DNA from: Myxococcales bacterium
GTDB lineage: Bacteria > Myxococcota > Myxococcia > Myxococcales > Myxococcaceae
Length of the DNA: 64,000 nt
Assembly: GCA_030681895.1 (NCBI GenBank)
Contig: JAUXRI010000300.1
Location: 1-64,000, forward strand
Direction of reading: 5' to 3'
The notes below the pieces were generated by a model. The model ran no database searches. It saw only the letters and a list, made by a program, of their open reading frames with translations, and was not told where the DNA came from. Numbering within the stretch: position 1 is the first letter of the stretch; every line of letters begins with the position of its first letter. Below are positions 1-64,000 of this stretch, piece after piece. Position numbers and translations under genes: made by a program.

Positions 1-207
1 GACGACGGGCAGACGCTCACCGTCCATCACGATCGCAACGGCCTGCGCGCGAACTTTCTCGTCACCATCACCACCTTCTCGTCGCCGCGGCAGGTCACCC
101 TCGACGAGCTGCGCATCGAAAGCTGCTTTCCGCTCGACGACGCGACCGAGCGCCTGTGTCGCAAGGTCAGCAAGAGATCGACTCGGGCGGCCCGAAAAGT
201 TAGCTGA
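1..207 (+). CDS. C-terminal part of an unrecognised protein (cut by window edge)
   Basis: Frame 1 is open from the first base to a TGA at 205-207 and gives 68 residues. The start lies outside the window. I do not recognise a family. The fragment is a mixed hydrophilic sequence with two cysteines and ends in a basic tail (KVSKRSTRAARKVS). Codons are G/C-ending like the neighbours, which supports real coding. The next gene starts 6 bp downstream on the same strand, so the two may be cotranscribed. Confidence 0.55.
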   Translation, partial: DDGQTLTVHHDRNGLRANFLVTITTFSSPRQVTLDELRIESCFPLDDATERLCRKVSKRSTRAARKVS

Positions 208-213
208 CGCTTC

Positions 214-1131
214 GTGTCTGCCGCCGACGCCCTCGCCAACCGCCTCGCCAAGAACGTGAAGAGCCGCCGAGCCTGGGCCGCGCGCGAAGGCGTCACCGCG
301 TTTCGTCTCTACGATCTCGACATGCCCGAGTGGCCCGTCGCCATCGACAGCTACGCCAACGTCATTCACGTCATCGCGTACCCCAATCGCAAACAGCTCA
401 AGGCCGGCGTGGAGGCGCTCACGGCGCAGGTGCGTGAGGCGTGCGTCACCGGCCTGGGCGTCACGGCCGACGACGTCATCGTGAAGGTGCACGAGCCCAA
501 AGCCTGGGGCGAGACGCCGTTCGAGAAGTCGCGCGGCTCGACCCGGCTCGTCACGGTCGAAGAGTACGGCCGCAAGTTCGAGTGCAACCTGACCGACTTC
601 CTCGACACCGGGCTCTTCCTCGATCACCGCCCGACCCGAAAACGCGTCGGCCTCGAGTCGAGCGGCAAGCGCTTCTTGAACCTCTTCGCGTACACCGGAG
701 CCTTCACCGTGCACGCCCTCGGCGGCGGCGCGTCAGCCACCACCACCGTCGACTTGAGCAACACCTACTGCGCCTGGGCCGAGCGGAACTTCGCGCTCAA
801 CGGCTTCAAGGCCGACGGCAAGCACCGGGTGATTCGCGACGACGTGCTCGCGTGGATTGAGCACGACCGCGGTGAGTACGATCTCATCGTCGTCGACCCG
901 CCGTCGTTCTCGGCCTCGAAGAAGATGGGCCGGCGCTTCGAGGTGCAGCGCGATCACGCGTGGCTCATCCAGCGATGCGTCGACCGGCTCGCCACGGGCG
1001 GCACGCTCTACTTCTCGAACAACTTCCTCGAGTTCGAGCTCGACGACGAACTCACTCCGGCAGAGGAGCTGAAGTCGATCCCCACCGACTTCCGACGCCA
1101 GCTCCATCGCTGCTGGCGCTTCGTGAAGTGA
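214..1131 (+). CDS. RlmK-like class I SAM-dependent 23S rRNA methyltransferase
   Basis: This 305-residue protein resembles the C-terminal half of E. coli RlmL, the RlmK domain that makes m7G2069 in 23S rRNA. Recognisable segments are ANRLAKNVK near the N-terminus, the LTDFLDTGLFLDHR block, the SAM-binding motif LNLFAYTGAFTVHA from about residue 154, and the catalytic DPPSF motif at about 228. The THUMP/RlmL half present in the gammaproteobacterial fusion is absent, so this is a stand-alone RlmK-type enzyme. The start is a GTG. An RlmI-like gene two genes downstream suggests a small rRNA-modification neighbourhood. The exact target base is inferred only from homology. Confidence 0.8.
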   Translation: MSAADALANRLAKNVKSRRAWAAREGVTAFRLYDLDMPEWPVAIDSYANVIHVIAYPNRKQLKAGVEALTAQVREACVTGLGVTADDVIVKVHEPKAWGETPFEKSRGSTRLVTVEEYGRKFECNLTDFLDTGLFLDHRPTRKRVGLESSGKRFLNLFAYTGAFTVHALGGGASATTTVDLSNTYCAWAERNFALNGFKADGKHRVIRDDVLAWIEHDRGEYDLIVVDPPSFSASKKMGRRFEVQRDHAWLIQRCVDRLATGGTLYFSNNFLEFELDDELTPAEELKSIPTDFRRQLHRCWRFVK

Positions 1132-1134
1132 CGG

Positions 1135-1659
1135 TCACTCCGTCGGTGGAGAGAAGAACTGGTACGCCGCCGCCATCGCGACCGCGAAGACCAGGAGCGC
1201 GAGCACGCCCTTCAGCACCGGCGACATGCCGTCCTCGGCTGCCGTCGCGCTGACCGCCGACGGGAGCGCGTCACCGAGCCCGAAGTACTGCCCGGCATAC
1301 CGCGCGATGCGCAGGTATTCGTCCGTCACCGCGCCGAGGTCGGCGTCGCGCACCGTTCGTGACAGCTGGGGGTCGACCAGCCGCAGCTCCAGCGACTTCG
1401 CGACCTCCACGCTCGCAGCCAGCAGCGCGCCGAGCAGGTCCGTTCGGTCCGAGAACGGCACCTTCAGCTCGAGCCCCGTCACCACCCCCGCTTCCTTGAG
1501 CGGCAAGACGACGACGTCACCCGCAGGGAATCGCCAGATCAACGCGCCATCGCCGCGGGTGATGCCTCCACGCCCACGAATCGCGGCGTCGACTGGAGCC
1601 ACCTCGAGCGGTGCTCCCGCCGCTGCGGCCTGCAAGACGAGATCGTACGACGTCTGCAT
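1135..1659 (-). CDS. Hypothetical protein with C-terminal membrane anchor
   Basis: The 174-residue product has no family I recognise. Residues about 1-145 are soluble and mildly acidic. Residues about 146-166 form one hydrophobic helix (SPVLKGVLALLVFAVAMAAA), followed by a short polar tail. This is the layout of a tail-anchored inner-membrane protein. The gene converges on the RlmK-like gene with 3 bp between the stops. Its start at 1659 is about 50 bp from the divergent MBL hydrolase start, so the two may share a promoter region. Confidence 0.6.
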   Translation of the reverse strand: MQTSYDLVLQAAAAGAPLEVAPVDAAIRGRGGITRGDGALIWRFPAGDVVVLPLKEAGVVTGLELKVPFSDRTDLLGALLAASVEVAKSLELRLVDPQLSRTVRDADLGAVTDEYLRIARYAGQYFGLGDALPSAVSATAAEDGMSPVLKGVLALLVFAVAMAAAYQFFSPPTE

Positions 1660-1708
1660 GTCGCGACTCTCTCACGCCAGCGGCTGTGGTTCGTGCGAAA
1701 CTCACGTC

Positions 1709-2560
1709 ATGCCTTTCGAGCTGGGTCACCTGCGCATCCACGAAGTGCGCGACGGCACCGTCGCTCTCGATGGCGGCGCGATGTTCGGCGTCGTCCCTCG
1801 CCCGCTGTGGGAGCGCCACTTCCCCGCCGACGCGCGCAATCGCATCAACCTCGCGCTGCGCTGCATGCTGGTGGTCGACGGCAAGCGGAAGATCCTCGTG
1901 GACGACGGAATCGGCGCTCGCTGGGACGGCCGCCACCGCGATCTCTACGGCATCTCTCACGAGGGCATGGGCATCGACGCCGAGCTGCAGCGCGCCGGGC
2001 TGACCCGTGACGACATCACCGACGTGGTGCTCACCCACCTGCACTTCGATCACGCCGGCGGAACGGTGCGCGACGAAGCCGGCACGCTCCGCCTGAGCTT
2101 TCCCAACGCGACCTACCACCTGCAGCGCAGACACTGGAAATGGGCGCACCAGGCCACCGACAAAGACCGCGGCAGCTTTCGCCCTGACGACTTCGCGCTG
2201 CTCGAGAAGAGCGGCCAGCTGCACCTGCTCGAGGGCGGCACCGAGCTGTATTCGGGCGTGAATGTGTTCGTCTCAGAAGGTCACACCGTCGGGCTGCAGC
2301 TCGTGAAGCTCGAGGCAGGCGAGCAGACGGTCATCTTCTGTGGCGATCTCATCCCCACCACCGCGCACCTCAAGCCGGCCTGGGTCTCGGCGTACGATCT
2401 CTACCCGCTCACGATCATCGAAGAAAAGAAGCAGCTCCTCGCGCAGGCGGTCGAAGAGGGCTGGTTCTTGTTCCTCGAGCACGACCCCGCGGTGGCCATG
2501 TGCACCGTGACGGACGACGGGCACGGGCAGGTGGTGGTCGACCGCATCGTCCCGTTGTGA
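1709..2560 (+). CDS. MBL-fold metallo-hydrolase
   Basis: The 283-residue protein carries the metallo-beta-lactamase zinc motif THLHFDHAGG (His110, His112, Asp114, His115), followed by the expected later ligands in SEGHTVG and the Asp of FCGDLIPT. Family members hydrolyse lactones, thioesters or phosphodiesters, and the substrate cannot be read from the sequence. The overall layout is that of lactonase-type MBL proteins. I chose the ATG at 1709 because the residues upstream in the same frame are Ser/Arg-rich shadow of the opposite-strand gene. The RlmI-like gene starts 13 bp downstream. Confidence 0.8.
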   Translation: MPFELGHLRIHEVRDGTVALDGGAMFGVVPRPLWERHFPADARNRINLALRCMLVVDGKRKILVDDGIGARWDGRHRDLYGISHEGMGIDAELQRAGLTRDDITDVVLTHLHFDHAGGTVRDEAGTLRLSFPNATYHLQRRHWKWAHQATDKDRGSFRPDDFALLEKSGQLHLLEGGTELYSGVNVFVSEGHTVGLQLVKLEAGEQTVIFCGDLIPTTAHLKPAWVSAYDLYPLTIIEEKKQLLAQAVEEGWFLFLEHDPAVAMCTVTDDGHGQVVVDRIVPL

Positions 2561-2573
2561 TGAAGGCCTCTGC

Positions 2574-3743
2574 ATGAAAGCCGGAACTGCCTGCGTCACG
2601 AAGAAGGGTGTCGATCGCTGGAAGAACGGCCACCCGTGGATCTACGCCGCTGACGTCGAGTCGGTCGGCCCCGACGTGCAGGGCGGAGACGTCGTTCGCG
2701 TCGAAGACACCCGCGGCTGGTTCATGGGCCAGGCGCTCTATTCGAAGGCCTCGAAGATCTCGCTGCGCTGGCTCGCGTGGGACGATCAGCCCATCGACGC
2801 CGACCTGTTCGGCCGACGCCTCGAAGCGGCCATCGCCCTGCGCAAGCGCGAGTACCCCGACGACACCTGCTACCGCGTGGTGCACGGCGAGGCCGATCAG
2901 ATCCCCGGGCTCGTCGTCGACCGCTTCGGTGACTACCTCTCGGTGCAGTTCCTCCACGCTGGCACCGAGCGCCGCAAGGAGCTCTTCGTCGACCTGCTGA
3001 CGAAGCACTTCAACCCGAAGGCGATCGTCAACCGCTCCGACGCGAACGTGCGCCACCTCGAGGGCCTCGAGCCTGAGAAGGGCGTGCTCACCGGAGAGCT
3101 GCCGCCCGTCGTCACGTATCGCGAAGGCCACGTCGTGATGGAGGTCGATCTCCTCCACGGCCAGAAGACCGGCGCGTTCCTCGATCAGCGTGACAACCAC
3201 GTTCGCGCGGCCGACTACGGCACCGGCGAAGCGCTCGACTGCTTCAGCTACGCGGGAGCCTTCGCGCTCCAGCTCGCTCTCAAGGCCACCAAGGTCACCG
3301 CCGTCGAGATCAGCGAGAGCGCCTGCGCGCAGATCACCAAGAACGCCGAGCGCAACAAGTTCACCAACGTCGAGACGGTCTGCGCGAACGCCTTCGACTA
3401 CCTGCGTGACACGCTCGACGAGGGGAAACGTTTCGACACCGTCGTGCTCGACCCGCCCTCGTTCGCGAAGAACAAAGACGCCATCGCTGCTGCGACGCGT
3501 GGCTACAAAGAGATCAACCTGCGCGCGATGCAGCTGCTCAACCCGGGCGGCACGCTCATCACCGCCAGCTGCACGCACCACATCGACGAGACGAAGTTCG
3601 AAGAGATGCTCGACAGCGCCGCGGCCGACTCGAAGCGACGCGTGCAGATCATCGAGAAGCGCGGCGCAGGGAGAGATCACCCCGTGCTGCTCGGGCTGCG
3701 TGAGACGCGCTACCTCAAGTGCTTCGTGCTCCGGGTGTTGTGA
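2574..3743 (+). CDS. rlmI: RlmI-like 23S rRNA (cytosine-C5) methyltransferase
   Basis: The 389-residue protein has the RlmI/RlmO architecture. An N-terminal PUA domain covers about residues 1-80 (KNGHPWIYAADV, then a GQALYS segment). A linking domain carries PGLVVDRFGDYLSVQ. The Rossmann methyltransferase follows, with the SAM motif DCFSYAGAFALQLA (about 222-235) and the DPPSFAKNK catalytic loop (about 293-301). E. coli RlmI makes m5C1962 in 23S rRNA, and length and motif order match. The stop overlaps the start of the next gene (TGATG), which suggests translational coupling. Confidence 0.85.
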   Translation: MKAGTACVTKKGVDRWKNGHPWIYAADVESVGPDVQGGDVVRVEDTRGWFMGQALYSKASKISLRWLAWDDQPIDADLFGRRLEAAIALRKREYPDDTCYRVVHGEADQIPGLVVDRFGDYLSVQFLHAGTERRKELFVDLLTKHFNPKAIVNRSDANVRHLEGLEPEKGVLTGELPPVVTYREGHVVMEVDLLHGQKTGAFLDQRDNHVRAADYGTGEALDCFSYAGAFALQLALKATKVTAVEISESACAQITKNAERNKFTNVETVCANAFDYLRDTLDEGKRFDTVVLDPPSFAKNKDAIAAATRGYKEINLRAMQLLNPGGTLITASCTHHIDETKFEEMLDSAAADSKRRVQIIEKRGAGRDHPVLLGLRETRYLKCFVLRVL

Positions 3744-4144
3744 TGCGGGCGCTGGCGTTCGTCCTGGTCTTCGCCGCTCCCGTGCTCGCGCAAGACGGTG
3801 GCGTCAACGGTCCAACCATCGGAACGCAATGCAGCGGCCCTGACGACTGCAAGGTCGACCTCGCGAGCGGCACCTGCTCCACCGACGGCGGCGTGTCGTC
3901 GTGGCCTGCCCCGAAAGAGGGCCCGGCGTGTGGGTGCGTGAAGAACGTCTGCCACTTCATCGTGATCGAGAAGGTCGCCTGCCGCGTCGATGCTGACTGC
4001 GCGCTCGCGACCGAGCCGGTGCTCCACGCAATTCCGGCGGTGCCGTCGAAGAAGAAGTCGAAGCCCTTCAGGCCCTGCAAGGACGGCGAGCGTCAGCCCG
4101 TGTGTACCGACTCGGTGTGTACGATTCGCAGCTGGAAGTGCTGA
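3743..4144 (+). CDS. Secreted cysteine-rich protein
   Basis: The ATG at 3743 overlaps the preceding stop. The first 18-20 residues are a clear signal peptide (MRALAFVLVFAAPVLAQ). The mature part of about 115 residues has at least ten cysteines in pairs such as CSGPDDC, ACGC and VCTDSVC, and ends in Cys. This suggests a disulfide-stabilised periplasmic or extracellular domain, similar in style to the eight-cysteine-cluster proteins of myxobacteria. No catalytic motif is visible. It ends immediately next to the stop of the convergent gene at 4145. Confidence 0.65.
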   Translation: MRALAFVLVFAAPVLAQDGGVNGPTIGTQCSGPDDCKVDLASGTCSTDGGVSSWPAPKEGPACGCVKNVCHFIVIEKVACRVDADCALATEPVLHAIPAVPSKKKSKPFRPCKDGERQPVCTDSVCTIRSWKC

Positions 4145-5161
4145 TCAACTCTCGACCGGCGGCGGCAGCCCTGAGCCGTTGCGCAGCGCGAGGTACAACC
4201 CCGCCTGCACCATGAAGAAGAGCGCGTAGCCGATGGGAATGGCGATCAGCAGGCCCACACACAACGCGAGCATTCCGGCGATGGCGAGCAGCATCACCAC
4301 CATGCCAGCGACGAAGCCGTAGCCGATGGTGGGCAGCCGGTGACCGTGCCCCAGCGCCCAGCCTCGGCGCAGCGCCTCCATCGCGTCGCAGCCGCCGTAC
4401 ACCAGCTCGAACTGCGCGAACGTCAGCGGAATCACCACCCACATCATCGCGACGGTGAGCGCCACGCCGCCAAGCCCGAGGACGATGAACGGCGCTGGTC
4501 CGTTGAAGGCCTCCTTCAAGCCGCCTTCGCTGAAGCTGCCGCCACCCGCGAGGATCGCCACCGCGAACAACAGCCCGAAGCCCGCCATGAGCGGCAACGC
4601 GACGCCGAACCCGATCGCGAGCTGCACCGCCGTGTAGCGCCACACCTTCTTCGCCTGCGTGAACATGCGGGGAATCTCGACCTTGCGACCGAGCAGCGAG
4701 TCGATGCCCACCCGAATGAGTCCCATGATGCCGATGCCCTGCACGATGAGCGTCACGATGAAGCCGACGATGAAGCCGACGACCATCACGATGATGCCGG
4801 GCGCAGGGTTCTTCGCTCCGCCACCGACCAGCATCATCTGGCCGATCACCGAGAACACCTGCATCACGAGCTGGCCGGCGAACGAGAGGCCCATCATCAC
4901 CATGCCTGCGACGCCCAGCATCACGATGTCGCGCCGCCACGCCTCGAACACCGAGTTCCACACGCGAGAGAAGTCGTAGTCCTCACGGCTGTAGGGCCAG
5001 GTGCCGAGCGACTGACGGCAGGCCGGACAGAGCGTGCCGGTGCGCTTGTCGGAGCACGTGGAGCACATGAAGTTGCCGCACCGGGTGCAGACGGTGTCGG
5101 CGGCGACGTCCTGGTGAACGGCACACATCGCCCCTGCAGGCGCTGGTTGTGGCGAAAGCAT
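4145..5161 (-). CDS. B-box-type zinc-finger multi-pass membrane protein
   Basis: The 338-residue protein begins with a soluble zinc-binding region of about 45 residues with Cys/His pairs in CAVHQD, CTRCGNFMC, CSDKR and CPACR. This resembles the B-box or FYVE-like ribbons found at the N-terminus of bacterial membrane proteins. The rest has about five or six hydrophobic helices rich in Gly, Met and Val, with a DUF4013-like look in the second half. A role in membrane-associated sensing or scaffolding is possible but unproven. The start overlaps the upstream end of the divergent gene's longest reading frame. Confidence 0.65.
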   Translation of the reverse strand: MLSPQPAPAGAMCAVHQDVAADTVCTRCGNFMCSTCSDKRTGTLCPACRQSLGTWPYSREDYDFSRVWNSVFEAWRRDIVMLGVAGMVMMGLSFAGQLVMQVFSVIGQMMLVGGGAKNPAPGIIVMVVGFIVGFIVTLIVQGIGIMGLIRVGIDSLLGRKVEIPRMFTQAKKVWRYTAVQLAIGFGVALPLMAGFGLLFAVAILAGGGSFSEGGLKEAFNGPAPFIVLGLGGVALTVAMMWVVIPLTFAQFELVYGGCDAMEALRRGWALGHGHRLPTIGYGFVAGMVVMLLAIAGMLALCVGLLIAIPIGYALFFMVQAGLYLALRNGSGLPPPVES

Positions 5162-5211
5162 GTGAAGACTCCTCCCGAGGTGTTTCGGCCGACGACGCTA
5201 ACCCGCGTGTC

Positions 5212-5751
5212 GTGAGCCACGATGCACATTCGCTTCCACTGACACCCGATGGCGTCCATCGTGTGCACGTGAAGTTCTCCGACGACGACGCCGAGATCCC
5301 CGAGCCGGTGCGCCGCAAACATGCGCTGGCAGAGACCCGGGAGGTGCTCAGGAAGGCGTCCGACACGTACCGGCCGTGGTCCTGCCCCTCGACCGCGGAG
5401 TGCTGCCAGCTGACGAAGACCGGGCGGCCGCCCTGGCTGTGGCCGAGTGAGTGGGCGGTGCTCCTGGAGCGGCTCAAGCGCGACGCACGAGCGCTGCCTC
5501 CGCTGCGGGCCGACGGTGGCTGCCCCTTCCTCGACGCCAGTGGCCTGCGCTGCACCGTCTACGAAGATCGGCCCTTCGGCTGCCGCACGTTCTTCTGTCA
5601 TCGGGTGAGCGGGCCGAGTGCGCAGCCGACCTTCGCGACGAACGACCTGCTCCACCAGCTCGAGGGCGCCAACGTCGAGTGGCAGGAAGACGCGCAGCCG
5701 AAGCCGCTCCCGCAATGGCACGCTGCGGCGCTCGGTGCGTCACGGGGTTGA
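5212..5751 (+). CDS. YkgJ-type cysteine-cluster protein
   Basis: The conserved cysteine pattern of the YkgJ/UPF0153 family is visible: CPSTAECCQ, then GCPFLDASGLRCTVYEDRP, then FGCRTFFC. These cysteines are thought to bind an Fe-S cluster or zinc, and the function of the family is not established. The start is uncertain. The frame is open from 5149, but that would run into the divergent neighbour's start. A GTG at 5212 gives 179 residues, and later GTGs near 5260 are also possible. The PHP lipoprotein gene follows after 32 bp. Confidence 0.7.
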   Translation: MSHDAHSLPLTPDGVHRVHVKFSDDDAEIPEPVRRKHALAETREVLRKASDTYRPWSCPSTAECCQLTKTGRPPWLWPSEWAVLLERLKRDARALPPLRADGGCPFLDASGLRCTVYEDRPFGCRTFFCHRVSGPSAQPTFATNDLLHQLEGANVEWQEDAQPKPLPQWHAAALGASRG

Positions 5752-5783
5752 TGCCTGGTCGCATGCGTGGTCTTCCACCGCCC

Positions 5784-7157
5784 ATGCGTCACGCTTCGTT
5801 CCTGAGCCTCCTGGCCCTCGCCTGCTCCGCGCCGATGAAGATCGAGCCGCCTGCGCCGAAGTGGTCGCCTGGCGTCGTCTACCGCACCGAGCGCGGCCCG
5901 ACGTCACGCGGCTTCCTCGATCGCCGCGGGCTGGTGCACGCGCACTCGGTGTTCTCCCACGACGCCTGTGACGGGCAGCCAATCACCGACGCGGGCGTGC
6001 ACGACCAGGACTGCCTCACCGACTTCCGCCGCGACGTCTGCGCCGCGAAGCAGGACTTCGTCTTCCTCACCGATCACGGCGACAACTTCAGGGACAACGA
6101 GTTTCCCGACGTGCTGCTCTACCGCGCGAACGAAGGCGACTCGCTGCTGAATCACGGCGCTGCGCCCACCGCCAACCGCCTCGCGTGCGCCAACACCGAG
6201 CCCATTCTCATCATGGCCGGCACCGAGACCGCGACGATGCCCGTCGGCCTCGAGAACCACCTGGCCAACCGCGCGCTCTACGGGAGCATGGACGACTCCG
6301 CGATCCGCGCCGCGCAAGACGCCGGCGCCGTCTCGCTGGTGCCGCACACGGAGGACTGGACGCCGGAGCAGCTCGTCTCGATGCCGCTCGATGGCTTCGA
6401 GATGTACAACCTGCACCGCAACAGCCTTCAGAACATCGGCATCGCGGCCGAGCTGGTGTTCGGCAAGGTCGAGATGGGCGACTTCGATGGCCTGCCCCAC
6501 CCTGACGCGTTCTTCACGGCCTTCACCCTCGACGACCCGACGTACTTCGCGACGTGGGGCACCGTGCTCGCGCGTGGCGTGAAGCGCGTCACCACCATGG
6601 GCACCGACTGCCACCGCAACACCTTCCGCCAGAAGCTGCAGGACGGGGAGCGCATCGACAGCTACCGCCGCATGATGAGCATGTTCTCGAACCACCTGCT
6701 GGTGCGGCCCAACGCCGAGGGCTCGTTCGACGATCGATCGCTCAAGGAGGCCCTGCGCGCGCGACGGCTGTACGGCACGTTCGACTTCCTCGGCAGCCCC
6801 GTCGGGTTCGACTTCTTCGCGGCCGAGGGCGCGGTGGTGAAGGAGATCGGTGAGACGGCGCTGATTTCTTCTGGCGCGATCCTCGAAGTGAAGACGCCGC
6901 GGGTACGCGACCTCGACCCGGCCGCTCCTGCGCCGACGATCACCACGAAGCTCTGGGTCGCGAAAGAAGGCGGCTGGGACGAAGTGGCGTCGACGACCGA
7001 GCCGACGCTGCGCTTCACCCCGACGACGCCGGGTGTCTACCGGGCCGAGGTGCGCATCGTGCCAGCGCACCTGAGGCCCTTCATCGGAAAGCGGAACGAC
7101 TTCATTCGCAACGAGCGCCCGTGGGTGCTCTCGAACGCGATCTGGGTCGCTCCGTAG
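5784..7157 (+). CDS. PHP-domain lipoprotein (putative metal-dependent phosphoesterase)
   Basis: Starting at the ATG at 5784 gives a lipoprotein signal, MRHASFLSLLALAC, with Cys14 as the likely lipidated residue; a longer frame upstream lacks a signal. The 457-residue product carries PHP metal-binding motifs: LVHAHSVFSHD near residue 52, FLTDHGDNF near 95, the histidine in LVPHTEDW, and GTDCH near 275. PHP proteins are usually phosphoesterases, and secreted ones with this layout act in the periplasm or at the cell surface. The C-terminal 100 residues look like a beta-sandwich. Substrate unknown. Confidence 0.75.
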   Translation: MRHASFLSLLALACSAPMKIEPPAPKWSPGVVYRTERGPTSRGFLDRRGLVHAHSVFSHDACDGQPITDAGVHDQDCLTDFRRDVCAAKQDFVFLTDHGDNFRDNEFPDVLLYRANEGDSLLNHGAAPTANRLACANTEPILIMAGTETATMPVGLENHLANRALYGSMDDSAIRAAQDAGAVSLVPHTEDWTPEQLVSMPLDGFEMYNLHRNSLQNIGIAAELVFGKVEMGDFDGLPHPDAFFTAFTLDDPTYFATWGTVLARGVKRVTTMGTDCHRNTFRQKLQDGERIDSYRRMMSMFSNHLLVRPNAEGSFDDRSLKEALRARRLYGTFDFLGSPVGFDFFAAEGAVVKEIGETALISSGAILEVKTPRVRDLDPAAPAPTITTKLWVAKEGGWDEVASTTEPTLRFTPTTPGVYRAEVRIVPAHLRPFIGKRNDFIRNERPWVLSNAIWVAP

Positions 7158-7160
7158 GAG

Positions 7161-8231
7161 CTACTCCTTCGGCCACGTGCCGGGCGGCACCATGATGACG
7201 CCCGAGTTCCAGCCCCAGTCCTTCAGCGGCTTCTCTTCGATCGCCGTCTTCGAGTCGGGCATGTGGTTCCAGTGGAACTCGTTCACGTTGCCGTTGCGCC
7301 CGACGAACGTGTGCATGCCGCCTTTGGCGAGCCCGAAGAAGAAGGGCACCTTCGAGAGCTTGTCGATGCCCGACATGTCCTGCGTGGTGCCGCCGCCGTC
7401 GGTAGGCCGGTAGTTCTGCACCGTCGCGTCGATCTTGATGCCGTAATACGGCTTGCCCTTCGAGACCTGGTGCGCCGAGAAGCTGTGCTCGGCGTTGCCG
7501 TCGTTCGGCTTCTTCGCGTCGGGGTTCCAGTACACCGCCTGCCAGCCGTCCTTCTGGAGCTCCTTGGCGAGGTCGGTGCCCTTCGAGCCCTGCGAGCCGA
7601 CGATGCGCTTGATCTCGTTCCAGCGCTCCGTCTTGCCAGCCGCCGCGTAGGCCGCGCCGACGTTCTCCATCGCCCAGCTGATGCAGGACGACTCCTTGAA
7701 GTTCGTGTTGGGCGTGGCGCCGGGCTTCGCGTTCGCGGCCGCCCAGTCCTTGCGCTCCTGCGGCGTCATCGTCTTCATCGACGAGTGATCGCCGTAGTAC
7801 ACGCCGACGCCGGTCTTCTCGATGCCCTCGAGGTGCTGCTTCATGCGCATGTCGATCGACTGCGCTCCGCCCGCGGCGAGCTTGTTCCCGAAGTCGTTCG
7901 GCCGCTTGGTGGTGCCCGTCTGCTGAACGCTCGGCGCCGCAACCGACGGGCCCCAGCCCTGCGTGGTCGTGGGCTGCGTCGTCGGCGCGGCCGGGCCTGC
8001 CGGAGCCGCACCAGGCGTGTTCAACGTCCACCCGACCTTGATGGCGTTCGGGTTGGTCGCCAGCGTCGGGTACTTCGCCGAGTTCGCGGTGATCAGCGCC
8101 TGCGTCGACACGCCAAGCCGCGACGCGATCTTCGAGAGCGAGTCACCCGACTGAACCGTGACGCTCGACGGGGAAGACTGCACCTGCTGCGACGACACGG
8201 GATTCGTACGAACGGAGTTCACCGACGGCAT
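7161..8231 (-). CDS. LysM protein with a possible cysteine-hydrolase-like C-terminal domain
   Basis: The ATG at 8231 is preceded by GAGG; longer starts would add a non-conserved Cys-rich leader. Residues about 18-70 are a LysM domain (VTVQSGDSLSKIASRLGVS, then IKVGWTL), which binds peptidoglycan. A Pro/Thr/Gln linker follows. The C-terminal 250 residues contain one conserved-looking SSCISWAMENVG segment and a late GGMHTFVGRNGNVNEFHW segment. That Cys and His arrangement could be a cysteine peptidase or amidase centre, but I cannot assign a family. No signal peptide is obvious, so export would need another route. Confidence 0.6.
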   Translation of the reverse strand: MPSVNSVRTNPVSSQQVQSSPSSVTVQSGDSLSKIASRLGVSTQALITANSAKYPTLATNPNAIKVGWTLNTPGAAPAGPAAPTTQPTTTQGWGPSVAAPSVQQTGTTKRPNDFGNKLAAGGAQSIDMRMKQHLEGIEKTGVGVYYGDHSSMKTMTPQERKDWAAANAKPGATPNTNFKESSCISWAMENVGAAYAAAGKTERWNEIKRIVGSQGSKGTDLAKELQKDGWQAVYWNPDAKKPNDGNAEHSFSAHQVSKGKPYYGIKIDATVQNYRPTDGGGTTQDMSGIDKLSKVPFFFGLAKGGMHTFVGRNGNVNEFHWNHMPDSKTAIEEKPLKDWGWNSGVIMVPPGTWPKE

Positions 8232-8338
8232 CGGACCGACCTCAAGGTGTTGGAGGAGGACTGCAGGATTACACGAAGGAGACACGCGGCAACAGACGGG
8301 TGCGCAAGCCCGCAAACGACTGGAATCGCAGCTGATCT

Positions 8339-9763
8339 CTAGGGCGCCGGGTCTGCAGGCTCGACCACAGGCCCCTGTTTTTGCTGCAGGGCGCCTCGCA
8401 GGCGTTCGAGGACCTGGCGCTCAGCCTCGGCTGGCAGTCCGAGCGGGCCGGGCTGGCACTCGCAGCTGACCTGTCCGGTGCGGAGATCCTGCGCGAAGGC
8501 ACAGACGCCGGGGCACTCACGCAGCGGAGAGTCTTCGAAGAGCGCCAGCGACACTTCGCGCGCGGTCGAGAGGACCTGGGCACACGACTTCATCGTCTCG
8601 AACAGGCGAGACCACGGCACGACGTGCTGCGTGTTTCGGCCGCGATCACCGGCGTCGAAGGTGAAGCCGATGCGGCAGGCGGGCGAGAGGCCCGGGAAGT
8701 CGAGGTACAGGCGACCACCGTCGACCAGCGGTCTCCACACCGTCGCGGTGACGAGCAAGCCGGTGCCGGCGCCGACCTGCTGCAGCTCGAAGCACGCGTC
8801 CTCGGATGGTGTCTGGGTGCTGCGCGCGCACTGGTACCGCTGACCTGCCGCGAGCAGCCGGGGGCGATGGAGCAGCAGCACGCCTGCTCCGACATCGATG
8901 GTCACCTCGAAGCGGCCCCACGCATCGGCGGCCAGCAGCCCGACGACGCCGTGCGGTGGGGCGCCCTTCACGAGAGAGAGCGACAGGCCCCGGGTGCCGA
9001 CGCCAGGCGAGAGCTCGACCTTGTCCATCGCCACGCCCTGAAACGACGACAGCTCGAGCGGCAGCAGCTCTCTGGGCAGCTCGAGCTTCTGGAGCAGATC
9101 AGCCGTCGTGGTGAACCCCGCCTGGCGTATGGGCGCTTCGAAGATCCGGCTCGCGCGCTCCCGGGTCGAGAGGCTGAACGCGCCGGTGAAGGTGTTCTCA
9201 CCCTGGGTGACGCGCGCTGCGAGGAGCGGCCAGTCGTGCTTCGGGTCGCGCGTCAGCTCGAGCACCTGCACCTCGCCACCGAGCTGCTCAGCCCAGACGA
9301 CCCAGTCTTCCCTCGGGCGTGAAGGAACGAACCGAAGGACGCGGCGCGACGGGTCGAGCTGGAGCGCCGTCGACTCGAGAAGCTCGGTGCCGACCACCAC
9401 GACGCACGAGGTGCCTTCGACGAGCCCGGCCTGCATCGGCACCAGCCGGCGGCCAGCGACGGTGAGCCCGGCGAGCCTCGTGACGGGAAAGACCTCGTCG
9501 GCGCCCAACGGGTCGGCGATCGTCACGCGGGCGGCACCCACCATCGGCGAGTCGAGACAGCCCGTCGTCACCAACGTCATCGGCAGGGCGACGTCGATGA
9601 CGATCTCGGCGGGCACCTGAAACACCTGCCCCGGAATGGCGATGCGCAAGCCCGGCCCGGGGAGCAGCGGTGCTTCGAGGCCGATCAGCGTGTCGAACGC
9701 CGGCGGACCCGCGCTCCGGGCGCAGGCCGTCGCGACGAGCAGCGAGAGGAACCAGGAGCGCAC
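8339..9763 (-). CDS. Lipoprotein with retropepsin-like folds, probably inactive
   Basis: A GTG at 9763 gives a lipoprotein signal (RSWFLSLLVATAC) and a 474-residue product. Two segments look like the C-terminal strand of retroviral-type aspartic proteases: LLAADAWGRFEVTIDVGAGVL in the middle and a weaker GTELLESTALQLDPSRRVL earlier. Where such proteins have the catalytic LVDTGA, this one reads PMTLVTTGC and GAFSLSTRER, so the catalytic Asp seems to be lost in both halves. The C-terminus is Cys-rich (CPGVCAFAQ, SCECQPG). It ends 107 bp from the LysM gene start and may belong to a minus-strand run. Confidence 0.55.
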   Translation of the reverse strand: MRSWFLSLLVATACARSAGPPAFDTLIGLEAPLLPGPGLRIAIPGQVFQVPAEIVIDVALPMTLVTTGCLDSPMVGAARVTIADPLGADEVFPVTRLAGLTVAGRRLVPMQAGLVEGTSCVVVVGTELLESTALQLDPSRRVLRFVPSRPREDWVVWAEQLGGEVQVLELTRDPKHDWPLLAARVTQGENTFTGAFSLSTRERASRIFEAPIRQAGFTTTADLLQKLELPRELLPLELSSFQGVAMDKVELSPGVGTRGLSLSLVKGAPPHGVVGLLAADAWGRFEVTIDVGAGVLLLHRPRLLAAGQRYQCARSTQTPSEDACFELQQVGAGTGLLVTATVWRPLVDGGRLYLDFPGLSPACRIGFTFDAGDRGRNTQHVVPWSRLFETMKSCAQVLSTAREVSLALFEDSPLRECPGVCAFAQDLRTGQVSCECQPGPLGLPAEAERQVLERLRGALQQKQGPVVEPADPAP

Positions 9764-9776
9764 ACTCCAAGCGTAG

Positions 9777-10964
9777 TCAGTCGATGCTGATGCCGCCGCC
9801 ATCTTTCGAGACCGCGGGGACGGAGGTGCTCGAGCCCGCGCCGTTGAAGCTGAGGTTCGAAGGCGCGTTGGGGATGGTGATCGCCCGCGTGGTGATGCCC
9901 GCGCCGTTGGGGCCGATCTCGAAGAGCTGGCCAAACTCGGTGAAGCCGTAGACCGAGCCACCCCAGTACGCGATGCCGTAGACGTTGCGGTACGAGTTCG
10001 GGATCGGCCCGTAGTTGCGAATGAGGCCGCCCGTCACCGGGTTCACCTGCACCAGGCAGTCGTCGCACATCGGGTTCGAGAACATGTTCTTTACGGTGAG
10101 GAAGGTGCCGCCGTCCTGCACCGAGACGATGTCGCCCGATGACTCGAAGCCGCTCGGCAGGCCGGAGCCGATCTGCGTCTGGGCTCCGGTGGTGGTGTTG
10201 ATGCGGTAGTAGAACCGGCCCGAGTACGCCACGAGCACCTCGTTGTTCGGGTCGAGCGTTCCGCGCGGCACGAACGAGAGCGAGTTCGGGTAGGTGTTCG
10301 TGGTGTTGATCGGCGTGCACGCGGCGTTGAGCAGGTTGAGGCTGTAGAAGCCCGAGAAGCCGACGATGAACGCGTTGCCGGCGCCGTCGATGGCGAGATC
10401 GGTGATGTCGAAAGCGCAGGTGAAGTTGCCGACGGTGCGCACAGCACGCGTGACGGGATCGAGAACGTAGAGCGTCGACGCGCTGTGGCCGTAGACCGAC
10501 TCGACGAAGCCGGCCGTGCCGCCTGCCGTTGCGGAGCCGCCTGCCGTTGCGGAGCCGCCCGCCGTTGCGGAGCCGCCCGCCGTTGCAGAGCCGCCCGCCG
10601 TTGCGGTGCCGCCAGCCGTTGCAGAGCCACCTGCCGTTGCGGAGCCGCCAGCCGTTGCGGAGCCGCCTGCCGTTGCCGAGCCACCTGCCGTCGCCGAGCC
10701 GCCTGCGGTTGCCGAGCCGCCTGCGGTCGCGGAGCCTCCTGCGGTTGCCGAACCGCCTGCGGTCGCCGAGCCTCCCGCCATTGCGGAGCCGCCCGCGGTC
10801 GCCGAGCCGCCCGCCGTTGCGGAGCCGCCCGCCGTGGCCGAGCCACCACCGGTGCCCGCGCCAGCATCACGCTTCGGTTCCATCACCACGACGTTGCCCG
10901 GGCCGCAGGTACACGCGGCCACAGACGACACGACGACTACCGCAACGACGAGGCGAAGAGACAT
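9777..10964 (-). CDS. Lipoprotein with hexapeptide-repeat linker and propeller-like domain
   Basis: The 395-residue product starts with a lipoprotein signal ending VVSSVAAC. About 18 copies of GGSATA (variants GGSAMA, GGTATA) make a flexible linker at residues about 40-147. A C-terminal globular domain of about 245 residues follows, with repeated GxxYxLN / YGFTEFG segments reminiscent of a beta-propeller (FVESVYGHSASTLYVLDPVTR, then similar blades). This is a common plan for myxobacterial surface lipoproteins: anchor, spacer, exposed domain. No enzyme motif is visible. The stop is 13 bp from the start of the next minus-strand gene. Confidence 0.65.
   Translation of the reverse strand: MSLRLVVAVVVVSSVAACTCGPGNVVVMEPKRDAGAGTGGGSATAGGSATAGGSATAGGSAMAGGSATAGGSATAGGSATAGGSATAGGSATAGGSATAGGSATAGGSATAGGSATAGGTATAGGSATAGGSATAGGSATAGGSATAGGTAGFVESVYGHSASTLYVLDPVTRAVRTVGNFTCAFDITDLAIDGAGNAFIVGFSGFYSLNLLNAACTPINTTNTYPNSLSFVPRGTLDPNNEVLVAYSGRFYYRINTTTGAQTQIGSGLPSGFESSGDIVSVQDGGTFLTVKNMFSNPMCDDCLVQVNPVTGGLIRNYGPIPNSYRNVYGIAYWGGSVYGFTEFGQLFEIGPNGAGITTRAITIPNAPSNLSFNGAGSSTSVPAVSKDGGGISID
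10524..10847 (-). repeat. 18-bp in-frame tandem repeat encoding (GGSATA)n
   Basis: About 18 imperfect copies of an 18-bp unit encode the linker of the lipoprotein at 9777-10964. Copies differ mainly at third positions, so the array is old enough to have diverged but still keeps the peptide. Gain or loss of units would change the linker length without breaking the frame. The complementary strand is open in several frames purely because of the repeat composition. Confidence 0.85.
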
Positions 10965-11042
10965 GATCGAGCGCCTTAGCCGAATCCGGAGCGGGTGAAG
11001 GTGTCCACCTCGGCATACGCGCGCGCCGTTGCGTCATCGAGC

Positions 11043-11879
11043 CTACGGCTTCGGCTGCGCACCCACGCCCATCGTGAAGTCCTGCACCTGGGTGTCGGGC
11101 GGCGGGCTCAACTTGAAGCGCGGGTCGACGCTGCCGGTGCCGCCGTCCCACGCCGGCCCGGTGTTCGTCTTCAGGTTCAAGAACGAGATCGCGTTCTCAC
11201 TGCCATCGGGATCGACGACGGTGCTCTTGAGCACCTGCGCCGACTTCGGGTCGACCTCGAGGAAGATGCGGGTGAAGCGCGCGTCAGGCACGAGCGGGTC
11301 GAGCTGGAGCAACGTACCGGTGCACTTCGCGCACTCCTTCTGGGTGATGGCGAACTCGTCGGCCAGCTTGCCCTGACCGAACAAGAACGTGACCGACGCC
11401 GAGAGCTTGCTGGTGCCGATGCTCGCGACCGTCAGCAGCTTCGCCTCGGGGTCGTGCATGTAGACCTTCACGCCGGCGAGCACGAACGTCTTTGCCGAGG
11501 GCTTCGCGTAGTCCCACCGCATCAGGCCCGGCTTCTTGAAGAGCACCGTGCCGGTCGACGTCTGGGTGCGCTTGCTGATCTTGTAGAAATAGTCCTGCCG
11601 GAAGTCGGCGCTGAAGTCGCTCGTGGTCTCGTAGAAGGCCTGCATGCGCTCGACGAGCGTCTTCACCGCGGGCGCCATCACCGGCTTCGGAACTCCGGCA
11701 TCGCTCACCGCAGCGACGCCAGCGTCTGTCGCACGAACGAGCCCCGCGTCCTTCGAACGCACTCCTGCGTCGGACGCGCCGGCGTCACGAATGGCGACCG
11801 CCTTCTTCGCGCTCATCGCGATGGGGTTGCCGTCGGGAACCTGAGACACCAGCAGAACCAGAAACGCGTGGGAGAGCAT
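11043..11879 (-). CDS. LolA-like outer-membrane lipoprotein carrier protein
   Basis: The 278-residue protein has an N-terminal hydrophobic segment (LSHAFLVLLVS), then an Asp-Ala-Gly-rich linker (residues about 25-65), then a LolA/LolB-type domain. Typical features are the opening TLVERMQAFYETTSDFSADFRQ, the strand GTVLFKKPGLMRWDY, and the late FTRIFLEVDPKSAQVLKS and NAISFLNLKTN segments. LolA carries lipoproteins across the periplasm from LolCDE to LolB, so a role in handling the many lipoproteins of this genome is plausible. The linker before the domain is unlike E. coli LolA. It may be one of several paralogues. Confidence 0.75.
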   Translation of the reverse strand: MLSHAFLVLLVSQVPDGNPIAMSAKKAVAIRDAGASDAGVRSKDAGLVRATDAGVAAVSDAGVPKPVMAPAVKTLVERMQAFYETTSDFSADFRQDYFYKISKRTQTSTGTVLFKKPGLMRWDYAKPSAKTFVLAGVKVYMHDPEAKLLTVASIGTSKLSASVTFLFGQGKLADEFAITQKECAKCTGTLLQLDPLVPDARFTRIFLEVDPKSAQVLKSTVVDPDGSENAISFLNLKTNTGPAWDGGTGSVDPRFKLSPPPDTQVQDFTMGVGAQPKP

Positions 11880-11935
11880 GTGGAAGTCCTCCTATTCCCT
11901 CGTGAAACGACTGTCGCGAGCTTCGACGCGCCGCT

Positions 11936-12619
11936 TCAGCCTCTCTTCACGTGCGTGCCGTACAGGCGGCCGCGTTGCTTGACCGACAAGAGCCTGAACC
12001 GGTCGCGCAAGACGACGGTCTCCTCGGGCGAGAGATCGCCATGCCGGCCCAGGTGCTCGAGCCGCCACGCCACCGCGCGAGTGATGCAGGCGCTCGCGGC
12101 CGCCGAGATGTTGAGGCTCTGCGTGAAGCCCGACATCGGCAACCAGAAGACGCCGTCGGCCAGTGACAACACCTCGTCGCTGACGCCGAAGCGCTCGTTG
12201 CCGAACACCAGCGCGACCTTCTGATCGAACTTCAGATCGAACAGGCTCTGCGCACCGTCACGCACCGCCGACACCTGCAGCGAGAAGCCCCGGGCCTTGA
12301 GCGCGCGGTGACACGAGGCGAAGTCGTCGTAGCGGGTGAGATCGAGCCACTTGTCGCAGCCCTGCGTCACCTTGGTGTTGGGAGACCACGGCACGTCGGG
12401 GTTCCGCACGACGTGGACTTCCTGCACGCCCATCGCCTCGCAGGTGCGCAGCACGGCCGCCATGTTGAAGCTGTCTTCGAGGCGATCGAGCACGACGACG
12501 AGGTTGCGCGTGCGGCTGGCGATCACCTTGTCGATGCGCTCCTTGCGCGGCTCGAGGAGCAGATCGTCAGGCAGCGGTTGGCCCTCGGCGATTTCGTACT
12601 TCGGGCCACCGCCGGTCAC
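11936..12619 (-). CDS. trmH: TrmH-type tRNA (guanosine-18-2'-O)-methyltransferase
   Basis: The 227-residue protein belongs to the SpoU/TrmH (SPOUT) family. Motif 1 is in LDRLEDSFNMAAVLRTCEAMG (Asn and Arg of the active site), motif 2 in KVALVFGNERFGVSDEV, and motif 3 in WLPMSGFTQSLNISAAAS. The C-terminal RLEHLGRHGDLSPEETVVLRD stretch matches the helical extension of TrmH, which methylates G18 in tRNA, rather than RlmB. The GTG start overlaps the obgE stop by 4 bp (GTGA), so the gene is translationally coupled to obgE. Confidence 0.8.
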   Translation of the reverse strand: MTGGGPKYEIAEGQPLPDDLLLEPRKERIDKVIASRTRNLVVVLDRLEDSFNMAAVLRTCEAMGVQEVHVVRNPDVPWSPNTKVTQGCDKWLDLTRYDDFASCHRALKARGFSLQVSAVRDGAQSLFDLKFDQKVALVFGNERFGVSDEVLSLADGVFWLPMSGFTQSLNISAAASACITRAVAWRLEHLGRHGDLSPEETVVLRDRFRLLSVKQRGRLYGTHVKRG

Positions 12620-13863
12620 GCGCGGGCCCTGGCCTTCGCCTTCTTCACGACCGGCTTCTTCTTCGCGGCGGGCTTCTTCTTCGAGACCGGCGAGGTCTTC
12701 GCCGCAGGCCGCTTCGGAGCCACCTTCTTCTTCGCGGGCGTCTTCTGCTTCACGGCCTTCACGACGACGGGCTTCTCGGCCTTCGGCGCGCGGAACGCGG
12801 TCTCGGCGGTGACGACCTCGCGGAGCGCGTCCTTCTGCTTCACGCGCGTCTTGAGCGAGGCGTGCGAGAACAGCTCCCGCGCACAGGCGTCGAGCAGCGC
12901 CTCGAGCCCTTCACCGGTGGCGCCCGACAGCTCGAGCACGTGCACGCGTCGCTTCTCCATGGCCGCGAGGAACTTCGGCAGCGCGTCGCGGGCGTCGGGC
13001 AGGTCGAGCTTGTTGGCCACCACGACCATCGGCTTCCCCGCCAGCACGCCGCTGTACTTCTTGAGCTCGGTGTTGATGGCGTCGAAGTCCTTCACCGGGT
13101 CGCGGCCTTCGATGACGGCCGAGAGATCGACCAGGTGCACCAGCACCCGGCAGCGCTCGACGTGCCGGAGGAACTGGTGGCCCAGCCCGGCGCCTTCGCT
13201 CGCGCCTTCGATGAGCCCGGGGATGTCGGCCATCACGAACGACTTCTTGTCCTTGTAGGGCACGACGCCGAGGTTCGGCACGAGCGTGGTGAACGGGTAG
13301 TCCGCCACCTTGGGCTTCGCGCGCGAGACGCGGCTGATCAGCGTCGACTTGCCGGCGTTGGGGAAGCCCACGATGCCGACATCGGCGAGGAGCTTGAGCT
13401 CGAGCGTCAGGTCCTTCTCTTCGCCCGGCGTGCCGTCCTGTGCGAAGCGCGGCGTCTGGCGCGTCGAGGTGGCGAAGTTGATGTTGCCGAGGCCTCCGCG
13501 GCCGCCCTTGGCGATCACGAACGTCTGGCCGGCGACCGAGAGATCGACCAGCACGTTGCCGGTGTGCGAGTCGCGAACGACGGTGCCGACGGGGGTCTCG
13601 AGGATCAGATCGTCGGAGCCGGCGCCGTTCATGTCGCTGCCCATGCCGTGGTAGCCGTTCCGCGACCGGTAGAGCGAGTGGTAGCGGAAGTCGAGGAGCG
13701 TGGTGAGCTGCTCGGTCGCCTTGAAGATGACCGAACCGCCATTGCCGCCGTCGCCACCTGACGGACCGCCCTTGTCGATGAACTTCTCGCGACGGAACGC
13801 GACGGCGCCATTGCCGCCATCGCCGGCCTTCACCTTGATTTGCACCTCGTCGACGAACTTCAT
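12616..13863 (-). CDS. obgE: GTPase Obg (ribosome assembly)
   Basis: The 415-residue protein starts with the glycine-rich Obg fold (KFVDEVQIKVKAGDGGNGAVAFRREKF). The G domain follows with G1 GFPNAGKST, G3 DIPGLIEGAS, G4 NKLD and a G5-like ELSGATGEG. Obg binds the 50S subunit and is essential in most bacteria. The last 80 residues are Lys/Ala/Pro-rich (KTPAKKKVAPKRPAAK and similar), an extended basic tail that may bind RNA. I chose the ATG at 13863 because GGAGG lies 5 bp upstream. It follows rplU-rpmA, the usual conserved order. Confidence 0.93.
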   Translation of the reverse strand: MKFVDEVQIKVKAGDGGNGAVAFRREKFIDKGGPSGGDGGNGGSVIFKATEQLTTLLDFRYHSLYRSRNGYHGMGSDMNGAGSDDLILETPVGTVVRDSHTGNVLVDLSVAGQTFVIAKGGRGGLGNINFATSTRQTPRFAQDGTPGEEKDLTLELKLLADVGIVGFPNAGKSTLISRVSRAKPKVADYPFTTLVPNLGVVPYKDKKSFVMADIPGLIEGASEGAGLGHQFLRHVERCRVLVHLVDLSAVIEGRDPVKDFDAINTELKKYSGVLAGKPMVVVANKLDLPDARDALPKFLAAMEKRRVHVLELSGATGEGLEALLDACARELFSHASLKTRVKQKDALREVVTAETAFRAPKAEKPVVVKAVKQKTPAKKKVAPKRPAAKTSPVSKKKPAAKKKPVVKKAKARARA

Positions 13864-13895
13864 CAGATCCTCCACTCGAGCTTCAGAAACACGAA

Positions 13896-13929
13896 GCGGG
13901 TCGGCTCCTTGCGAAGGAACGCGACCCGC
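13896..13929 (-). terminator. Hairpin between rpmA and obgE (attenuator or partial terminator)
   Basis: An 8-bp G/C-rich stem (GCGGGTCG / CGACCCGC) encloses a second 5-bp stem with a GCG loop, all in the 93-bp gap between rpmA and obgE. On the minus strand the hairpin is followed by a moderately T-rich stretch rather than a clean T tract. It could lower transcription into obgE relative to the ribosomal protein genes or act as an RNA processing site. Confidence 0.4.
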
Positions 13930-13956
13930 ATACGACAGACCGAAAAAAGAACGACT

Positions 13957-14238
13957 TCAGACCGCAGCGGCGGGCGAAGCGTCTTTCGCGGGGTACACCG
14001 AGACCTGCTTGCGCTTCTTGTCCTTGCGCTCGAACGTGACGACGCCGTCGACGAGCGCGAACAGCGTGTGGTCGCGGCCCGCGCGCACGTTGGTGCCCGG
14101 GTGAACAACGGTGCCGAGCTGGCGGATGATGATGGTGCCGGCGGTGATCGTCTGGCCGCCCGAGACCTTCATGCCGCGGCGCTGTGAGTTCGAATCACGG
14201 CCGTTGCGAGAGGAGCCCTGCCCTTTTTTATGTGCCAT
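13957..14238 (-). CDS. rpmA: 50S ribosomal protein L27
   Basis: The 93-residue protein is a clear L27. It starts [19 protein letters not shown], continues with [14 protein letters not shown] and the [21 protein letters not shown] core, and ends with a short extension. L27 reaches the peptidyl transferase centre with its N-terminus. There is no Firmicutes-type cleaved leader: the protein begins directly with AHKKG after Met. The gene lies between rplU and obgE as in most bacteria. Confidence 0.96.
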
Positions 14239-14280
14239 GGAAGTCGAGTCCTTCTGGGTGAAGAAAGTGGTGAGTGCGAA

Positions 14281-14589
14281 TCAGGCCGCGACGCCGGTGA
14301 TCTTGATCTCGGTGAAGGACTGCCGGTGACCGCGCATGCGCGTCCAGCCTTCCTTCTCCTTGCGGAAGTGAATGACGCGACGGGCCTTGGTCTGGCGAAC
14401 GATCTTGCCGGTGACGTTGGCGCCCGAGACGATGGGCTTGCCGATCTTCGGCGAATCGCTGCCGCCGACCATCAGAACCTCGTCGAACTTCACGTCCGAG
14501 CCCGACTCACCCGCGATCTTCTCGATGCGGATGACGTCTCCCTCGGCCACGCGGTACTGCTTTCCACCAGTGCGGATGACGGCGTACAT
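14281..14589 (-). CDS. rplU: 50S ribosomal protein L21
   Basis: The 102-residue product has the L21 signature [23 protein letters not shown], then DEVLMVGG and a Lys/Arg-rich end with [22 protein letters not shown]. The ATG at 14589 is chosen because canonical L21 begins MYAVI; the frame is open further upstream but that part is not conserved. It is the first gene of the rplU-rpmA-obgE-trmH run. Confidence 0.96.
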
Positions 14590-14675
14590 CGTGATGTCCT
14601 CGTTTTCGTTCAGCTCGTTCTTGCGAAGCGAGTCCCGGTCGGAGCCCAAGGGGCAGAACGCCGGAAAGGCTGCCG

Positions 14676-14704
14676 CGTGTATGTCACCCCGGTGAGGTGG
14701 TCAA
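14676..14704 (-). promoter_or_regulatory. Possible sigma-70 promoter for rplU-rpmA-obgE
   Basis: On the minus strand a TTGACC box (14699-14704) is followed after exactly 17 bp by TACACG (14676-14681). The -35 box matches well and the -10 box only partly. It lies about 90 bp upstream of the rplU start, in the only sizeable gap before that operon. Confidence 0.35.
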
Positions 14705-14738
14705 GCCCTGCAACTCGGGGAACTTCCTGATCAGGCCT

Positions 14739-15359
14739 TCACGCCTCCTTCATCCACGCTTTGAGCTCGGGGACGACGGTCTTCTTCCACTTCGCAGACG
14801 TGCGCAATTCCATGAACCGGGCGGTGACGGCGTCGAGCATGCGCCCCAGCACCGCCACGTGATCCAGCCGCTCGGTGAGCTTCTCGTCGTCATCATCCTT
14901 CATCAGTTCAGGGGTCTTGCCGGCGCGTACGTCGAAGTGCTCGGCGTCGAGGGTCACCTCATAGGAACGCTCCTGCCAGGTGATGGCCACCCGCGCCGAA
15001 TGCACCAGCAGGCCCCGAGCAGCGGCCTGACGGATCAGCTGGGCGTACGGCGCGTTGACGCCCTTCACGGCCACCTCGGTGATGTCGCCGCTCGCCGCCC
15101 GCAGCGTCAGCCGTCCGTTGAAGAGCACCGTGATCGGCTCATCGTCGAGCACGGCAATGGGGTTGGTGTCGTTGCTGCGGAAGAGCACCCAGGTGAGCGC
15201 CTCACGCCCGAGCCACGTGCGGCCGCGGTACAGCGCTTCCCTCGCCTTGGCCTGCTCCGTCTCGATCGGATCGGCCTTCTCGACCGTGGCCTGACCGTCG
15301 ACCCCCGCGTCGCCGCGCATGAACTTCGCTTCGCTCCCAGCCGCTTTCTTCGAGGCCAT
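14739..15359 (-). CDS. RdgC C-terminal-half-like protein
   Basis: The 206-residue protein resembles the C-terminal part of RdgC. The stretch from EALTWVLFRSNDTNP through LLVHSARVAITWQERSYEV to the Asp/Glu-rich end lines up in pattern with the LTEWVRSG, KLALDWQQRIQF and KRLKFCDEL region of E. coli RdgC. The first 60 or so residues are a charged extension not seen in RdgC. The ATG overlaps the last base of the preceding gene's TGA, so both are probably made as a coupled pair. RdgC binds duplex DNA as a ring and restrains RecA. Confidence 0.5.
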   Translation of the reverse strand: MASKKAAGSEAKFMRGDAGVDGQATVEKADPIETEQAKAREALYRGRTWLGREALTWVLFRSNDTNPIAVLDDEPITVLFNGRLTLRAASGDITEVAVKGVNAPYAQLIRQAAARGLLVHSARVAITWQERSYEVTLDAEHFDVRAGKTPELMKDDDDEKLTERLDHVAVLGRMLDAVTARFMELRTSAKWKKTVVPELKAWMKEA

Positions 15360-15985
15360 CACGCCACCTCTTTCTTCTTCGGCGTCGAGAGCTCGTCACC
15401 GAACAGCTCCGTCGTTGGCGCGAGGCGATCGAGCGTGTCGGCGTCGACCAGCGACGCAGGCACCTTGGGAATGAGCTTGAGGTCGAGCGTCGAGGCGAGC
15501 GCCTCGGTGATCTCTTCGACGATCGAGCGCGTCGTGGCCCACACCGCCAGCTCCTTCGCGGTGAAATCGAGGCTCACGTCGAAGACCTTCACGCCGGGCT
15601 CGGTCTTGCTGCGGAGCGCGCGGCGAATGGTGTCCTTCTGCTCGGTCTTCTCGCGGCGTCCCGGGGCGCGGCCATTCTTCTGCTCGAAGGCCTGCGACCA
15701 CTCGGACAGCTGCGTGCGAATCTGCTGACCCGGAATGCGGAGCTTCTCGACGCGCCACGCGAACAGCGCGTGCATGCCGCGGAAGACCTCTCCGGCGGGG
15801 AATTCGGCCACCTCGGGGCGCTCGAGCGAGACGAAGCCCGAGGCGCGATCCTCATCGCCCTTCGGGTCGATGCCTTCGAAGGCGCGTGACTCGAGCGCTT
15901 TGACGAGCCACTTGCGGGTGTCTTTGGGAATGCTGCCGTCGAGACGGAAGCGGGCGAACGAGAGGGCACCACGGCGAATCGGCAT
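15359..15985 (-). CDS. RdgC-like protein, N-terminal half
   Basis: The 208-residue protein starts MPIRRGALSFARFRLDG and contains RIPGQQIRTQLSEW and GRAPGRREKTEQKDTIRRAL. The latter matches the RdgC segment in which a GRKLKKTEKDSLKDEV-type helix follows the first domain. A following VFDVSLDFTAKELAVWATT matches the RdgC beta-strand pair. Canonical RdgC is about 300 residues and continues into a C-terminal domain; here that part appears to be the next gene. I used the ATG at 15985. Upstream codons are unlike RdgC, and the divergent gene starts 92 bp away. Confidence 0.65.
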   Translation of the reverse strand: MPIRRGALSFARFRLDGSIPKDTRKWLVKALESRAFEGIDPKGDEDRASGFVSLERPEVAEFPAGEVFRGMHALFAWRVEKLRIPGQQIRTQLSEWSQAFEQKNGRAPGRREKTEQKDTIRRALRSKTEPGVKVFDVSLDFTAKELAVWATTRSIVEEITEALASTLDLKLIPKVPASLVDADTLDRLAPTTELFGDELSTPKKKEVA

Positions 15986-16077
15986 GAGGCGCGCCGTGTT
16001 TCGCGACGGCCAGAACAAAGCAACTGTGAAAGCGCGGTCGTTGGTCGCGTCGCGCGGAGCGAATAGGGTTCTTCGCC

Positions 16078-16827
16078 ATGACGGCGCCCTGGCAACCCAA
16101 CTTCGGCTTCTACATGACGACCCTCGACGAGCACCCCGCCTCGTTCGTCGTCGACCTGAACGCCGAGCCGACCGAGTCACATTCGTTGCGGCTGCAGCTC
16201 CGCGTGCCCCTGCGCAACCCGCGGCCCGATGGCCTGCGCGACGCCGCCGAGCTGGAGTCGATGGGCGCGCTGGAGGATCGCCTCGTCGAGGCGCTGACGG
16301 CGAAGGTCGACGCGCTCTACGTCGGCCGGCTCGTCACCCGCGGCGCGACGGAGTTCTTCTTCTACGTGCCAGAGGCGAAAGGTCCGCTGCTGGACGAGCT
16401 CGAGGAGCTGCTCGGGCCCGTGGCGCCGTACGAGGTCGAGTACCTCGCCGCAGAGGATCCCGACTGGGGCATGTACACCGACTTCCTCTACCCCGACGCG
16501 TACTCGCTGCAGTCGATCGCCAATCGATCGTTGCTGGAGCAGATCGAAGCGACCGGTGACGTGATGAGCGTCGCGCGCACCATCGATCACCTCGCGTACT
16601 TCGAGAACACCGGGCCGGCGAAGGAAGCGGCGATCCGGCTGAAGGCCGCGGGCTTCTCGACCGACGAGCTCGAGACGCGCGAAGACGGGCGCGTGGGGCT
16701 CCAGTTTCACCGCGACGACGCCCTGTCGGACGGTCAGGCCGATGCCTTCGTCGCCGAGGTGCTCGACATCATTCTGCCGCTCGATGGCGACTACGACGGC
16801 TGGGGGTGCTCGCTGGTGAAGACCTAG
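16078..16827 (+). CDS. DUF695 / RraB-like fusion protein
   Basis: The 249-residue protein has a DUF695-type N-terminal domain (about 1-140, from WQPNFGFYMTTLDEHPASFVVDL to DWGMYTDFLYPD). Its C-terminal half resembles RraB, the regulator of RNase E activity (DHLAYFENTGPAKEAAIRLKAAGF, then a DGDYDGWGCSL end). Such two-domain proteins are known, but their function is not settled. RraB itself inhibits RNase E in E. coli. The stop codon overlaps the convergent gene's stop within a CTAG tetranucleotide. Confidence 0.65.
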   Translation: MTAPWQPNFGFYMTTLDEHPASFVVDLNAEPTESHSLRLQLRVPLRNPRPDGLRDAAELESMGALEDRLVEALTAKVDALYVGRLVTRGATEFFFYVPEAKGPLLDELEELLGPVAPYEVEYLAAEDPDWGMYTDFLYPDAYSLQSIANRSLLEQIEATGDVMSVARTIDHLAYFENTGPAKEAAIRLKAAGFSTDELETREDGRVGLQFHRDDALSDGQADAFVAEVLDIILPLDGDYDGWGCSLVKT

Positions 16828-18887
16828 TTGCAGGTGCCGCAGGGGCTTCCGCCGTCGAACGAGCTCGAGCGTGGGGTCGGGGGCAGCGTCGAAGAGAAGT
16901 CGCTGAAGTTCGAGTTGTTGTCGATGCAGCCATCTGGGCCACGCGAGATCGACGTGGCCGCGGTCGGCGCCGCGGCGGGCATTCCCTCGGCACACGGGCT
17001 CGTCTGCGTCCCGTAGCCAACCAGGTCGGCAAAGCCCGCGTCCGGGCACCCGGCTGCCAACGGAAACACGTAGGGCACGAGCGCGACCTTCGCAGCAGCG
17101 CCCGCGAGCGCCTGCGTGGCGGAGACGTCTCCGACGAGGGGCGCTCCGGATCCCGTTGGCCCGGTGGTGATCAGCAGGAACGAGTTGGCTGGCATCGTGT
17201 TGAAGAGCGTCGCGAGGGTCGACCACTGGGAGCTGGTCGACGATTGGTACTGCAGCGTCCAGCCCGCGAGAGACACCGGACTCAGACTCCGGTTGCGAAG
17301 CTCGATGAAGTCGACGTTGTAGACAGCGCCCGTGTTCCCACCGGTCGGGTACACCTGACTGATGACGACCGGGCTGCAGCTGGCCGGGGGAGGAGCGACG
17401 ACGAACGGCTGCGTGCGCGTCGCGACGGGCCTGCCGCGCAGGTCAGTGACGCCAGTCGTGCAGCTGAGCTCGTAGGGGCGCTGCGAGAGGAGGCCTGTCT
17501 GAAGGACGACGACTCGCGGGTTGTACAGGGTCGCGCTCTGCACGGCTGGTCCGAGCTGGCCGGCGCCGGCGTCGAGGGTGAAGAACTGAGGCTGCACCGT
17601 CGACGGGGAGAGCGCGCGATCGAACGTCGCGGCCACCGTCTGGGGACCGGGGGCAAAGGCCGAGATGAGGTTGGGAGCCGGGCAGCTCGTGCCCATCAGC
17701 TCGCTGTCGGAGAAGGCCAGCGGCTGCGCGGTCGATTGAAAGCGCCAGAGCGGAGTGCCCGTGACGACGACCTGACAGGCGGACGAGAGATCTTGTTGAT
17801 CGAGGTACGCGCTGGGCAGTCGCAGGCGAAGCGTGCTGCCACCATCGGGGACGCCGGCGGTGCCGAGGGAGATCGCCTTGAAGCCGTTGCCCGCTGCGGT
17901 GGAGAGCCCCTGCGGCGTCCCGACGATGCGGATGAGTCGGCTCTCCCACGCGTCGAAGTTCTGCGTGAAGTCGACCGCGCTGACGTCGCGCACATAGCCG
18001 CTGACCGGGTTGTTCGAGCTGCTCCTGGAGAAGCCGGTGTACGAGGTGACCTGTCGCAGCCCGAAGAGCCTGGAGCCCGAGGTGGCGGTGAAGCTGACCA
18101 GGTCGCCGGCGCGCACCCCTGCGTCGGAGACGCCCACGAAGAGGGCCGGGCCATCGGGTGCTGCCTGAACGAAGAAGCCAGTCGGGTCGACCGGCTGGCC
18201 GGTGCCCGCGTCGATGACCGGCGGCACATAGGTGACGAGCACGTTGTCGATCGGCAGGCTCGGGAACCCGGCATCGGCATCGAACGCGGCGAGGACGTCG
18301 GTCACCTGCGCGACGACGGACGAGCCACCGCCGAAGGAGCCACCGGTTCCGCCACCCAGTGAGCCGCCGGTTCCACCTGCTGTCGCGCCTCCAGAGCCGC
18401 CTGCCGTCGCGCCACCGACGCCGCCTCCAGCAACACCGCCAGCCGCAGCACCACCGGCCTCGCCTCCGGCCGCAGCACCACCGGCCTCGCCGCCCGATGC
18501 GCCACCGCCAACGACGCCACCGGCATCACCACCGCCAGCGCCTCCACCGGCATCACCACCGCCAGCGCCTCCACCACCGGTTCCGCCTCCCGCGCCCCCT
18601 GATGAGCCGCCGCCCGAGGCGCCTCCCGCGACTCCGCCAGCGATGGCCCCGCCGGCCGAGCCGCCACCAGCGACGCCGCCTGCTGCAGTCCCTCCCGCGA
18701 CCGAGCCGCCTCCGGAACTTCCGCCTGCGCGTCCACCGTCAGCCGGAGCAACCGCAACACACACCCGATTCACACAGACCTGCGAGCCAGGGCAGTTCGT
18801 ATCGACCCGACACGGCAGGTTGGTGAGGTTGGGAAAGCAGGAGATCAGCAGCACCGCGACGACTGCAAGCGTCCGCCCCCGGTTCAT
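16824..18887 (-). CDS. Large lipoprotein with Gly/Ala repeats and C-terminal lamin-tail domain
   Basis: The 687-residue protein begins with a lipoprotein signal (AVVAVLLISC). A small Cys motif follows (CRVDTNCPGSQVCVNRVC), then a GGxAGG/GGSAGG linker over about residues 54-195. A central region of about 300 residues looks like beta-sandwich repeats. The C-terminal 170 residues contain a lamin-tail-type (LTD) domain: VVISQVYPTGGNTGAVYNVDFIELRNRS, then LAGWTLQY and FLLITTG. LTD domains in bacteria occur on secreted or surface proteins, often nucleases. The product is presumably outer-membrane anchored and surface exposed. Confidence 0.7.
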   Translation of the reverse strand: MNRGRTLAVVAVLLISCFPNLTNLPCRVDTNCPGSQVCVNRVCVAVAPADGGRAGGSSGGGSVAGGTAAGGVAGGGSAGGAIAGGVAGGASGGGSSGGAGGGTGGGGAGGGDAGGGAGGGDAGGVVGGGASGGEAGGAAAGGEAGGAAAGGVAGGGVGGATAGGSGGATAGGTGGSLGGGTGGSFGGGSSVVAQVTDVLAAFDADAGFPSLPIDNVLVTYVPPVIDAGTGQPVDPTGFFVQAAPDGPALFVGVSDAGVRAGDLVSFTATSGSRLFGLRQVTSYTGFSRSSSNNPVSGYVRDVSAVDFTQNFDAWESRLIRIVGTPQGLSTAAGNGFKAISLGTAGVPDGGSTLRLRLPSAYLDQQDLSSACQVVVTGTPLWRFQSTAQPLAFSDSELMGTSCPAPNLISAFAPGPQTVAATFDRALSPSTVQPQFFTLDAGAGQLGPAVQSATLYNPRVVVLQTGLLSQRPYELSCTTGVTDLRGRPVATRTQPFVVAPPPASCSPVVISQVYPTGGNTGAVYNVDFIELRNRSLSPVSLAGWTLQYQSSTSSQWSTLATLFNTMPANSFLLITTGPTGSGAPLVGDVSATQALAGAAAKVALVPYVFPLAAGCPDAGFADLVGYGTQTSPCAEGMPAAAPTAATSISRGPDGCIDNNSNFSDFSSTLPPTPRSSSFDGGSPCGTCN
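18305..18728 (-). repeat. Degenerate Gly/Ala/Ser coding repeat of a surface lipoprotein
   Basis: This tract encodes the low-complexity linker of the lipoprotein at 16824-18887. It has a loose triplet pattern of GGA, GGC and GCC codons giving GGVAGGG- and GGASGG-type units rather than one clean period. The opposite strand is open as a long Pro/Ala reading frame because of the composition. Confidence 0.75.
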
Positions 18888-18930
18888 GCGGTGCAGCGTA
18901 GACCTCGCTGCCTGCCGGGCGAAACACTGC

Positions 18931-20280
18931 TCAGCCGGTTTGCCATCGAAACGCGAGCCGGCCCGACGTCGCGCCGCGGAAGAGAAACGCCACGGCAGAG
19001 CCGCTCAGGAGCGAGTTGAAGTGACGAGGCGAGTTCGGGTCGAGCACAACTGACGGCCGTTCGCCGGGAACGACCTCGGCGGCTTCGAAGTCCCAGCCCG
19101 CAGACTTTCCGCCCTGCAGCACGGGCTCTTCAGCAAGCTGGAACAGCAGCTCCATGCGAGCGCCGTCGTCGTCGAGAGGCCACGCGTCGCCCTGCTCCCA
19201 CGCCGGCCAGCCGCCGAGCTTGTCGCAGCGGAGCGGGCGGTGATCGTTCCCTTCGACGAGCGGGTCTTCTTCGAACCGAACGAAGTCGACGATGGCGCCG
19301 GGCGCACAGACGTCGATGTGGGCTTCAGGCGGAGCCTCGAGTTGCTCGGTCGCTCCGGTCACCACTTCGGCCAACACGCCTGGCGCGGCCTCGGTCGTGG
19401 TGTCGCAGCCGTGCGAGCAGACGAAGAGCTGGGCGAGCCCGTCACCCCCGGTCAGCGGTGCCGGGAGGGCGGACAGCTCCAACGTCACGACGTGCGAGAG
19501 CGGCTGCTGACACGCGCGGCAGAGCGGCCAGGTGGAGCCCGCAGGCCTGAACGCGGCCGTCGTCGCGATCGAAGACCGCGCCACAGCGGCTGCAGAAGTC
19601 ACCGGAAGGAACGCGACGCGCGGTTGAAGCGACGCCGGTGGGAGGCTGGTGAGCGGCGGCGCGAAACGCGGGGTGTGCGTCGGCCCTCGCGCCGCAGGCA
19701 TCGGCAGCGCCTCGCGCATCACCTGCCCCCTCGCGCTCACCACCTCCTGAGTCCCCCTGAAAACACGACGAATGCGACCGGTGTCGACTTCGATGGCCAC
19801 CTCGATTGACGACCGCACGTGGCCTGCGAGGCCCGGCTCCGCGAGTGTGAGCGCCTCGACGGCTGCCTCGACCGACGATGCCGCCACACCGACGATCATC
19901 GCGTGGCCGGTGAACGCCGACTGGAGTACCAGCGGCGCGCTCTCGGCGTCGACGTTCGTGAGCGCGATGACATCCGGGTCCTGGCGCAGCATCGAGCGCA
20001 GCACCTGCGTCGGCGTCACGTCCGCCAGGTCGCGAGCCTCGGCTTGCACCGGCATCGTCGTCAGCCGCGTCGGGTTCACCTCGATGAGCCCGCCGTGAAT
20101 GTTCTTCGCAGGGTACGTCTTCGCGAGCACGGCGACGAGCGCGGCAGCGGTCTGCGCATCACCGAACACCACGATCATCGAGCGGGCCGCATCCAGCAGC
20201 ACACGCACCGCCCGCGTCACGTCGCGTCGTGATTCGGGCGATTCGAGAAACGCATCGAGCGACTGGAGCGCGGTCGTCAT
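18931..20280 (-). CDS. Degenerate PilT/GspE-type NTPase domain fused to DUF1963
   Basis: The first 190 residues resemble secretion/pilus ATPases of the PilT/GspE family. The Walker B region is recognisable: TPTQVLRSMLRQDPDVIAL, then SAFTGHAMIVGVA, matching the RQDPDxI...TGH pattern. The Walker A position reads VFGDAQTAAALVA and lacks GKT/S, so ATP hydrolysis is unlikely. A Pro/Ala linker and a CRACQQPLS...CSHGC zinc-ribbon-like part follow. The C-terminal 130 residues match DUF1963 (LRCDKLGGWPAWEQGDAWP and ELLFQLAEE). DUF1963 is found in many bacteria with unclear function. The combination is unusual. Confidence 0.65.
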   Translation of the reverse strand: MTTALQSLDAFLESPESRRDVTRAVRVLLDAARSMIVVFGDAQTAAALVAVLAKTYPAKNIHGGLIEVNPTRLTTMPVQAEARDLADVTPTQVLRSMLRQDPDVIALTNVDAESAPLVLQSAFTGHAMIVGVAASSVEAAVEALTLAEPGLAGHVRSSIEVAIEVDTGRIRRVFRGTQEVVSARGQVMREALPMPAARGPTHTPRFAPPLTSLPPASLQPRVAFLPVTSAAAVARSSIATTAAFRPAGSTWPLCRACQQPLSHVVTLELSALPAPLTGGDGLAQLFVCSHGCDTTTEAAPGVLAEVVTGATEQLEAPPEAHIDVCAPGAIVDFVRFEEDPLVEGNDHRPLRCDKLGGWPAWEQGDAWPLDDDGARMELLFQLAEEPVLQGGKSAGWDFEAAEVVPGERPSVVLDPNSPRHFNSLLSGSAVAFLFRGATSGRLAFRWQTG

Positions 20281-20322
20281 GGCTGGCGACGGTAGCCGAA
20301 GCTCCGTGGCATATCGGCAGGC

Positions 20323-20718
20323 ATGAATCGCACGGTGGGCATGCTGTCAGCGGCGTTCGCGTTCTTCGGCGTCGCGTTCGGAGCGCTCGGCGCGCACGGG
20401 CTCAAGAGCCTGGTGAAAGATCTCCCCGACGCGGCCGATCGCATCGGCTGGTGGGAGACGGCGGCGCGCTACCACCTGGTGCACGCGCTCGCCCTCGGCC
20501 TCACGGCGATCGTCGCGCATCACGTCACGACGCGCGGCCCGCGCATCGCTGCCGGGCTGTTCGTCGCGGGCATTCTCATCTTCTCGGGCAGCCTCTACGT
20601 GATGGGCCTGACCGGCATCCGTGGGCTCGGCGCGCTGACTCCGTTCGGCGGCTTCGCGCAGCTCGGAGGCTGGCTGACGTTGTTGTGGTCGATGCGCCAG
20701 CTGCCACGCTCCGGTTAA
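20323..20718 (+). CDS. DUF423 family membrane protein
   Basis: The 131-residue protein has the DUF423 layout (compare E. coli YgdD): four hydrophobic helices, an FGAFGAHGL-like opening (here GVAFGALGAHGLKSL), a YHLVHALAL segment and a closing TPFGGFAQLGGWLTLL. The function of the family is unknown. The M48 protease-RNase gene starts 8 bp downstream, so the two are probably cotranscribed. Confidence 0.8.
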   Translation: MNRTVGMLSAAFAFFGVAFGALGAHGLKSLVKDLPDAADRIGWWETAARYHLVHALALGLTAIVAHHVTTRGPRIAAGLFVAGILIFSGSLYVMGLTGIRGLGALTPFGGFAQLGGWLTLLWSMRQLPRSG

Positions 20719-20726
20719 GAGACCGT

Positions 20727-21926
20727 ATGGCTTACGAACAACGTCGAGGTGGCGGTGCACGGCTGCTCATCGGGCTGGTGATCGCCGGCGTCTCGATCGC
20801 GACCTACCTCTCGCGCCGCACGACGAACGAGCTCACGGGTGAGACGCAGTACGTGAAGCTCTCGGAGCGGCAGGAGGTCGCGCTGGGCCTGTCGAGTGCG
20901 CCGACGCTGACGCGGCAGTTCGGTGGAGCGACGGCTGACGCGGACCTCGCGCGCTACGTGACGAGCGTCGGCAAACGCGTCGCCGACAGGAGCGCAGCGG
21001 CGAAGACGAAGTACCCGTTCACGTTCACGGTGCTGGGCGATCGCAAGACGGTGAACGCCTTCGCGTTGCCGGGCGGCCCGATCTTCATCACCGAGGCGCT
21101 GCTCTCACGCATGACGAACGAGGCGCAGCTGGCCGGCGTGCTCGGGCATGAGATCGGCCACGTCGTCGCGCGCCATGGCGCGGAGCACCTGGCGAAGGCC
21201 GACCTCACCGCGGGGCTGGTGGGCGCGACGGTGGTGGCGACGTCGGATCCCGATTCTCCCGGCAGCGCGCGGGCGCAGGCGGCGCTCGCGATGGCGACGG
21301 CTCAGCTGATCAGCATGAAGTTCGGCCGCGACGACGAGCTCGAGTCCGATCGGCTCGGCGTTCGATTCATGGCCGAGGCTGGCTACGACGCCGCGCAGAT
21401 GGGCGAGGTGATGAAGGTGCTGAAGGCCGCGGGAGGCGGCAAGACGCCCGAGTTCTTCTCGACACACCCCGACCCCGAGAACCGGCTGGAGCGCATCGCG
21501 GCAGCGCTGAAGGACCTCCCGGCAGGTGGAGAGCTCGGAGAGGTCGAGTTCAAGGCGAACGTGCTCGACAAGCGGGGCGAGGCTCCGAAGGCGATCGACG
21601 AGGCGCCGGTGGAAGACGCTCCACTGCCTCGGCGGGAGAAGAGCGCGAAGGAGCCGACGACGACGCTCTCGCAGCTGCCCGACGAGGCGCGCGAGACGTT
21701 GAAGTTGATCGCCTCCGGTGGCCCGTTTCCGTTCGATCGCGATGGCATCGAGTTCAAGAACCGCGAGGGCCGGCTGCCGTATCGGCCCGGTGGCTACTAC
21801 CGCGAGTACACGGTGCCGACGCCAGGCGAGCGGACTCGCGGCGCACGACGGATCGTCACGGGCGCGAATGGGGAGCGATACTACTCAGCCGACCACTACG
21901 AGACGTTCTCCCGCGTCGCGCCGTGA
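20727..21926 (+). CDS. Membrane-anchored M48 metalloprotease fused to an RNase Sa-like ribonuclease domain
   Basis: The ATG at 20727 gives 399 residues. Residues 13-28 are a signal anchor, placing the rest in the periplasm or outside. Residues about 75-250 are an M48 peptidase with HEIGH (His141, Glu142, His145) and a third ligand Glu206 in ELESDRLG. After a charged linker, residues 317-399 match guanyl-specific ribonucleases of the RNase Sa/barnase group: LPDEARETLKLIASGGPFPF, REYTVPTPGERTRGARR, YYSADHYETF. All residues equivalent to RNase Sa Glu54, Arg65, Arg69 and His85 are present (Glu360, Arg371, Arg375, His390). M48 proteins do not normally carry such a tail. Confidence 0.85.
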   Translation: MAYEQRRGGGARLLIGLVIAGVSIATYLSRRTTNELTGETQYVKLSERQEVALGLSSAPTLTRQFGGATADADLARYVTSVGKRVADRSAAAKTKYPFTFTVLGDRKTVNAFALPGGPIFITEALLSRMTNEAQLAGVLGHEIGHVVARHGAEHLAKADLTAGLVGATVVATSDPDSPGSARAQAALAMATAQLISMKFGRDDELESDRLGVRFMAEAGYDAAQMGEVMKVLKAAGGGKTPEFFSTHPDPENRLERIAAALKDLPAGGELGEVEFKANVLDKRGEAPKAIDEAPVEDAPLPRREKSAKEPTTTLSQLPDEARETLKLIASGGPFPFDRDGIEFKNREGRLPYRPGGYYREYTVPTPGERTRGARRIVTGANGERYYSADHYETFSRVAP

Positions 21927-22546
21927 GTGAGCCTTCGTCACCACTCGAGTTCCGCGAGCAGCACAAGAAGCGGCTCTCGTGGATGCCGTGGCTGTACGCG
22001 TCGCTGAAGGACAAACACCTGGTGTGGGCGAGGCCGTGGCAGACCGAGGTGCAGGCGAAGCTGATGCGCGAAGAGACGGTGACGATCGCGGAGGACTGCT
22101 TCATCGCTCCCGAGGCCGGCATCTTCGCGCAGTTGGGACGACCGATCGTGATTGGCGCTCGGTCCACGGTGGCGGCGCACGCGTTTCTGCACGGGCCGGT
22201 CATTATCGGCGCTGACGTCAGCATCAACGCGCGCGCCAGCCTCGATGGAGGCGCCGTCGGCATCACGATCGGCGATGGGTGTCGCATCGCGAGCGGCGCG
22301 ACGCTGTACGCGTTCGATCATCAACTGGCTCCGGACCGGCCGGTGCGTGAGCAGCCGGTGACGTCGAAGGGCATCACGCTGGGGAAAGACGTGTGGGTCG
22401 GCGCGAACGCGGGCATCACGGATGGCGTGACGGTGGGAGATCACGCCGTCATCGGCATGGGCGCGGTGGTGACGAGTGACGTGCCGGAGTGGGCGATCGT
22501 CGCGGGCGTGCCGGCGCGGGTGATCGGCGATCGACGAACGCGCTGA
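21923..22546 (+). CDS. Hexapeptide-repeat acyltransferase (LbH fold)
   Basis: The 207-residue protein has the left-handed beta-helix pattern of CysE/LacA-type acyltransferases. Repeats of the form IGADVSINARASLDGGAVGI, ITIGDGCRIASGATLYAFDH and ITLGKDVWVGANAGITDGV run to a C-terminal VVTSDVPEWAIVAGVPARVIG signature. The short HQL loop after YAFD resembles that of maltose- and galactoside-acetyltransferases. The sugar or thiol acceptor is unknown. Its GTG start overlaps the protease-RNase stop by 4 bp, so it is part of that operon. It is not an obvious RNase inhibitor. Confidence 0.8.
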   Translation: MSEPSSPLEFREQHKKRLSWMPWLYASLKDKHLVWARPWQTEVQAKLMREETVTIAEDCFIAPEAGIFAQLGRPIVIGARSTVAAHAFLHGPVIIGADVSINARASLDGGAVGITIGDGCRIASGATLYAFDHQLAPDRPVREQPVTSKGITLGKDVWVGANAGITDGVTVGDHAVIGMGAVVTSDVPEWAIVAGVPARVIGDRRTR

Positions 22547-22576
22547 CGGCTCTGTGGCGAGGCAGTCGTGGAAGTG

Positions 22577-22868
22577 GCCTCCGAAGCCTCGAGACACGAG
22601 GGCCAGCTCGAATTGGCACCACTCAAGTTCGACACGGCCCGAGGGCGAGGTCGCTTCCCAGGCAAGTCAGGCTGCCGACGGTCTGGGTCAGCCAACTGAC
22701 GTCAGTTGCCTTACGCCCGCCGTCGGTGGCCTGACATGGCTGGGAAGCGCCCGCCCTCCCTCGACCCGAACGGCCAAACGATCACGGAGCGCGCGCCTTT
22801 CCTTCACGACCATCGACACTCGAGGCTTCGTGAGCGCCCTCGTTCGCCCCTCGCGCTCTCGAGAGCCG
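22577..22868. repeat. Long direct repeat, copy 1 (about 292 bp)
   Basis: This is one of two imperfect direct repeats flanking the lipoprotein gene at 23065-24867; the other is 24901-25159. The copies start alike at GCCTCC and end at GCCG. Copy 1 has an extra stretch of about 33 bp after the central palindrome. Neither copy has a convincing reading frame. The rest of the 518-bp intergenic region (22547-23064) shows no other feature to me. Confidence 0.8.
22693..22708. promoter_or_regulatory. 16-bp perfect palindrome CAACTGACGTCAGTTG in repeat copy 1
   Basis: The palindrome lies in the middle of repeat copy 1 and is perfectly kept in copy 2 at 25018-25033 although the surroundings differ. It could be a dimer binding site or a remnant of the element. 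No adjacent regulator gene points to an owner. Confidence 0.55.
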
Positions 22869-23064
22869 TTCCGACCACTCCGGGACGGCGGTCCGCGCGT
22901 CAGAGTGCCGCGCTCAATGATCGCAGAGGCCGTTCGGCGCATCAGAGTCGCTCTGGCCGGCGCGCGACCCGCCCTGCACTCATCGTCGTCTCGAAAGCGA
23001 AGACGCGCTGGGCGACCCCGGTCAGGCTCGACCTCGCTGGAACCCGATGCTTGCATTGGACGCG

Positions 23065-24867
23065 ATGACCCGATTCGTCGTCGTCCTCGCGGTCCTGTGC
23101 ACGGCGTGTGCTCACTCCCCATCGCGCGCCCCGTGCGTTCCCCGTGAGCCTCCGACACCCTGGTACGGCGATCTGCGAGCGCTCGCCGAACGCGCGGCCC
23201 GGGTTCGAGGCCTCGAGCTCACGCAGACCTTCACCATCACCCCGCTCGACGACGCTGCGTTCTTCGATCGGAATGATCGAAACCAGGAAGCCAGTCGCCC
23301 CAGCCTCGAGGACTTCTCGCGAACCCTCGAGGTGCTCTTCATCAAGGCCAACACGTTCAACGAAAAGACCGGCGATGAGTCCTACCGAGCGGGTCTCGGC
23401 GTCAGCCGCGAGGCGATGAAACGAGTCCGAGATGACCAGCTGATCGCCTTCTACGAGTTCGACAGCCACACGCTCGTGGTTCGCCAGAAGAGGCCTTTGC
23501 TCAGCCCATCCGTCGAGCGCGCGACGCTCAGCCGCACGGTGGCCCACGTCATTCAGGACCAGCAAGGCCTGGGCACGACGAGACCAACGGGAATCGACGA
23601 GTGGCTGGCCTGGAATGCCGTGCTCCAGGGCGACGCGGCGCTGACGGCGATCCTGATGGGCGCGGATTTCGACGACATGTCCCCGCGGCGCGCGGTGGAG
23701 CGGGTTCGCCTGAGCCGAACGACCACGAAGGACGAAACGCCAAAGGCGCTCGCGGCCATTCCTCTTGCGCGTGAGGTCTTCCTGTTTCCGTCTCGCGAGG
23801 GTGAACGATTCGTCACCGACCTGTACGCCGCTGGAGGGCTCAACCTCGTCGACGCCATGCTCCGCTCGCCGCCGAGCACGACGGACCTCATCCTCAACCC
23901 GCAACGCTACCTCGCCGGAGGAGGACCCAGGACCGCCCGCGTCGGGGCAGACGCTCGACACCTCGGGGTGCTGCTCACGAAGTCTCTGCTGAGATCGTGC
24001 AACGTCGCCGGGACCAACCCCATTCCACCTGAGCTGGTGAACTGGTTGGGCGCCTCGCTGGTCGACGATTCACTGGAGCGCCGCGGAAACGGGTACGTCT
24101 GGCTGACCACCTGGGACACGGAAGAGACCGCGCGGCAGACGCCGAACGCCGACGCCGAGGAACAACGAACGAGCACGCTGCTGGTGGCGGCTTCGGAGCT
24201 CCGCCTGATCGCGGAGTGTCTTGGCGCCAGGCGCGAAGACCTCACCACGAGCGCGCGCGGCGTCTCGGTGGCGTTGACGGTGAACCGGATCGACGAGGCG
24301 GATCACCTGGTCGCGCTCCCTCGACCAAAGATGACGGGTGCTCGCTTCGCGGCAGTCACGATTCCCGAACCCCGTGCCGATGTGGCGTTTCACAACCCCG
24401 GGCCAGGTCGGCTGGTGGGGCCTCGCTGGGAGCACGCGTCGCTCGGTCTTGCGCTCGACTGGGCTTCGGGAGCGCAGCTCCTCGACAACCCCGGCGCCGT
24501 GCTGCTGGCCGGAGCTCCCGGCGTCATGCTGGTCGGTGCATACCTCGATGAACGGCCCGAGGACGGACGAGCGACCGAGTTCCTCGAAGGGCTGGCGAGC
24601 GGACTTGCCGAGAGCGGGAAGCTCGCGGGAAAGCCGACGACGATACGGCACGAGTGGAAGGGCGTGACGAAGAACGGCGCCAAAGCGAAGGAGGCGACGC
24701 TGCACTGGGGCAAGGCCACGTTCGTGGCGCGCGCGTACCCGATGTGCGCGGGCCGCGCTGTCTTCTATTTGGTCGGCATGAGCGTCGACCCGTCGAGTGA
24801 TTCAACGCGGACGCAGTGGCAGGACTCGCTCGCGTTCACCGGAGCAGCACCAGCCTGCGATCGATGA
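23065..24867 (+). CDS. Lipoprotein related to a metalloprotease-like family, active site apparently lost
   Basis: Starting at 23065 gives a lipoprotein signal (VVLAVLCTAC) and 600 residues. The middle contains RTVAHVIQDQQGLG and, later, STTDLILNPQRYLAGG. In related secreted proteins, as I recall them, these positions read HELxHALQDQ and STEQILHPEKYL, so this looks like the same family with the HExxH zinc motif degraded. No other enzyme motif is visible. The gene stands alone between two long direct repeats. It uses slightly more varied codons than neighbours but is not strongly different in G+C. Confidence 0.55.
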   Translation: MTRFVVVLAVLCTACAHSPSRAPCVPREPPTPWYGDLRALAERAARVRGLELTQTFTITPLDDAAFFDRNDRNQEASRPSLEDFSRTLEVLFIKANTFNEKTGDESYRAGLGVSREAMKRVRDDQLIAFYEFDSHTLVVRQKRPLLSPSVERATLSRTVAHVIQDQQGLGTTRPTGIDEWLAWNAVLQGDAALTAILMGADFDDMSPRRAVERVRLSRTTTKDETPKALAAIPLAREVFLFPSREGERFVTDLYAAGGLNLVDAMLRSPPSTTDLILNPQRYLAGGGPRTARVGADARHLGVLLTKSLLRSCNVAGTNPIPPELVNWLGASLVDDSLERRGNGYVWLTTWDTEETARQTPNADAEEQRTSTLLVAASELRLIAECLGARREDLTTSARGVSVALTVNRIDEADHLVALPRPKMTGARFAAVTIPEPRADVAFHNPGPGRLVGPRWEHASLGLALDWASGAQLLDNPGAVLLAGAPGVMLVGAYLDERPEDGRATEFLEGLASGLAESGKLAGKPTTIRHEWKGVTKNGAKAKEATLHWGKATFVARAYPMCAGRAVFYLVGMSVDPSSDSTRTQWQDSLAFTGAAPACDR

Positions 24868-24900
24868 CCGGCATCACCGCGGAGCCGACCCCGCGTCTTC

Positions 24901-25159
24901 GCCTCCAGAGCCTCGAGTGACGAGGGCCAGCACGAATTGGCACCACCTCAACTTCGACACGGCCCGAGGGCGAGGTGGCTTCCCGGGCAAGTCAGGTTGC
25001 CGACGATCTGGGTCAGGCAACTGACGTCAGTTGGCTTGCGCCCGCCCTCCCTCGACCCGAACGGCCAGACGTTCACGGAGCGCGCGCCTTTCCTTCACGA
25101 CCATCGGCACTCGAGGCTTCGCGGGCGCCCTCGTTCACCCCTCGCGCTCCCGAAAGCCG
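24901..25159. repeat. Long direct repeat, copy 2 (about 259 bp)
   Basis: This is the second copy of the repeat at 22577-22868, in the same orientation, filling most of the gap after the lipoprotein gene and ending about 8 bp before the stop of the endonuclease-like gene. Shared blocks include the GAATTGGCACCA region, the GGCCCGAGGGCGAGG block, the palindrome and the CGCGCGCCTTTCCTTCACGA block. I see no gene in it. Confidence 0.8.
25018..25033. promoter_or_regulatory. 16-bp perfect palindrome in repeat copy 2
   Basis: Identical CAACTGACGTCAGTTG to the one in copy 1 at 22693-22708. Conservation of both arms in both copies suggests selection or a recent duplication. Confidence 0.55.
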
Positions 25160-25167
25160 CTGTTCAG

Positions 25168-25953
25168 TCACTTCGCTTCCGGCTGGCTGGAGACGAGGGT
25201 CGCGGTCACCGGATAGTGATCGGAGCCACCCGCTCGCACGGTCTTCGCCTCGGTGAACGTCATCCCACGCGCAAAGACGTGGTCGATGTTGAACACAGCC
25301 GGCCACGCGATCGCCGGGCCAGGAAACGTCGGTGAGCACGACGACTTCGACAACGCGCAGCCCCGCGTGAAGCCCGCCGCCTCGAGCGCGCGGAGCCCCT
25401 CACCGTTCGGCTCTTCGTTGAAGTCACCGAGCAACACCACGGGCCGCTCCGTCTTCTCGAAGCGTGCGACGAGCGTCTGCGCCTGCTTCTTACGAACGAC
25501 CGCGTTCTTCTCGAGCTGATCGAAGAACGTGTCGCTCTTCTTGTGCTTCCCCACCGGCGGCATCAGGTGCACGCACACCAGTTGCACCGAGCGGCCATCG
25601 AACGGCACGCGCGCCTCCATCGCAGGAATCTTCGAAGGTGCGACCGGGCCCGTCCGCACCTCCGTCAGCGGCCGCTTCGACGCGAACCCCACGCCCCACG
25701 TCCCCGCCTGCGGAAGGAAGGCGCGGTACGGGTACGTCTTCGACAGCGCTCCCTCGAACGCCTTCACGAAGTGCGGCGTGAGTTCGGTGAGACAGACCAC
25801 CTCGGGCGCTTCGGTCTCGATCGCTTTCACCGACGCTGCGTCGTCCGAGCCTCTGAACAACACGTTGAAGGCCATGAGCTTCAGCGGCTCTTCGGCGACT
25901 GCAACGTGGCTCGCGAGCGACACCGCGAGGGCCAGCAACCATGTTCGTGTCAT
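25168..25953 (-). CDS. Secreted endonuclease/exonuclease/phosphatase (EEP) family protein
   Basis: The 261-residue protein has a signal peptide (TWLLALAVSLASHVAVA) and an EEP (DNase I-like) fold. It opens with LKLMAFNVLFRG; CLTEL supplies the metal-binding Glu. It continues with VCVHLMPPVGKHK, the VLLGDFNEEPNGEG motif with catalytic Asp and Asn, NIDHVFARG, and a final GSDHYPVTATLV with the catalytic His. All key residues look intact. Substrates in the family range from DNA and RNA to phospholipids and phosphoinositides. A secreted form fits extracellular nuclease or phosphodiesterase activity. Confidence 0.75.
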   Translation of the reverse strand: MTRTWLLALAVSLASHVAVAEEPLKLMAFNVLFRGSDDAASVKAIETEAPEVVCLTELTPHFVKAFEGALSKTYPYRAFLPQAGTWGVGFASKRPLTEVRTGPVAPSKIPAMEARVPFDGRSVQLVCVHLMPPVGKHKKSDTFFDQLEKNAVVRKKQAQTLVARFEKTERPVVLLGDFNEEPNGEGLRALEAAGFTRGCALSKSSCSPTFPGPAIAWPAVFNIDHVFARGMTFTEAKTVRAGGSDHYPVTATLVSSQPEAK

Positions 25954-25987
25954 GGGCGGCGGAACAGTGCACCGCTCGTACCCAGCG

Positions 25988-27655
25988 CTACTTCCGGCGC
26001 AGCACGCGACGGACCACCGCGCCCGCCTGCGGAATTCCCATCAGCGCCGTGATCACGAAGTAGCCGGCGCCGTACACGCCGATCAGCCCCGTCGACGTCA
26101 CCAGCGTCGACACGTCGAAGCGCCAGACCATCAGCTCCGGCACCATCGGGAACGGGAGCACCTGGCCGCCCCACTCCTCCAGTGCCATCGGCCGCGCGCC
26201 GAAGTGAGCCGTCAGCGCGACCTTCACGCCGACCGCGACGCCCGCTGCCACGAATGCCGCCACCCACAAACGCGCCAGGCGCCCCGCGATCGACGGCACA
26301 CCGCCCAGCTGCTTCGCCACCGCGCGCTTGAGCAACGACATCTCGAGCCACGCCGTCACGCTCGTCGTCAACGTCAGGAACACCGCCGCGAGATCGGTCG
26401 GTAGCCCGAACACCTGTGCCCCATACGTCACCGACACGAACCCCAGGGCCACGCCGAGCGTCACGCGAATCACCGCGAAGCGAAACGGCGTCTTCGTGTC
26501 CTTGAGCGCGTACAGCGTCGAGGAGAAGAGCCGTCCACTCGTCTGCGCGAGCAGCGCCACGCCTGAGCCGAGCAGCAGGTACCAGCCAAGCCGCGAGTCC
26601 TTGGCCGTGAAGCGCCCCGACTCGAGCAGCACGCCACACAGCAGATCGCCCAGCAGCAGGAACGCGACCGCCGACGGCACCACGAAGAACGACATGCGCT
26701 CCAGGCCCGCCTTGAGCCGCTCTTGCAGCGCCTTCGAGCGCTCCTCCACCGACTTCACCGCGTCGGCCGACATCTCGGGCAGCTCAGCCGCCGCGATCGA
26801 CATGCCGAACAGGCTGATGGGCAACAACGCGATCGTCTGCGCGTACGTCAGCACCGAGACCGCGCGCACTGACACCAGCGTCACCAGCGCGAGATCGACG
26901 TACGCGCTCACTTGCACGACGCCGCGCGCCGCCACCGCCGGCCCGAACCCGCGCAACACCTCGACGACCGACGGCAGCGAGATCGACGGACGCGGATTGA
27001 ACTGGCCGAGCAGCTTCAGCACGTTCGGCAACTGCACCAGGAACTGCAGCACGCTCCCGGCCACCGTCGCCCACGCCACCCAGGTGATCACCTCGGAGCC
27101 CGGCGCTCCTCGAAAGCCGAGCAGCACCGCGATGATCGCCCCGTTCCACACCACCGGCGCCGCGTACGAGAGGAAGAACTGCTTGTGGCTGTTGAGAATC
27201 CCTAAGCACCACGCTGAGAGCACCAGCACGCCCGTGCCCGGGAAGATGATGCGCACCAGCGTCACCGTCAGCTCGTACGCCTCTCCGGAGTAACCGGGCG
27301 CGATGAAGCGGACGAGCCACGGCGCGCCGAGGAGCCCGACGGCCACGATGACGCCGACGAGGAGCGCCAGCAGCCCGAACACCGCGCCCGCCATTCGCCG
27401 CGCCTCGTCGAGCTGCCCCTTCGCGCGAAGGCTCGCGTACACGGGAATGAACGACGCCGAGAGCACACCTTCACCGAGCAGGTTCTGCAGCACGTTCGGA
27501 ATTCGCGTCGCGGCCGAGAACGCCGCCGCCTCGAGCCCGCTGCCCATCAGGTGCGCGAACAACTTCTGCCGCGCGAGGCCCGCCAGCCGCGACAACAGAA
27601 TGCCGAGCGCGACGAGCGCGGCGGAGCGGCCACTGCGTTGCGGCGTCTCTGGCAC
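25988..27655 (-). CDS. murJ: Lipid II flippase MurJ
   Basis: The 555-residue multi-pass protein matches MurJ/MviN (MOP superfamily). It has an N-terminal ALGILLSRLAGLARQKLFAHLMG, the AAFSAATRIPNVLQNLLGEGVLSASFIPVYA block with family-conserved Arg and Glu residues, and about 14 hydrophobic segments. MurJ moves the lipid-linked peptidoglycan precursor lipid II across the inner membrane. The start is a GTG at 27655. The C-terminal extension after helix 12 is somewhat long. It could be one of several MOP paralogues, but the motifs favour MurJ. Confidence 0.88.
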   Translation of the reverse strand: MPETPQRSGRSAALVALGILLSRLAGLARQKLFAHLMGSGLEAAAFSAATRIPNVLQNLLGEGVLSASFIPVYASLRAKGQLDEARRMAGAVFGLLALLVGVIVAVGLLGAPWLVRFIAPGYSGEAYELTVTLVRIIFPGTGVLVLSAWCLGILNSHKQFFLSYAAPVVWNGAIIAVLLGFRGAPGSEVITWVAWATVAGSVLQFLVQLPNVLKLLGQFNPRPSISLPSVVEVLRGFGPAVAARGVVQVSAYVDLALVTLVSVRAVSVLTYAQTIALLPISLFGMSIAAAELPEMSADAVKSVEERSKALQERLKAGLERMSFFVVPSAVAFLLLGDLLCGVLLESGRFTAKDSRLGWYLLLGSGVALLAQTSGRLFSSTLYALKDTKTPFRFAVIRVTLGVALGFVSVTYGAQVFGLPTDLAAVFLTLTTSVTAWLEMSLLKRAVAKQLGGVPSIAGRLARLWVAAFVAAGVAVGVKVALTAHFGARPMALEEWGGQVLPFPMVPELMVWRFDVSTLVTSTGLIGVYGAGYFVITALMGIPQAGAVVRRVLRRK

Positions 27656-27694
27656 TCAGCCCGTTGTACTGCGCACGGCGTGCCGGGAAAGAAA

Positions 27695-28060
27695 CTACCC
27701 CTCGACGATGAAGGCGATGATGGCTCCGATGAGCGCCGCGCCAGCCAGCCCGAGCGCGACGTTCGCTCCCAACGCGCTCTTGTTCGCCTCGGCGCCGAAG
27801 AGCCGGAAATAGAAGTCGGAGTTCGACTCGTTCGCCTGCCGCGCGAGATCGCTCGCGTTGCCGCCGAGCCCTGCCGCGACGCCCAGCGCGAGAATCGTCA
27901 GCCCGCTCAGCGTGACCGCGACGGGACGTTTGGAGAGGAACACGCCCGGCCCTTCAGCCGTCGCGCCGGTCTGCTCCTGTGGCGCAACCAGGCGCGCGCT
28001 CATCGCGGAAGACGGAACGAGCGTCTGCGCCGTCACCAGTCCAGCCAGCAGCCACGTCAT
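27695..28060 (-). CDS. Small hypothetical membrane protein
   Basis: The 121-residue protein has a hydrophobic start ([16 protein letters not shown]) that may be a signal peptide, then two further hydrophobic segments (LSGLTILALGVAAGLGG and GANVALGLAGAALIGAIIAFIV). The polar middle (NESNSDFYFRLFGAEANKS) is probably exposed on one side of the membrane. I do not recognise a family. Its start overlaps the stop of the upstream lipoprotein gene by 4 bp (28057-28060), so they are likely one operon. Confidence 0.55.
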   Translation of the reverse strand: MTWLLAGLVTAQTLVPSSAMSARLVAPQEQTGATAEGPGVFLSKRPVAVTLSGLTILALGVAAGLGGNASDLARQANESNSDFYFRLFGAEANKSALGANVALGLAGAALIGAIIAFIVEG

Positions 28061-29019
28061 GGCAGATCTCCCAGCGTCGAGTTCTCGCGCTCACCCAGCT
28101 GCCACGCCCGCACCGACGCGGCGGCGGGGCCTCCATCGGTGCCGTCGAGCCGCATGATGCCCACACGGAAGCGATCGCCCAACGAAGGGTTCGCGCCCGT
28201 CGCCGGCAACGCGACCGTTCCTAGCAGCCGGGTGTTCATCCACACGCGACGGTTGCCGCCACGCGCCCACCGCACCTCGAACAGGTAATCGCCAGCGCCG
28301 AACCCTCCGTCGACGGCGTAGGTGTTCGACACGGCCTGATCCGACACGGTGCCGGCGCTGTTGCTCACCTGCAGGTCGCCCGAGGGCGTCATCGCCAGCT
28401 GCAGGTGCACGTTCGTCGACTGCCCAAAGCTGTACTCCATGAAGGGCAGGTTCCCGACGAGCTGAGGCCGCGCCGGCAGCCGCAGCTTGCCCTTCACCGC
28501 GCCTTCGAACGTCGTCGGCAAGAACCCGGCATCACGCACGTCGCCGCTCGCCGAGTCTTCACTGTCCACCGTGCCGACCACCGTGCCGTTGAGCTGGTTG
28601 CCGTTCGCGCCGTCGACCATCGCCACGCACCCGGTGTCGAGCGTGAAGCCGGCGAAGCCGTGCATCGGTTGCTGCCACACCGGACCGGGCCCCGCTGCGC
28701 CACCAGCCGCTGAGCCTCCAGCAGCCGCGCCACCAGCGGCGGAGCCACCAGCTGAGCCGCCCGCTGCTGAGCCTCCGGCAGTCGAGCCACCCGCAGCCGC
28801 GCCACCCGCCGCGCTGCCTCCAGCCGCAGCGCCCCCTCCCGCGCCTCCGTCAGTGCGTGGATCGACTTCGTCCGGCCCGTAGCATCGGCCGGCGATGCAC
28901 TCGCGCGGAGCACCACACGGCTCCTGCTCGTTGCAGGTACGGCCCGGACGATCGTTCAACTCGACGAAGCACCCGCCGAGGACGAGAGAAACCGCAACCA
29001 CCAGAAGAGGTCGGAGCAC
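28057..29019 (-). CDS. Lipoprotein with GGSA linker and lectin-like beta domain
   Basis: The 320-residue protein has a lipoprotein signal ([11 protein letters not shown]), a small Cys cluster ([18 protein letters not shown]), a [12 protein letters not shown]-type linker (about residues 58-112) and a C-terminal domain of about 200 residues. The latter has beta-strand features like concanavalin-type sandwich folds ([51 protein letters not shown]). Carbohydrate binding is possible but unproven. The plan is the same as the lipoproteins at 9777 and 16824: anchor, Cys knot, spacer, exposed domain. Confidence 0.6.
28684..28848 (-). repeat. Gly/Ala/Ser linker repeat in lipoprotein
   Basis: Imperfect tandem units of [10 protein letters not shown] encode the spacer of the lipoprotein at 28057-29019. 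It is shorter and less regular than the array at 10524-10847. Confidence 0.7.
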
Positions 29020-29114
29020 AGCCGCGCACTCTATCGCCCACGTCGCGATCTACCCTGCGCAATCAGACAGCCGAGCTTGACCCTCGAGGTCCGCAGGGCC
29101 AAACAGGCTCCATC

Positions 29115-30509
29115 GTGTCACGCGTCCTCGTCGTCGATGATGAATCCAACCTGCGCAAAGTGCTCGCAGCGATCCTCCGCAAGGAGGGCTACGAGGTCGC
29201 CATCGCCGAGAACGGCGAGGTGGCCCAGGCCGAATTCGAGAAGAACGGCGCCGACGTCGTCATCACCGACATGGTGATGCCGAAGGTGGGTGGGCTCGAG
29301 CTGCTCAAGTCCGTCCACGCCATTCGCCCCGACGTGCCCGTCATCATCATCACCGCTCACGGCACCGTCGACTCCGCCGTCGAGGCCATCAAGGCCGGCG
29401 CGTTCGACTACATCACCAAGCCCTTCGAGCAGTCCGAGATCCAGTCGGTCGTCGCGAAGGCCGCCCGCACGCAAGAGGCCAACCAGGCCCACGTGCCGCC
29501 AGAAGGCCGCCCGCGCACCGCGATTGTTGGTGACTCGCCGCAGGTGCAGGAAGTCTTCAAGATCATCGACAAGGTGGCCGACTCGCCTTCGACGGTGCTC
29601 ATCACCGGTGAGTCGGGCACGGGCAAGGAGCTGGTCGCCACCGCGCTCCACGACGGCTCGTCACGCAAGGACAAGCCGCTCATCAAGATCAGCTGCGCCG
29701 CCATCCCCAAGGACCTGATGGAGTCGGAGCTGTTCGGCTACGAGCGCGGGGCCTTCACTGGCGCCGTCACCTCGAAGCCCGGCCGCTTCGAGTTGGCTGA
29801 CGGCGGCACCCTCTTCCTCGACGAGATCGGCGAGGTGCCCATCGAGATGCAGGTGAAGCTCCTGCGCGTGCTGCAGGAGAGCGAGTTCGAGCGCGTCGGC
29901 GGCATCAAGACGACCCGGGTCGACGTGCGCCTCATCGCCGCCACCAACCGCGATCTCGAAGCCGAGGTCGACGCGGGCCGGTTCCGAAAAGACCTCTTCT
30001 ACCGCCTCAACGTGGTGCCGCTGCACCTGCCGCCGCTGAGAGAGCGCCGCACCGACGTGCCCTCGCTCGCCCGGCACTTCATCCAGAAGTACAACAAGCG
30101 GCTGAACAAGAAGATCGAAGGCATCGCCGACGACGCGCTGGTGATGCTCCAGGCGTACCCGTGGCCCGGCAACATTCGCGAGCTCGAGAACATGATGGAG
30201 CGCGTGCTGCTCTTCGCCGACGGCCCGCGCATCGAGGTGAAGGACCTGCCCGAGCCCGTGCGCACCAGTCTGCAGAGCGCGGTCGCGCAGATGACCGACA
30301 CCGCCACGCCGATGGTGGGCGAGACCCCGCTGAAGGACTTCCTCAAGGCCAAGCAGGCCGAGATCGAGAAGGCCTTCATCGTGCAGGCGCTCGCGAAGAC
30401 CGAAGGCAACGTCACCCGCGCCGCCAAGCTGCTCGGCATCAGCCGCAAGTCGCTGCAGACCAAGATGAAGGAGTTCGGCCTGCGCGACGAGTCACCACCC
30501 GAGGAATGA
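29115..30509 (+). CDS. NtrC-family sigma-54-dependent response regulator
   Basis: The 464-residue protein has a receiver domain ([14 protein letters not shown]; Asp8, Asp9; phosphoacceptor Asp52 in VITDMVMP). The AAA+ sigma-54 interaction domain follows, with Walker A GESGTGKE (about 165-172), the GAFTGA loop (about 212-217) and Walker [11 protein letters not shown]-terminal Fis-type HTH comes last ([26 protein letters not shown], about 434-459). It activates sigma-54 promoters on phosphorylation. The start is a GTG at 29115; the open frame upstream is non-conserved. No histidine kinase is adjacent, so the partner is elsewhere. Target promoters are unknown. Confidence 0.93.
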
Positions 30510-30609
30510 GCCGGGTGGCTCGCGCTGTTGCACCCGTCACAGCCCTGTGGCGAAAAACTTTCAAACTGCGCCACCGCCGGTACGGTCGCCCTCCAGCAAG
30601 GAGCTCCGC

Positions 30610-31719
30610 ATGCCTGACATGCCTATCCTCGGTGAGTCCGAGAAGAAGTCACCCATCGCGCAGGTCGCCGTCATCGCCGCGATCGTCGGCACCATCGCCG
30701 GTCTCGGGTACTGGGTGACGCACCGCCCGGGCGCGACGCCGCCCGAGCCCGTCACCGAGGTCGCACCGGCCGCGGCTCCCGTCGACGCCGTACCTGCCGC
30801 TGGCGCCACGGCCCCGAGCGCTGCCGTCGATCAGGGAGCGCCCATCGCGAACGCGCCGCCGATGCCGAGCGCAGCCCCCGCGATGCCGCTGCCCCCCGCG
30901 CCGGAAGGCAAGACGCACTCCGGCCCCCGGACGTTGAGCGTCACCATCGCCGGCCCCATGGAGACGGCCATCGTCGGTCAGGTCGGCCGCGAGGTCGGCG
31001 GCCCGCTCACCCAGGTCATCAACCGCTCCCTCGTGTGGTGGGTGAAGGTGCCAGGCGATCTGCTCAAAGGCGACTCGCTGAGCGCCGTGTTCGAGGAGCG
31101 CGAAGGCCAGGAGCCGCTGGTGCACGCCGTTCGTTTCACCAGCCGAAAGTTCGGCAAGACGTTCGAGGCGTTCCGCTACCAGGGCAAGGGCGAGGCCCAC
31201 GCGAAGTTCTTCCAGCTCGATGGCAGCTCGCTCGAGGAGCACCTCACCGACCCGCCCATCGACGACTACGAGCAGATCACCTCGCTGCTCCGCGACGGCC
31301 GCAGGCACAAGGGCGTCGACTTCAAGGCGCCGGTCGGCACGCCGGTGCGCGCGACGTTCGATGGCGTCATCGCCCGGAAGAACTGGAACTTCCGCGGCAA
31401 CGGCAACTCCATCGAGCTGCAGGAGTCGGGTGGCCAGGGCCGAACCGCGCTGTACCTTCACCTCTCCGAGATCCCCAAATCGGTGAAGGTCGGCGACACC
31501 GTGAAGCGCGGCCAGCCCTTCGCGAAGTCGGGCAACACCGGCCACTCGTTCGCCCCGCACCTGCACTACCAGCTCATGAAGGGCGCGACCGTCGTCGACC
31601 CGTTCGTGAGCCACAAGACGGCTCGCGCGTCCCTGCCCTCGGAGGACCGGGCTGGCTTCGACGGCGCCGTGGCCCGCTTCAAGGCGCTGATGCCTGCCGA
31701 GACGGTCGCCGGAAACTAA
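30610..31719 (+). CDS. M23 family metallopeptidase (membrane-anchored)
   Basis: The ATG at 30610 has AAGGAG upstream; an in-frame ATG at 30547 is less likely. Residues about 17-37 are a membrane anchor, then a Pro/Ala linker to about residue 105. The C-terminal part is a lysostaphin-type M23 domain with RRHKGVDFKAPVGTPVRATFDGVI (His and Asp zinc ligands) and HSFAPHLHYQL (catalytic and zinc His). A domain between linker and M23 (VKVPGDLLKGDSLSAVFEER) fits M23 proteins that process cell-wall bridges or regulate amidases. The ligands are intact, so it should be active in the periplasm. Confidence 0.85.
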   Translation: MPDMPILGESEKKSPIAQVAVIAAIVGTIAGLGYWVTHRPGATPPEPVTEVAPAAAPVDAVPAAGATAPSAAVDQGAPIANAPPMPSAAPAMPLPPAPEGKTHSGPRTLSVTIAGPMETAIVGQVGREVGGPLTQVINRSLVWWVKVPGDLLKGDSLSAVFEEREGQEPLVHAVRFTSRKFGKTFEAFRYQGKGEAHAKFFQLDGSSLEEHLTDPPIDDYEQITSLLRDGRRHKGVDFKAPVGTPVRATFDGVIARKNWNFRGNGNSIELQESGGQGRTALYLHLSEIPKSVKVGDTVKRGQPFAKSGNTGHSFAPHLHYQLMKGATVVDPFVSHKTARASLPSEDRAGFDGAVARFKALMPAETVAGN

Positions 31720-31778
31720 AGCTGGCGGGGCCGAGTTTCTTGTCACGCAGGGGCGTGACGCCTACCCTCACGCCCGTG

Positions 31779-33059
31779 ATGATGATGCGTCGCTTCGGGG
31801 TCGTCGCAGTCGCTGCCGTCATGGTGGTGTCGAGCGCTGGCGCAGCTGAGCTGACTCGGGTCGCCTCTTCGTTCGAGGAGAAGGACCCCTTCGGCATGTA
31901 CTTCGACTTCACCTTCGACCGCATCTTCGACCGCGGCAAGATCGCGCGTGAGTGGTACCAGCAGGGCGCCCTCGAGGACGTCAGCGAGCTCACCTACTTC
32001 CGCGACGAGACCCGGCTCGGCATCGACACGCACATCGGTCTCTTCCGTGACGTCGAGCTGCACGTCGGCGTGCCCATCGTCTTCCAGCAGGACCGCAAGT
32101 GGACCTTCTCGAAAGACACCGGCGACAACAACACGACCATCTACCGCAACTGTGGTGATGCGCGCGGCACGCCCTGCCCCACCCCGGGTGGCGGCGACGG
32201 CCGGCTCTTCGAGGTCGGCGCCAACGGAGCGACGTCGTTCCGCGGTGGCCTCGGTGACTTCACGTTCGGCCTCGCCTGGAACGTCTTCAACCAGAGGAAG
32301 GACGACACCAAGCCGACGTGGATGCTGCGCTTCGAATACACGGCTCCCACGGCCTCGACGCTGAACCCGACGACCGCGACCACGGCTGAGATGCGCGGCG
32401 CCATCGGCGAGCGAGTTCACCGGCTGGCGTTCTCCACCGCCGTCTCGAAACGGTTGATCGACACCTTCGAGCCGTACGTCGGCGTCAGCTACGTCCTGCC
32501 CCTGGTCAGCCAGAGCTTCTATTCGAACTGCGACGACGCCAGAGACAGCCGCATGGCGCGCGCCGAGAACTGCGGTCAGGGGCCGTGGTCGCGCTCCGAG
32601 ACGGGCATCAAGCCGCAGCACGTCGGCGTCGTCACCTTCGGGAACGAGATCATCGCCTTCGAGCGCGCCGATCGTTTCCAGCGCGTGGTGATCGATCTGC
32701 GCGGCTTCTGGCAATACACGTCAGAGGGCCGCTCCTACAACGAGCTGTCGGACCTGATGGGCAAGATGCTCTACAACTCGGACTACGGCACCGTGGGCGC
32801 GCAGGTGGGCTTCGTGGGCCAGGCCGCCGAGTTCGTGATGCTCAAGGCGTACGGCTCGGTCGCGTACCAGACGGAGCACTACCTGACGTCCGAGAACATC
32901 GGCAAAGACGTCAACGGCAACGGCACCATCGACATCTCGTCCGCGCCGCAGGAGATCAACCCGAACTACGACTTCCGGGTCGATCGGGTCGGCCGCCGAT
33001 TCCGCATGCAGGAGCAGCTCGTGTGGCGGATTCAGGTGACGGCGACGCTGAGCTTCTAG
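31779..33059 (+). CDS. Putative outer-membrane beta-barrel protein
   Basis: The ATG at 31779 (a GTG is 3 bp earlier) gives a signal peptide (RRFGVVAVAAVMVVSSAGAAE) and 426 residues. The mature part alternates polar and hydrophobic residues and is rich in aromatic strand ends (MYFDFTFDRIFD, FTFGLAWNVFNQR, TWMLRFEYTAP, RLAFSTAVSKRLI), ending VWRIQVTATLSF with a terminal Phe. This is typical of outer-membrane barrels. I do not recognise a specific transport family. It follows the M23 gene with 59 bp between them. Confidence 0.65.
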   Translation: MMMRRFGVVAVAAVMVVSSAGAAELTRVASSFEEKDPFGMYFDFTFDRIFDRGKIAREWYQQGALEDVSELTYFRDETRLGIDTHIGLFRDVELHVGVPIVFQQDRKWTFSKDTGDNNTTIYRNCGDARGTPCPTPGGGDGRLFEVGANGATSFRGGLGDFTFGLAWNVFNQRKDDTKPTWMLRFEYTAPTASTLNPTTATTAEMRGAIGERVHRLAFSTAVSKRLIDTFEPYVGVSYVLPLVSQSFYSNCDDARDSRMARAENCGQGPWSRSETGIKPQHVGVVTFGNEIIAFERADRFQRVVIDLRGFWQYTSEGRSYNELSDLMGKMLYNSDYGTVGAQVGFVGQAAEFVMLKAYGSVAYQTEHYLTSENIGKDVNGNGTIDISSAPQEINPNYDFRVDRVGRRFRMQEQLVWRIQVTATLSF

Positions 33060-33084
33060 GCGCAGCAGCGATTGAGTCGGAAAC

Positions 33085-34467
33085 TCAGCGCTTCGGCTTC
33101 CGCCCCACCACCACGCAGTTCGTCGCCGGCCACGGGACGATCACACCGGCGGTGTCGGTCACCTTCACCGTGCCCTCGTACCGGTTCTTCACGATCCACG
33201 CGTTGCGGGTCTCTTCCAGGTGCATCGGCTCGAAGCCCGCGGCGATCAACGCGGTCTGCCAACCTGAGAGCGTGAGCGGCCCGAACTCCTCGTTCACCTC
33301 GATGTGCCAGTTCTTGAGGTAGTCCTTCTTGCAGATGAACTCGTTCGCGTCGTGCGACGAGAGCTCGACGACGGACTCGGACAAGCGCTTGAACTCGACA
33401 CCCTTGCCGTGGCGGAACTCCTTCGCGAAGCGCACGAACGTGTCGCGCGTCGGCTGATCGAGCAGCTCGAGGCGCCAGGTCGCGGGCTCCGGGCTGACAC
33501 CATCACGAACGAGTACGTGGCCTGCGGGCGCGAGCTCGGTGTGGGCGTTGGCGAGCGCGCGGTCGATCTCGGTGACGCGGTACTCGTTGTACGAGTGCAC
33601 CTCGTGCATCACCGACGAGAAGATGACGGTGCTCGCCGAGCCCGCGGGCACGCAGACGTCGATGACGTTGCCGAACACGAGCGCCACGTCGTCGGTCGCG
33701 TAGGTGTTCTCGTCACACAGCCGCAAGAACTCGCGTGAGAGATCGACGCCCACCAGCTTCGACTCGGGAAACAGGCGCGACAGCTCGACCATCAACTTGC
33801 CCGTCCCGCAGCCCTTGTCGACGATGTTGCCGGGCTTCACCCAACGCACGAGCTCGTCGAGCTTCTGACGCAACGACGCGTCCATCTGGGCGCCGTAGCT
33901 CCCGAAGTCGCGCAGGTGGCCGAGCTCGCCGTCGTCGTTGAGTAACTTCTGGTGAAAGACCGCGCGGAGCCGATCGACGACACCGGGCCGCTGGTACACC
34001 GCGGCCGTCTCGGGTGATGCGTCCTTCAGCCAATCGCGCCCATCGACGATGCGCTGCACCAGCTCGTGCGGCGTCAGGCCCTCGACGGTCTGCGCGACGA
34101 CGGTGAAGCCCTGCGCCTGGAACAATGCGTCGACGTCGCGGTTCGCTGAGTACACCGTCGTCGTCTGCGGAGAGATCGCGCGGCCCGTCTTCTCTTTCAC
34201 GCTCGCAAGCACGTGTTGCACCCACGCGCCCGAATCGGGAATGTCGTCGACGGGCACGAGATCGAACGGCCGCTTGGTGCGCTCCAGCGCCGGCGTGAGC
34301 AGCGCCTTTCGCGCCTCGAGCTCCAGCGGGTTGCGGCGCGTGCCGGCCTGGTTCGCGCTCGTGATGACGCACAGCAGACGATCGATGGGTGCAGTCGAGA
34401 GTGACGCGAGCCACTGCGCCTGGGCCGTCGTCACCGCGTGAAACCGTCCCAGCAGGAGCGCGTCCAT
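33085..34467 (-). CDS. Degenerate NMN-adenylyltransferase-like domain fused to a SAM methyltransferase
   Basis: The ATG at 34467 gives 460 residues. Residues about 1-165 look like the nucleotidyltransferase fold of NadM-type NMN adenylyltransferases (ALLLGRFHAVTTAQAQWL, then TSANQAGTRRNPLELEARKALL, matching the GRFxPxHxGH ... TxRNPxxxxER pattern). The HxGH motif is replaced by TTAQ, and the late ISxTxxR motif is not evident, so adenylyl transfer is doubtful. Residues about 180-400 are a class I methyltransferase with VDKGCGTGKLMVELSRLFP and VGVDLSREFL. The substrate is unknown. An NAD-related ligand for the N-terminal domain is an inference. Confidence 0.65.
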   Translation of the reverse strand: MDALLLGRFHAVTTAQAQWLASLSTAPIDRLLCVITSANQAGTRRNPLELEARKALLTPALERTKRPFDLVPVDDIPDSGAWVQHVLASVKEKTGRAISPQTTTVYSANRDVDALFQAQGFTVVAQTVEGLTPHELVQRIVDGRDWLKDASPETAAVYQRPGVVDRLRAVFHQKLLNDDGELGHLRDFGSYGAQMDASLRQKLDELVRWVKPGNIVDKGCGTGKLMVELSRLFPESKLVGVDLSREFLRLCDENTYATDDVALVFGNVIDVCVPAGSASTVIFSSVMHEVHSYNEYRVTEIDRALANAHTELAPAGHVLVRDGVSPEPATWRLELLDQPTRDTFVRFAKEFRHGKGVEFKRLSESVVELSSHDANEFICKKDYLKNWHIEVNEEFGPLTLSGWQTALIAAGFEPMHLEETRNAWIVKNRYEGTVKVTDTAGVIVPWPATNCVVVGRKPKR

Positions 34468-34575
34468 GGACCGCCAGCGTGGCAAATCGGAGGAAGGACT
34501 GGAAACGCGAAGACAGGAGTGACGGAATCAAGGCGACGCGACACTCACCGTTTCGTGACCGAGCTCGCCCTGCCG

Positions 34576-35091
34576 ATGCGCACTCAACCCCTCGATCTCA
34601 CGACCCTCTACGAGGAGCACGCGCGCCAGGTGTGGCGGTGTCTGGCGCGCCTCGGCGTTCCGCCCGCGTCGGTCGAAGACGCGGTGCAGGAGGTGTTTCT
34701 CACGGCGCACCAGCGGCTTCGCGACTTCGAAGCCCGCTCGGCGCCGTCGACCTGGCTCATCGGCATCGCGGTGAAGGTGGCGGCGAACGCGCGGCGACTG
34801 TCCTCGCGACGCGGGCTCCTGCAGCCGGTGCCGGATTCGATGTCGGCGCGTGGCCCCCGGCCCGATGACGAGCTGGAGCGACGACGAACGTTGTTCGAGC
34901 TCGAGCGGGTGTTGTCGCTGCTGCCCGATGAACAACGCGAGGTCGTCGTGTTGTGCGACCTCGAGCAGCTCTCGGCCGTCGAGGTCTCGGAGGCGCTCAA
35001 AGTGAAGGTGAACACCGTCTATTCGCGGCTGCGTCTGGGCCGCGCCTCGCTGAAGGTCGTGCTCGGTGGACCCGTGAAGGAGCAGTCATGA
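34576..35091 (+). CDS. ECF-type RNA polymerase sigma factor
   Basis: The 171-residue protein has sigma region 2 (LYEEHARQVWRCLARLGVPPASVEDAVQEVFLTAHQRL) and sigma region 4 (VLSLLPDEQREVVVLCDLEQLSAVEVSEALKVKVNTVYSRLRLGR). There is no region 3, as expected for the ECF group. I chose the ATG at 34576; a GTG at 34555 and longer starts are possible. Its stop overlaps the start of the next gene (ATGA), a membrane protein that is the probable anti-sigma partner. The target promoters cannot be read from this window. Confidence 0.85.
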   Translation: MRTQPLDLTTLYEEHARQVWRCLARLGVPPASVEDAVQEVFLTAHQRLRDFEARSAPSTWLIGIAVKVAANARRLSSRRGLLQPVPDSMSARGPRPDDELERRRTLFELERVLSLLPDEQREVVVLCDLEQLSAVEVSEALKVKVNTVYSRLRLGRASLKVVLGGPVKEQS

Positions 35092-37184
35092 GCGACGAGA
35101 ATGAAGGGCCTCCGCCGCTGTCGCCGCAGCTGCACGAGTTCTACGAGGAGCACGCGAAGACCGGCGAGCCGACGCAGGCCGAGCTGGGCCGGGCGTTGCT
35201 GAAGCTCCACGGGGCGACCCGGCCGACGAGGTTCTCGGTGGCTGGGCGACGATTGCTGCCTCCCGAGGTGCTCGCGGTCGCGGCGGTCCTCATCCTGAGC
35301 GTCGGCGGCGCGTTCATCGGCTGGCGGGTGCGGAGCGCGAACGCGCAGACCGCGGCGCTGATCTCGGCGAAGGCGGCGTGGGTGCGAGGCGATCTCGAGG
35401 CTGCGAGCGCGGCGCTCGAGGCGTGCTCGACGGCAGAGTGCGCCCGGCTCGCAGCAGCGGTGAAGCGGGCGAAGGTGCAGAGCGAGAACGTCGGCGCGCT
35501 CGACGAGGCTGAGGCCGGTTCGCTGCTCGCGCTCGATCGGGAGCTCTCCGACGGCGCGCACTCGGTGATCGCCGAGCGGCTCGAGAAGAAATCGGCGCCG
35601 GCCGACAGCGATCGGGTGTTCGCGGAGAGCCAGTTCCCAGTACTCGTGGGCGCGGGGGTTCCCATGCACGTCGTGAGCCTCGCAGTGAGCGACTTCATCC
35701 AGGGGGCCAGAGAAACGTCACCGAGCGTGGCTCAGGCGCTGTTGTCCAACGTCGTGAGGTTGGTGCCTGACACCGAGCTCGCGCGGGCTGCCCAGAAGAA
35801 GCTGGCGGCGCTCGAGGCCGCACCTGCGTCACTCCAGACGGCGCCTGCCCCGCTCACGCCTGAGCTCACCGCACTGCTCGAGCGCGCGAAGGTCGCGAAG
35901 CAGGAGCGCCGCCACGACGAGGCCATTTCGGTGCTCGAGAAGTGCCTGCACGACGTCCCCGATCAGCCGGACTGCCTGGTGAGCCTGGCTTCGACGTTCG
36001 CCACTCGAGGCAACCAGATCAACAACGCCTCCGACAATGCTCGCGCGAGGGAGCTGTACTCGCGCTTCTTGATGGTGGCCGACCCAACCGACAAGCGCAT
36101 CGCGCGGGTCCGCGAGATCTTGTCGCCTCCTGAGCAGCCCCGTCGCCACGAGCCCGACATGGATCCTCTGAACGAGTACCAGGTCACCGATTTCGCCGTC
36201 GCGTCGGAGCTCGGCCGCATCATGGAGCTCGAGAAGACCGACCGCGCCGCAGCGATCCTGGCCTACGAAGAGCTGCTTCGGGTCGCGCCACGCGCGTCGA
36301 TGGCGGGCATCGTCCAGCTGAAACTCAAGGAGTTGGGGTCGAGCGGCTCGCCGCCGAAGTCGCCGGCAGCGGCAGTGACCGAGGCTGCAGCGCTCTACGC
36401 GCGTGGTCTCGCAATCAAGGACACCGACCCTGACGAGGCGCGCGCTCTCTTCGAGGCGGCGATCGCGAGTGCACCGACGAGCATGGAAGCCTCGAAGGCC
36501 ACCGTTCGGGTTCAGCTCCTCGACGATCGGAAGAAGGCCAGCCGAAAGCGTCTGCTCGAGGCGCAGGACACCTACCTTCGCGGCTACCAGCTGAAGGACA
36601 CGAACCCCACGCAGGCGCGCGAGGCGTTCCAGCAGGTGATCGAGCTGGCGCCCGACAGTGTGGAAAGCGCGAAGGCGCAGGCGCGGCTCGACGAGCTGGA
36701 CGAGGCAGAGACGACTCAGCTGATCAAGGCGGCGCCAAAGCCGAGCAAGAACCTCACGCTGACGGCTGGAGAGCGGCGCGTGCTCACCATCAAGGAGCTC
36801 GAGCGCGTCGCCATCGAAGATGCGGCGATCGCCGACATCATCTCGTCAGGAGCCGACGACTTCGAGGTCGTGGGCGTGGGGGCTGGCGTCACCACGATGG
36901 TGACCTGGCACGACGGGAAACAAACGACGTGGCGGGTGACGGTCACGGGCAGCCTCGGCCGCATGGGCCAGCTGAAGATCGCCAGCAACCCCAGCGGAGC
37001 CGACGTCCTCCTCGATGGCAAGAGCACGGGCCGACGAACTCCGGTGACCCCCGCGGAGCCGCTCGAGGTCCCCGTCGGCCGGCACACGATTCAGTTCGAG
37101 TGGAACGAGAAGCGGAGCGCCGTTCAGACGATCGACGTCGTCGAGGGCATGAACCCCGTGATCAGGGGTGACATCCCCCGGTGA
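35088..37184 (+). CDS. Membrane TPR protein with pilus-N-like and PEGA domains, probable anti-sigma partner
   Basis: The 698-residue product has a soluble N-terminus of about 45 residues, which could bind the sigma factor, and one membrane helix near residues 62-80 (EVLAVAAVLILSVGGAFIGW). A long periplasmic part has TPR-like helical repeats (DEAISVLEKCLHDVPDQPDCLVSLA; REAFQQVIELAPDSVESAK). A domain like the CpaC/secretin N-terminal pilus domain follows (LTLTAGERRVLTIKELERVAIED...WRVTV). Last is a PEGA domain (GQLKIASNPSGADVLLDGKSTG). The 4-bp overlap with the sigma gene supports the regulatory pair. Confidence 0.7.
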   Translation: MSDENEGPPPLSPQLHEFYEEHAKTGEPTQAELGRALLKLHGATRPTRFSVAGRRLLPPEVLAVAAVLILSVGGAFIGWRVRSANAQTAALISAKAAWVRGDLEAASAALEACSTAECARLAAAVKRAKVQSENVGALDEAEAGSLLALDRELSDGAHSVIAERLEKKSAPADSDRVFAESQFPVLVGAGVPMHVVSLAVSDFIQGARETSPSVAQALLSNVVRLVPDTELARAAQKKLAALEAAPASLQTAPAPLTPELTALLERAKVAKQERRHDEAISVLEKCLHDVPDQPDCLVSLASTFATRGNQINNASDNARARELYSRFLMVADPTDKRIARVREILSPPEQPRRHEPDMDPLNEYQVTDFAVASELGRIMELEKTDRAAAILAYEELLRVAPRASMAGIVQLKLKELGSSGSPPKSPAAAVTEAAALYARGLAIKDTDPDEARALFEAAIASAPTSMEASKATVRVQLLDDRKKASRKRLLEAQDTYLRGYQLKDTNPTQAREAFQQVIELAPDSVESAKAQARLDELDEAETTQLIKAAPKPSKNLTLTAGERRVLTIKELERVAIEDAAIADIISSGADDFEVVGVGAGVTTMVTWHDGKQTTWRVTVTGSLGRMGQLKIASNPSGADVLLDGKSTGRRTPVTPAEPLEVPVGRHTIQFEWNEKRSAVQTIDVVEGMNPVIRGDIPR

Positions 37185-37191
37185 CGCGATC

Positions 37192-37914
37192 TCAATCGCG
37201 CGCGCGCTTGAACCGATAGACCGCGGCCGGCTTCGACGTGGTGATGCGTTTGCCGGGCGCGAGCTCGAGCCGGCCTTCTTCCAACCACCGGTTGAACGAG
37301 CGGCGGAAGTTGCCCGGGTCCATCGGCTTGCCGAGCACCACGCCGTGCACGTGGCGCAGCTCGGGGATCGTGAAGGTCGCCGGCACGAGATCGAACGCGA
37401 TGTTCGTGTACTCGAGCTTTCCGCGAATGCGCTGCAGTGACATCTCGACGATCTCTTCGTGATCGAAGCCGAGCTTCAGCTTGGGCACCGCGGCCACGTC
37501 GAACCACTCCACGTCCGACACGTCACCGCCGGCCTTCACGAAGGGCGCGAGATCGGGGCGCACCAACGCGTAGTACGCGACCGTGATGACGCGCAGGCGG
37601 GGATCTCGTCCCGCCTTGCCGAACGTGTAGAGCTGTTCGAGGTAGACGCGCTCCGGGTCGAGGCCGGTCTCTTCCTGCAGCTCGCGCCGCGCTGCCTCGT
37701 CGAGATCTTCACCCTGCTCGATGGGCCCTTCGCCGACCCGCACGAAGCCGCCGGGCAACGCCCACTGCCCCTTGAACGGGTGCTCCTTGCGTTTGACGAG
37801 CAGCACCCGCAGCTGAGCGTCGACGATCGTGAGGATCACCAGGTCGACGGCGACGGACGGGCGCGGGTAGTCCTTCGCGCGATAGGCCGTGAGGAACGCC
37901 TTCTCTTCCGACAT
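37192..37914 (-). CDS. nrtR: NrtR-like Nudix transcriptional regulator of NAD metabolism
   Basis: The 240-residue protein has an N-terminal Nudix domain (residues about 18-155) and a C-terminal winged-helix part (FTIPELRHVHGVVLGKPMDPGNFRRSFNRWLEEGRL, then YRF near the end). This is the NrtR/COG4111 layout. The Nudix box can be read as GPIEQGEDLDEAARRELQEETGL, fitting GX5EX7REUXEEXGU, with a short insertion before it. NrtR repressors sense ADP-ribose or NAD derivatives and control NAD genes. Here the neighbours are topA and the TPR gene. The NAD salvage operon at 55.7-61.5 kb is a candidate target. Confidence 0.7.
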   Translation of the reverse strand: MSEEKAFLTAYRAKDYPRPSVAVDLVILTIVDAQLRVLLVKRKEHPFKGQWALPGGFVRVGEGPIEQGEDLDEAARRELQEETGLDPERVYLEQLYTFGKAGRDPRLRVITVAYYALVRPDLAPFVKAGGDVSDVEWFDVAAVPKLKLGFDHEEIVEMSLQRIRGKLEYTNIAFDLVPATFTIPELRHVHGVVLGKPMDPGNFRRSFNRWLEEGRLELAPGKRITTSKPAAVYRFKRARD

Positions 37915-37927
37915 GGCGCGCTCCTCG

Positions 37928-40705
37928 TCAGATGGACTTGCGAGACGCCTTCTTGGCTTCGGGCTTCTTCTTCTTCGGCGCGGTCTTCTTTGCGGGCTTC
38001 GCGGCCTTCTCGGCGACGGCCTTCTTCTTCTCGGGCGGCGCCTTGGCTGCCTTGGCCGCCTTCGGGGCCTTCGCCTTCACCGGCGCGTCGGTCTTCGCAG
38101 CCTTCTCGGCCTTCGCCTTCTGCGCCTTCACCTGCTTCAGCGCCTTCTTGGCGGCCTGCTTCTGGCCTCGCTGGGCGGCGCGCGCCTGGCCTTCGGGCGA
38201 CGCCATGTATTCGCGGCGGGCCGCGATCAGCTCGACCGCGCGCTCGTTCGTCACGTCTTCCGGCGTGTCCCCGCGGCGCAGGGTCGCGTTCGTCTCGCCG
38301 TCCGTCACGTACCAACCAAAGCGCCCCTCCTTGAGGAAGATCTCCTTGGTGCTGACGGGATCGATGCCCTTCGAGATCGACGGCTTGCTCGCCTGCCCGC
38401 GGCCACGGAACTGTTTGGGCTGCGCGAAGATCTCGAGCGCCTCGGCCATGGTGATCGTCAGCAGCCGCGGCTCGGCCTCGACGCCCAGGTTGCGGCTGTC
38501 TTTGCCCTTGGTGAGGTACGGGCCGTAGCGGCCGTTCTGCGCGGTGATCTCTTCGCCGTCATCAGCGGTCCCGAGCACGCGAGGCAGCTGCAGCAGCTCC
38601 AGCGCCTGCGCGAGCGTCACCTCTTCGGGCTTCATCGTCTTGAAGAGCGAGGCCGTCTTCGGCTTCGAGTCGTCGCTGACCTCTCCGAGCTGCACGTAGG
38701 GGCCGAAGCGGCCGGTCTTCACGTACACGTTGAGGTTCGAGACGGGGTCGATGCCGACCGGCGTGTCGCCCTTGGGCGCCGAGAGCAACGCGAGCGCCTT
38801 CTCGACCGTCATCTCGTCGGGAGCGAGCGCATCGGGCACCGAGACGGTGTCTTCACCGCGCTTGAGGTACGGGCCGTAGCGGCCGGGCTTCACGACGATG
38901 GGCACACCAGCTGGGTCGTCACCGATGGGGATCGAGTTCACCGCGGCGGCGTCGATGTTCTCGATGTTCTGAGACACCTGCTTCTTGAGGCCCTGGTGCT
39001 TCTTGTCGCCGTAATAGAACTCCTTCAGGTAGCTCGTCTTCTCGCGCTCCCCGCCGGCGATCTTGTCGAGCTCCTCCTCCATCTCCTTCGTGAACTCGAG
39101 GTCGACGAGATCGAGGAAGTGCTTCTCCATCAACTGCACGACCGCGAACGCTTCCCAATTGGGAATGAGCGCCGAGCCCTTCTTCCAGACGTACTTCGCC
39201 TGGAGCGTGCCGAGGATGCTCGCGTAGGTGGAAGGACGGCCGACGCCGATCTCTTCGAGCTTCTTCACCAGCGAGGCTTCCGTGAAGCGGGCCGGCGGCG
39301 AGGTGGTGTGGCCGAGCGCCTCGAGCGCCGAGACGGGCACCGTGTCTCCCTCTTTCAGGATCGGCAGCGGCGCCTCTTCGTCGTCCCGCTTGTCGTCACG
39401 CTCGTCGGTGCTCTCGACGTACGCCTGCATGTAGCCGCGGAAGGTGATGGTGCGGCCCGACGCGCTGAACTCGATCTTTTCGTTCGCCGTCGAGGTGACT
39501 CCCAGCTTCAGCGACACCGTCTCGCCTTCGGCGTCGGACATCTGGCAGGCGAGCGTTCGCTTCCAGATCAGATCGTAGAGACGCAGCTCAGCCGGAGCGA
39601 GCTCGGCCTTCAGCTCCTCAGGCGTGCGGAACGCTTCACCCGCGGGGCGCACGGCCTCGTGCGCCTCTTGCGCGTTCTTCGTCTTCTTCGCGTACACGCG
39701 GGGCGCCGAGGGGAGGAACTTGTCGCCGAACAGCTCGGCCACCTGCGCGCGGGCGGCTTTGACGGCCGTCTCGGACAGGTTGGTCGAGTCGGTGCGCATG
39801 TACGTGATGTAGCCGCGCTCGTAGAGGCCCTGCGCGACGCGCATCACCTGCTGCGCGCTCATGCCCAGCTTTCGCCCGCCCTCCTGCTGGAGCGTCGACG
39901 TCATGAACGGCGCCTTGGGCGAGCTGCGGTAGGGCCGCTTCTCGGTCGAGCTGACGGTGAACGACTTGCCCTCGATGCGGCTCATCAACCCGCGCGCCTT
40001 CGCCTCGTCGAGCCACGCCACCGTCCCCGTCGGCTTGCCGACCGAGTCGAAGTCACGGCCCTGCGCCACCCGCTGACCGTCGAGGCTGTACACCTGAGAG
40101 TCGAAGCTCGGGTCGGTCGGGTGTTTCGCCGCGAGATCCCAGTAAGACGCCGAGCGGAACGCCATGCGCTCGCGCTCGCGCTCCACGATCAGCCGAATCG
40201 ACGGAGACTGCACGCGGCCCGCCGACAGGCCCGTCTTCACCTTGCGCCAGAGGACGGGAGAGACCTCGTACCCGTAGAGGCGATCGAGCGTGCGGCGCGC
40301 TTCCTGCGCGTCGACGAGCCCCATGTCGATGTCACGCGGGTTCGCGACGGCCTCGGCGATCGCGGTCTTGGTGATCTCGTGGAACACCATGCGGCGGGTC
40401 GGCACCTTCGGCTTCAGCTGCTCCTTGAGGTGCCACGCGATGGCTTCACCTTCGCGGTCTTCGTCCGTCGCCAGGTAGAGCTCCGAGGAGTCCTTCAGGG
40501 CGAGCTTGAGCGAGGCGATGACGTCCTTCTTCGTCACCTCGTAGGTGAGCTTGAAGTCGTTCTCGACGTCCACGCACAGCCCGCTCGACGGCAGGTCCAC
40601 CACGTGGCCCACGCTGGCCATCACCGTGAAGGCGTCCTCCCCGAGGAACTTGGCGATGGTCTTCGCCTTTGCCGGCGATTCGACGATGACGAGCGGCTTC
40701 GACAT
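37928..40705 (-). CDS. topA: DNA topoisomerase I
   Basis: The 925-residue protein begins with the Toprim domain (PLVIVESPAKAKTIAKFLG; DREGEAIAWHL). It has the bacterial type IA active site in RGYITYMRTDSTNLSETA (Tyr of YMRTDS). The C-terminal half has several GPYLKRGEDTVSVP-type TopA C-terminal repeats in place of the zinc fingers of E. coli TopA. The last 100 residues are a very Lys/Ala-rich tail (AKKALKQVKAQKAKAEKAAK), probably for DNA binding. I chose ATG 40705, where the conserved sequence starts. Confidence 0.93.
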   Translation of the reverse strand: MSKPLVIVESPAKAKTIAKFLGEDAFTVMASVGHVVDLPSSGLCVDVENDFKLTYEVTKKDVIASLKLALKDSSELYLATDEDREGEAIAWHLKEQLKPKVPTRRMVFHEITKTAIAEAVANPRDIDMGLVDAQEARRTLDRLYGYEVSPVLWRKVKTGLSAGRVQSPSIRLIVERERERMAFRSASYWDLAAKHPTDPSFDSQVYSLDGQRVAQGRDFDSVGKPTGTVAWLDEAKARGLMSRIEGKSFTVSSTEKRPYRSSPKAPFMTSTLQQEGGRKLGMSAQQVMRVAQGLYERGYITYMRTDSTNLSETAVKAARAQVAELFGDKFLPSAPRVYAKKTKNAQEAHEAVRPAGEAFRTPEELKAELAPAELRLYDLIWKRTLACQMSDAEGETVSLKLGVTSTANEKIEFSASGRTITFRGYMQAYVESTDERDDKRDDEEAPLPILKEGDTVPVSALEALGHTTSPPARFTEASLVKKLEEIGVGRPSTYASILGTLQAKYVWKKGSALIPNWEAFAVVQLMEKHFLDLVDLEFTKEMEEELDKIAGGEREKTSYLKEFYYGDKKHQGLKKQVSQNIENIDAAAVNSIPIGDDPAGVPIVVKPGRYGPYLKRGEDTVSVPDALAPDEMTVEKALALLSAPKGDTPVGIDPVSNLNVYVKTGRFGPYVQLGEVSDDSKPKTASLFKTMKPEEVTLAQALELLQLPRVLGTADDGEEITAQNGRYGPYLTKGKDSRNLGVEAEPRLLTITMAEALEIFAQPKQFRGRGQASKPSISKGIDPVSTKEIFLKEGRFGWYVTDGETNATLRRGDTPEDVTNERAVELIAARREYMASPEGQARAAQRGQKQAAKKALKQVKAQKAKAEKAAKTDAPVKAKAPKAAKAAKAPPEKKKAVAEKAAKPAKKTAPKKKKPEAKKASRKSI

Positions 40706-40711
40706 TCCGCA

Positions 40712-40741
40712 CCGGTAGCGTGCGGAGTAGCAGCGCGTCAA
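40712..40741 (-). promoter_or_regulatory. Weak promoter candidate just before topA
   Basis: On the minus strand TTGACG (40736-40741) and TACCGG (40712-40717) are 18 bp apart. The -10 match is poor. If used, transcription would begin at or next to the topA ATG at 40705, giving a leaderless or nearly leaderless mRNA. Confidence 0.25.
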
Positions 40742-40804
40742 GAAAGGTCTTGATGACCCGTTGCAGACTCGACGTGAAAATCGAGAGGCGCTAGGTCATC
40801 CCGC

Positions 40805-41176
40805 ATGACCATCAAAACGACCAAGCGCGTCGACACGTTGCTCTCGAACAAGACGATCAACGACGTGAAGAACGACTACCACGCGTACGGCCGCACCCGG
40901 CCCGGCTTCCCCGCCCCGCTGTTCGGCCAGCAGTTCAAGTTCGGCAAGGCCGAGGCGCTGAAGCTGACGAAGTCGATCTCGACGGCCTACACGCCGGCGA
41001 CGCAGAAGCGCGTGCTGAAAGAGATCCACGCGCGCTCGACGACGAACCAGATGAGCAAGGGCACCGTGGCGCTGACGCGTGACGCGGCGGCCGAGCTGAA
41101 CAAGCTCGCGAAGCAGCTCGGCGTCGACCTCAAGTTCACCAGCGGTCAGCCGCGCCCGATTCACCCGGTGGGTTGA
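40805..41176 (+). CDS. Hypothetical protein
   Basis: The 123-residue basic protein is not recognised. It starts MTIKTTKRVDTLLSNKTINDVK and has a Gly/Pro-rich middle (GRTRPGFPAPLFGQQFKFG). It ends with a helical part (LTRDAAAELNKLAKQLGVDLKFT) and a PRPIHPVG tail. No signal peptide or membrane helix is present, so it is probably cytoplasmic. It is divergent from topA with 99 bp between starts. The next small gene begins 5 bp downstream, suggesting an operon of at least three genes to 42209. Confidence 0.6.
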   Translation: MTIKTTKRVDTLLSNKTINDVKNDYHAYGRTRPGFPAPLFGQQFKFGKAEALKLTKSISTAYTPATQKRVLKEIHARSTTNQMSKGTVALTRDAAAELNKLAKQLGVDLKFTSGQPRPIHPVG

Positions 41177-41181
41177 GCCCG

Positions 41182-41415
41182 ATGGCCGCGGGCAAAGCGC
41201 GAAAACCGCGCACGCTCGAGACCGACGAAGAGGTGCAGGCCGAGGTCGACGCGCTGCTCGGAGCCTTCGCGGCCCCGGCGGGCGTCGAGCCCGATGACAC
41301 GGGTTTCAGCGACGAGCGCGGCCAGAAGGTGAAAGACGGAGACGACGGCGCGCACGTGGCGCCCTCTGCCGACGCCGACGCGCTCTGGGGTGCGAAGCCG
41401 AAGAAGACGCCGTGA
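41182..41415 (+). CDS. Small acidic hypothetical protein
   Basis: The 77-residue product has a basic start (MAAGKARKPRTLETDEEVQ) and an Asp/Glu/Ala-rich remainder with a WGAKPKKTP end. No domain is recognised, and the sequence looks largely unstructured. Its stop overlaps the GTG start of the ferritin-like gene by 4 bp, which supports its being a real, coupled gene. Confidence 0.5.
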   Translation: MAAGKARKPRTLETDEEVQAEVDALLGAFAAPAGVEPDDTGFSDERGQKVKDGDDGAHVAPSADADALWGAKPKKTP

Positions 41416-42209
41416 AGGTCGAGCTGACGTCTTCGACGGCGGAGTGGCGAAAGCTGCGGCGCGCGCAGACGGCCCGCAGCCGAGACGCGCTGGTTGAGCT
41501 CGACGACGGTGCCCTGCCCCGCTCCGACGCTGCGCGCAGGTTCTGGTCGAGGCGCACGTGGAGCGAGCTCGCCGCGGTGCCGGCCGTCTCACAGGTCGTG
41601 CTCGCGCTGGTGCGTGAAGGGGCGAGCCTGACGACCATCGGCGCGTACACCACCATCGCGCAGGACGAGGTGCGCCACGCCGAGCTCTCGCACGCACTGG
41701 CGGAGCGCCTCGGCGGCTACGACGACGACGTGCCCGACGGGCTCGACTACGCGCCGCGCAGCCTCGCGAACCCGTCAGACGTCTCCTTTGCGGTGTGGGC
41801 GCTCGCGAACGGGTGCTTCAGCGAGACGGTGTCGCTCGCGTTGATTCGCGCCCGGCATGCCGCGACGACGCAGCCGCTGGTGCGCGCCGTGCTCGCCGAG
41901 ACGTTGAAGGACGAGGCGCTCCACGTACGCATCGCGTGGCAGACCGCAGGCGAGGTGCTCCCGAACCTGTCACGCGCGGACCGGAAGGACCTGGCAGGCT
42001 ACGGCGATCAGCTGGCCGAGATGCTGCGGCGCACGTTCGGCACTGCAGGGCTGCCCCCGAAGCTCAGGCGACGCGAAGACGCGCTGCGAGATGACGCCGC
42101 GAAGGCGGGCCTGGGCTCGGTCGCCGCCGCGCACGAGAACGCGCTCATCGACGAGGCGCTCGCAGGAATCAAAGCGCGCCTGTCGAAGCTCGGCGTGACG
42201 ACGCGCTGA
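41412..42209 (+). CDS. Ferritin-like (diiron) protein
   Basis: The 265-residue protein is mostly helical and shows a four-helix diiron pattern. A Glu lies in LVREGASL, then DEVRHAELSHALAERLGG supplies an ExxH. FSETVSLALIRA supplies a Glu, and LKDEALHVRIAWQ supplies the second ExxH. This set fits ferritin-like oxygenases or oxidases (the AurF-like or diiron N-oxygenase groups) better than true ferritins, but the subfamily is not clear. It is the last gene of the small plus-strand run starting at 40805. The substrate is unknown. Confidence 0.65.
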   Translation: MKVELTSSTAEWRKLRRAQTARSRDALVELDDGALPRSDAARRFWSRRTWSELAAVPAVSQVVLALVREGASLTTIGAYTTIAQDEVRHAELSHALAERLGGYDDDVPDGLDYAPRSLANPSDVSFAVWALANGCFSETVSLALIRARHAATTQPLVRAVLAETLKDEALHVRIAWQTAGEVLPNLSRADRKDLAGYGDQLAEMLRRTFGTAGLPPKLRRREDALRDDAAKAGLGSVAAAHENALIDEALAGIKARLSKLGVTTR

Positions 42210-42222
42210 CGGCCCTCGCTCC

Positions 42223-42663
42223 TCAGCGGACCAGGTTCACGTTCTCGTAGGCGGACGCCGAGACCTTCCACTGCCCACCCTGCTCCACCATGCGCACGAA
42301 GAAGCGATAGCTGTTGGGCCTCATGCACGCCTGTTGGTTCTCGGCCTTGAGGCAGATGTCGGCCACCACGTTGAGCTCACGCCGCCCATCGGGGAGCACC
42401 TTCTCGGACTCGAGCTTGTACTTCGACCAGTCGAGCTCGCCGTAATTGACCATGAAGTGCTCGGCGACGCCGTCGGTCAGCGGGTTGCGCGGATCGTTGG
42501 GGGCATCGGTGGTTCCGTCCGCGAGGAAGGCCGCGGCCTCACCGCCGCGGTTCTGGGCAATCAGCGTCAGCCACGACTCGACCGCGGGCTGCGCCGGTGA
42601 CGACTTCTTGCAAGCCGACGTCAGCACGCAGGCGGCGACCACTGCCATGAGACCGACCTTCAT
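42223..42663 (-). CDS. Small lipoprotein, NTF2/SnoaL-like or DUF4878-like
   Basis: The 146-residue protein has a clear lipoprotein signal (MAVVAACVLTSAC). The rest (SWLTLIAQNRGGEAAAFLADG through SYRFFVRMVEQGGQWKVSASAYENV) has the helix-then-sheet look of small NTF2-like lipoproteins such as DUF4878. No active site is evident. It converges with the ferritin-like gene with 13 bp between stops. Confidence 0.6.
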   Translation of the reverse strand: MKVGLMAVVAACVLTSACKKSSPAQPAVESWLTLIAQNRGGEAAAFLADGTTDAPNDPRNPLTDGVAEHFMVNYGELDWSKYKLESEKVLPDGRRELNVVADICLKAENQQACMRPNSYRFFVRMVEQGGQWKVSASAYENVNLVR

Positions 42664-42746
42664 GCATCCTCCGAGGTGCGAGAGGAGCGGACGCTAGAGA
42701 ACTGCGAGCAGCTTCACCAGCGAGACGCATCGGACCGGGAGTGCGC

Positions 42747-43418
42747 TCATTCGCACCCTTCGGCGATGAACGTGCACGAAGGGCAGCTCACGAGCGTTCG
42801 CGGCACGCCCGTCGCGAGATCGTTTCCAAGACAGGTCCCGCCCAGCTCCGGAATCTCGAGGAGCGTTCCGCCTGGCTCGAACTGGCCCACCCAGAGGCCC
42901 GACAGCCCGCCGTCGAACAGGAGCCCGCCGCCACAGCGACCGCTGAAGGGCAGAATCCTGTGTTGCGAGTCGGCGAGAAAGGGCGCGGGGCAGGTGCCCT
43001 CGACGATGCGAACCGAGAACGTGCAGACCGGAGCGGCGCAGCTACCGCACTGCATGCCCGCGTCACAGTCGAGGCAGCGGTCGGACGTGGAGCGGCACGT
43101 GCGGCTCCCGCGGCCCGCACACTCGAGCAGGCACCGTGAGTTCACGCAGCTCATCGCCGGGCCACCGCTGCAGAACGGCAGCGCGCGCACGGGAGAGGTG
43201 CAGTCGTTTGCCGTCACGCACTCGACGCCGGCGTCGAGACGAACTCCCGCGTCGAACAGCCCGGCGTCGAGGCCAGCGTCGGTCGCGCCGGCGTCAGTGG
43301 AGCCCGCGTCCGCGACAATTCCTGCGTCGCGTGGCCCCGCGTCTGGCCGCTCGTCGACCGGCTGCAAGCACTGACAGGCGAGCGTGGTGCAACAGAGAAC
43401 GAAGACGAGCTGGCGCAT
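42747..43418 (-). CDS. Cysteine-rich lipoprotein with DAG repeats
   Basis: The 223-residue protein starts with a hydrophobic signal ending in several cysteines (QLVFVLCCTTLACQC). An Asp-Ala-Gly/Ser linker follows (DAGIVADAGSTDAGATDAGLDAG). The mature part has about 14 cysteines in short spacings (CVNSRCLLECAGRGSRTC, CLDCDAGMQCGSC, CPSCTF), which points to a disulfide-rich surface domain. The family is not recognised. This is a typical myxobacterial surface lipoprotein. Confidence 0.6.
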   Translation of the reverse strand: MRQLVFVLCCTTLACQCLQPVDERPDAGPRDAGIVADAGSTDAGATDAGLDAGLFDAGVRLDAGVECVTANDCTSPVRALPFCSGGPAMSCVNSRCLLECAGRGSRTCRSTSDRCLDCDAGMQCGSCAAPVCTFSVRIVEGTCPAPFLADSQHRILPFSGRCGGGLLFDGGLSGLWVGQFEPGGTLLEIPELGGTCLGNDLATGVPRTLVSCPSCTFIAEGCE

Positions 43419-43507
43419 GGCGTGAGACCTCGAGTGATCGCCGGCCGATCGTGAACGCTCGTCTTAGCACCCGAGTGAACGTGCACGCTCGAGACGTCGA
43501 CGTCAGC

Positions 43508-44479
43508 TCACGCCCTGGTGCGGAACGCGTCGGTCGCGGTGACGAGCTCGTGCAGAATTCCCGGCTCGTGCGCAGCGTGCCCGGCGTCGGCGACGATCTT
43601 CAGCGACGCCTCGGGCCACGCGCGGTGGAGCGCCCACGCCGACTCCATCGGGCACACGACGTCGTAGCGGCCCTGGACGATCACGCACGGGATGTCGCGC
43701 ATGCGATCGAGGTTGGCCTTCGCCAACAGCGCCTTGTCACCTTCCACCCAGCCGCCGTGCACGAAGTAGTGACACTCGATGCGGGCGAACGCGGTGGCGA
43801 ACTCGTCTTCACCGGTCTTCGACACGTACGCCTCGTTGGGCAGCAGGTAGCTCGTCTTGCCTTCCCACATGCTCCACGCCTTCGCGGCCTCGGTGCGCAC
43901 CTGCAAATCGGTCGAGGTGAGCCGCCGGTGGTACGCGTGGAGCAGATCGCCGCGCTCCGCCTCGGGGATGTGGTGCAGGTACGGCTCCCACGCGTCGGGG
44001 AAGAGGTGGCTCGCGCCATCCTGGTAGAACCAGTCGATCTCCCACTTCCGCAGCAGGAAGATGCCGCGCAGCACCAGCTCGGTCACGCGCTGCGGGTGCG
44101 TCTGCGCGTAGGCCAGCGCCAGCGTCGATCCCCATGAGCCGCCGAAGACCTGCCACTTCTCGATGGCGAGGTGCGTGCGCAGCTTCTCCATGTCGGCCAC
44201 GAGATCCCACGTGGTGTTGTGGTCGAGCGACGCGAACGGCGTCGACTTGCCGCAGCCGCGCTGATCGAAGAGCACGATGCGGTAGACGGAGGGATCGAAG
44301 AAGCGGCGCTGCTTCGGCTCGGTGCCTGCGCCGGGGCCGCCGTGCACGAAGACCACCGCCTTCCCTTTCGGGTTGCCCGACTCCTCGAAGTACAGATCGT
44401 GCCCGTCACCGACGGCGAGACGACCGACGCGGAACGGCTCGATGGGCGGGTAGTAGGTGCGGCGAACGGAGGCGTTCAT
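43508..44479 (-). CDS. pip: Prolyl iminopeptidase (S33 family)
   Basis: The 323-residue alpha/beta hydrolase matches proline iminopeptidases. The oxyanion region FVHGGPGAGTEPKQRRFFDP is followed by RIVLFDQRGCGKSTPF, and the nucleophile elbow GGSWGSTLAL holds the catalytic Ser. The downstream GRYDVVCPMESAW holds the catalytic Asp, and DAGHAAHEPG the catalytic His. The enzyme removes N-terminal proline from peptides. I chose the ATG at 44479, where the family sequence starts. Its start codon abuts an opposite-strand ATG of a probable truncated lipoprotein. Confidence 0.88.
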   Translation of the reverse strand: MNASVRRTYYPPIEPFRVGRLAVGDGHDLYFEESGNPKGKAVVFVHGGPGAGTEPKQRRFFDPSVYRIVLFDQRGCGKSTPFASLDHNTTWDLVADMEKLRTHLAIEKWQVFGGSWGSTLALAYAQTHPQRVTELVLRGIFLLRKWEIDWFYQDGASHLFPDAWEPYLHHIPEAERGDLLHAYHRRLTSTDLQVRTEAAKAWSMWEGKTSYLLPNEAYVSKTGEDEFATAFARIECHYFVHGGWVEGDKALLAKANLDRMRDIPCVIVQGRYDVVCPMESAWALHRAWPEASLKIVADAGHAAHEPGILHELVTATDAFRTRA

Positions 44480-44780
44480 GAGCGTGGCGCCTACCACGAA
44501 GCTCGCGGTGCTGGCGCTGTCAGCCGTGCTGGCGAGCTGCCGCGCGAAGACGAGCCTTCGTCGATTCTCCGGCGCGTACCGGAGGCCAGAAGTGCTGCCT
44601 CACGAAGGCGGTCAGCCCGTCACCAGCACTCGAGGTACACGGCCGAGCTGCCGCAGGCCGTCACGATGGAACAGCTCGAGTTGCCGATGCACGAGCCCGC
44701 CCATTGCAGCCCGCTGCCGCAGAGCCAATCGCCAGTCGTGCCAGTGGTCGCGAGGCCATGAAAGCCGAAGGCCATCTTGA
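44478..44780 (+). pseudogene. Probable truncated lipoprotein gene
   Basis: The frame begins MSVAPTTKLAVLALSAVLASC, a good lipoprotein signal with lipobox. After residue about 47 the sequence becomes Arg/Ser-rich and runs antisense through the 3' end of the gene at 44620-45393, which suggests it is no longer a real protein there. Its ATG overlaps the ATG of the divergent pip gene, leaving little room for a promoter. The alternative is that the lipobox is a chance match. Confidence 0.3.
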
Positions 44781-45393
44781 TGACGGTGCCTGAGGGGCAG
44801 GTGCCTGCGCAGTTGGCCGTCGTGCAGTTGTTCGTCACGATGACGCTCGGGCTGCGCCGGCCGCCCGCGACGAAACCACGCGTGTCGATGCGGCCAACCT
44901 CGGTCGAGGTGCCCGCTCCGAAGACCGTGCCCGCCGTGCCTGAGAAGTAGTTGAGATACGTCGCGCCGGCCGGCGTGTTGGTGTCGATGTGAAAGTTGCC
45001 CGCTGAGTTGTTGCCAGAGAGGCACTGGTTCGAGCCGCACGGCGAGAAGTTGGCGCGCGTGCCGCTCAAGGTACCGGTCGCCGAGACCGAGCTCGTGGTG
45101 ATGCCAGCCGAGGTGGGCAGGCCGACCTTCGCCACCAGCCACTCGCGCAGCTGCGAGAAGTTGTGGTTCACCTGCGCGGCTTCCGCCGGCACATCGGGCG
45201 CGAAGCAGAACGGGAGCCCGTTGGGGCAGGTGCCGTCGGCCGCCAACGCCGTCCCGGTCGCGACGACGATCGCCGCCGCGACGATCCACTTCCGCTTGAC
45301 CCTGCGCGACGCCTTCTCAGCCTCGAGCCGCGCGACACGCTCACGCAGCGTCTTCAGTTGGGACGTCAGTTCAGCCGGGTCGAAGGATTCCAT
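44620..45393 (-). CDS. Membrane-anchored hypothetical protein with coiled coil and beta-rich domain
   Basis: The 257-residue protein opens with a coiled-coil-like stretch (ELTSQLKTLRERVARLEAEK). A membrane helix follows (WIVAAAIVVATGTALA), then a Cys- and Gly/Thr-rich domain with a regular beta pattern (NFHIDTNTPAGATYLNYFSGTAGTVFG; GDWLCGSGLQWAGSC). The second part resembles the repeated beta structure of tail-fibre-like or collar-like proteins, but I cannot assign a family. The N-terminus should be cytoplasmic and the Cys-rich part outside. It stands alone between pip and the EF-hand-like gene. Confidence 0.55.
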   Translation of the reverse strand: MESFDPAELTSQLKTLRERVARLEAEKASRRVKRKWIVAAAIVVATGTALAADGTCPNGLPFCFAPDVPAEAAQVNHNFSQLREWLVAKVGLPTSAGITTSSVSATGTLSGTRANFSPCGSNQCLSGNNSAGNFHIDTNTPAGATYLNYFSGTAGTVFGAGTSTEVGRIDTRGFVAGGRRSPSVIVTNNCTTANCAGTCPSGTVIKMAFGFHGLATTGTTGDWLCGSGLQWAGSCIGNSSCSIVTACGSSAVYLECW

Positions 45394-45437
45394 TGGGGGT
45401 GCCCTAACCCAATGGGCCCTCGGAGCACCAGCGCGCC

Positions 45438-46151
45438 TCAGAGCACTGAGAGATCGCCGTCGTGGATGCTGACGATCGGCTTCGCGCTGCCCGTCTTGAA
45501 GATGGCGCCGTAGGTGTTGTCGCCCGCGCCGTAGTCGACGGCCGTGTACGTCTCGCCGGTCTTCTTGTCCTTCACCTGGCGCACGACGAACTCGCCCTGG
45601 TCGACGGCGGCGAACGCGTCAGCGAGCGTCTTCACGTCGGTGTACGAGGACTGGTGGCACGCGGCGATGAGCTGCTTCTTGAGGAGCGCATCGACCTGGC
45701 CCGCGGTCGTGACGTCGACGCGGCTGGTGGTGGTGACCTGGTCGAGGAAGTCGCCAAAGGTGCCGGCCGACAGCGGGTTCGAGTTCGCGGCGGCGGTCTT
45801 GAGTTCCTTCGCGAGCGTGACGGCGAGCTTGCCGGTCAGGCTCATCTTCTTCACCTCGGTCGCCGAGAGGCCGTTGTTGTCGAGGTCGTACTTCGCGATC
45901 ATCGTCGTCTTCGCGTACTTCACCGCGCGGTCGACGTCCTTCGAGGTCACCTGCGCGCCCGACTTGAAGTCGCGGTGATCGATGAACTTGAAGAAGATGT
46001 CGGTGAGCTTCTTCTCGGTGCCGGTGAGGCCCTTGAGCGCGGCGGTCATCTCGGCGCGGCTGACGCGACCATCGGCGCCGCCAGCGTCCTTGATGCGGTT
46101 GGCGGCCATCTCGAGGGCGCGGTTGACGTCGGTCTTGGCGATGCGTGACAT
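45438..46151 (-). CDS. EF-hand-like hypothetical protein
   Basis: The ATG at 46151 has GGAG upstream. The 237-residue protein has two calcium-loop-like segments: DAGGADGRVSRAEM near residue 22 and YDLDNNGLSATEV near residue 90. The second is close to the canonical DxDxNG pattern and the first is imperfect. The C-terminal half (QVDALLKKQLIAACHQSSYTDVKTL through NTYGAIFKTGSAKPIVSIHDG) is not recognised. There is no signal peptide. Calcium binding is an inference from the loops. Confidence 0.55.
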   Translation of the reverse strand: MSRIAKTDVNRALEMAANRIKDAGGADGRVSRAEMTAALKGLTGTEKKLTDIFFKFIDHRDFKSGAQVTSKDVDRAVKYAKTTMIAKYDLDNNGLSATEVKKMSLTGKLAVTLAKELKTAAANSNPLSAGTFGDFLDQVTTTSRVDVTTAGQVDALLKKQLIAACHQSSYTDVKTLADAFAAVDQGEFVVRQVKDKKTGETYTAVDYGAGDNTYGAIFKTGSAKPIVSIHDGDLSVL

Positions 46152-46220
46152 GGAGACTCCAGGTTGATGGAAGGCGTGGACTGTTTGCGAAACGGGTGAT
46201 GACAGCAAGTCACGTCGAGG

Positions 46221-48308
46221 TCACTTCACGTCGCTGCCCGGCGGCACATCACCCGGGTTGATCAGAGAGAGCGTCTTGCCGCTGCCCGACGCGAGCACCA
46301 TGCCTCGCGACTCGATGCCCTTGAGGGCGCGCGGCTTCAGGTTGGTGACGACGACGACGTTCCGGCCAACGAGTGACTCGGGCGCGAAGGCTTCCGCGAT
46401 GCCGGAGACGATGGTTCGCGGCGCGGCTTCTCCGAGATCGACCGTCAGCTTGAGCAGCTTGTCGGCCTTCTCGACCTTCTCCGCCGCGAGCACCTTGCCG
46501 GCCTTCATCGCGACCTTCGTGAAGTCGCCGAACTCGATCTCGGGCGCAGGGCCGGTCGGTGCGGCTGGCTCCTTCTTCTTCTCGGGCGCCTTCGGCGGCG
46601 CGACCGGTTTCGGAGCCGCATCCTCGGCGGCCTGCTCCTTCGCCCACGCGTCCTTCAGCGCCACGGTGCGGTTGAACACCATCGCGCCCGGCTTCGAGTC
46701 CGCGTCGACGCAGAAGTAGCCGAGCCGCTCGAACTGGAAGCGTGCGCCCACCTTCTCGTTCGCGAGCGACGGCTCGAGCTTCGCCTTCATCACCTCGAGC
46801 GACTTCGGGTTGAGGTCCTTCAAGAACGGGAACTCGAGGCCCGGCGTGTCCTTGTGCGCCTCACCTGGGGCCTCGGCCGAGAAGAGGCGATCGAACAAGC
46901 GCACCTCAGCGTCGATCGCATGCGCGGCGCTGACCCAGTGAATCGTGCCCTTCACCTTGCGGCCGTCGGTCGCGTTGCCGCCCTTCGTGGAGGGATCGTA
47001 CGTGCAGCGCAGCTCGGTGATCGCGCCGTCCGGCCCCTTCACCACCGACTCACACTTGATGAAGTACGCACCGCGCAGCCGCACTTCACGGCCCGGCGCG
47101 AGGCGGAAGAACTTCTTCGGCGGGTCCTCCATGAAGTCGTCCTGCTCGATGAAGAGTTCGCCCGAGAACGGCACCGTGCGAACGCCGGCCTTCTCGTCTT
47201 CGGGGTTGTTCTGCACCTCGACGTGCTCGACCTGCCCTGCGGGCCAGTTCGTCACCACGACCTTCAACGGGCTCACCACGGCCATGCGGCGCGGCGCGGT
47301 CGCGTTGAGGTGATCACGCACGGCGTTCTCGAGCTTCAAGATGTCGATGACCGTGTCGTTCTTGGTGACGCCGATGTCTTCGCAGAACGTGCGCAGCGCC
47401 TCGCTGGTGTAGCCGCGGCGACGCATGCCCGCGATCGTCGGCATGCGAGGGTCATCCCACCCCCAAACGTGCTTCTCGTTCACCAGCCGGAGCAGGTTTC
47501 GCTTGCTCAGCACCGCGTACGTCAGGCGCAGCTTCGCGAACTCGATCTGCTGCGGGTGATGAATGCCCAGCTCGTTGAGGAACCAGTCGTACAGCGGCCG
47601 GTGGTTCTCGAACTCGAGCGTGCAGATGGAATGCGTGATGCCCTCGAGCGAGTCCTCGAGGCCGTGCGCCCAGTCATACGACGGGTAGATGCACCACGCG
47701 TCGCCTTGCCGGTGATGGTGCTCCTTCACGATGCGGTACATCACCGGGTCGCGCAGGTTGATGTTGCCCGACGACATGTCGATCTTCGCGCGCAGTGTGT
47801 GGGAGCCCGGCGCGAACTCGCCGCTCTTCATGCGACGGAACAGGTCGAGGTTCTCGTCGGAGGAGCGCTCACGGAACGGGCTGTTCTTGCCGGGCTCGGT
47901 CAACGTGCCGCGGTACTCGCGCATCTGCTCGGCGTTGAGATCGCAGACATACGCCTTGCCCTTCTTCACCAGGGCCTCGGCCCACTCGTACATCTTCCCG
48001 AAGTAGTCCGACGCGTAGAAGAGCCGGTCTTCGAAGTCGCCGCCGAGCCACTTCACGTCGTCGATGATGCTGTCGACGTACTCCTGCTCCTCCTTCGCCG
48101 GGTTGGTGTCGTCGAAGCGCAGGTTGAACTTGCCGCCGTAGCGCCTGGCGAGGCTCGAGTTCAGCACGATGGCCTTCGCGTGGCCGACGTGCAGGTACCC
48201 GTTGGGCTCGGGAGGGAAGCGCGTCTGCACGCGGCCACCCCACTTGTTGGAGGCCTTGTCGGCCTCGACGATCTCTTCGATGAAATGGAGCGAACGCGGC
48301 TCACTCAT
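46221..48308 (-). CDS. glnS: Glutaminyl-tRNA synthetase with C-terminal tRNA-binding domain
   Basis: The 695-residue enzyme starts with a class I synthetase core: [21 protein letters not shown] contains the HIGH motif (HVGH), [19 protein letters not shown] follows, and the KMSKS equivalent is in AVLSKRNL. It charges glutamine on tRNA-Gln. After about residue 560 an Ala/Pro/Lys linker leads to a domain of about 110 residues ([38 protein letters not shown]) matching the EMAPII/Trbp111-type tRNA-binding module usually seen on MetRS. E. coli GlnRS has no such module. Confidence 0.9.
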
Positions 48309-48436
48309 GGTTCGGGCACCCTACCCACGGAGCGCACCTGCACGAACGATTTTCCCGTGGCATTTGCGAAAGACGCGGCCCAACGCGCGCGGCTGACCGT
48401 GGCTGGAGCCTCGATTCCGTGCGAAGCCGCCGAGGC

Positions 48437-49546
48437 ATGAAGAATCTGATTGCGTCCGATTCGCTGGCTCGATTGGTGGGGCTCCTGATGCTGGTCTCGC
48501 TGCCCGCGGCTGCCCAGCCAACCTTCGACGAGGCGACGGCAGCCCGCTTCGCGAAGCTCGCGCTCGACTGCGTTCACAAGGAGTACCCGAACAAGCTCTC
48601 GCACGTGCTGAACGGCCCGGCCGACGCGAAGGTGCCGTCGAAGCTCACGCCGGCGTTCTACGGATGCTTCGACTGGCACTCCTCGGTGCACGGGCACTGG
48701 TTGCTCGCGCGGCTGGCGCGGACGTTCCCGAAGGCACCGTTCACGGCTACGGCGATGAAGGCGCTCGAGAAGAGCCTGTCGACGAAGAACCTCGCGGCCG
48801 AGCTCGCGTACTTCGAGACGGCGGGACGCGTGAGCTTCGAGCGGCCGTATGGGCTGGCGTGGTTGCTCCAGCTCGCGGCTGAGCTGCGGGAGTGGAAGTC
48901 ACCGGAGGCGCAGCGCTGGTCGAAGAGCCTCGCGCCGCTCGAGACGGCTGCGGCCAATCGATTGAAGGCGTGGCTCCCGAAGCTGTCGCGGCCGATTCGT
49001 GTCGGAGAACACGATCAGACGGCGTTTGCGTTTGGGCTGATGCTCGATTGGGCGCGCGTGGCGAACGACACGGCCATGAGCGAGCTGCTGACCCAGCGCA
49101 TCGACACGTATTACTCCTCGGACACGGCGTGCCCGCTCTCGTACGAGCCAGGCGGTCAGGACTTCTTGTCGCCGTGTCTCGCCGAGGCGGACTTGATGCG
49201 GCGCGTGAAGTCGAAGGACGCGTTCGCGACGTGGCTGCGTGGGTTCTTGCCGACGATTCCTGAGAAGGCCGGGCCATGGCTGGCTCCGGAGCTCGTCACC
49301 GATCGATCCGATCCCAAGCTCGCGCACCTCGATGGGTTGAACCTGAGCCGCGCGTGGATGCTCGAGGGCATCGTGAGCGCGTTGCCTGAGAAGGACCCGC
49401 GACGGCCCACGCTCGAGGCGGCGGCTACTGCGCATCGAGAGGCTGGGCTCGCGTCGGTCACCGGCGAGCACTACGAGGGAGGCCACTGGCTCGGCAGCTT
49501 CGCGACGTACCTGGTGAGCCGACGCGGCATTTCCTCCGCGCCTTGA
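48437..49546 (+). CDS. DUF2891 family protein
   Basis: The ATG at 48437 gives a signal peptide (LVGLLMLVSLPAAAQP) and 369 residues, so the product is secreted. The mature part matches the DUF2891 layout: FYGCFDWHSSVHGHWLLARLARTFP, RPYGLAWLLQLAAELREW, HDQTAFAFGLMLDWAR, then SPCLAEADLMRRV and LDGLNLSRAWMLEG with TGEHYEGGHWLGSFATYL near the end. This is an alpha-helical barrel-like family, possibly glycan-related, of unknown function. A decayed copy of its 3' end lies after the next gene (50124-50235). Confidence 0.8.
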   Translation: MKNLIASDSLARLVGLLMLVSLPAAAQPTFDEATAARFAKLALDCVHKEYPNKLSHVLNGPADAKVPSKLTPAFYGCFDWHSSVHGHWLLARLARTFPKAPFTATAMKALEKSLSTKNLAAELAYFETAGRVSFERPYGLAWLLQLAAELREWKSPEAQRWSKSLAPLETAAANRLKAWLPKLSRPIRVGEHDQTAFAFGLMLDWARVANDTAMSELLTQRIDTYYSSDTACPLSYEPGGQDFLSPCLAEADLMRRVKSKDAFATWLRGFLPTIPEKAGPWLAPELVTDRSDPKLAHLDGLNLSRAWMLEGIVSALPEKDPRRPTLEAAATAHREAGLASVTGEHYEGGHWLGSFATYLVSRRGISSAP

Positions 49547-49557
49547 ATGGAGCAACC

Positions 49558-50127
49558 GTGGCGGAACCGAAGAAATCCCGGAAGCTGAGAGCCTTCATTC
49601 ACGTCTCGCTCGACGGCTACTTCGTCGACGCACACGGCGACATGCGCTGGGCACATCGACACGACGCCGAGTGGAACACCTTCGTGGCCGAGAACTCGCG
49701 CGGTGGTGGCGCACTCGTCTTCGGCCGAGTCACGTGGGAGCAGATGGCCAGCTACTGGCCGACGCCGGCCGCGCGCGCCGCCAACCCCGTCGTCGCTGCA
49801 CGCATGACGCAGATGCCGAAGTACGTCTTCTCGACGACGCTGAAGAAGCCGACGTGGAAGAACACGACGGTGCTGAAAGGCCCGCTGGCGCAGGCCATGA
49901 AGAAGCTCAAGCGCACGGCCGGGCCCGACCTGGTGACCCTCGGAAGCGGCTCGATCGTCGGTCAGTTGCTCGCCGAGGGACTCATCGACGAACTCCAGGT
50001 GGTGGTGAACCCGATCGTGCTGGGCGCAGGCCGGACGCCGTTCGAGGGGAGCGGCACCGCAGAGCTCACGCTGAAGAGCAGTCGAGCGTTTTCGAACGGA
50101 AACGTGGTGCTGACCTACGTGCCCTGA
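49558..50127 (+). CDS. RibD C-terminal / dihydrofolate reductase-like protein
   Basis: The 189-residue protein matches the RibD_C/DHFR family: KLRAFIHVSLDGYFVDAHGDMRW at the start, ALVFGRVTWEQMASYWP, KYVFSTTLKKPTWKNTTVL, GPDLVTLGSGSIVGQLLAEGLIDELQVVVNPIVLGAGRTPF and a final strand NVVLTYVP. Such stand-alone proteins are NADPH-dependent reductases of unknown substrate. I chose the GTG at 49558 because GGAG is 5 bp upstream. The stop codon sits on the edge of a DUF2891 gene remnant, suggesting a rearrangement placed this gene here. Confidence 0.8.
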   Translation: MAEPKKSRKLRAFIHVSLDGYFVDAHGDMRWAHRHDAEWNTFVAENSRGGGALVFGRVTWEQMASYWPTPAARAANPVVAARMTQMPKYVFSTTLKKPTWKNTTVLKGPLAQAMKKLKRTAGPDLVTLGSGSIVGQLLAEGLIDELQVVVNPIVLGAGRTPFEGSGTAELTLKSSRAFSNGNVVLTYVP

Positions 50128-50235
50128 GCCGCGTGTGGATGCTCGAGCCAACCGCCGGTGCGCAGCGCGAGGCGGTGCTCGCGTCGGTGACCGGCGAACA
50201 CGACACCATCGCGGCCTCACGGTCTGGGTCTCGTC
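50124..50235 (+). pseudogene. Remnant of the 3' end of a DUF2891 gene
   Basis: The CTGAGCCGCG..TGGATGCTCGAG block at 50124-50147 matches 49343-49366 in 23 of 24 bases. The next block at about 50160-50202 matches 49430-49471 strongly. Translated, it reads SRVWMLEPTAGAQREAVLASVTGEH, against SRAWMLEG...REAGLASVTGEH in the intact gene. About 60 bp between the blocks are missing and no start or full frame remains. Confidence 0.7.
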
Positions 50236-50959
50236 AGCCGCCGAAGGTCACGTCGCCACCAGCAGCGGCGCCGAGGAGGCACGCCGCGCCGAGGTCGGCT
50301 TTCACGTGAACCGCGCGCGCCTTCGAGTCGACCTGCACCGAGCCGTCAGCCTTTACGCCAAACCCGGCCCAGCCCTCGCCACGCACGCCGAACGCTCGCA
50401 GCCCCGCTCCGTCGGTGAGAGCCTGGCGGTATTCGCCACCCGCGCGAGCACCGATGAACGCTTCTGCGCCGATGGCCACGCCCGTGGTTCGCGCTGACAG
50501 CTCGAGGCGCTCGGCGACACCCGCGAAGACGTGGCCAGCGACGTGCGCGCCACGGCCAAGACCCAGCCCAAGCTCGGCGCTCACGCCTGCTCCGGCCGTC
50601 TGCAGCGCCGCGAAGCCCTTCCGCGATGCCGAGCCCTCGGCGCCCAACTGCGCGGCCAATTTCACCTTCAACGCCGCGTCGCCCGCGAGGGTCGACAGCG
50701 GGGAACGCGCTTCGACGCCGGCAGACGCGCCCGCCTTGAGGTGGCCGGCCGTGGCGACGATGCCTGCACGAGCGCCCGCGACGACGCTGCTTCCACCCGT
50801 GGAGCTGCCGACTTCGCGCTGGAAGGGACCGGGACGCGCAGGCTCGAAGTGATCGGCACGCGGCTTCGGGGCGGCGACCGGCTGCTTCGACGGAGGAGCG
50901 GTTGGCGCGGTCGTCCTGGCAGTGGTGATGGCGCGGTTGACGAGGTCATTGATTCGCAT
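50234..50959 (-). CDS. Gly/Ala-rich hypothetical protein
   Basis: From the ATG at 50959 the product has 241 residues; starts at 50995 or 51001 are also possible. A short N-terminal helix (RINDLVNRAITTA) and a Pro/Lys linker lead to a Gly/Ala-rich, regularly alternating region (GAGVSAELGLGLGRGAHVAGHVFAGV through GVRGEGWAGFGVKADGSVQV). This looks like stacked beta-strands, as in some surface or toxin scaffold regions. There is no signal peptide and no recognised family. It lies 66 bp downstream of the LRR gene on the same strand. Confidence 0.5.
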   Translation of the reverse strand: MRINDLVNRAITTARTTAPTAPPSKQPVAAPKPRADHFEPARPGPFQREVGSSTGGSSVVAGARAGIVATAGHLKAGASAGVEARSPLSTLAGDAALKVKLAAQLGAEGSASRKGFAALQTAGAGVSAELGLGLGRGAHVAGHVFAGVAERLELSARTTGVAIGAEAFIGARAGGEYRQALTDGAGLRAFGVRGEGWAGFGVKADGSVQVDSKARAVHVKADLGAACLLGAAAGGDVTFGG

Positions 50960-51025
50960 GGAGAGAAGACGACCGAGCCGGTGCTCCGTGGGCATAGTCA
51001 TTCAGTCGACCCGTGCCCGAGGCCG

Positions 51026-52417
51026 TCAGACCCTCGACGCGACGAGTTCCTTGAACCGGGCCCCGATCGGATTTCCATCGAGCACCAGCCGCGCGCGCTT
51101 CAGGGTCTTCGCCGACAACAAGGCCTCGGCGCCGGTCTGGTTGATGCGGTTCGACGCCAGCCACAACGACTCGAGGGTCGCCAGGTGCGAGGTGCGCGCG
51201 AGCAGAATCGCGCCGTCATTTCCGATGCGATTGGACGACAGCGACAGACGCGTGAGGCGCTTGAACCGAACGCGCGCGAGCAGCTCGGCGCCGTCGGGGC
51301 CCAGCTCGTTGTCCGACAGCGAGAGCCGCGCGAGCCCGGCGAACCAGCGCGCCTTCGTGAGCGCTTCGACGCCCGTCGAGGTGAGCGTATCGGACGTGAG
51401 CGAGAACTCCGTCAACGCAGGGAAGGCGTCGCTCCCGGCCAGTTGTGCCGCACCGTCGTCTCCGAGCACCTGCCCCGTGAAGCCGAGTGACGTGAGGCCC
51501 CGGAGCTTGCGGGTCGACGCCAGGCTCGTCAGGCCTTCCCGACCGAGCGGCACGAGCGCGCCTCGCGTGGAGCGAAAGTCGAGCGAACGAACCGTCGCCA
51601 GCCACGGCCACGACAACACACGCGCCACATCCACTCTCCGGCGACTGGCGAAGACGAGCGCACGGACCGGCTCGTTCGCGAGCGTCGCCTGCGCCGCATC
51701 CAGGGAGTCGACATCGAGCACCGTCACCGCATCGAGGAAGCCGCGCGCAAACGAGGCCGTGACAGCGTCGGCGGCGAGCGGGCCCAGCCACGTCGCTCCG
51801 TGCGAAGACAACAGGCTCACCTGCCGGGCTTCGAGCTCGAGCCGACGGCCGTCATCAAGATCGGGTCGCGTGAGTTCGCACTGCACCGCGATGAACTCTC
51901 CGCGCGGGTCGCCCTGCTCCATCAACCAATCGGCGTAGACCTGCCGGGGCCGGTCGTCGTCCGGAGCCTTGCGAATCGCGTCGAGCAACGAGGTGGCGCT
52001 CGGTGCCTCATGCTCGAAGGCGATGCGCCGTCGATCGGCCGCGCGTCGGTTCGCCCACTGCTCGCACCGCACCGCGTTCGCCATCGGCGTCCACGCATCC
52101 CACCCGCGCAAGTCGCCGAACGCGCGATCAGGAGACACGAGCCCCGTCCTCGCGGTGCCCAGCCCGACGACGACTCCGGTGTCCGTCGCGACGCAGAGAC
52201 ACAAAGACGTGTGCTGCCGGCCGTCCTCCACGTCGCCGCCGTGCACGACGACGTATGGAAGGCGATCGCGCCGAAGCGATTCCGCGGCGGCCTTCACCTG
52301 CGTGGCGCTCAAGGTACGAGCCGTGCGTCGCCCGTTCACTTCACGGAGCCGCGCGTCGAGCCACGCCTCGTCTTCCTTCGTCCACACGCAGCCCCTGCCC
52401 TCGCTCAACAGACTCAC
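51026..52417 (-). CDS. TIGR02996 and leucine-rich-repeat protein
   Basis: The 463-residue protein has an N-terminal unassigned region (about 1-145) and then the TIGR02996 repeat-companion motif (LLDAIRKAPDDDRPRQVYADWLMEQGDPRGEFIAVQ). Degenerate leucine-rich repeats follow in the C-terminal half (LSDNELGPDGAELLARV, LSSNRIGNDGAILLARTSHLATLESLWLASNRINQTG). TIGR02996 typically marks large repeat proteins in Myxococcota and Planctomycetes. The GTG start overlaps the stop of the upstream kinase gene, so it is coexpressed with that kinase and may bind its substrates or regulators. Confidence 0.75.
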   Translation of the reverse strand: MSLLSEGRGCVWTKEDEAWLDARLREVNGRRTARTLSATQVKAAAESLRRDRLPYVVVHGGDVEDGRQHTSLCLCVATDTGVVVGLGTARTGLVSPDRAFGDLRGWDAWTPMANAVRCEQWANRRAADRRRIAFEHEAPSATSLLDAIRKAPDDDRPRQVYADWLMEQGDPRGEFIAVQCELTRPDLDDGRRLELEARQVSLLSSHGATWLGPLAADAVTASFARGFLDAVTVLDVDSLDAAQATLANEPVRALVFASRRRVDVARVLSWPWLATVRSLDFRSTRGALVPLGREGLTSLASTRKLRGLTSLGFTGQVLGDDGAAQLAGSDAFPALTEFSLTSDTLTSTGVEALTKARWFAGLARLSLSDNELGPDGAELLARVRFKRLTRLSLSSNRIGNDGAILLARTSHLATLESLWLASNRINQTGAEALLSAKTLKRARLVLDGNPIGARFKELVASRV

Positions 52418-55400
52418 CGTTGACCGGACAGGGCGCGCCGAATCGCGGCGTTCGCATGCGTCGCCGCCTCGCGTACGTCCGTGGCCTGCCGCACGTCTTG
52501 CGCCAGGGTCTGGAGCAGCGGCACCACCTGCAGCCCGCCGACCTTCGACAACGCGCTCGCGAGCAGCTTGCGCTCCTCGTTGAAGCGCCCGCGGTTCATC
52601 ATCGGCGGCTTCTCGAGCACCACCTTCTGCAGCGCTGCGATGCCCACGGGCTCGCCCCGGAGCGCGACGGCCTCGAAGAGCGCCTCCTTCTCGGTGCCGG
52701 GACGCTCAGAGAACTGCGGGCTGCCGAGCAGATCGACGAGCACCTGGTTCGCCTCGCGCACCTGCGTTCGCGCGAGCGCGTCGATCACGGCAAGGCGCAG
52801 CTGCGGCGCGGGATCTCGGAGCGTCTTCGAGAGGAACGCCATCGCGTCGCCAGACCCCAGCCTCGCGACGGCGTCGAGCATTCGTGCGCGCGAGCGGCCC
52901 TGCGCCCTCGGCCACAGCTCGTGCACGACGGCCATGGTGTGGTGATCGCGCGCCCGCGCCAGCACGGCGACCAGCTCCACCGCGCGCGCCTCGTTCGCCT
53001 CTTTCGCCATCGCGACGAAGGGCAAGGGATCGGTCCGCGCGAGCACCGCGAAGGCGTCGAAGAGGGCGGCCTGGCTCGGCTCGTTCGTCACGAGATCGAG
53101 CAGGCGAAGCATCGACGGCACCTGCCCCGGCTCGAGCAATGACAACAGGCGCGCGAACTCGCGGGGGTCTCTCGGCGGCCCGTCGTTGAGCACCTGCGTG
53201 AGGAGCGCGACGCACTCGTCATCCGAGAGATGCGCGACGAGATCACGCGCGAGGCTGACCTCGAGCACGTCGTCCTGTGCGCCGCCGACGGCCTTCAACG
53301 TGCGAATGAAACCGTTGAGCGTGGCCAGCTCGTCCTGCATCAGCAGCGTGTCGATGACGGGCAACAACAACGGCAAGATTCGCTCTCGCGACTCGAGGCC
53401 GGTCGACACCAGCGACTGCATCAACGCCGCGAGCGGCTTCCAGACCTCGTCGCCGCTCTCGACGAGCTTCTTCACTGTGCCGGCCTGGGGCGTCCACCCG
53501 ACCAGGGCGTACTCGCTGCCCGGGAAGAGCCCTTCGGCGCGCACCGGCTCGGCGTCGTTGAGTGCACGCTCGAGCGCTGCCACAGAGAGCCCATCGAGCC
53601 GAAGCCGCAGGGTGCCTCGCATCATCTTCGCGATCTGCTCGGCCGTCGCCGGCGTGTGCCCGGGGCGGGGAGCGCGCAGGCCCCACCACGCCATCGAGGT
53701 GAAGACGATGCGCGTCGGCACCGAGGGCGCCAGCATCGGCAGCTCGCCACGACCGAGCGACTCGTCGAGCCCGCGGCTCAGCTCACTCGACAGCTCGTAG
53801 CCCAGCACCATGCGGCGCCAGACGGCCGGCCCTGACTCGGCTTCTGCGAGGGCGGAGCGAATGACGCTCACCGGTGTCTGTCGCAACAGGCTGCGCTCGT
53901 CGGCGCTGAGCTGATCAGGCGCGGCCAGGGCCAGCGGGTGCACCTGAATCATGCCGACCGAGGTCGAGACGGCGAGGTGCGCGACGTCGCGCAGGCGCCC
54001 CGGCGGAAGACCGAGATCGAGCGCCATGGCGGTCGCCGTGAACGCGGCGTTGGCGGCCTGGGCGGCGAGGCTCTCGGTGCCGTCGAATTGGCCCGTCACG
54101 CCGAGCAGGCGCCGGCCGGGCCGCTGCGCCTCTGCCACGACGACGTCAGCCAGCTGCAGCGCGCCGAAGGTGTCGAACGAGCGGCCACGCGACGCGGCCT
54201 CGATGAACTGCGCGATGCCGGTGACGACCCGCTTCCAGGCGTCGAGCGGGTTGGCGGGCCGGGCCACGCCTCGGGCGGCGTCGGGCCGGAAGACGAGCCG
54301 CAACGAGGTGAGCGCGTCGAGCCCTGCGGGCTGGCCCGTGCGGAGGAAGCGCACCAGCAACTCGACGTCGGACGCCGTCGGCGCGCGGAGCAGCACCAGG
54401 CCCTCGAGCCCACGCACCGACAACAGGCGCGCCAGCTCGGCGCCGAAGTCATCGTCGCCGAGGGCCGGCTCGATGCGCACGCCATTCACGGTCAAGGCAG
54501 CGTCGACGACGGCCAGCGTCACCGCGCCGCGCGCACGGAACAGCTCGGCCAGCGAACGTTCGAGCAGCCTGCCCAGCCGCTCGAGCGTGATGTGGCCAAC
54601 GTCGAAGAACGGAGCGAGCCGCGCGGCCCACGACAGGACCGTGAGCGCGCGCAGATCGTGAGAGGCCTGCCCTTGCAGTTGGAGGAGCAGCCGCCCCGGT
54701 CTCGGACGACTCAGCGGCCGCTCGATCTCGTCGGTCAGCGGCTTGCCGAGGCCGGACTCGAACACGCGAGCTTCGTCGACGAACTCGAGCATCGCCTCGG
54801 GCGACAGCGACGGGCCGGTCGGAGTCTCGACGTTCGCGCCGAGATCGGCGGTGCCACCTTCGACGATCGCGCACAGAGCCCGTTCCAGCGCCTCGGCGTT
54901 TTCGAAGCGCGCGGCCGGATCTTTCGCGAGGCAGCGCTGAACCACCGCCTCGAGCTCCTCGGGCACGCTGGGCGCGAAGAGGCGAATCGACGGCGGCGGC
55001 GTGTGCATGTGCGCGTAGATGACGCGCGGCAGCTCGGGGCCTTCGAACGGCATCACGCCCGCCAGCATGCGGAAGAGCAAGACGCCGAACGCGTAGAGGT
55101 CGGCGCGGTGGTCGACGATGAGCCCGGCGATCTGCTCGGGCGCGCAATACATCGCGGTGCCCACCAGCATGCCGGAGCTCGTGAGCTGGGTGAGCTGCTC
55201 GAGGCCGCGAGCGATGCCGAAGTCGATCAAGACGAGCCGCTCGGTCTCGGTGTCTCGACCGACGAGTACACAGTTGTCGGCCTTGATGTCGCGGTGGAGG
55301 ATCTTCTTCGAGTGCACGTACCCCAGCGCCGCGCAGAGCTGCCGGGCGAGCGTCACCGCACGTTCCCACTCGAGGCGTGGGTGGAGCTGGAGGTGATCTT

Positions 55401-55695
55401 TCAGCTCGACGCCGTCAAGGTGCTCCATGACGAGGAAGAGACCGTTGTCGTCTTCCCCTCCATCGATGGCGCGGACGATGTTGGGGTGCTCCAACGTCAG
55501 GGCGGTGGTGATCTCGCGGCCGAACCGCACCCGGTTCACCTTGTCGATGTCACCGCCCTTGAAGCGCAGCCGCTTGACGGCCACGCGCTCGTTCGTCTCG
55601 AGATCGAGCGCGCGGTAGACCTCGCCCATCCCGCCCTGGCCAAGCAGGGACTCGAGGCGATAGCGCTGGGAAACGAGCAGATGGTCGGACGGCAC
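52414..55695 (-). CDS. Ser/Thr protein kinase with long C-terminal region and HEAT-like repeats
   Basis: The 1093-residue protein has an N-terminal kinase domain (residues about 12-280) with all main motifs: LGQGGMGEVY loop, Lys41 in VAVKR, HRDIKADN catalytic loop, DFGIARG and APEQ. The long middle region, about 280-860, has no family I recognise; it is mostly helical. The last 200 residues show HEAT-like repeats (MAFLSKTLRDPAPQLRLAVIDALARTQVREANQVLVDLL). No membrane helix is obvious. It lies 46 bp downstream of the vWA gene and may be cotranscribed with the TerY-P/NAD genes. Confidence 0.85.
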   Translation of the reverse strand: MPSDHLLVSQRYRLESLLGQGGMGEVYRALDLETNERVAVKRLRFKGGDIDKVNRVRFGREITTALTLEHPNIVRAIDGGEDDNGLFLVMEHLDGVELKDHLQLHPRLEWERAVTLARQLCAALGYVHSKKILHRDIKADNCVLVGRDTETERLVLIDFGIARGLEQLTQLTSSGMLVGTAMYCAPEQIAGLIVDHRADLYAFGVLLFRMLAGVMPFEGPELPRVIYAHMHTPPPSIRLFAPSVPEELEAVVQRCLAKDPAARFENAEALERALCAIVEGGTADLGANVETPTGPSLSPEAMLEFVDEARVFESGLGKPLTDEIERPLSRPRPGRLLLQLQGQASHDLRALTVLSWAARLAPFFDVGHITLERLGRLLERSLAELFRARGAVTLAVVDAALTVNGVRIEPALGDDDFGAELARLLSVRGLEGLVLLRAPTASDVELLVRFLRTGQPAGLDALTSLRLVFRPDAARGVARPANPLDAWKRVVTGIAQFIEAASRGRSFDTFGALQLADVVVAEAQRPGRRLLGVTGQFDGTESLAAQAANAAFTATAMALDLGLPPGRLRDVAHLAVSTSVGMIQVHPLALAAPDQLSADERSLLRQTPVSVIRSALAEAESGPAVWRRMVLGYELSSELSRGLDESLGRGELPMLAPSVPTRIVFTSMAWWGLRAPRPGHTPATAEQIAKMMRGTLRLRLDGLSVAALERALNDAEPVRAEGLFPGSEYALVGWTPQAGTVKKLVESGDEVWKPLAALMQSLVSTGLESRERILPLLLPVIDTLLMQDELATLNGFIRTLKAVGGAQDDVLEVSLARDLVAHLSDDECVALLTQVLNDGPPRDPREFARLLSLLEPGQVPSMLRLLDLVTNEPSQAALFDAFAVLARTDPLPFVAMAKEANEARAVELVAVLARARDHHTMAVVHELWPRAQGRSRARMLDAVARLGSGDAMAFLSKTLRDPAPQLRLAVIDALARTQVREANQVLVDLLGSPQFSERPGTEKEALFEAVALRGEPVGIAALQKVVLEKPPMMNRGRFNEERKLLASALSKVGGLQVVPLLQTLAQDVRQATDVREAATHANAAIRRALSGQR

Positions 55696-55741
55696 GAGGG
55701 CGCTGAGAAGACCACGCGCGCCGCGCGATCACGAGGCTGTT

Positions 55742-56533
55742 TCAGGGCGTGAAGAAGCCCGCGTTCACGCCAGGAGCGACCTTCCCCTGGCTCGCGCGAA
55801 TGGCCGACTTCGAGACGAGCTGGAACGTCTTGCGAAGGCCCGACGGCGTCGCGTCGCGCTGCACGTGCACGCACCCGGCCGGCACGCCCATCGCCGCCGC
55901 GATCAGCTCGAACTGGGTGTCTTTGCCCACGCCGACGAAAGCGAGCGTGAAGAGCTCGCTGGCCAGCAGATCCTTCGACAGCTTCGCGCAGGTGGGGCTG
56001 GTGCGGGTGCTGCCGACGTCTTCGCCATCAGTGACGACGACGACGACGCTCCGGGTGGGCGTGCCGCCGTCACGCAGCCGCTGGGCGTAGGCGACGTTGG
56101 CGGTCAGCGCGTCACACCAGGTGTCGTAGAGCCGCGTCGCACCGCCCGCGCGGTAGTTCTTCGCGTCGAGGCGCGTCGAGTCTTCCACCGGCACGTACGA
56201 GTGCAGCACCTTCTGATCGCCGTTGAAGGTCCACAGCGCGAGCAGCACCGAGTCCTTCTCCTTCGCGCCACCGAACGCGTCGAGCAGCGCGTTCTGCCCG
56301 TCACGCACGGCCTGCTCGAGGCCGCGATCAGCGATCGAGCCGCTCGCGTCGATGAGCAGCGTCACCAGCGTCACGTCACTCGCGGTGATGTCTTCGAGCG
56401 CCTTGCCCGCGGCGCCGGCGAGCACGATGCCACCGAGGTTGCCGGTGATGAGGGTGGAGGTCTGCGCGCTCAGGACGCCGGTCGCGACCGCGCTGGTGAG
56501 GTTCTTCGTCACGTCATCGTCGTTGCTGGACAT
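55742..56533 (-). CDS. TerY-like von Willebrand factor A (vWA) protein
   Basis: The 263-residue protein is a single vWA domain with an intact MIDAS: LLIDASGSIAD (DxSxS), the Thr of AGGATRLYDT, and the Asp of VVTDGEDVGS. The N-terminal 55 residues are a small Gly/Thr-rich lead. The fold and size fit TerY/YegL, the vWA member of the TerY-P triad, which works with a PP2C phosphatase and a Ser/Thr kinase. Both partners are encoded just upstream in the same operon. The residues needed for metal binding are present, so ligand binding through Mg is expected. Confidence 0.8.
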   Translation of the reverse strand: MSSNDDDVTKNLTSAVATGVLSAQTSTLITGNLGGIVLAGAAGKALEDITASDVTLVTLLIDASGSIADRGLEQAVRDGQNALLDAFGGAKEKDSVLLALWTFNGDQKVLHSYVPVEDSTRLDAKNYRAGGATRLYDTWCDALTANVAYAQRLRDGGTPTRSVVVVVTDGEDVGSTRTSPTCAKLSKDLLASELFTLAFVGVGKDTQFELIAAAMGVPAGCVHVQRDATPSGLRKTFQLVSKSAIRASQGKVAPGVNAGFFTP

Positions 56534-56606
56534 GGAGGTCTCCTGCCCGGCGCATTGCCGGTTCTTGTGAAGGGTGGACTGATGGGGTGGGTCAGCTCAG
56601 GTCAGC

Positions 56607-57575
56607 TCAGATCGTGACGGGGTCGGACGTCTTCACGACCTTCATGCCGGCCTTCTTCCACTTCTCGAGCGCCTCGGTGGCGATGCGCGGGAAGTCGAGG
56701 TGCGACGGGAGCGGCGAGATCGGCGGCGCAGGCACCGGGCTCATCGCGTCTTCGAGGATCCAGATCTTCTCGGCGAGCTTCGGGTCGGACTGCATCACGT
56801 GCTCTTGAATGTCGTTGAGCGTCGAGAGCACGCAGTGGCTCTTCGCCTGCCCGAACACGTAGACGCGGTCGTATTCCATCAGCATCTTGAAGAAGGGCGT
56901 GTTGAACGAGCCCACCACCTGGCCGCCCAACTCGGTCACCTCGGGCGACATGACGGAGTAGTTCTCGGTCATCGCGTGCGTGCCCTTGGTCTCGAAGTGC
57001 GTCTGGTGTTTGCGCGCGGCGGCGTGGAACAGCGACGCCTCCATCATCGACGGCACCAGCGCGTGCGACAGCCCGCCGAGCAGCGTGTGGTACGGCCACA
57101 CCGTCAGCACGTACTTGCCGCTCGCCTCGAGGCGCTTGACGTACTCGAGCGACTCCTTCGGGTGCGCCACCGCCGTCCATTTTCCGGCGCGCACCTCTTC
57201 ATGGAAGATCGGCGTCAGCGGCGCGGGGTGTTTGCCCTTCGCGTCGATCCACCACGCGGGGTGGAAGATCTGGAACATGCGGTGCGTGTCCATCGAGAAG
57301 AACAGCGACGTCACCTTGTCGAGGTTCCGGTACAGCCACTCGACGGTGCGCTGGGTGTCTTCGACGGCGCCGGGCACGAAGAGCGACGCGCCAGGCGTGC
57401 AGAAGCCGACCTGCACGTCGATGCCGAACGCCGCGATGCGGAACTTGTCGGCGCCCGAGGGCTTGATGCCGTGCTTCTGCGCGTACGCCTCTCCGGCGTC
57501 GGCCACGAGGCCCGCGCGCTCCATGAACAGCTGGGGAACCTGCTTCGACTCGTAGAAATCGGGCAACGGCAACAT
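56607..57575 (-). CDS. Nicotinamidase-like cysteine hydrolase
   Basis: The 322-residue protein belongs to the isochorismatase/nicotinamidase fold. It has Asp53 in FGIDVQVGFC, a metal-binding DxH in FSMDTHRMFQIFHP, and the nucleophile Cys248 in VFGQAKSHCVLSTLNDI. Nicotinamidase turns nicotinamide into nicotinate. The protein is about 100 residues longer than typical PncA. The presence of nicotinate phosphoribosyltransferase in the same operon makes nicotinamide the likely substrate, but other amides are possible. The start is 22 bp after the kinase stop. Confidence 0.75.
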   Translation of the reverse strand: MLPLPDFYESKQVPQLFMERAGLVADAGEAYAQKHGIKPSGADKFRIAAFGIDVQVGFCTPGASLFVPGAVEDTQRTVEWLYRNLDKVTSLFFSMDTHRMFQIFHPAWWIDAKGKHPAPLTPIFHEEVRAGKWTAVAHPKESLEYVKRLEASGKYVLTVWPYHTLLGGLSHALVPSMMEASLFHAAARKHQTHFETKGTHAMTENYSVMSPEVTELGGQVVGSFNTPFFKMLMEYDRVYVFGQAKSHCVLSTLNDIQEHVMQSDPKLAEKIWILEDAMSPVPAPPISPLPSHLDFPRIATEALEKWKKAGMKVVKTSDPVTI

Positions 57576-57597
57576 GGGGCCTCCTGTTCGACTGCGT

Positions 57598-59382
57598 TCA
57601 CGACAACGACAGCTGCACCAACTCCTTCGACGTGACGACGACGAGGCTCCCGTCGGACTGCGGGAGGAGCTCGTCTTGAGCGCTCACGAATGGCTGGGTG
57701 TCGGCGAAGCACGCGGCTTCGACCAGCACGCCTGAGTCGAGCTTCATCGCGAGCAGCCCGTCATCGGAGCCGATCACCACACGGCCGCCGAGCAGCGCGG
57801 CGTGACCGCTGCGACCGCCGACGCTCGTGCCGACCACCGCGCCGTCTTCCGAGATGAGCCAGCGATGCACGACGTCTTTGCCGTTCACTTCGGCGGTGAC
57901 GCTCAAGAGCCCGTGCCGCGCATCGAACACCGCGTCGGCGGAGATCACCCTGCCCGTCCACCGGATGCCTGAGAGCTGCTTCACGCCCGCGCGGCCGCTG
58001 CGCAGCAGGAAGGCCACCGTGACGCCGCCTGCCCGATAGAAACCCAGGCCGAGGCGCTCCCCGGTCCACAACCAGGTCTGGCCTTCGAGCACCTGCCCGA
58101 CACGCGTCCCGGTGCCCTGCTCGATCAACCACTCGTTCTCGGTGCGGTAGGTGACGGCGGTCGCGGTCGCGAAGGTCGGCTCCGAGGCACGGACGCCGGT
58201 CTGCGCGCGCTCGACGAGTTTGCCGTGTTCATGACGCTCCATCGCGCCGCGTGACGACACCACCCAGGTCGACGCGCCGGCGAGCCCGATGCGCTCCTGC
58301 GGGAGCAAGGGCCGATTGAGCACCACCGCACCGTCTTCACGTCGCACGACGCCCTGCTCTTCGAAGACGTACTTCACGCCGCCTTGCATCGACGCCGCGA
58401 GCACCCGCCCACTCGTCTCGAAGAGGATCTTCGCGGTGCAGCGGCCCTTCACGCGAACGGCAGGCTTCGTCGCGAGCGGACCCAGCGCATGACACGTCGG
58501 ACAGACCGGCCGCGCATGCGTGACCCCGCACGAGCACGTCGACCACGACTGCTGGAGCACGCGCTTCGTCGGCGCCTCGCGCACGTCCTTCTCGAACGTC
58601 TGCGAGAACCAGTGGAGCGCGTCGTCGGACAACGTCTTCCACGAGGCAGCGACGCGCGGGAGCACGACGTCGTCCTTCATCACCGGGTGCCGCGCCTCGG
58701 CGCGCCGGAGCATCGTGCTCAACTTCGCGTGTGTTCCGCCGAACGGATGCACGTACAGCAGCGACGAGAACAGCATCACCGCGAACGCGTACCAGTCGGT
58801 GCCTTCGTCGAAGCGCGGGCTGTTCGAGAGGTCGACGCCGTAGAGGCGCGGGTCGAGGAACCGCTCGTGCCCGACGGCGCAGGACAAGCCCGAGAACTGC
58901 ATCGAGTCGGCGTCGATGAGGAACACCCGCTGGGAGCCGGGCTGCACAAGCACGTTGCCATCGTTCAGATCGCCGACGATGACCTGGTGTGCGTGGAGCG
59001 ACTGCACCGTCTGCTCCAACTCGCGGAACATCGTCATCACGACGTCGTTCGAGATCGTGTTCTCGCGGAACTTGCGCTGCGCCAGCCGGCCCGCGTCCTC
59101 GACGTCCGACAGCGCCTGCATCACGAAGCCGATCACATCACCGCGCTGATCCTTCACGAGCTCGAGCGGTCCGAGCACGTTGGCAGGCAAGGCCTTCGGA
59201 AAGAGCGCGAGCTTCTCGAGCTTCACTGCGCGCACCCGGGCCTCTGCAGCGTTCGCCGGATCGACGGGATGGAAGACCTTCACCGCGCGATCCCTCCAGC
59301 GAAAGACGCGCGCCTCGCCGCCTTCACCGAGCAGGTCGCTGTCCTTCAGGCGCACGCGCGTGTTGGCGACGTAGACGTCCAT
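57598..59382 (-). CDS. YegI/TerY-P-type Ser/Thr kinase with zinc ribbon and C-terminal propeller-like domain
   Basis: The 594-residue protein has a divergent kinase domain (residues about 12-275). The nucleotide loop is LGEGGEARVF, Lys35 is in RAVKVFHP, the catalytic loop is VGDLNDGNVL with Asp138 and Asn143, and DAD (Asp157) stands at the DFG position. This GDLN...DADS form is typical of TerY-P kinases. Next comes a zinc ribbon, CSCGVTHARPVCPTC (Cys283, 285, 294, 297). The last 290 residues are beta-rich and repeat-like, suggesting a propeller. The PP2C gene is 2 bp upstream. Confidence 0.8.
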   Translation of the reverse strand: MDVYVANTRVRLKDSDLLGEGGEARVFRWRDRAVKVFHPVDPANAAEARVRAVKLEKLALFPKALPANVLGPLELVKDQRGDVIGFVMQALSDVEDAGRLAQRKFRENTISNDVVMTMFRELEQTVQSLHAHQVIVGDLNDGNVLVQPGSQRVFLIDADSMQFSGLSCAVGHERFLDPRLYGVDLSNSPRFDEGTDWYAFAVMLFSSLLYVHPFGGTHAKLSTMLRRAEARHPVMKDDVVLPRVAASWKTLSDDALHWFSQTFEKDVREAPTKRVLQQSWSTCSCGVTHARPVCPTCHALGPLATKPAVRVKGRCTAKILFETSGRVLAASMQGGVKYVFEEQGVVRREDGAVVLNRPLLPQERIGLAGASTWVVSSRGAMERHEHGKLVERAQTGVRASEPTFATATAVTYRTENEWLIEQGTGTRVGQVLEGQTWLWTGERLGLGFYRAGGVTVAFLLRSGRAGVKQLSGIRWTGRVISADAVFDARHGLLSVTAEVNGKDVVHRWLISEDGAVVGTSVGGRSGHAALLGGRVVIGSDDGLLAMKLDSGVLVEAACFADTQPFVSAQDELLPQSDGSLVVVTSKELVQLSLS

Positions 59383-59384
59383 GG

Positions 59385-60101
59385 CTACAGCTCCCGCGTG
59401 TCGAGGACGGCGAGGGTGGTGTCGTCGGTGAAGCGCTCCGTTTCGTTGAGCACGTTGAGGCGCCGCTGCAGGTGCACAGGGTTGGTCCAGACGTGCGGCT
59501 CGTCGAGCAACGCGCGCAGTCCATCGGGAGCACGCGAGAGCCAGCCGTCGACGCCATCGGTCGCGAGCGCCACCCGCCGCGCTGGTCCCAGGTGATGCAC
59601 GCGCGCGGGCACCGACTTCCCCGTGAGCCGATAACCCACGTACGCCGGCGCGTTGTCGTCGCCTGAGTCGAGCCGGGTCAGCTGCCCGTCGACGAAGACC
59701 GCGCCATCACCCGAGCCGAACACCACGCACTCCGGGCCCCGCTGCACGGCGCACAAGACGGTGAACAACCCGTACTGCTCGAGCACCGCCGTCGCGTCGT
59801 CGACCTCGACCGAACGCACGAGGCGGTCGAGCCACGAGGTGAGGTGCTCCATCGCGACCGTGGGGAGTTCAGGCAACGCAACGTGCTCGAGCGCCACCGT
59901 CATCATCGCCAGCGCACGCGCACCGAGCCGGGCGCCGACCTCCGAGAAGGGCTGGCTCGAGCAGCCATCCGTCACCACCGCCACCGTCGTCTCACCGCGA
60001 GAGGAGACGAAGACGCCGTCCTGGTTGTTGCGGCCGAGGCGCACGTGCTCTCGCCCGATCAGGCTCGCGGTCCGCGTGGTCGTGTGGTGACGGGAACTCA
60101 T
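59385..60101 (-). CDS. PP2C-type phosphatase of a TerY-P triad
   Basis: The 238-residue protein has the PP2C core: RNNQDGVFV with a metal-binding Asp, VVTDGCSS, VVFGSGDGAVFV, VALATDGVDGWL and FTDDTTLAVL. The key metal-binding Asp residues are in place, so activity is expected. Proteins of this kind remove phosphate from partners of the cognate kinase (compare E. coli YegK). The ATG overlaps the upstream nicotinate phosphoribosyltransferase stop by 4 bp, and the kinase starts 2 bp downstream, so all three must be coexpressed. Confidence 0.85.
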   Translation of the reverse strand: MSSRHHTTTRTASLIGREHVRLGRNNQDGVFVSSRGETTVAVVTDGCSSQPFSEVGARLGARALAMMTVALEHVALPELPTVAMEHLTSWLDRLVRSVEVDDATAVLEQYGLFTVLCAVQRGPECVVFGSGDGAVFVDGQLTRLDSGDDNAPAYVGYRLTGKSVPARVHHLGPARRVALATDGVDGWLSRAPDGLRALLDEPHVWTNPVHLQRRLNVLNETERFTDDTTLAVLDTREL

Positions 60102-61537
60102 CCAAACGCCTCTTTCTTCAAGCGGGTGACGAGGGCCTCGGTGGCCGGAGAGTGGACGAGGCGCAGGTCCTCCGCGCGAACGGACTTCGCCTCGGCCAGA
60201 GCGGGCGACGACGATGCAGGTGCTCCGGTGAGCAGCTCGTAGCCCTCGGCGACGGCCTCACCTTCCTGGGCGACGACGCCGAATGGGCCGCTGGCCCCCG
60301 CGCGCCGCCGCCACAGCACCGGCTTTCCGGGAACGCTCTGCTTGCCGCTGCCCGCCTCGTTCCCGAACTTCATGCAGGCCCGTTTCCCGGTCTGCGTCAG
60401 CTTGTAGACGGCCGACACGCGATCTCTCGTCAGCGGAGAGCCCGCGGTCTGCGCGACGATGAAGCCGCCGTACCCGTACACCTGCTCCTCGGGCGTCCAC
60501 CCGACCTCTTTGCGGAGCTCTTCGAAGCGCTTCGTCAGCGCGGTGTCGAAGCCGTCCTCCAGGATCTGCACGGGGCGAATGCCCATCTCGTCGGCGAGCT
60601 TCGCGGCGAAGCGGTACTGCGCTTCTTTGTCGCCGGAGTCGTAGCGAATGGAGTCGTGCTTCCCGCCGCGCTCCTTGATGATCGCGTACGCCGCCGGAAT
60701 GCCGCTCTGGATGGTGTCGAAGGTGTCGAGGAGGAAGCTGGAGCGATTCGAGCGGCGCTCCACCATCGCGCGGAAGGCCGCGTCGTCGGAGCCGAAGCGC
60801 TGCACGTGTTCGTGCCCCATGGTGCCGACAGGAATGAGGCCCTTCACGCGCGCGCCGTACACGTGGCTGGTGCGGGTCAGCCCTGCCGCCTTGCACCCCT
60901 CGAGCGCTAACAGGTGCTGCTCGACGCAGGTCGCCGCGCGGAGCCCGACCTCGAAGAGGCGGTCGGCAGTCCCCGTCACCTCGGCGAGCTCCTTCACTCT
61001 CGCCGTGACGCGCGCCACGTACGCCTCGGACGCGACGGTGATCGGCGGGGCCTTCACGCCCACCGCGTCGAGCGTCTCGAGCACGATGCGCTTCTGCTCC
61101 TCACACGTCACCGTGCCGACCGCCGCTGCCAGCTCGTCGGGCCGCAGCAGCGCCACCGTCGCGACCTGCACGCGGTAGCTCCACATCAACACCAGCGGCT
61201 CGAGCCACGAGACGACCGCCGACGGCCCGGTGATGCAGAGGATCGGCTCGCGGTCATGGAAGACGGCGTTCTTCGGCAGCGCGTGGATCCGCACCTGGCT
61301 GATGAGCGCCATCGCCGCCTTGAACCCCGCGCTCATCTCGTAGTCGTGCTTCGCCAGGAACTCCCAGTCGCCCGCTTCGGGCACCGGCAACACCTCGCGC
61401 ACCAGCTTCTCGACGTCGAAGGGCAGCACCTGCAACCCGCCCTTGCGGTGCGACGCGTAGAACGTCTCTTCCCGCAGCGGCCAACCCGCCTCCGCCATCG
61501 AGAACTTGTAGCCGTCCGTCACCAGCAACCCAGCCAT
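60098..61537 (-). CDS. pncB: Nicotinate phosphoribosyltransferase
   Basis: The ATG at 61537 gives 479 residues. The enzyme joins nicotinate and PRPP to make nicotinate mononucleotide in NAD salvage. Typical segments are the N-terminal LLVTDGYKFSMAEAGWPLREETFYASHR, a His in GTMGHEHVQRFG, and the PRPP-site stretch LLDTFDTIQSGIPAAYAI. A YDSGDKEAQYRFAAKL helix and VYGYGGFIV follow. The longer start at 61573 lies upstream of a good promoter, so 61537 is preferred. It is the first gene of the operon that carries the TerY-P triad and a nicotinamidase-like gene. Confidence 0.88.
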   Translation of the reverse strand: MAGLLVTDGYKFSMAEAGWPLREETFYASHRKGGLQVLPFDVEKLVREVLPVPEAGDWEFLAKHDYEMSAGFKAAMALISQVRIHALPKNAVFHDREPILCITGPSAVVSWLEPLVLMWSYRVQVATVALLRPDELAAAVGTVTCEEQKRIVLETLDAVGVKAPPITVASEAYVARVTARVKELAEVTGTADRLFEVGLRAATCVEQHLLALEGCKAAGLTRTSHVYGARVKGLIPVGTMGHEHVQRFGSDDAAFRAMVERRSNRSSFLLDTFDTIQSGIPAAYAIIKERGGKHDSIRYDSGDKEAQYRFAAKLADEMGIRPVQILEDGFDTALTKRFEELRKEVGWTPEEQVYGYGGFIVAQTAGSPLTRDRVSAVYKLTQTGKRACMKFGNEAGSGKQSVPGKPVLWRRRAGASGPFGVVAQEGEAVAEGYELLTGAPASSSPALAEAKSVRAEDLRLVHSPATEALVTRLKKEAFG

Positions 61538-61555
61538 GGCTGACCTCACGAGAGA

Positions 61556-61584
61556 GTTATAGACACCAAACAAAGAGTCGTCAA
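61556..61584 (-). promoter_or_regulatory. Sigma-70-type promoter of the NAD salvage / TerY-P operon
   Basis: On the minus strand TTGACG (61579-61584) and TATAAC (61556-61561) are exactly 17 bp apart, a near-consensus housekeeping promoter. Transcription would start about 12 bp before the ATG at 61537, with GAGG as ribosome binding site. A repeated TGTCT occurs just upstream of the -35 box and inside the spacer, a possible operator. Confidence 0.65.
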
Positions 61585-61588
61585 GACA

Positions 61589-61888
61589 CTATCTTCAGTG
61601 GAACATTTGAGAGCAAATGCAGAAGCGATAACAACGGCTTAAGATGTCACACGAAGTCCTGCACACTGGCGCGATCTGTCCGACCGGAAACAATTAGTTT
61701 TGATTTACGACACATAAGAACTGATGCGCATCGATTTTGGCTGCGTATTGAATTGATCTTCGTGCTGTTTCGCCGCGCTCCGTAATCCTTCGTGACATGC
61801 GTGGAGCGCCCAGTCGCAACGGCTCGAACCCCTGGTGCGATGATGTAGGCACACGGCGCCACTGCGGCGCACCAAAGGGGAGAACGAC
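61589..61888. other. Divergent intergenic region, unusually A+T-rich
   Basis: The gap between the NAD salvage operon and the second ECF sigma gene is clearly richer in A and T than the surrounding coding DNA, especially 61560-61770. Beyond the promoter at 61556-61584 I see no gene and no clear second promoter for the sigma gene. The sigma gene has a good ribosome site (GGGGAG) just before its ATG. Confidence 0.5.
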
Positions 61889-62386
61889 ATGAAGCAGGAA
61901 CTGAAAATCGAGACGCTCTACGCGAAGTACGGACCGACGATCTACGCACGCTGCCGCCGCCTGCTGCGAGATCCCGTCGCTGCCGAAGACGCGACGCAGG
62001 ACATCTTCGTGAAGCTGATGCGCCACATCGAAGCGGCGCCGACCGAAGACGCGGTGCTCCCCTGGATTCACCGCATCGTGACGAACCACTGCCTCAACGT
62101 CATTCGTGACGCCAAGCGCCGCGCCGCCCCGGTGGAAGAGCTGCCGGAGCTGGTCGACGACGACTTCGAAGACAGCGTGGTGTCGAAGAACTTCGCGCAG
62201 AAGGTGCTCGAATCGGCGCCCGAAGCCATCAAGGCCCCCGCCATGCTGTACCACGGCAAGGGCATGGAGCAGTCGAAGGTCGCCGAGACGCTCGGCTGCT
62301 CGCGCCGCACCGTGCTGTACCGCCTCTCGGAGTTCACGCGCCGCGCGATGAAGATGCACGCCGCCGCGGAAGCCGGGCAGGCCTGA
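61889..62386 (+). CDS. ECF-type RNA polymerase sigma factor
   Basis: The 165-residue protein has region 2 (LYAKYGPTIYARCRRLLRDPVAAEDATQDIFVKLMRHI) and region 4 (QSKVAETLGCSRRTVLYRLSEFTRRAMKM), the minimal ECF layout. The start is well supported by GGGGAG 9 bp upstream. No anti-sigma gene is adjacent: a strong terminator follows after about 25 bp. Control may therefore be at transcription in the A+T-rich upstream region or by a distant partner. It is divergent from the NAD salvage operon and shares its control region. Confidence 0.88.
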   Translation: MKQELKIETLYAKYGPTIYARCRRLLRDPVAAEDATQDIFVKLMRHIEAAPTEDAVLPWIHRIVTNHCLNVIRDAKRRAAPVEELPELVDDDFEDSVVSKNFAQKVLESAPEAIKAPAMLYHGKGMEQSKVAETLGCSRRTVLYRLSEFTRRAMKMHAAAEAGQA

Positions 62387-62410
62387 AACGAAGAGAACCT
62401 GATTCACCTT

Positions 62411-62452
62411 GAACGCCGTGGCGCTCTCCCCCGCCACGGCGTTCTTCTTTTT
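62411..62452 (+). terminator. Rho-independent terminator of the ECF sigma gene
   Basis: A perfect 13-bp stem (GAACGCCGTGGCG / CGCCACGGCGTTC) with an 8-base loop is followed by TTCTTTTT. It begins 25 bp after the sigma gene stop and makes the gene monocistronic. Confidence 0.9.
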
Positions 62453-62480
62453 GGCGATGACGTGTACGACAGTGACGCGC

Positions 62481-62918
62481 ATGAGAAGACTGCTCGCGCT
62501 CCTGTTGCTGACCGCCGCCCCCAGCGCCTCTGCCATCGGGTTCGAGGTCGATGTCGCGGGTGGCTACTGGTTCACCGGCACGCCGCAATTCCAGCTGCGC
62601 CTCGGGGTGCATCAACACCTGGCCAGACTCGGTGAGCGCGCGAGCCTCAAGGGCGCGCTCCGGAGCGGCGTCTTCCTCAACACCGCAGGCTCGCGCATTG
62701 GCATTCCCCTCGATCTCGCGCTGGAGCTGCACTTCAACCCCGTCTCATTCGGCGTCGTCGGTGGCCCCTGGTTTCACTTCAGCGACGGCGACGTCGTGCG
62801 CGCGCACATCGGCGGCGAGTTCGGCGTGCGTCTCGGGCGGTTCGTTCGCATCTCGGTCGAGGTCGGCTGGCTGCAACCCGCGCCGCTGCTGCTCGGACGA
62901 TTTGGAGTGATGTTCTGA
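62481..62918 (+). CDS. Small secreted or outer-membrane beta-rich protein
   Basis: The ATG at 62481 gives a signal peptide (RRLLALLLLTAAPSASA) and 145 residues; starts further upstream lie inside the terminator. The mature part alternates like a small beta barrel (FEVDVAGGYWFTGTPQFQLRLGV, LALELHFNPVSFGVVGGPWF, VRISVEVGWLQPAPLLLGRFGVMF) and ends in Phe, as outer-membrane proteins do. The family is not recognised. The LptC-like gene starts 2 bp downstream, so an envelope role is likely. Confidence 0.6.
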   Translation: MRRLLALLLLTAAPSASAIGFEVDVAGGYWFTGTPQFQLRLGVHQHLARLGERASLKGALRSGVFLNTAGSRIGIPLDLALELHFNPVSFGVVGGPWFHFSDGDVVRAHIGGEFGVRLGRFVRISVEVGWLQPAPLLLGRFGVMF

Positions 62919-62920
62919 GA

Positions 62921-63424
62921 GTGCTGGCCGCCAGCGTCGTGCTCCTCATGGGGTGCTCGCAGGCGCCAGCGCCAGTCGCGCCGAAACCGCCCGCCGCAGC
63001 CCGCGCAGACGTGACGCTGCGCGACGTCACCGTTCGGCAGTATCGAGGCAGTGAGCTGCGCATGGTGGCGACGTCGCCGAAGCTCGAGCTCGCGCGCGAC
63101 TCCAACGACTTCATGGCGGTGGACGCAGGCGTGCTGCTCAAGCGCACGGGCGTGACGGTGCTCGCGCCACAGGTGATCGGGAACAGCGCGACGCAGGGCG
63201 CGACGGGCTCGGGCGGCGTGGTGTTCCTGGGCAACGACGGCACGGTGGGCCGGACGCCAACTGCGACGTACGAGCGCGGCCTCTCGCCTGAAGGTGGCGC
63301 GTTCTCGGACGCGGGCGTCACCGTCGAGCATCCCCGCTTCTCGCTCGAGGCGACCGGCTTCTTCGCCGACCTGTCGGAGCAGCGCGTGCTGTTCGATCAG
63401 CCCATCACCCGCACGAAGGAGTGA
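62921..63424 (+). CDS. LptC-like lipoprotein (LPS export)
   Basis: The GTG at 62921 gives a lipoprotein signal (LAASVVLLMGC) and 167 residues. The mature domain (VTLRDVTVRQYRGSELRMVATSPKLELARDSNDF, then GVTVEHPRFSLEATGFFADLSEQRVLF) fits the OstA-like beta-jellyroll of LptC/LptA, which pass LPS across the periplasm. LptC of E. coli is anchored by a membrane helix; a lipid anchor instead is an inference. LPS-related function depends on homology only. Confidence 0.6.
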   Translation: MLAASVVLLMGCSQAPAPVAPKPPAAARADVTLRDVTVRQYRGSELRMVATSPKLELARDSNDFMAVDAGVLLKRTGVTVLAPQVIGNSATQGATGSGGVVFLGNDGTVGRTPTATYERGLSPEGGAFSDAGVTVEHPRFSLEATGFFADLSEQRVLFDQPITRTKE

Positions 63425-63427
63425 GCC

Positions 63428-64000
63428 ATGCGTCTGCTCGTTCTCGTCGCTTCCCTCGCGTCGTTCTCCTCGTTCGCCGCCACCGAAGAGGAGCTGTGGA
63501 AGGAGGCGCGCACGAGCGCCGCTGCGTTCGAGAAGCGCACCGGCGTGCCGATGCAGTGGCTCGAGGGAGACCCGGCGAAGGGCCAGAGCGTTGGCGACGA
63601 GCTCATCGCGTGGCCTCCGAGCGCGCTCGACGTCGCGAGCTCGGCGCCGGCCCTGCTCAACGAGCTGACGATCTATCCAGACGCGTTCCTCAAGAGCTCA
63701 GGCCTCAAGCGGGTGATGATCGCCCGCGGGCTCGAGCGTCGCGGTTCGGCGTGGGGCGGGTTCGCGTTCTGGGCGGGGCCGAAGAAGGGCACGCTCTACG
63801 TGAGCCTGAGAAACCTCGCGCACGCGGCGGTGACGATTCACCACGAGGTGTTTCACCTCACGCAACACACCAGCGCGGTCGAGTCCCGTCGCGACACCTG
63901 GAGCGCCTGCAACCCGCCCGGCTTCGTCTACGCCGTCGAGGGCGAGATCGATCGAACCCGCCAGCGCGTCGCGACCATCACCGGCTACGCCCGCACCTCG
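63428..64000 (+). CDS. Secreted zinc metalloprotease-like protein (cut by window edge)
   Basis: The frame is open from the ATG at 63428 to the last base, 191 codons with no stop. A signal peptide is clear (RLLVLVASLASFSSFAA). Near residue 140 is TIHHEVFHLTQH, containing the zinc-binding HEVFH (HExxH form). Before it are segments such as LYVSLRNLAHAAV. The C-terminal part is outside the window, so the peptidase family cannot be named. It starts 3 bp after the LptC-like gene stop. Confidence 0.7.
   Translation, partial: MRLLVLVASLASFSSFAATEEELWKEARTSAAAFEKRTGVPMQWLEGDPAKGQSVGDELIAWPPSALDVASSAPALLNELTIYPDAFLKSSGLKRVMIARGLERRGSAWGGFAFWAGPKKGTLYVSLRNLAHAAVTIHHEVFHLTQHTSAVESRRDTWSACNPPGFVYAVEGEIDRTRQRVATITGYARTS

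Follow-up and report, generated by a model that had tools for sequence, protein, structure and literature searches.

NadR couples an NMNAT domain that reports NAD status to a DNA-binding domain and a kinase, and possesses no methyltransferase. A second arrangement occurs in the NadM-Nudix bifunctional proteins (PRK05379), where an NMNAT-type domain is joined to a second enzyme domain; in the relevant part of PMC9503650 these are described as having a Nudix partner and an active adenylyltransferase. A Nudix domain is also present in NrtR of Mycobacterium smegmatis, combined with a winged helix, and represents an enzyme domain that has become a ligand sensor; its operator is given in a section of PMC6800001 as GTTTTCGA-N7-TCGAAAAC, with an 8-N7-8 geometry.

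Here we describe NadM*-MT, a gene encoding a NadM-like N-terminal domain fused to a class I SAM methyltransferase, which was identified in a 64,000-nucleotide stretch of DNA from a soil bacterium (hereafter the window, meaning this stretch at its full length; Table 1). The open reading frame is genuine and conserved among homologues, our homologue set comprising 33 homologous loci and 31 aligned homologues from Myxococcota and Melainabacteria; the homologue from G005, which contains an in-frame TGA, was excluded from alignments A1, A2, A3 and A4. The fusion N-terminus matches PRK05379 weakly (E 5.2e-5) and, unlike the NadM-Nudix proteins, is partnered with a methyltransferase. Scanned against Pfam and NCBIfam, the fusion shows no HTH and no kinase domain, unlike NadR with its HTH and ribosylnicotinamide kinase. 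Within the open-licence literature searched, we recognised no description of an NMNAT-methyltransferase fusion. A defence system was also considered and set aside, the PADLOC matches being only weak and generic (mad2, 1e-9).

Table 1. Coordinates of the fusion gene, its domains and associated loci in the window.
Feature	Position	Strand	Remarks
NadM*-MT fusion gene	33085..34467	minus	460 aa; read 34467 to 33085; coordinates include stop codon
NadM-like N-terminal domain	33955..34467	minus	residues 1-171; motif GRFHAVTTAQ at residues 7-16; V137 replaces NadM R136
Class I SAM methyltransferase, C-terminal	33088..33927	minus	residues 181-460, with VDKGCGTG (motif I) at 216-223
ECF sigma factor	34573..35091	plus	between fusion and nrtR
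TPR/PEGA/pilus-N protein	35085..37184	plus	between fusion and nrtR
NrtR-family regulator	37192..37914	minus	240 aa; Nudix domain and NrtR winged helix
topA	37928..40741	minus	13 bases before nrtR; adjoins it in most Myxococcaceae homologues
vWA-domain protein	55742..56533	minus	second NAD operon
Cysteine-hydrolase-like protein	56607..57575	minus	probable distant similarity to nicotinamidase
Kinase-like protein Kin594	57598..59382	minus	second NAD operon
PP2C-type phosphatase	59385..60101	minus	second NAD operon
NAPRTase-family gene	60098..61573	minus	first of second NAD operon; also first gene of joint operon in G015
Candidate NrtR operator AGTGTCTTGACGACTCT	61574..61590	minus	just upstream of NAPRTase ORF

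Fold and altered site of the N-terminal domain

The first-pass annotation had proposed a NadM-like nucleotidyltransferase fold with a lost HxGH motif (TTAQ), and comparison of an AlphaFold2 model with NMNAT structures upheld the fold. Residues 2-171 of the model adopt the archaeal NMN adenylyltransferase (NadM)-type fold, aligning with 1EJ2, an NMNAT with bound NAD, at Z 19.7 and 1.9 Å over 161 residues with 27% identity. Also identified were matches to the curated NCBIfam NadM families PRK01153 (E 3.4e-12, residues 2-174) and TIGR01527 (E 3.3e-9), both falling far below their cut-offs (46.3 vs 127 bits and 36.5 vs 181.2 bits, respectively), and to 1M8J, using either the fusion sequence in phmmer (2e-7) or the family profile (E 3.5e-15).

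Alignment of GRFHAVTTAQ to GRMQPFHRGH of 1EJ2 places T13, A15 and Q16 at the positions of H16, G18 and H19. Across the 31 aligned homologues the H16 position is invariably Thr and the H19 position invariably Gln, the latter substitution for the second His placing the fusion outside T/HxGH, while R136, the second-motif catalytic Arg, is replaced in every sequence (V in 20, L in 8, H in 2 and I in 1). Equivalents of R11, R47, W87 and N105 are retained in all 31. Three more distant homologues likewise possess the Gln (3/3), with Phe at W87, Thr at N105, and R47 kept in one only. Because the superfamily motif is given as T/HXGH in part of PMC1249556, Thr is a permitted variant at the first motif position; judged from the alignment, the genuine departures are G to A and H to Q, and TTAQ is only partly lost. 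The catalytic residues are indeed gone, R136 among them although the first-pass annotation had not named it, but the earlier description of the motif as lost was too strong. Together, the predicted catalytic residues of the adenylyltransferase have been lost and those predicted to form the mononucleotide site retained, such that the fusion shares with NadM its whole-domain fold and differs from it in the TxxQ site, the absence of R136, sub-cut-off scores and the methyltransferase partner. For a related FAD synthetase, an excerpt of PMC3509593 reports a minor effect of HxGH His substitutions on FMN affinity, which suggests that ligand binding can outlast the loss of catalysis.

A decaying pseudogene was ruled out by dN/dS values of 0.14-0.33 for the N-terminal domain (four pairs) together with the invariant Thr and Gln; the uniformity of these substitutions under purifying selection argues for a constrained, altered site. 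Such invariance, extending to the distant homologues for Gln, would also be expected if the domain kept its adenylyltransferase activity through an unusual TxxQ site, making the protein bifunctional, a reading with which the permitted Thr and the adjacent genes, the products of which are predicted to make NaMN, are consistent. However, R136 is replaced throughout, and the H19A variant of Escherichia coli NadD has 0.62% activity left, as stated in a portion of PMC1249556. Furthermore, 23 of the 25 genomes encode a canonical NadD that scores above cut-off, G018 and G042 showing sub-threshold NadD matches only, which rules out the fusion as the sole adenylyltransferase of its genome and indicates that it is not needed as one; true NadM was over cut-off in none of the 25. 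We regard a bifunctional enzyme as very unlikely.

The methyltransferase half

Residues 190-455 make up the class I SAM methyltransferase. Fusion to such an enzyme, as first noted, was confirmed by Methyltransf_25 (40.9 vs 27 bits) and Methyltransf_11 (35.5 vs 21.2 bits), both passing their Pfam cut-offs. The SAM loop of motif I is intact, with D217, K218, G219, C220, G221, T222 and G223 invariant (alignment A2, 33 rows). The nearest named family is PRK06922 (E 1.3e-19 for the window gene and 5.2e-31 for L062); unlike that family, the fusion scores far under the curated cut-off (70 bits for the window gene and 70-108 across matches, vs 602) and aligns with the C-terminal part of the model only. 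PRK06922 itself has no stated function past 'methyltransferase'. One methyltransferase relative, L123 (G197), has a Nudix domain as its fusion partner (PF00293, 64.3 bits). A by-eye suggestion of two Nudix-like domains in the G012 and G016 homologues was dropped, Pfam detecting Nudix in L123 and none in the similarly built L126.

Strong conservation of the methyltransferase pocket region (ANEFxxKKDYxxNW, NxWIxxxRY) raises the possibility that the direct substrate of the enzyme is a pyridine compound (nicotinamide, nicotinate, NaMN or NMN), with NadM* serving as a substrate-holding or feedback domain and excess precursor being drained or marked. The nicotinamidase and NAPRTase of the operons described below would fit such a role, as would the Nudix partner of L123, which is also a nucleotide-handling domain, yet the matches from Pfam, NCBIfam and PDB include nothing that resembles a known pyridine methyltransferase, and we consider this route unlikely, if a serious candidate.

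NAD genes in the neighbourhood of the fusion

An NrtR-like Nudix regulator had been reported less than 3 kb from the fusion, and in the window the gene lies at 2.7 kb, its product exceeding Pfam cut-offs for both NUDIX (PF00293, 82.8 vs 21.1 bits) and NrtR_WHD (PF21906, 44.5 vs 27 bits); its best NCBIfam match, NF050029, reaches 175.4 bits vs a cut-off of 400, which lowers only the exact NCBIfam label. Fusion and nrtR do not form one operon in the window, as opposite-strand ECF sigma factor and TPR/PEGA genes intervene. Since these occur at this place in only some close relatives, they appear to be a late insertion and not part of the system. An NrtR gene is located within 3 kb of the fusion at 20 of the 33 homologous loci. 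Two of them (L059 and L070) possess a NadM*MT-NrtR-PncA-PncB operon including nicotinamidase and nicotinate phosphoribosyltransferase, with NadE (NAD synthase) also present at L070, and in one relative, G015, the counterpart of the window's 55.7-61.5 kb operon is joined to NrtR and the fusion in a single contiguous gene run, NAPRTase-PP2C-kinase-hydrolase-vWA-NrtR-NadM*MT. The link to NAD, which the first-pass annotation had only inferred, is thus backed by gene neighbourhood.

Phyletic comparison with the second NAD operon of the window (55.7-61.5 kb) was carried out as earlier proposed. The NAPRTase-PP2C-kinase core is present in 15 of 15 family genomes with the fusion, and PP2C and Kin594 follow NAPRTase in all 15 vs none of 7 non-fusion genomes. 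However, NAPRTase and the hydrolase occur in non-fusion genomes too, and a diverged kinase is encoded elsewhere in 6 of these 7 (in the five fetched, within its own NrtR-PP2C-kinase-hydrolase-vWA cluster), ruling out a kinase cluster exclusive to fusion genomes. For the first gene of the operon, NAMPT was rejected in favour of NAPRTase by family scan (TIGR01513, E 1.2e-35, below cut-off). The cysteine hydrolase has no sequence match in Pfam, NCBIfam or PDB; profile comparison with nicotinamidase gave 89.8%, making similarity between the two probable.

Of 22 upstream regions, 15 contain a palindromic candidate NrtR operator (at most 2 mismatches in 10 arm positions) lying 15-25 bases ahead of the NAPRTase ORF, and the copy listed in Table 1 is the single match within the whole window, the fusion gene there having none. 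Its 8-N7-8 geometry, exemplified by GAAAGAGT-N7-ACTCTTTC at L089, is that of the M. smegmatis operator; in contrast to the M. smegmatis regulon, as far as the excerpted PMC6800001 describes it, candidate targets here are NAPRTase and the kinase/phosphatase/vWA cluster.

The NAD neighbourhood could be incidental if the fusion modified RNA or another macromolecule and the NadM fold were a binding scaffold only. The rRNA/tRNA methyltransferases Bud23 and METTL6 do rank among the structure matches, with Z similar to those of small-molecule enzymes, and no NAD gene of the panel was found in the fetched flanks of the 8 Melainabacteria loci (covering all 8 for NrtR and 5 of 8 for a wider panel). Against this, the two unlike NAD operon arrangements carry distinct NrtR proteins (about 40% identical), so that an accidental neighbourhood is hard to defend, and we rate action on a macromolecule as quite improbable.

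A possible route from NAD to methylation

The reading we favour, with slightly less than even confidence, is that a pyridine nucleotide either controls the SAM methyltransferase NadM*-MT or brings it to its target. We infer that NadM* has probably retained the ability to bind a pyridine mono- or dinucleotide (NaMN, NMN, NaAD or NAD), and AMP transfer is presumed abolished because both ATP-handling residues have been lost (H19 to Q, and R136). The fusion would serve vitamin B3 salvage under NrtR control (nicotinamide to nicotinate to NaMN to NAD), a system to which a kinase, a PP2C phosphatase and a vWA protein often belong. A nucleotide bound at NadM* would signal ongoing salvage to the methyltransferase, the target of which may be a component of the salvage system or the pyridine compound itself. 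Weighing against this reading are the Melainabacteria flanks without NAD genes of the panel, the sub-cut-off match to PRK06922, the lack of a candidate operator copy at the fusion in the window, and the changes at W87, N105 and R47 in the three more distant homologues. More far-reaching, and doubtful, is the proposal that NadM*-MT founds an NAD-coupled methylation circuit, in which a former NMN adenylyltransferase with a stable GRxHxxTxxQ site would gate a dedicated methyltransferase, either marking a protein of the kinase/phosphatase/vWA module or making a novel methylated pyridine nucleotide.

The position of the fusion, usually beside vitamin B3 recycling genes, hints that methylation may be tied to the supply of NAD. 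Cells use both NAD status and SAM-dependent methylation as central currencies, and a pyridine-nucleotide site joined to a methyltransferase in B3 salvage operons would wire one directly to the other. Enzymes of NAD metabolism have repeatedly been reused as sensors, Nudix in NrtR and, as a candidate, NMNAT here. These findings provide a testable role for uncharacterised proteins of myxobacteria and Melainabacteria.

Fold and altered NadM site of the fusion

An NCBIfam scan related residues 2-174 of the fusion product (NadM*-MT) to NadM-type NMN adenylyltransferases (PRK01153, E 3.4e-12; TIGR01527, E 3.3e-9) and residues 190-454 to a class I SAM methyltransferase (PRK06922, E 1.3e-19), the latter half also exceeding the Pfam cut-off for Methyltransf_25. 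Since all three NCBIfam scores were well below the curated cut-offs, the fusion is regarded as a relative, not a member, of these families. The first-pass annotation had proposed an N-terminal nucleotidyltransferase fold, with a structural test set in advance. An AlphaFold2 model built from 33 aligned homologues (mean pLDDT 85.6, pTM 0.66; low confidence for the linker at residues 172-193) bore this out, the N-terminal domain superposing on the NAD-bound NMN adenylyltransferase 1EJ2 with Z 19.7 at 1.9 Å over 161 residues; a search of PDB sequences with the family profile again retrieved NMN adenylyltransferases (3.5e-15).

We compared 1EJ2 with an N-terminal alignment of the window and 30 of the 33 related loci (31 rows, omitting L043, with an in-frame stop, L060, cut by its contig, and L068, which lacks the domain). 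R11, R47, W87 and N105 were retained and H16 and H19 replaced by Thr and Gln, each in 31/31 rows; at R136, Arg never occurred (Val 20, Leu 8, His 2, Ile 1). In 1EJ2 the compared residues have roles in substrate binding; R11, H19 and R136 are those whose mutation is stated in titles of structure entries. Three distant homologues (L122, L124, L125) all retain R11, carry the Thr and Gln, and show W87 to Phe and N105 to Thr changes, with R47 kept in one of them. In published work, the general superfamily motif is T/HXGH and E. coli NadD H19A has 0.62% activity (PMC1249556), and HxGH substitutions in an FAD synthetase hardly altered FMN affinity (PMC3509593). Because of these data and the residue pattern, the site fits nucleotide binding without adenylyl transfer, as judged from sequence. 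The N-terminal domain is under purifying selection (dN/dS of the window against L038, L039, L040 and L041: 0.14, 0.29, 0.32 and 0.33). Of the 25 genomes examined, 23 had a canonical NadD scoring above cut-off and none had a true NadM doing so; given this presence of NadD, the fusion is not required for NAD synthesis.

Association with NrtR and the NAD operon

Features discussed, with positions on the window or the named locus
Feature	Sequence	Position	Strand	Basis
NadM*-MT fusion gene, 460 residues	window	34467 to 33085	minus	ORF/translation
NrtR	window	37192-37914	minus	Nudix and NrtR winged-helix domains, both above Pfam cut-offs
NAPRTase-PP2C-kinase-cysteine hydrolase-vWA operon	window	55742-61573	minus	gene order; compare L034 (G015)
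Candidate NrtR operator	window	61574-61590	minus	single window match of 17-base form; 0.21 expected
ECF sigma factor and TPR/PEGA pair	window	34573-37184
Nudix-methyltransferase relative	L123 (G197)	3009-6191
Methyltransferase-only homologue and overlapping kinase-like gene (1067 aa)	L068	2463-6505

The NrtR-like Nudix regulator previously noted near the fusion was confirmed by both of its domains, and its Nudix signature is formally intact as judged by eye from the translation. In 20/33 loci the fusion homologue has an NrtR gene within 3 kb and in the same direction; none was found in the flanks of L055, L058, L068 and eight Melainabacteria loci, and two further loci (L051, L060) end too near the homologue to judge. 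The nrtR stop and fusion start share one base in L053 (the same locus as L032), and 11-12 bases separate the genes in L045, L050 and L052. Some close relatives carry the ECF sigma factor and TPR/PEGA pair as an insertion separating nrtR from the fusion; others lack it. The gene order shared by L059 and L070 is fusion, NrtR (~40% identical to that of the window), nicotinamidase and nicotinate phosphoribosyltransferase, within which L059 ends; several of these genes overlap. L070 additionally encodes a 634 aa NAD synthase (PRK13981, E 2.8e-95, under cut-off). Upstream of the fusion in both loci, MNIO bufferin maturase (BufB) and HvfC-like genes immediately precede this NAD operon (family scan of L059 alone).

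The first-pass annotation had also called for comparing the fusion with the second NAD operon of the window, and the two proved contiguous in G015 (L034, L057), where NAPRTase, PP2C, kinase, cysteine hydrolase, vWA, NrtR and fusion run in one direction. All 15 fusion-bearing family genomes, the window included, have NAPRTase followed by PP2C and kinase, and 11 have both hydrolase and vWA, the other four being limited by contig ends or the stretch examined. In G042 the fusion is on a separate contig, and a nicotinamidase lies near PP2C-kinase-hydrolase-vWA-NrtR. Among seven family genomes with NAPRTase and hydrolase and no fusion, PP2C, kinase and vWA were not found adjacent in any (in G009 the contig ends 0.8 kb past the hydrolase); NrtR follows directly in three. 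A kinase 37-39% identical is located elsewhere in six of the seven, and exclusivity of the kinase cluster to fusion genomes was therefore rejected. In the five of these six whose locus was examined, that kinase belongs to a second, diverged NrtR-PP2C-kinase-hydrolase-vWA cluster, seen in Myxococcaceae without the fusion (L131-L135). No Pfam family matched the 322 aa cysteine hydrolase of the window; its identity to 17 homologues is 59-99%, and it appears distantly nicotinamidase-like.

Upstream of NAPRTase, we identified a palindrome, AGAGT-N7-ACTCT, 15-25 bases before the ORF start with at most two arm mismatches in 15/22 regions (at most one in 11 of these); its core is visible by eye in G001, G002 and G005, and it was not found before NAPRTase in G009, G019, G020 and G022. 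Evidence for a candidate NrtR operator comes from position and conservation, not number, because the looser form is no commoner in the window than chance (2 observed, 7.8 expected). Ahead of the window's fusion gene, neither the 17-base nor the looser form was found. In L089 the palindrome extends to GAAAGAGT-N7-ACTCTTTC, which shares its 8-N7-8 geometry with the mycobacterial NrtR operator (PMC6800001).

Distribution and proposed role

A scan of 84,980 species yielded 33 related loci: 24 from MAGs titled Myxococcaceae, Archangium, Myxococcales, Deltaproteobacteria and similar, eight from Melainabacteria/Obscuribacterales (including one titled Cyanobacteria bacterium SZAS LIN-3), and one 'Proteobacteria' locus (L068) with the methyltransferase part and no NadM-like part. 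In L068 the kinase-like gene overlaps this homologue by 4 bases. The fusion occurs in 14 of 40 relatives, 13 whole and one split across two contigs, all 14 belonging to one family. With the homologue profile A2 at 1e-18, 38 of 195 Myxococcota genomes matched. A NadM-like part is present in 25 of these (23 close, and two, G064 and G053, distant), and the other 13 have the methyltransferase part alone; A2-type matches occurred in 4 of 292 genomes from the phylum of G044. Two of the 13 were scanned with Pfam: in G197 (L123) the N-terminal part is a Nudix domain (64.3 bits), and G060 (L126) gave no second domain. The L123 protein also has a long C-terminal part without a Pfam match.

The chief rival reading, that the methyltransferase acts directly on a pyridine compound, seems to us rather unlikely. 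Structure ranking of this half says nothing on the methyl acceptor, since small-molecule and RNA methyltransferases are mixed at similar Z. A literature search of open-licence papers recognised no description of an NMNAT-methyltransferase fusion. NrtR is a known case of an NAD enzyme domain reused as a sensor, resembling the role proposed for the fusion; unlike NrtR, the fusion has a methyltransferase partner and a GRxHxxTxxQ site, which appear unreported within the literature searched. Building on homology, fold, site change, selection and gene order, our best reading, held tentatively at somewhat under even chances, is that a nucleotide ligand would gate or direct methyl transfer to an acceptor, so that the fusion may serve as a nucleotide-controlled methyltransferase within an NrtR-controlled vitamin B3 salvage system.

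Follow-up and report, generated by a model that had tools for sequence, protein, structure and literature searches.

Triads of the TerY-P type, for which yegI/yegK/yegL of E. coli presumably represent the counterpart, have been known for years, to our knowledge without a clear substrate or signal. A kinase–zinc ribbon–beta-rich protein accompanied by a PP2C phosphatase and a vWA protein has also been described in GAP1-N2 GTPase-centred conflict systems (PMC7159879), and ADP-ribose has been reported as the ligand of NrtR proteins (PMC6800001, PMC9503650). In the present study, we analysed a window of 64,000 nucleotides, which is the whole stretch of DNA examined here from a Myxococcales bacterium, and found a tightly packed gene set, apparently with a single conserved promoter-operator, that would combine nicotinamide recycling with a phosphorylation triad.

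The minus strand of the window carries five genes, which encode a divergent nicotinate phosphoribosyltransferase (NAPRT, the first gene of the operon, 60098–61537), a PP2C phosphatase (59385–60101), a Ser/Thr kinase with a zinc ribbon and a predicted C-terminal beta-propeller (a YegI-like member of the triad, 57598–59382), a nicotinamidase-like cysteine hydrolase (HYD, 56607–57575) and a TerY-like vWA protein (55742–56533), spaced successively by a 4-bp overlap and gaps of 2, 22 and 73 bp. This order, its place and its spacing agree with the preliminary description of this DNA. The adjoining genes for a 1093-aa kinase and LRR proteins were considered as further members of the operon and rejected because their location differs among close relatives, and an Rfam search gave no match near the operon. 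The mechanically called NAPRT reading frame begins at TTG 61573; however, ATG 61537 was taken as the start because the conserved promoter described below lies between both codons, and the protein counted from this ATG is 479 aa long. Its score against TIGR01513 (123 bits, E=1.2e-35) was under the equivalog cut-off of 297, and it was therefore classed as a divergent NAPRT. The best PDB match was 2f7f (E=1e-14), and the motifs E196-x-G-x-R200, GT239..H242, D271-T-x-D274 and R298-x-DSG (D300-S-G) are common to this protein and canonical NAPRTs.

The PP2C, the kinase and the vWA protein matched Pfam PF13672 (PP2C_2, E=5.6e-17), PF00069 (Pkinase, E=9.3e-9) and PF00092 (E=4e-7), respectively, all above the cut-offs. 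The metal-site residues D45-G46, D182-G183 and D226-D227 of the PP2C were invariant among 18 relatives, cyanobacteria included, as were K35, D138, N143 and D157 of the kinase among 20 kinases and the MIDAS residues D62-x-S64-x-S66, T133 and D169 of the vWA protein among 18 relatives. In the zinc ribbon (CxC...CPxC, kinase residues 283-297, 58492–58536 on the minus strand), C283 and C285 were invariant and C294 and C297 were at least 90% conserved among 20 kinases. A vWA protein with MIDAS, a PP2C encoded in the same operon and a Ser/Thr kinase with a C-terminal zinc ribbon are the marks of a TerY-P triad, and the earlier assignment of the three genes to this triad was supported by the Pfam matches, the intact catalytic and metal residues and the zinc ribbon. 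The AlphaFold2 model of the kinase (pLDDT 90.5) comprised the kinase domain, the four-Cys zinc ribbon and an all-beta domain, and the Foldseek search with this model was led by the kinase-WD40 structure of LRRK2, with an alignment spanning both the kinase and the C-terminal domain. The C-terminal domain (residues 309-594, 57601–58458 on the minus strand), which had been described as beta-rich from the sequence, is predicted by these two approaches to be an all-beta, WD40-like propeller, possibly serving as a sensor or docking platform.

HYD had no match among the Pfam and NCBIfam models, including PF00857 and NF008623, and its divergence was revealed because a PF00857 search of the source genome yielded one copy only, on a different contig, and failed to detect HYD. 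A phmmer search of the PDB with the single HYD sequence returned no genuine match; the HYD alignment profile returned four, among them M. tuberculosis PncA (MtPncA, 3pl1) and yeast Pnc1 (2h0r). In a 32-sequence alignment of the window HYD and its relatives (37-96% identity), the catalytic-type residues D53, K197 and C248 and the metal-type residues D96, H98 and H163, which were equated by motif with the Asp-Lys-Cys triad and the Asp-His-His metal site of PncA, were invariant, and they are surrounded by PncA-like motifs, with a metal motif, WPxH, like that of PncA. When the AlphaFold2 model of HYD (pLDDT 92.8) was subjected to Foldseek, nicotinamidases ranked first (Acinetobacter nicotinamidase, E=1.2e-11, and yeast Pnc1), and biuret, ureidoacrylate and maleamate amidases, which have the same isochorismatase-like fold, ranked lower. 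As judged from its sequence and predicted structure, HYD is a member of the nicotinamidase fold family with all the catalytic residues present, and it probably constitutes a separate divergent family outside the curated nicotinamidase models. The nicotinamidase-like character suggested in the preliminary description was thus upheld by the invariant residues, the profile matches and Foldseek.

Canonical PncA (NF008623, E<=1e-25) was found neither in the source genome nor in any genome of the same family that has HYD. Among 195 Myxococcota genomes, 97 had HYD only, 25 had PncA only and 5 had both, indicating a tendency to mutual replacement with a Fisher p of 2e-5 that is uncorrected for kinship; with that reservation, the counts are in line with the pattern expected of one nicotinamidase replacing another. 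In view of the five genomes that have both, HYD may serve a more specialised purpose. HYD could represent a large family of likely nicotinamidases missed by current models, which would account for the apparent absence of PncA in most Myxococcaceae. NadA for de novo NAD synthesis is present in the window's genus, so that salvage is an additional source of NAD and not the sole one.

HYD was present in 102 of the 195 Myxococcota genomes, with two copies in many Myxococcaceae, and was found in four types of arrangement. The full set NAPRT-PP2C-KIN-HYD-VWA (i) is present in the genus of the window and in approximately ten genera related to it; Myxococcus, Corallococcus and their relatives have just the pair NAPRT-HYD (ii). 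The order PP2C-KIN-HYD-VWA lacking NAPRT (iii) occurs in further families of Myxococcota and also, there with the paralog HYD-B, in Myxococcus-type genomes. Lastly, HYD may be solo (iv), sometimes adjoining NrtR or canonical NAPRT (the latter at L068 and L114). The genera with the NAPRT-HYD pair have a further triad as well, which comes with a separate hydrolase, HYD-B. In one genome (G018), the order is canonical NAPRT, Prs (PRPP synthetase), PncA (above the cut-off), PP2C, kinase, HYD, vWA and NrtR. When approximately 85,000 species genomes were scanned, at least 549 relatives were detected, and the best 80 of them included six cyanobacterial KIN-HYD-VWA loci (L111, L133, L134, L145, L148 and L151), five of which also have PP2C and NrtR, these Cyanobacteria figures resting on individually fetched loci. 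The order PP2C-kinase-HYD-vWA was kept across Myxococcota and in Cyanobacteria, often with NrtR adjoining. The regulator gene flanks the HYD-B triads, follows vWA in other families and HYD in several operons of the NAPRT-HYD type, and is oriented divergently from PP2C in Cyanobacteria. Cyanobacterial modules also include an ADP-ribosylglycohydrolase (PF03747). This enzyme releases ADP-ribose, the reported ligand of NrtR. In the HYD tree, the window type was split from HYD-B and the cyanobacterial type (100/100), with triads in both groups, and the pairwise distances of four module proteins correlated, most highly for HYD and vWA (r=0.94), although some correlation would be expected from shared descent alone. 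Judging from its recurrence in more than 12 genera, the gene arrangement is non-random. The search for the gene order in other genomes, which had been suggested earlier, revealed that the triad with HYD is conserved across phyla, so that the proposal survived the refuting test named there; as for the co-occurrence of NAPRT with the triad, it holds in the window's wider clade, but elsewhere NAPRT-HYD occurs without the full triad or the triad without NAPRT.

A 21-bp palindrome, ATAGTGTCTTGACGACTCTTT, is located upstream of NAPRT on the minus strand (61572–61592), being the only copy in the window, where 0 were expected by shuffling, and the only match at three or fewer mismatches in the 9.8-Mb source genome. 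In the same genus, it was found once each in 6 of 7 genomes, always before NAPRT, and the reversed pattern was found in none. In 1.16 Mb of related loci, which include some genomes twice, 32 sites were found at four or fewer mismatches compared with 0 in the control, and all but one of them (31/32) were at the operon's first gene, be it NAPRT or PP2C; the consensus is AWAGWGTCTTGACGACTCTWT. The palindrome covers the -35 box (TTGACG, 61579–61584), and a 17-bp spacer leads to the -10 box (TATAAC, 61556–61561), with the start codon close behind. The position of the -35 box and the 17-bp spacer were identical in all examined NAPRT-first operons with the palindrome, and a -10-like hexamer was likewise placed in relatives. 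A simple promoter scan missed this promoter because the -10 box ends in C. Such geometry would correspond to the layout of a repressor site.

The single NrtR match in the source genome, with a Nudix domain and an NrtR winged helix (37192–37914 on the minus strand; NUDIX, E=2.9e-23; NrtR_WHD, E=1.8e-11), is located 18 kb from the operon, and no operator was found before nrtR itself. NrtR proteins were classified by winged-helix score into the weaker A-type (approximately 1e-10 to 1e-15) and the B-type (1e-20 or better). Every one of the 19 sampled genomes that carry the operator had the A-type, and the operator was absent from all six sampled NAPRT-HYD genomes whose NrtR is exclusively of the B-type (G062, G073, G086, G115, G124 and G140); the exceptions were three sampled A-type genomes without a clear operator (G152, G018 and G183). 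Hence, the operator and A-type NrtR appear to co-occur, and the palindrome may be regarded as a candidate NrtR operator, to which we infer that NrtR binds. Similar palindromes were present in the cyanobacterial NrtR-PP2C intergenic regions, and operator-like ones in some HYD-B loci (L063, L065 and L066) and not others. NrtR with its candidate operator would provide a link to NAD beyond that of the salvage genes, and the NAD link of the operon is well supported.

We consider it somewhat probable that this locus is an NAD-salvage operon that is controlled by NrtR and contains its own phosphorylation switch in the form of the TerY-P triad, of which HYD would be the likeliest client. NrtR would occupy the palindrome that covers the -35 box, probably repressing the operon, and NAD turnover would raise the NrtR ligand, such that repression would be lifted by NAD breakdown products. 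HYD would convert nicotinamide to nicotinate and NAPRT would convert nicotinate to NaMN, by which nicotinamide would be returned to NAD. The co-expressed triad would act as the switch, with the kinase phosphorylating and the PP2C reversing it, and with the vWA protein presenting the client; the zinc ribbon and propeller of the kinase might be involved in ligand sensing or partner docking. We infer that the triad could, by phosphorylating HYD or NAPRT, control NAD flux. The operon linkage suggests that bacteria place NAD recycling under phosphorylation control, and a link to ADP-ribosylation stress is possible. More tentatively, and with slightly more doubt than confidence, the locus may exemplify a widespread undescribed signalling module under NrtR control, in which a eukaryotic-like kinase, a PP2C and a vWA protein act directly, through reversible phosphorylation, as regulators of a new nicotinamidase family. 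If so, NAD recycling would be coupled to a switch, based on a protein kinase, that responds to NAD breakdown products.

It is conceivable, although we regard it as rather unlikely, that NrtR governs the triad together with the salvage enzymes while the triad leaves these enzymes unmodified, so that NAD breakdown would induce the operon, the triad would phosphorylate other stress targets and HYD and NAPRT would refill NAD. A shared operon indicates co-expression only, TerY-P triads serve varied systems elsewhere (PMC11090510), and approximately a dozen sampled loci, mainly from Myxococcaceae, have NAPRT-HYD without the full triad; therefore, the enzymes do not require the triad. However, the kinase/vWA subfamily never occurred without HYD among the 195 Myxococcota genomes, HYD being present in 87 of the 87 with the triad kinase (E<=1e-20) and in 91 of the 91 with the vWA protein (E<=1e-10). 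Furthermore, HYD is usually located between the kinase and the vWA protein, in the two hydrolase clades as well as in Cyanobacteria, suggesting physical or functional coupling to HYD. Because of this constant company and enclosure, HYD is favoured as the client in the preferred reading of a salvage operon with its own phosphorylation switch.

An ADP-ribosylation or NAD-depletion conflict module, in which ADP-ribosylglycohydrolase, the Nudix regulator, nicotinamidase and the triad would counter NAD-consuming attack by phages or competitors, seems improbable. The window operon has no glycohydrolase, nuclease or other effector, is steadily present across its clade and not patchy, and has a conserved, core-like neighbourhood with GlnRS, sigma factor and LRR genes. 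On the other side stand the ADP-ribosylglycohydrolase of the cyanobacterial versions, the earlier proposal (PMC9503650) of conflict systems that are centred on a glycohydrolase and include Nudix regulators and vWA proteins, and the accompaniment of CoCoNuT restriction systems by TerY-P (PMC11090510). PADLOC gave no match for HYD, vWA or NAPRT and no specific defence family, and its matches for the kinase and PP2C were weak and generic; in view of this result and the core-like surroundings, the phage-defence role raised in the preliminary description was not supported. It is more improbable still that HYD is an isochorismatase-fold amidase for another amide, with its neighbours reflecting a loosely related pathway, since, despite the lower-ranking amidases of this fold and the retention of PncA in some HYD genomes, nicotinamidases top both the profile and fold searches, the WPxH motif is like that of PncA, HYD is repeatedly paired with two NAPRT types, NrtR and Prs, and most HYD genomes have no detected PncA.

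Compared with the PncA/Pnc1 nicotinamidases, HYD is alike in predicted fold and in the D-K-C catalytic-type and D-H-H metal-type residues but differs in its length (320-350 aa vs approximately 180-220), in the extra N-terminal helix and insertions and in being missed by PF00857 and NCBIfam. The GAP1-N2 GTPase systems (PMC7159879) have a kinase of very similar architecture and identical partners, whereas the window operon is without their GTPase conflict genes and has NAD salvage as the partner. With the NrtR regulons of NAD metabolism (PMC6800001), it has in common the Nudix-winged-helix regulator, the palindromic promoter site and the NAD genes; unlike them, it includes the kinase-phosphatase-vWA triad, and one operator was found in the genome. 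The ADP-ribosylglycohydrolase-centred systems (PMC9503650) likewise have a Nudix regulator and vWA, and share the ADP-ribosylglycohydrolase with the cyanobacterial modules, but they use rhodanese-type or other phosphatases and chaperones, with no TerY-P kinase or nicotinamidase described. In the literature searched, the coverage of which stops short of key subscription papers on TerY-P and NrtR, no connection of TerY-P to either NrtR or nicotinamidase was made; NAD genes controlled by NrtR have been described before, as have TerY-P triads, and their combination and the HYD family appear to be undescribed. With the TerY-P triad, represented in E. coli by yegI/yegK/yegL, the window operon shares the three proteins, here with intact catalytic or metal sites, and it differs by the extra beta-propeller of the kinase. 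Finally, known TerY-P triads accompany restriction or tellurite genes, whereas the window-type triad has a nicotinamidase-like gene at its centre, with NrtR or NAPRT as frequent companions. The triad repeatedly surrounds a single metabolic enzyme and would be governed by a regulator that in other bacteria is known to sense ADP-ribose, which offers a concrete candidate client, the nicotinamidase-like HYD, and a candidate signal, NAD breakdown, for TerY-P.

The gene that follows the operon in the window encodes a Ser/Thr kinase of 1093 aa with a HEAT-like C-terminus (52414-55695). Among the close relatives compared, this kinase also follows the operon in genome G152, and the place is occupied by the LRR gene alone in others; the kinase gene therefore appears to have been inserted or lost recently. 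On the upstream side, an ECF-type sigma factor (61889-62386) is transcribed divergently from the operon, and its position beside the operon is kept in most of the clade.

NAPRT or vWA carried an in-frame stop or frameshift in draft genomes at loci L039, L041, and L071 (G112, G107, and G154), probably owing to sequencing errors or recent decay. Two records whose titles name Candidatus Riflebacteria and Woesebacteria (L083 and L112) contained modules of the nicotinamidase-like hydrolase (HYD) that were Myxococcota-like or cyanobacteria-like, and likely represent mis-binned contigs or transfer.

Cyanobacterial HYD modules had ADP-ribosylglycohydrolase genes within or adjoining them (L111:5128-5964, L145:4677-5450, L151:4326-5138, and L118:7163-7951), in some as a tandem pair (L145 and L148). 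Genome G026 (L065) harbored two copies of the paralog type HYD-B (L065:6018-7073 and L065:10045-11094) with PP2C and kinase genes between them, and NrtR, Prs, and canonical NAPRT nearby.
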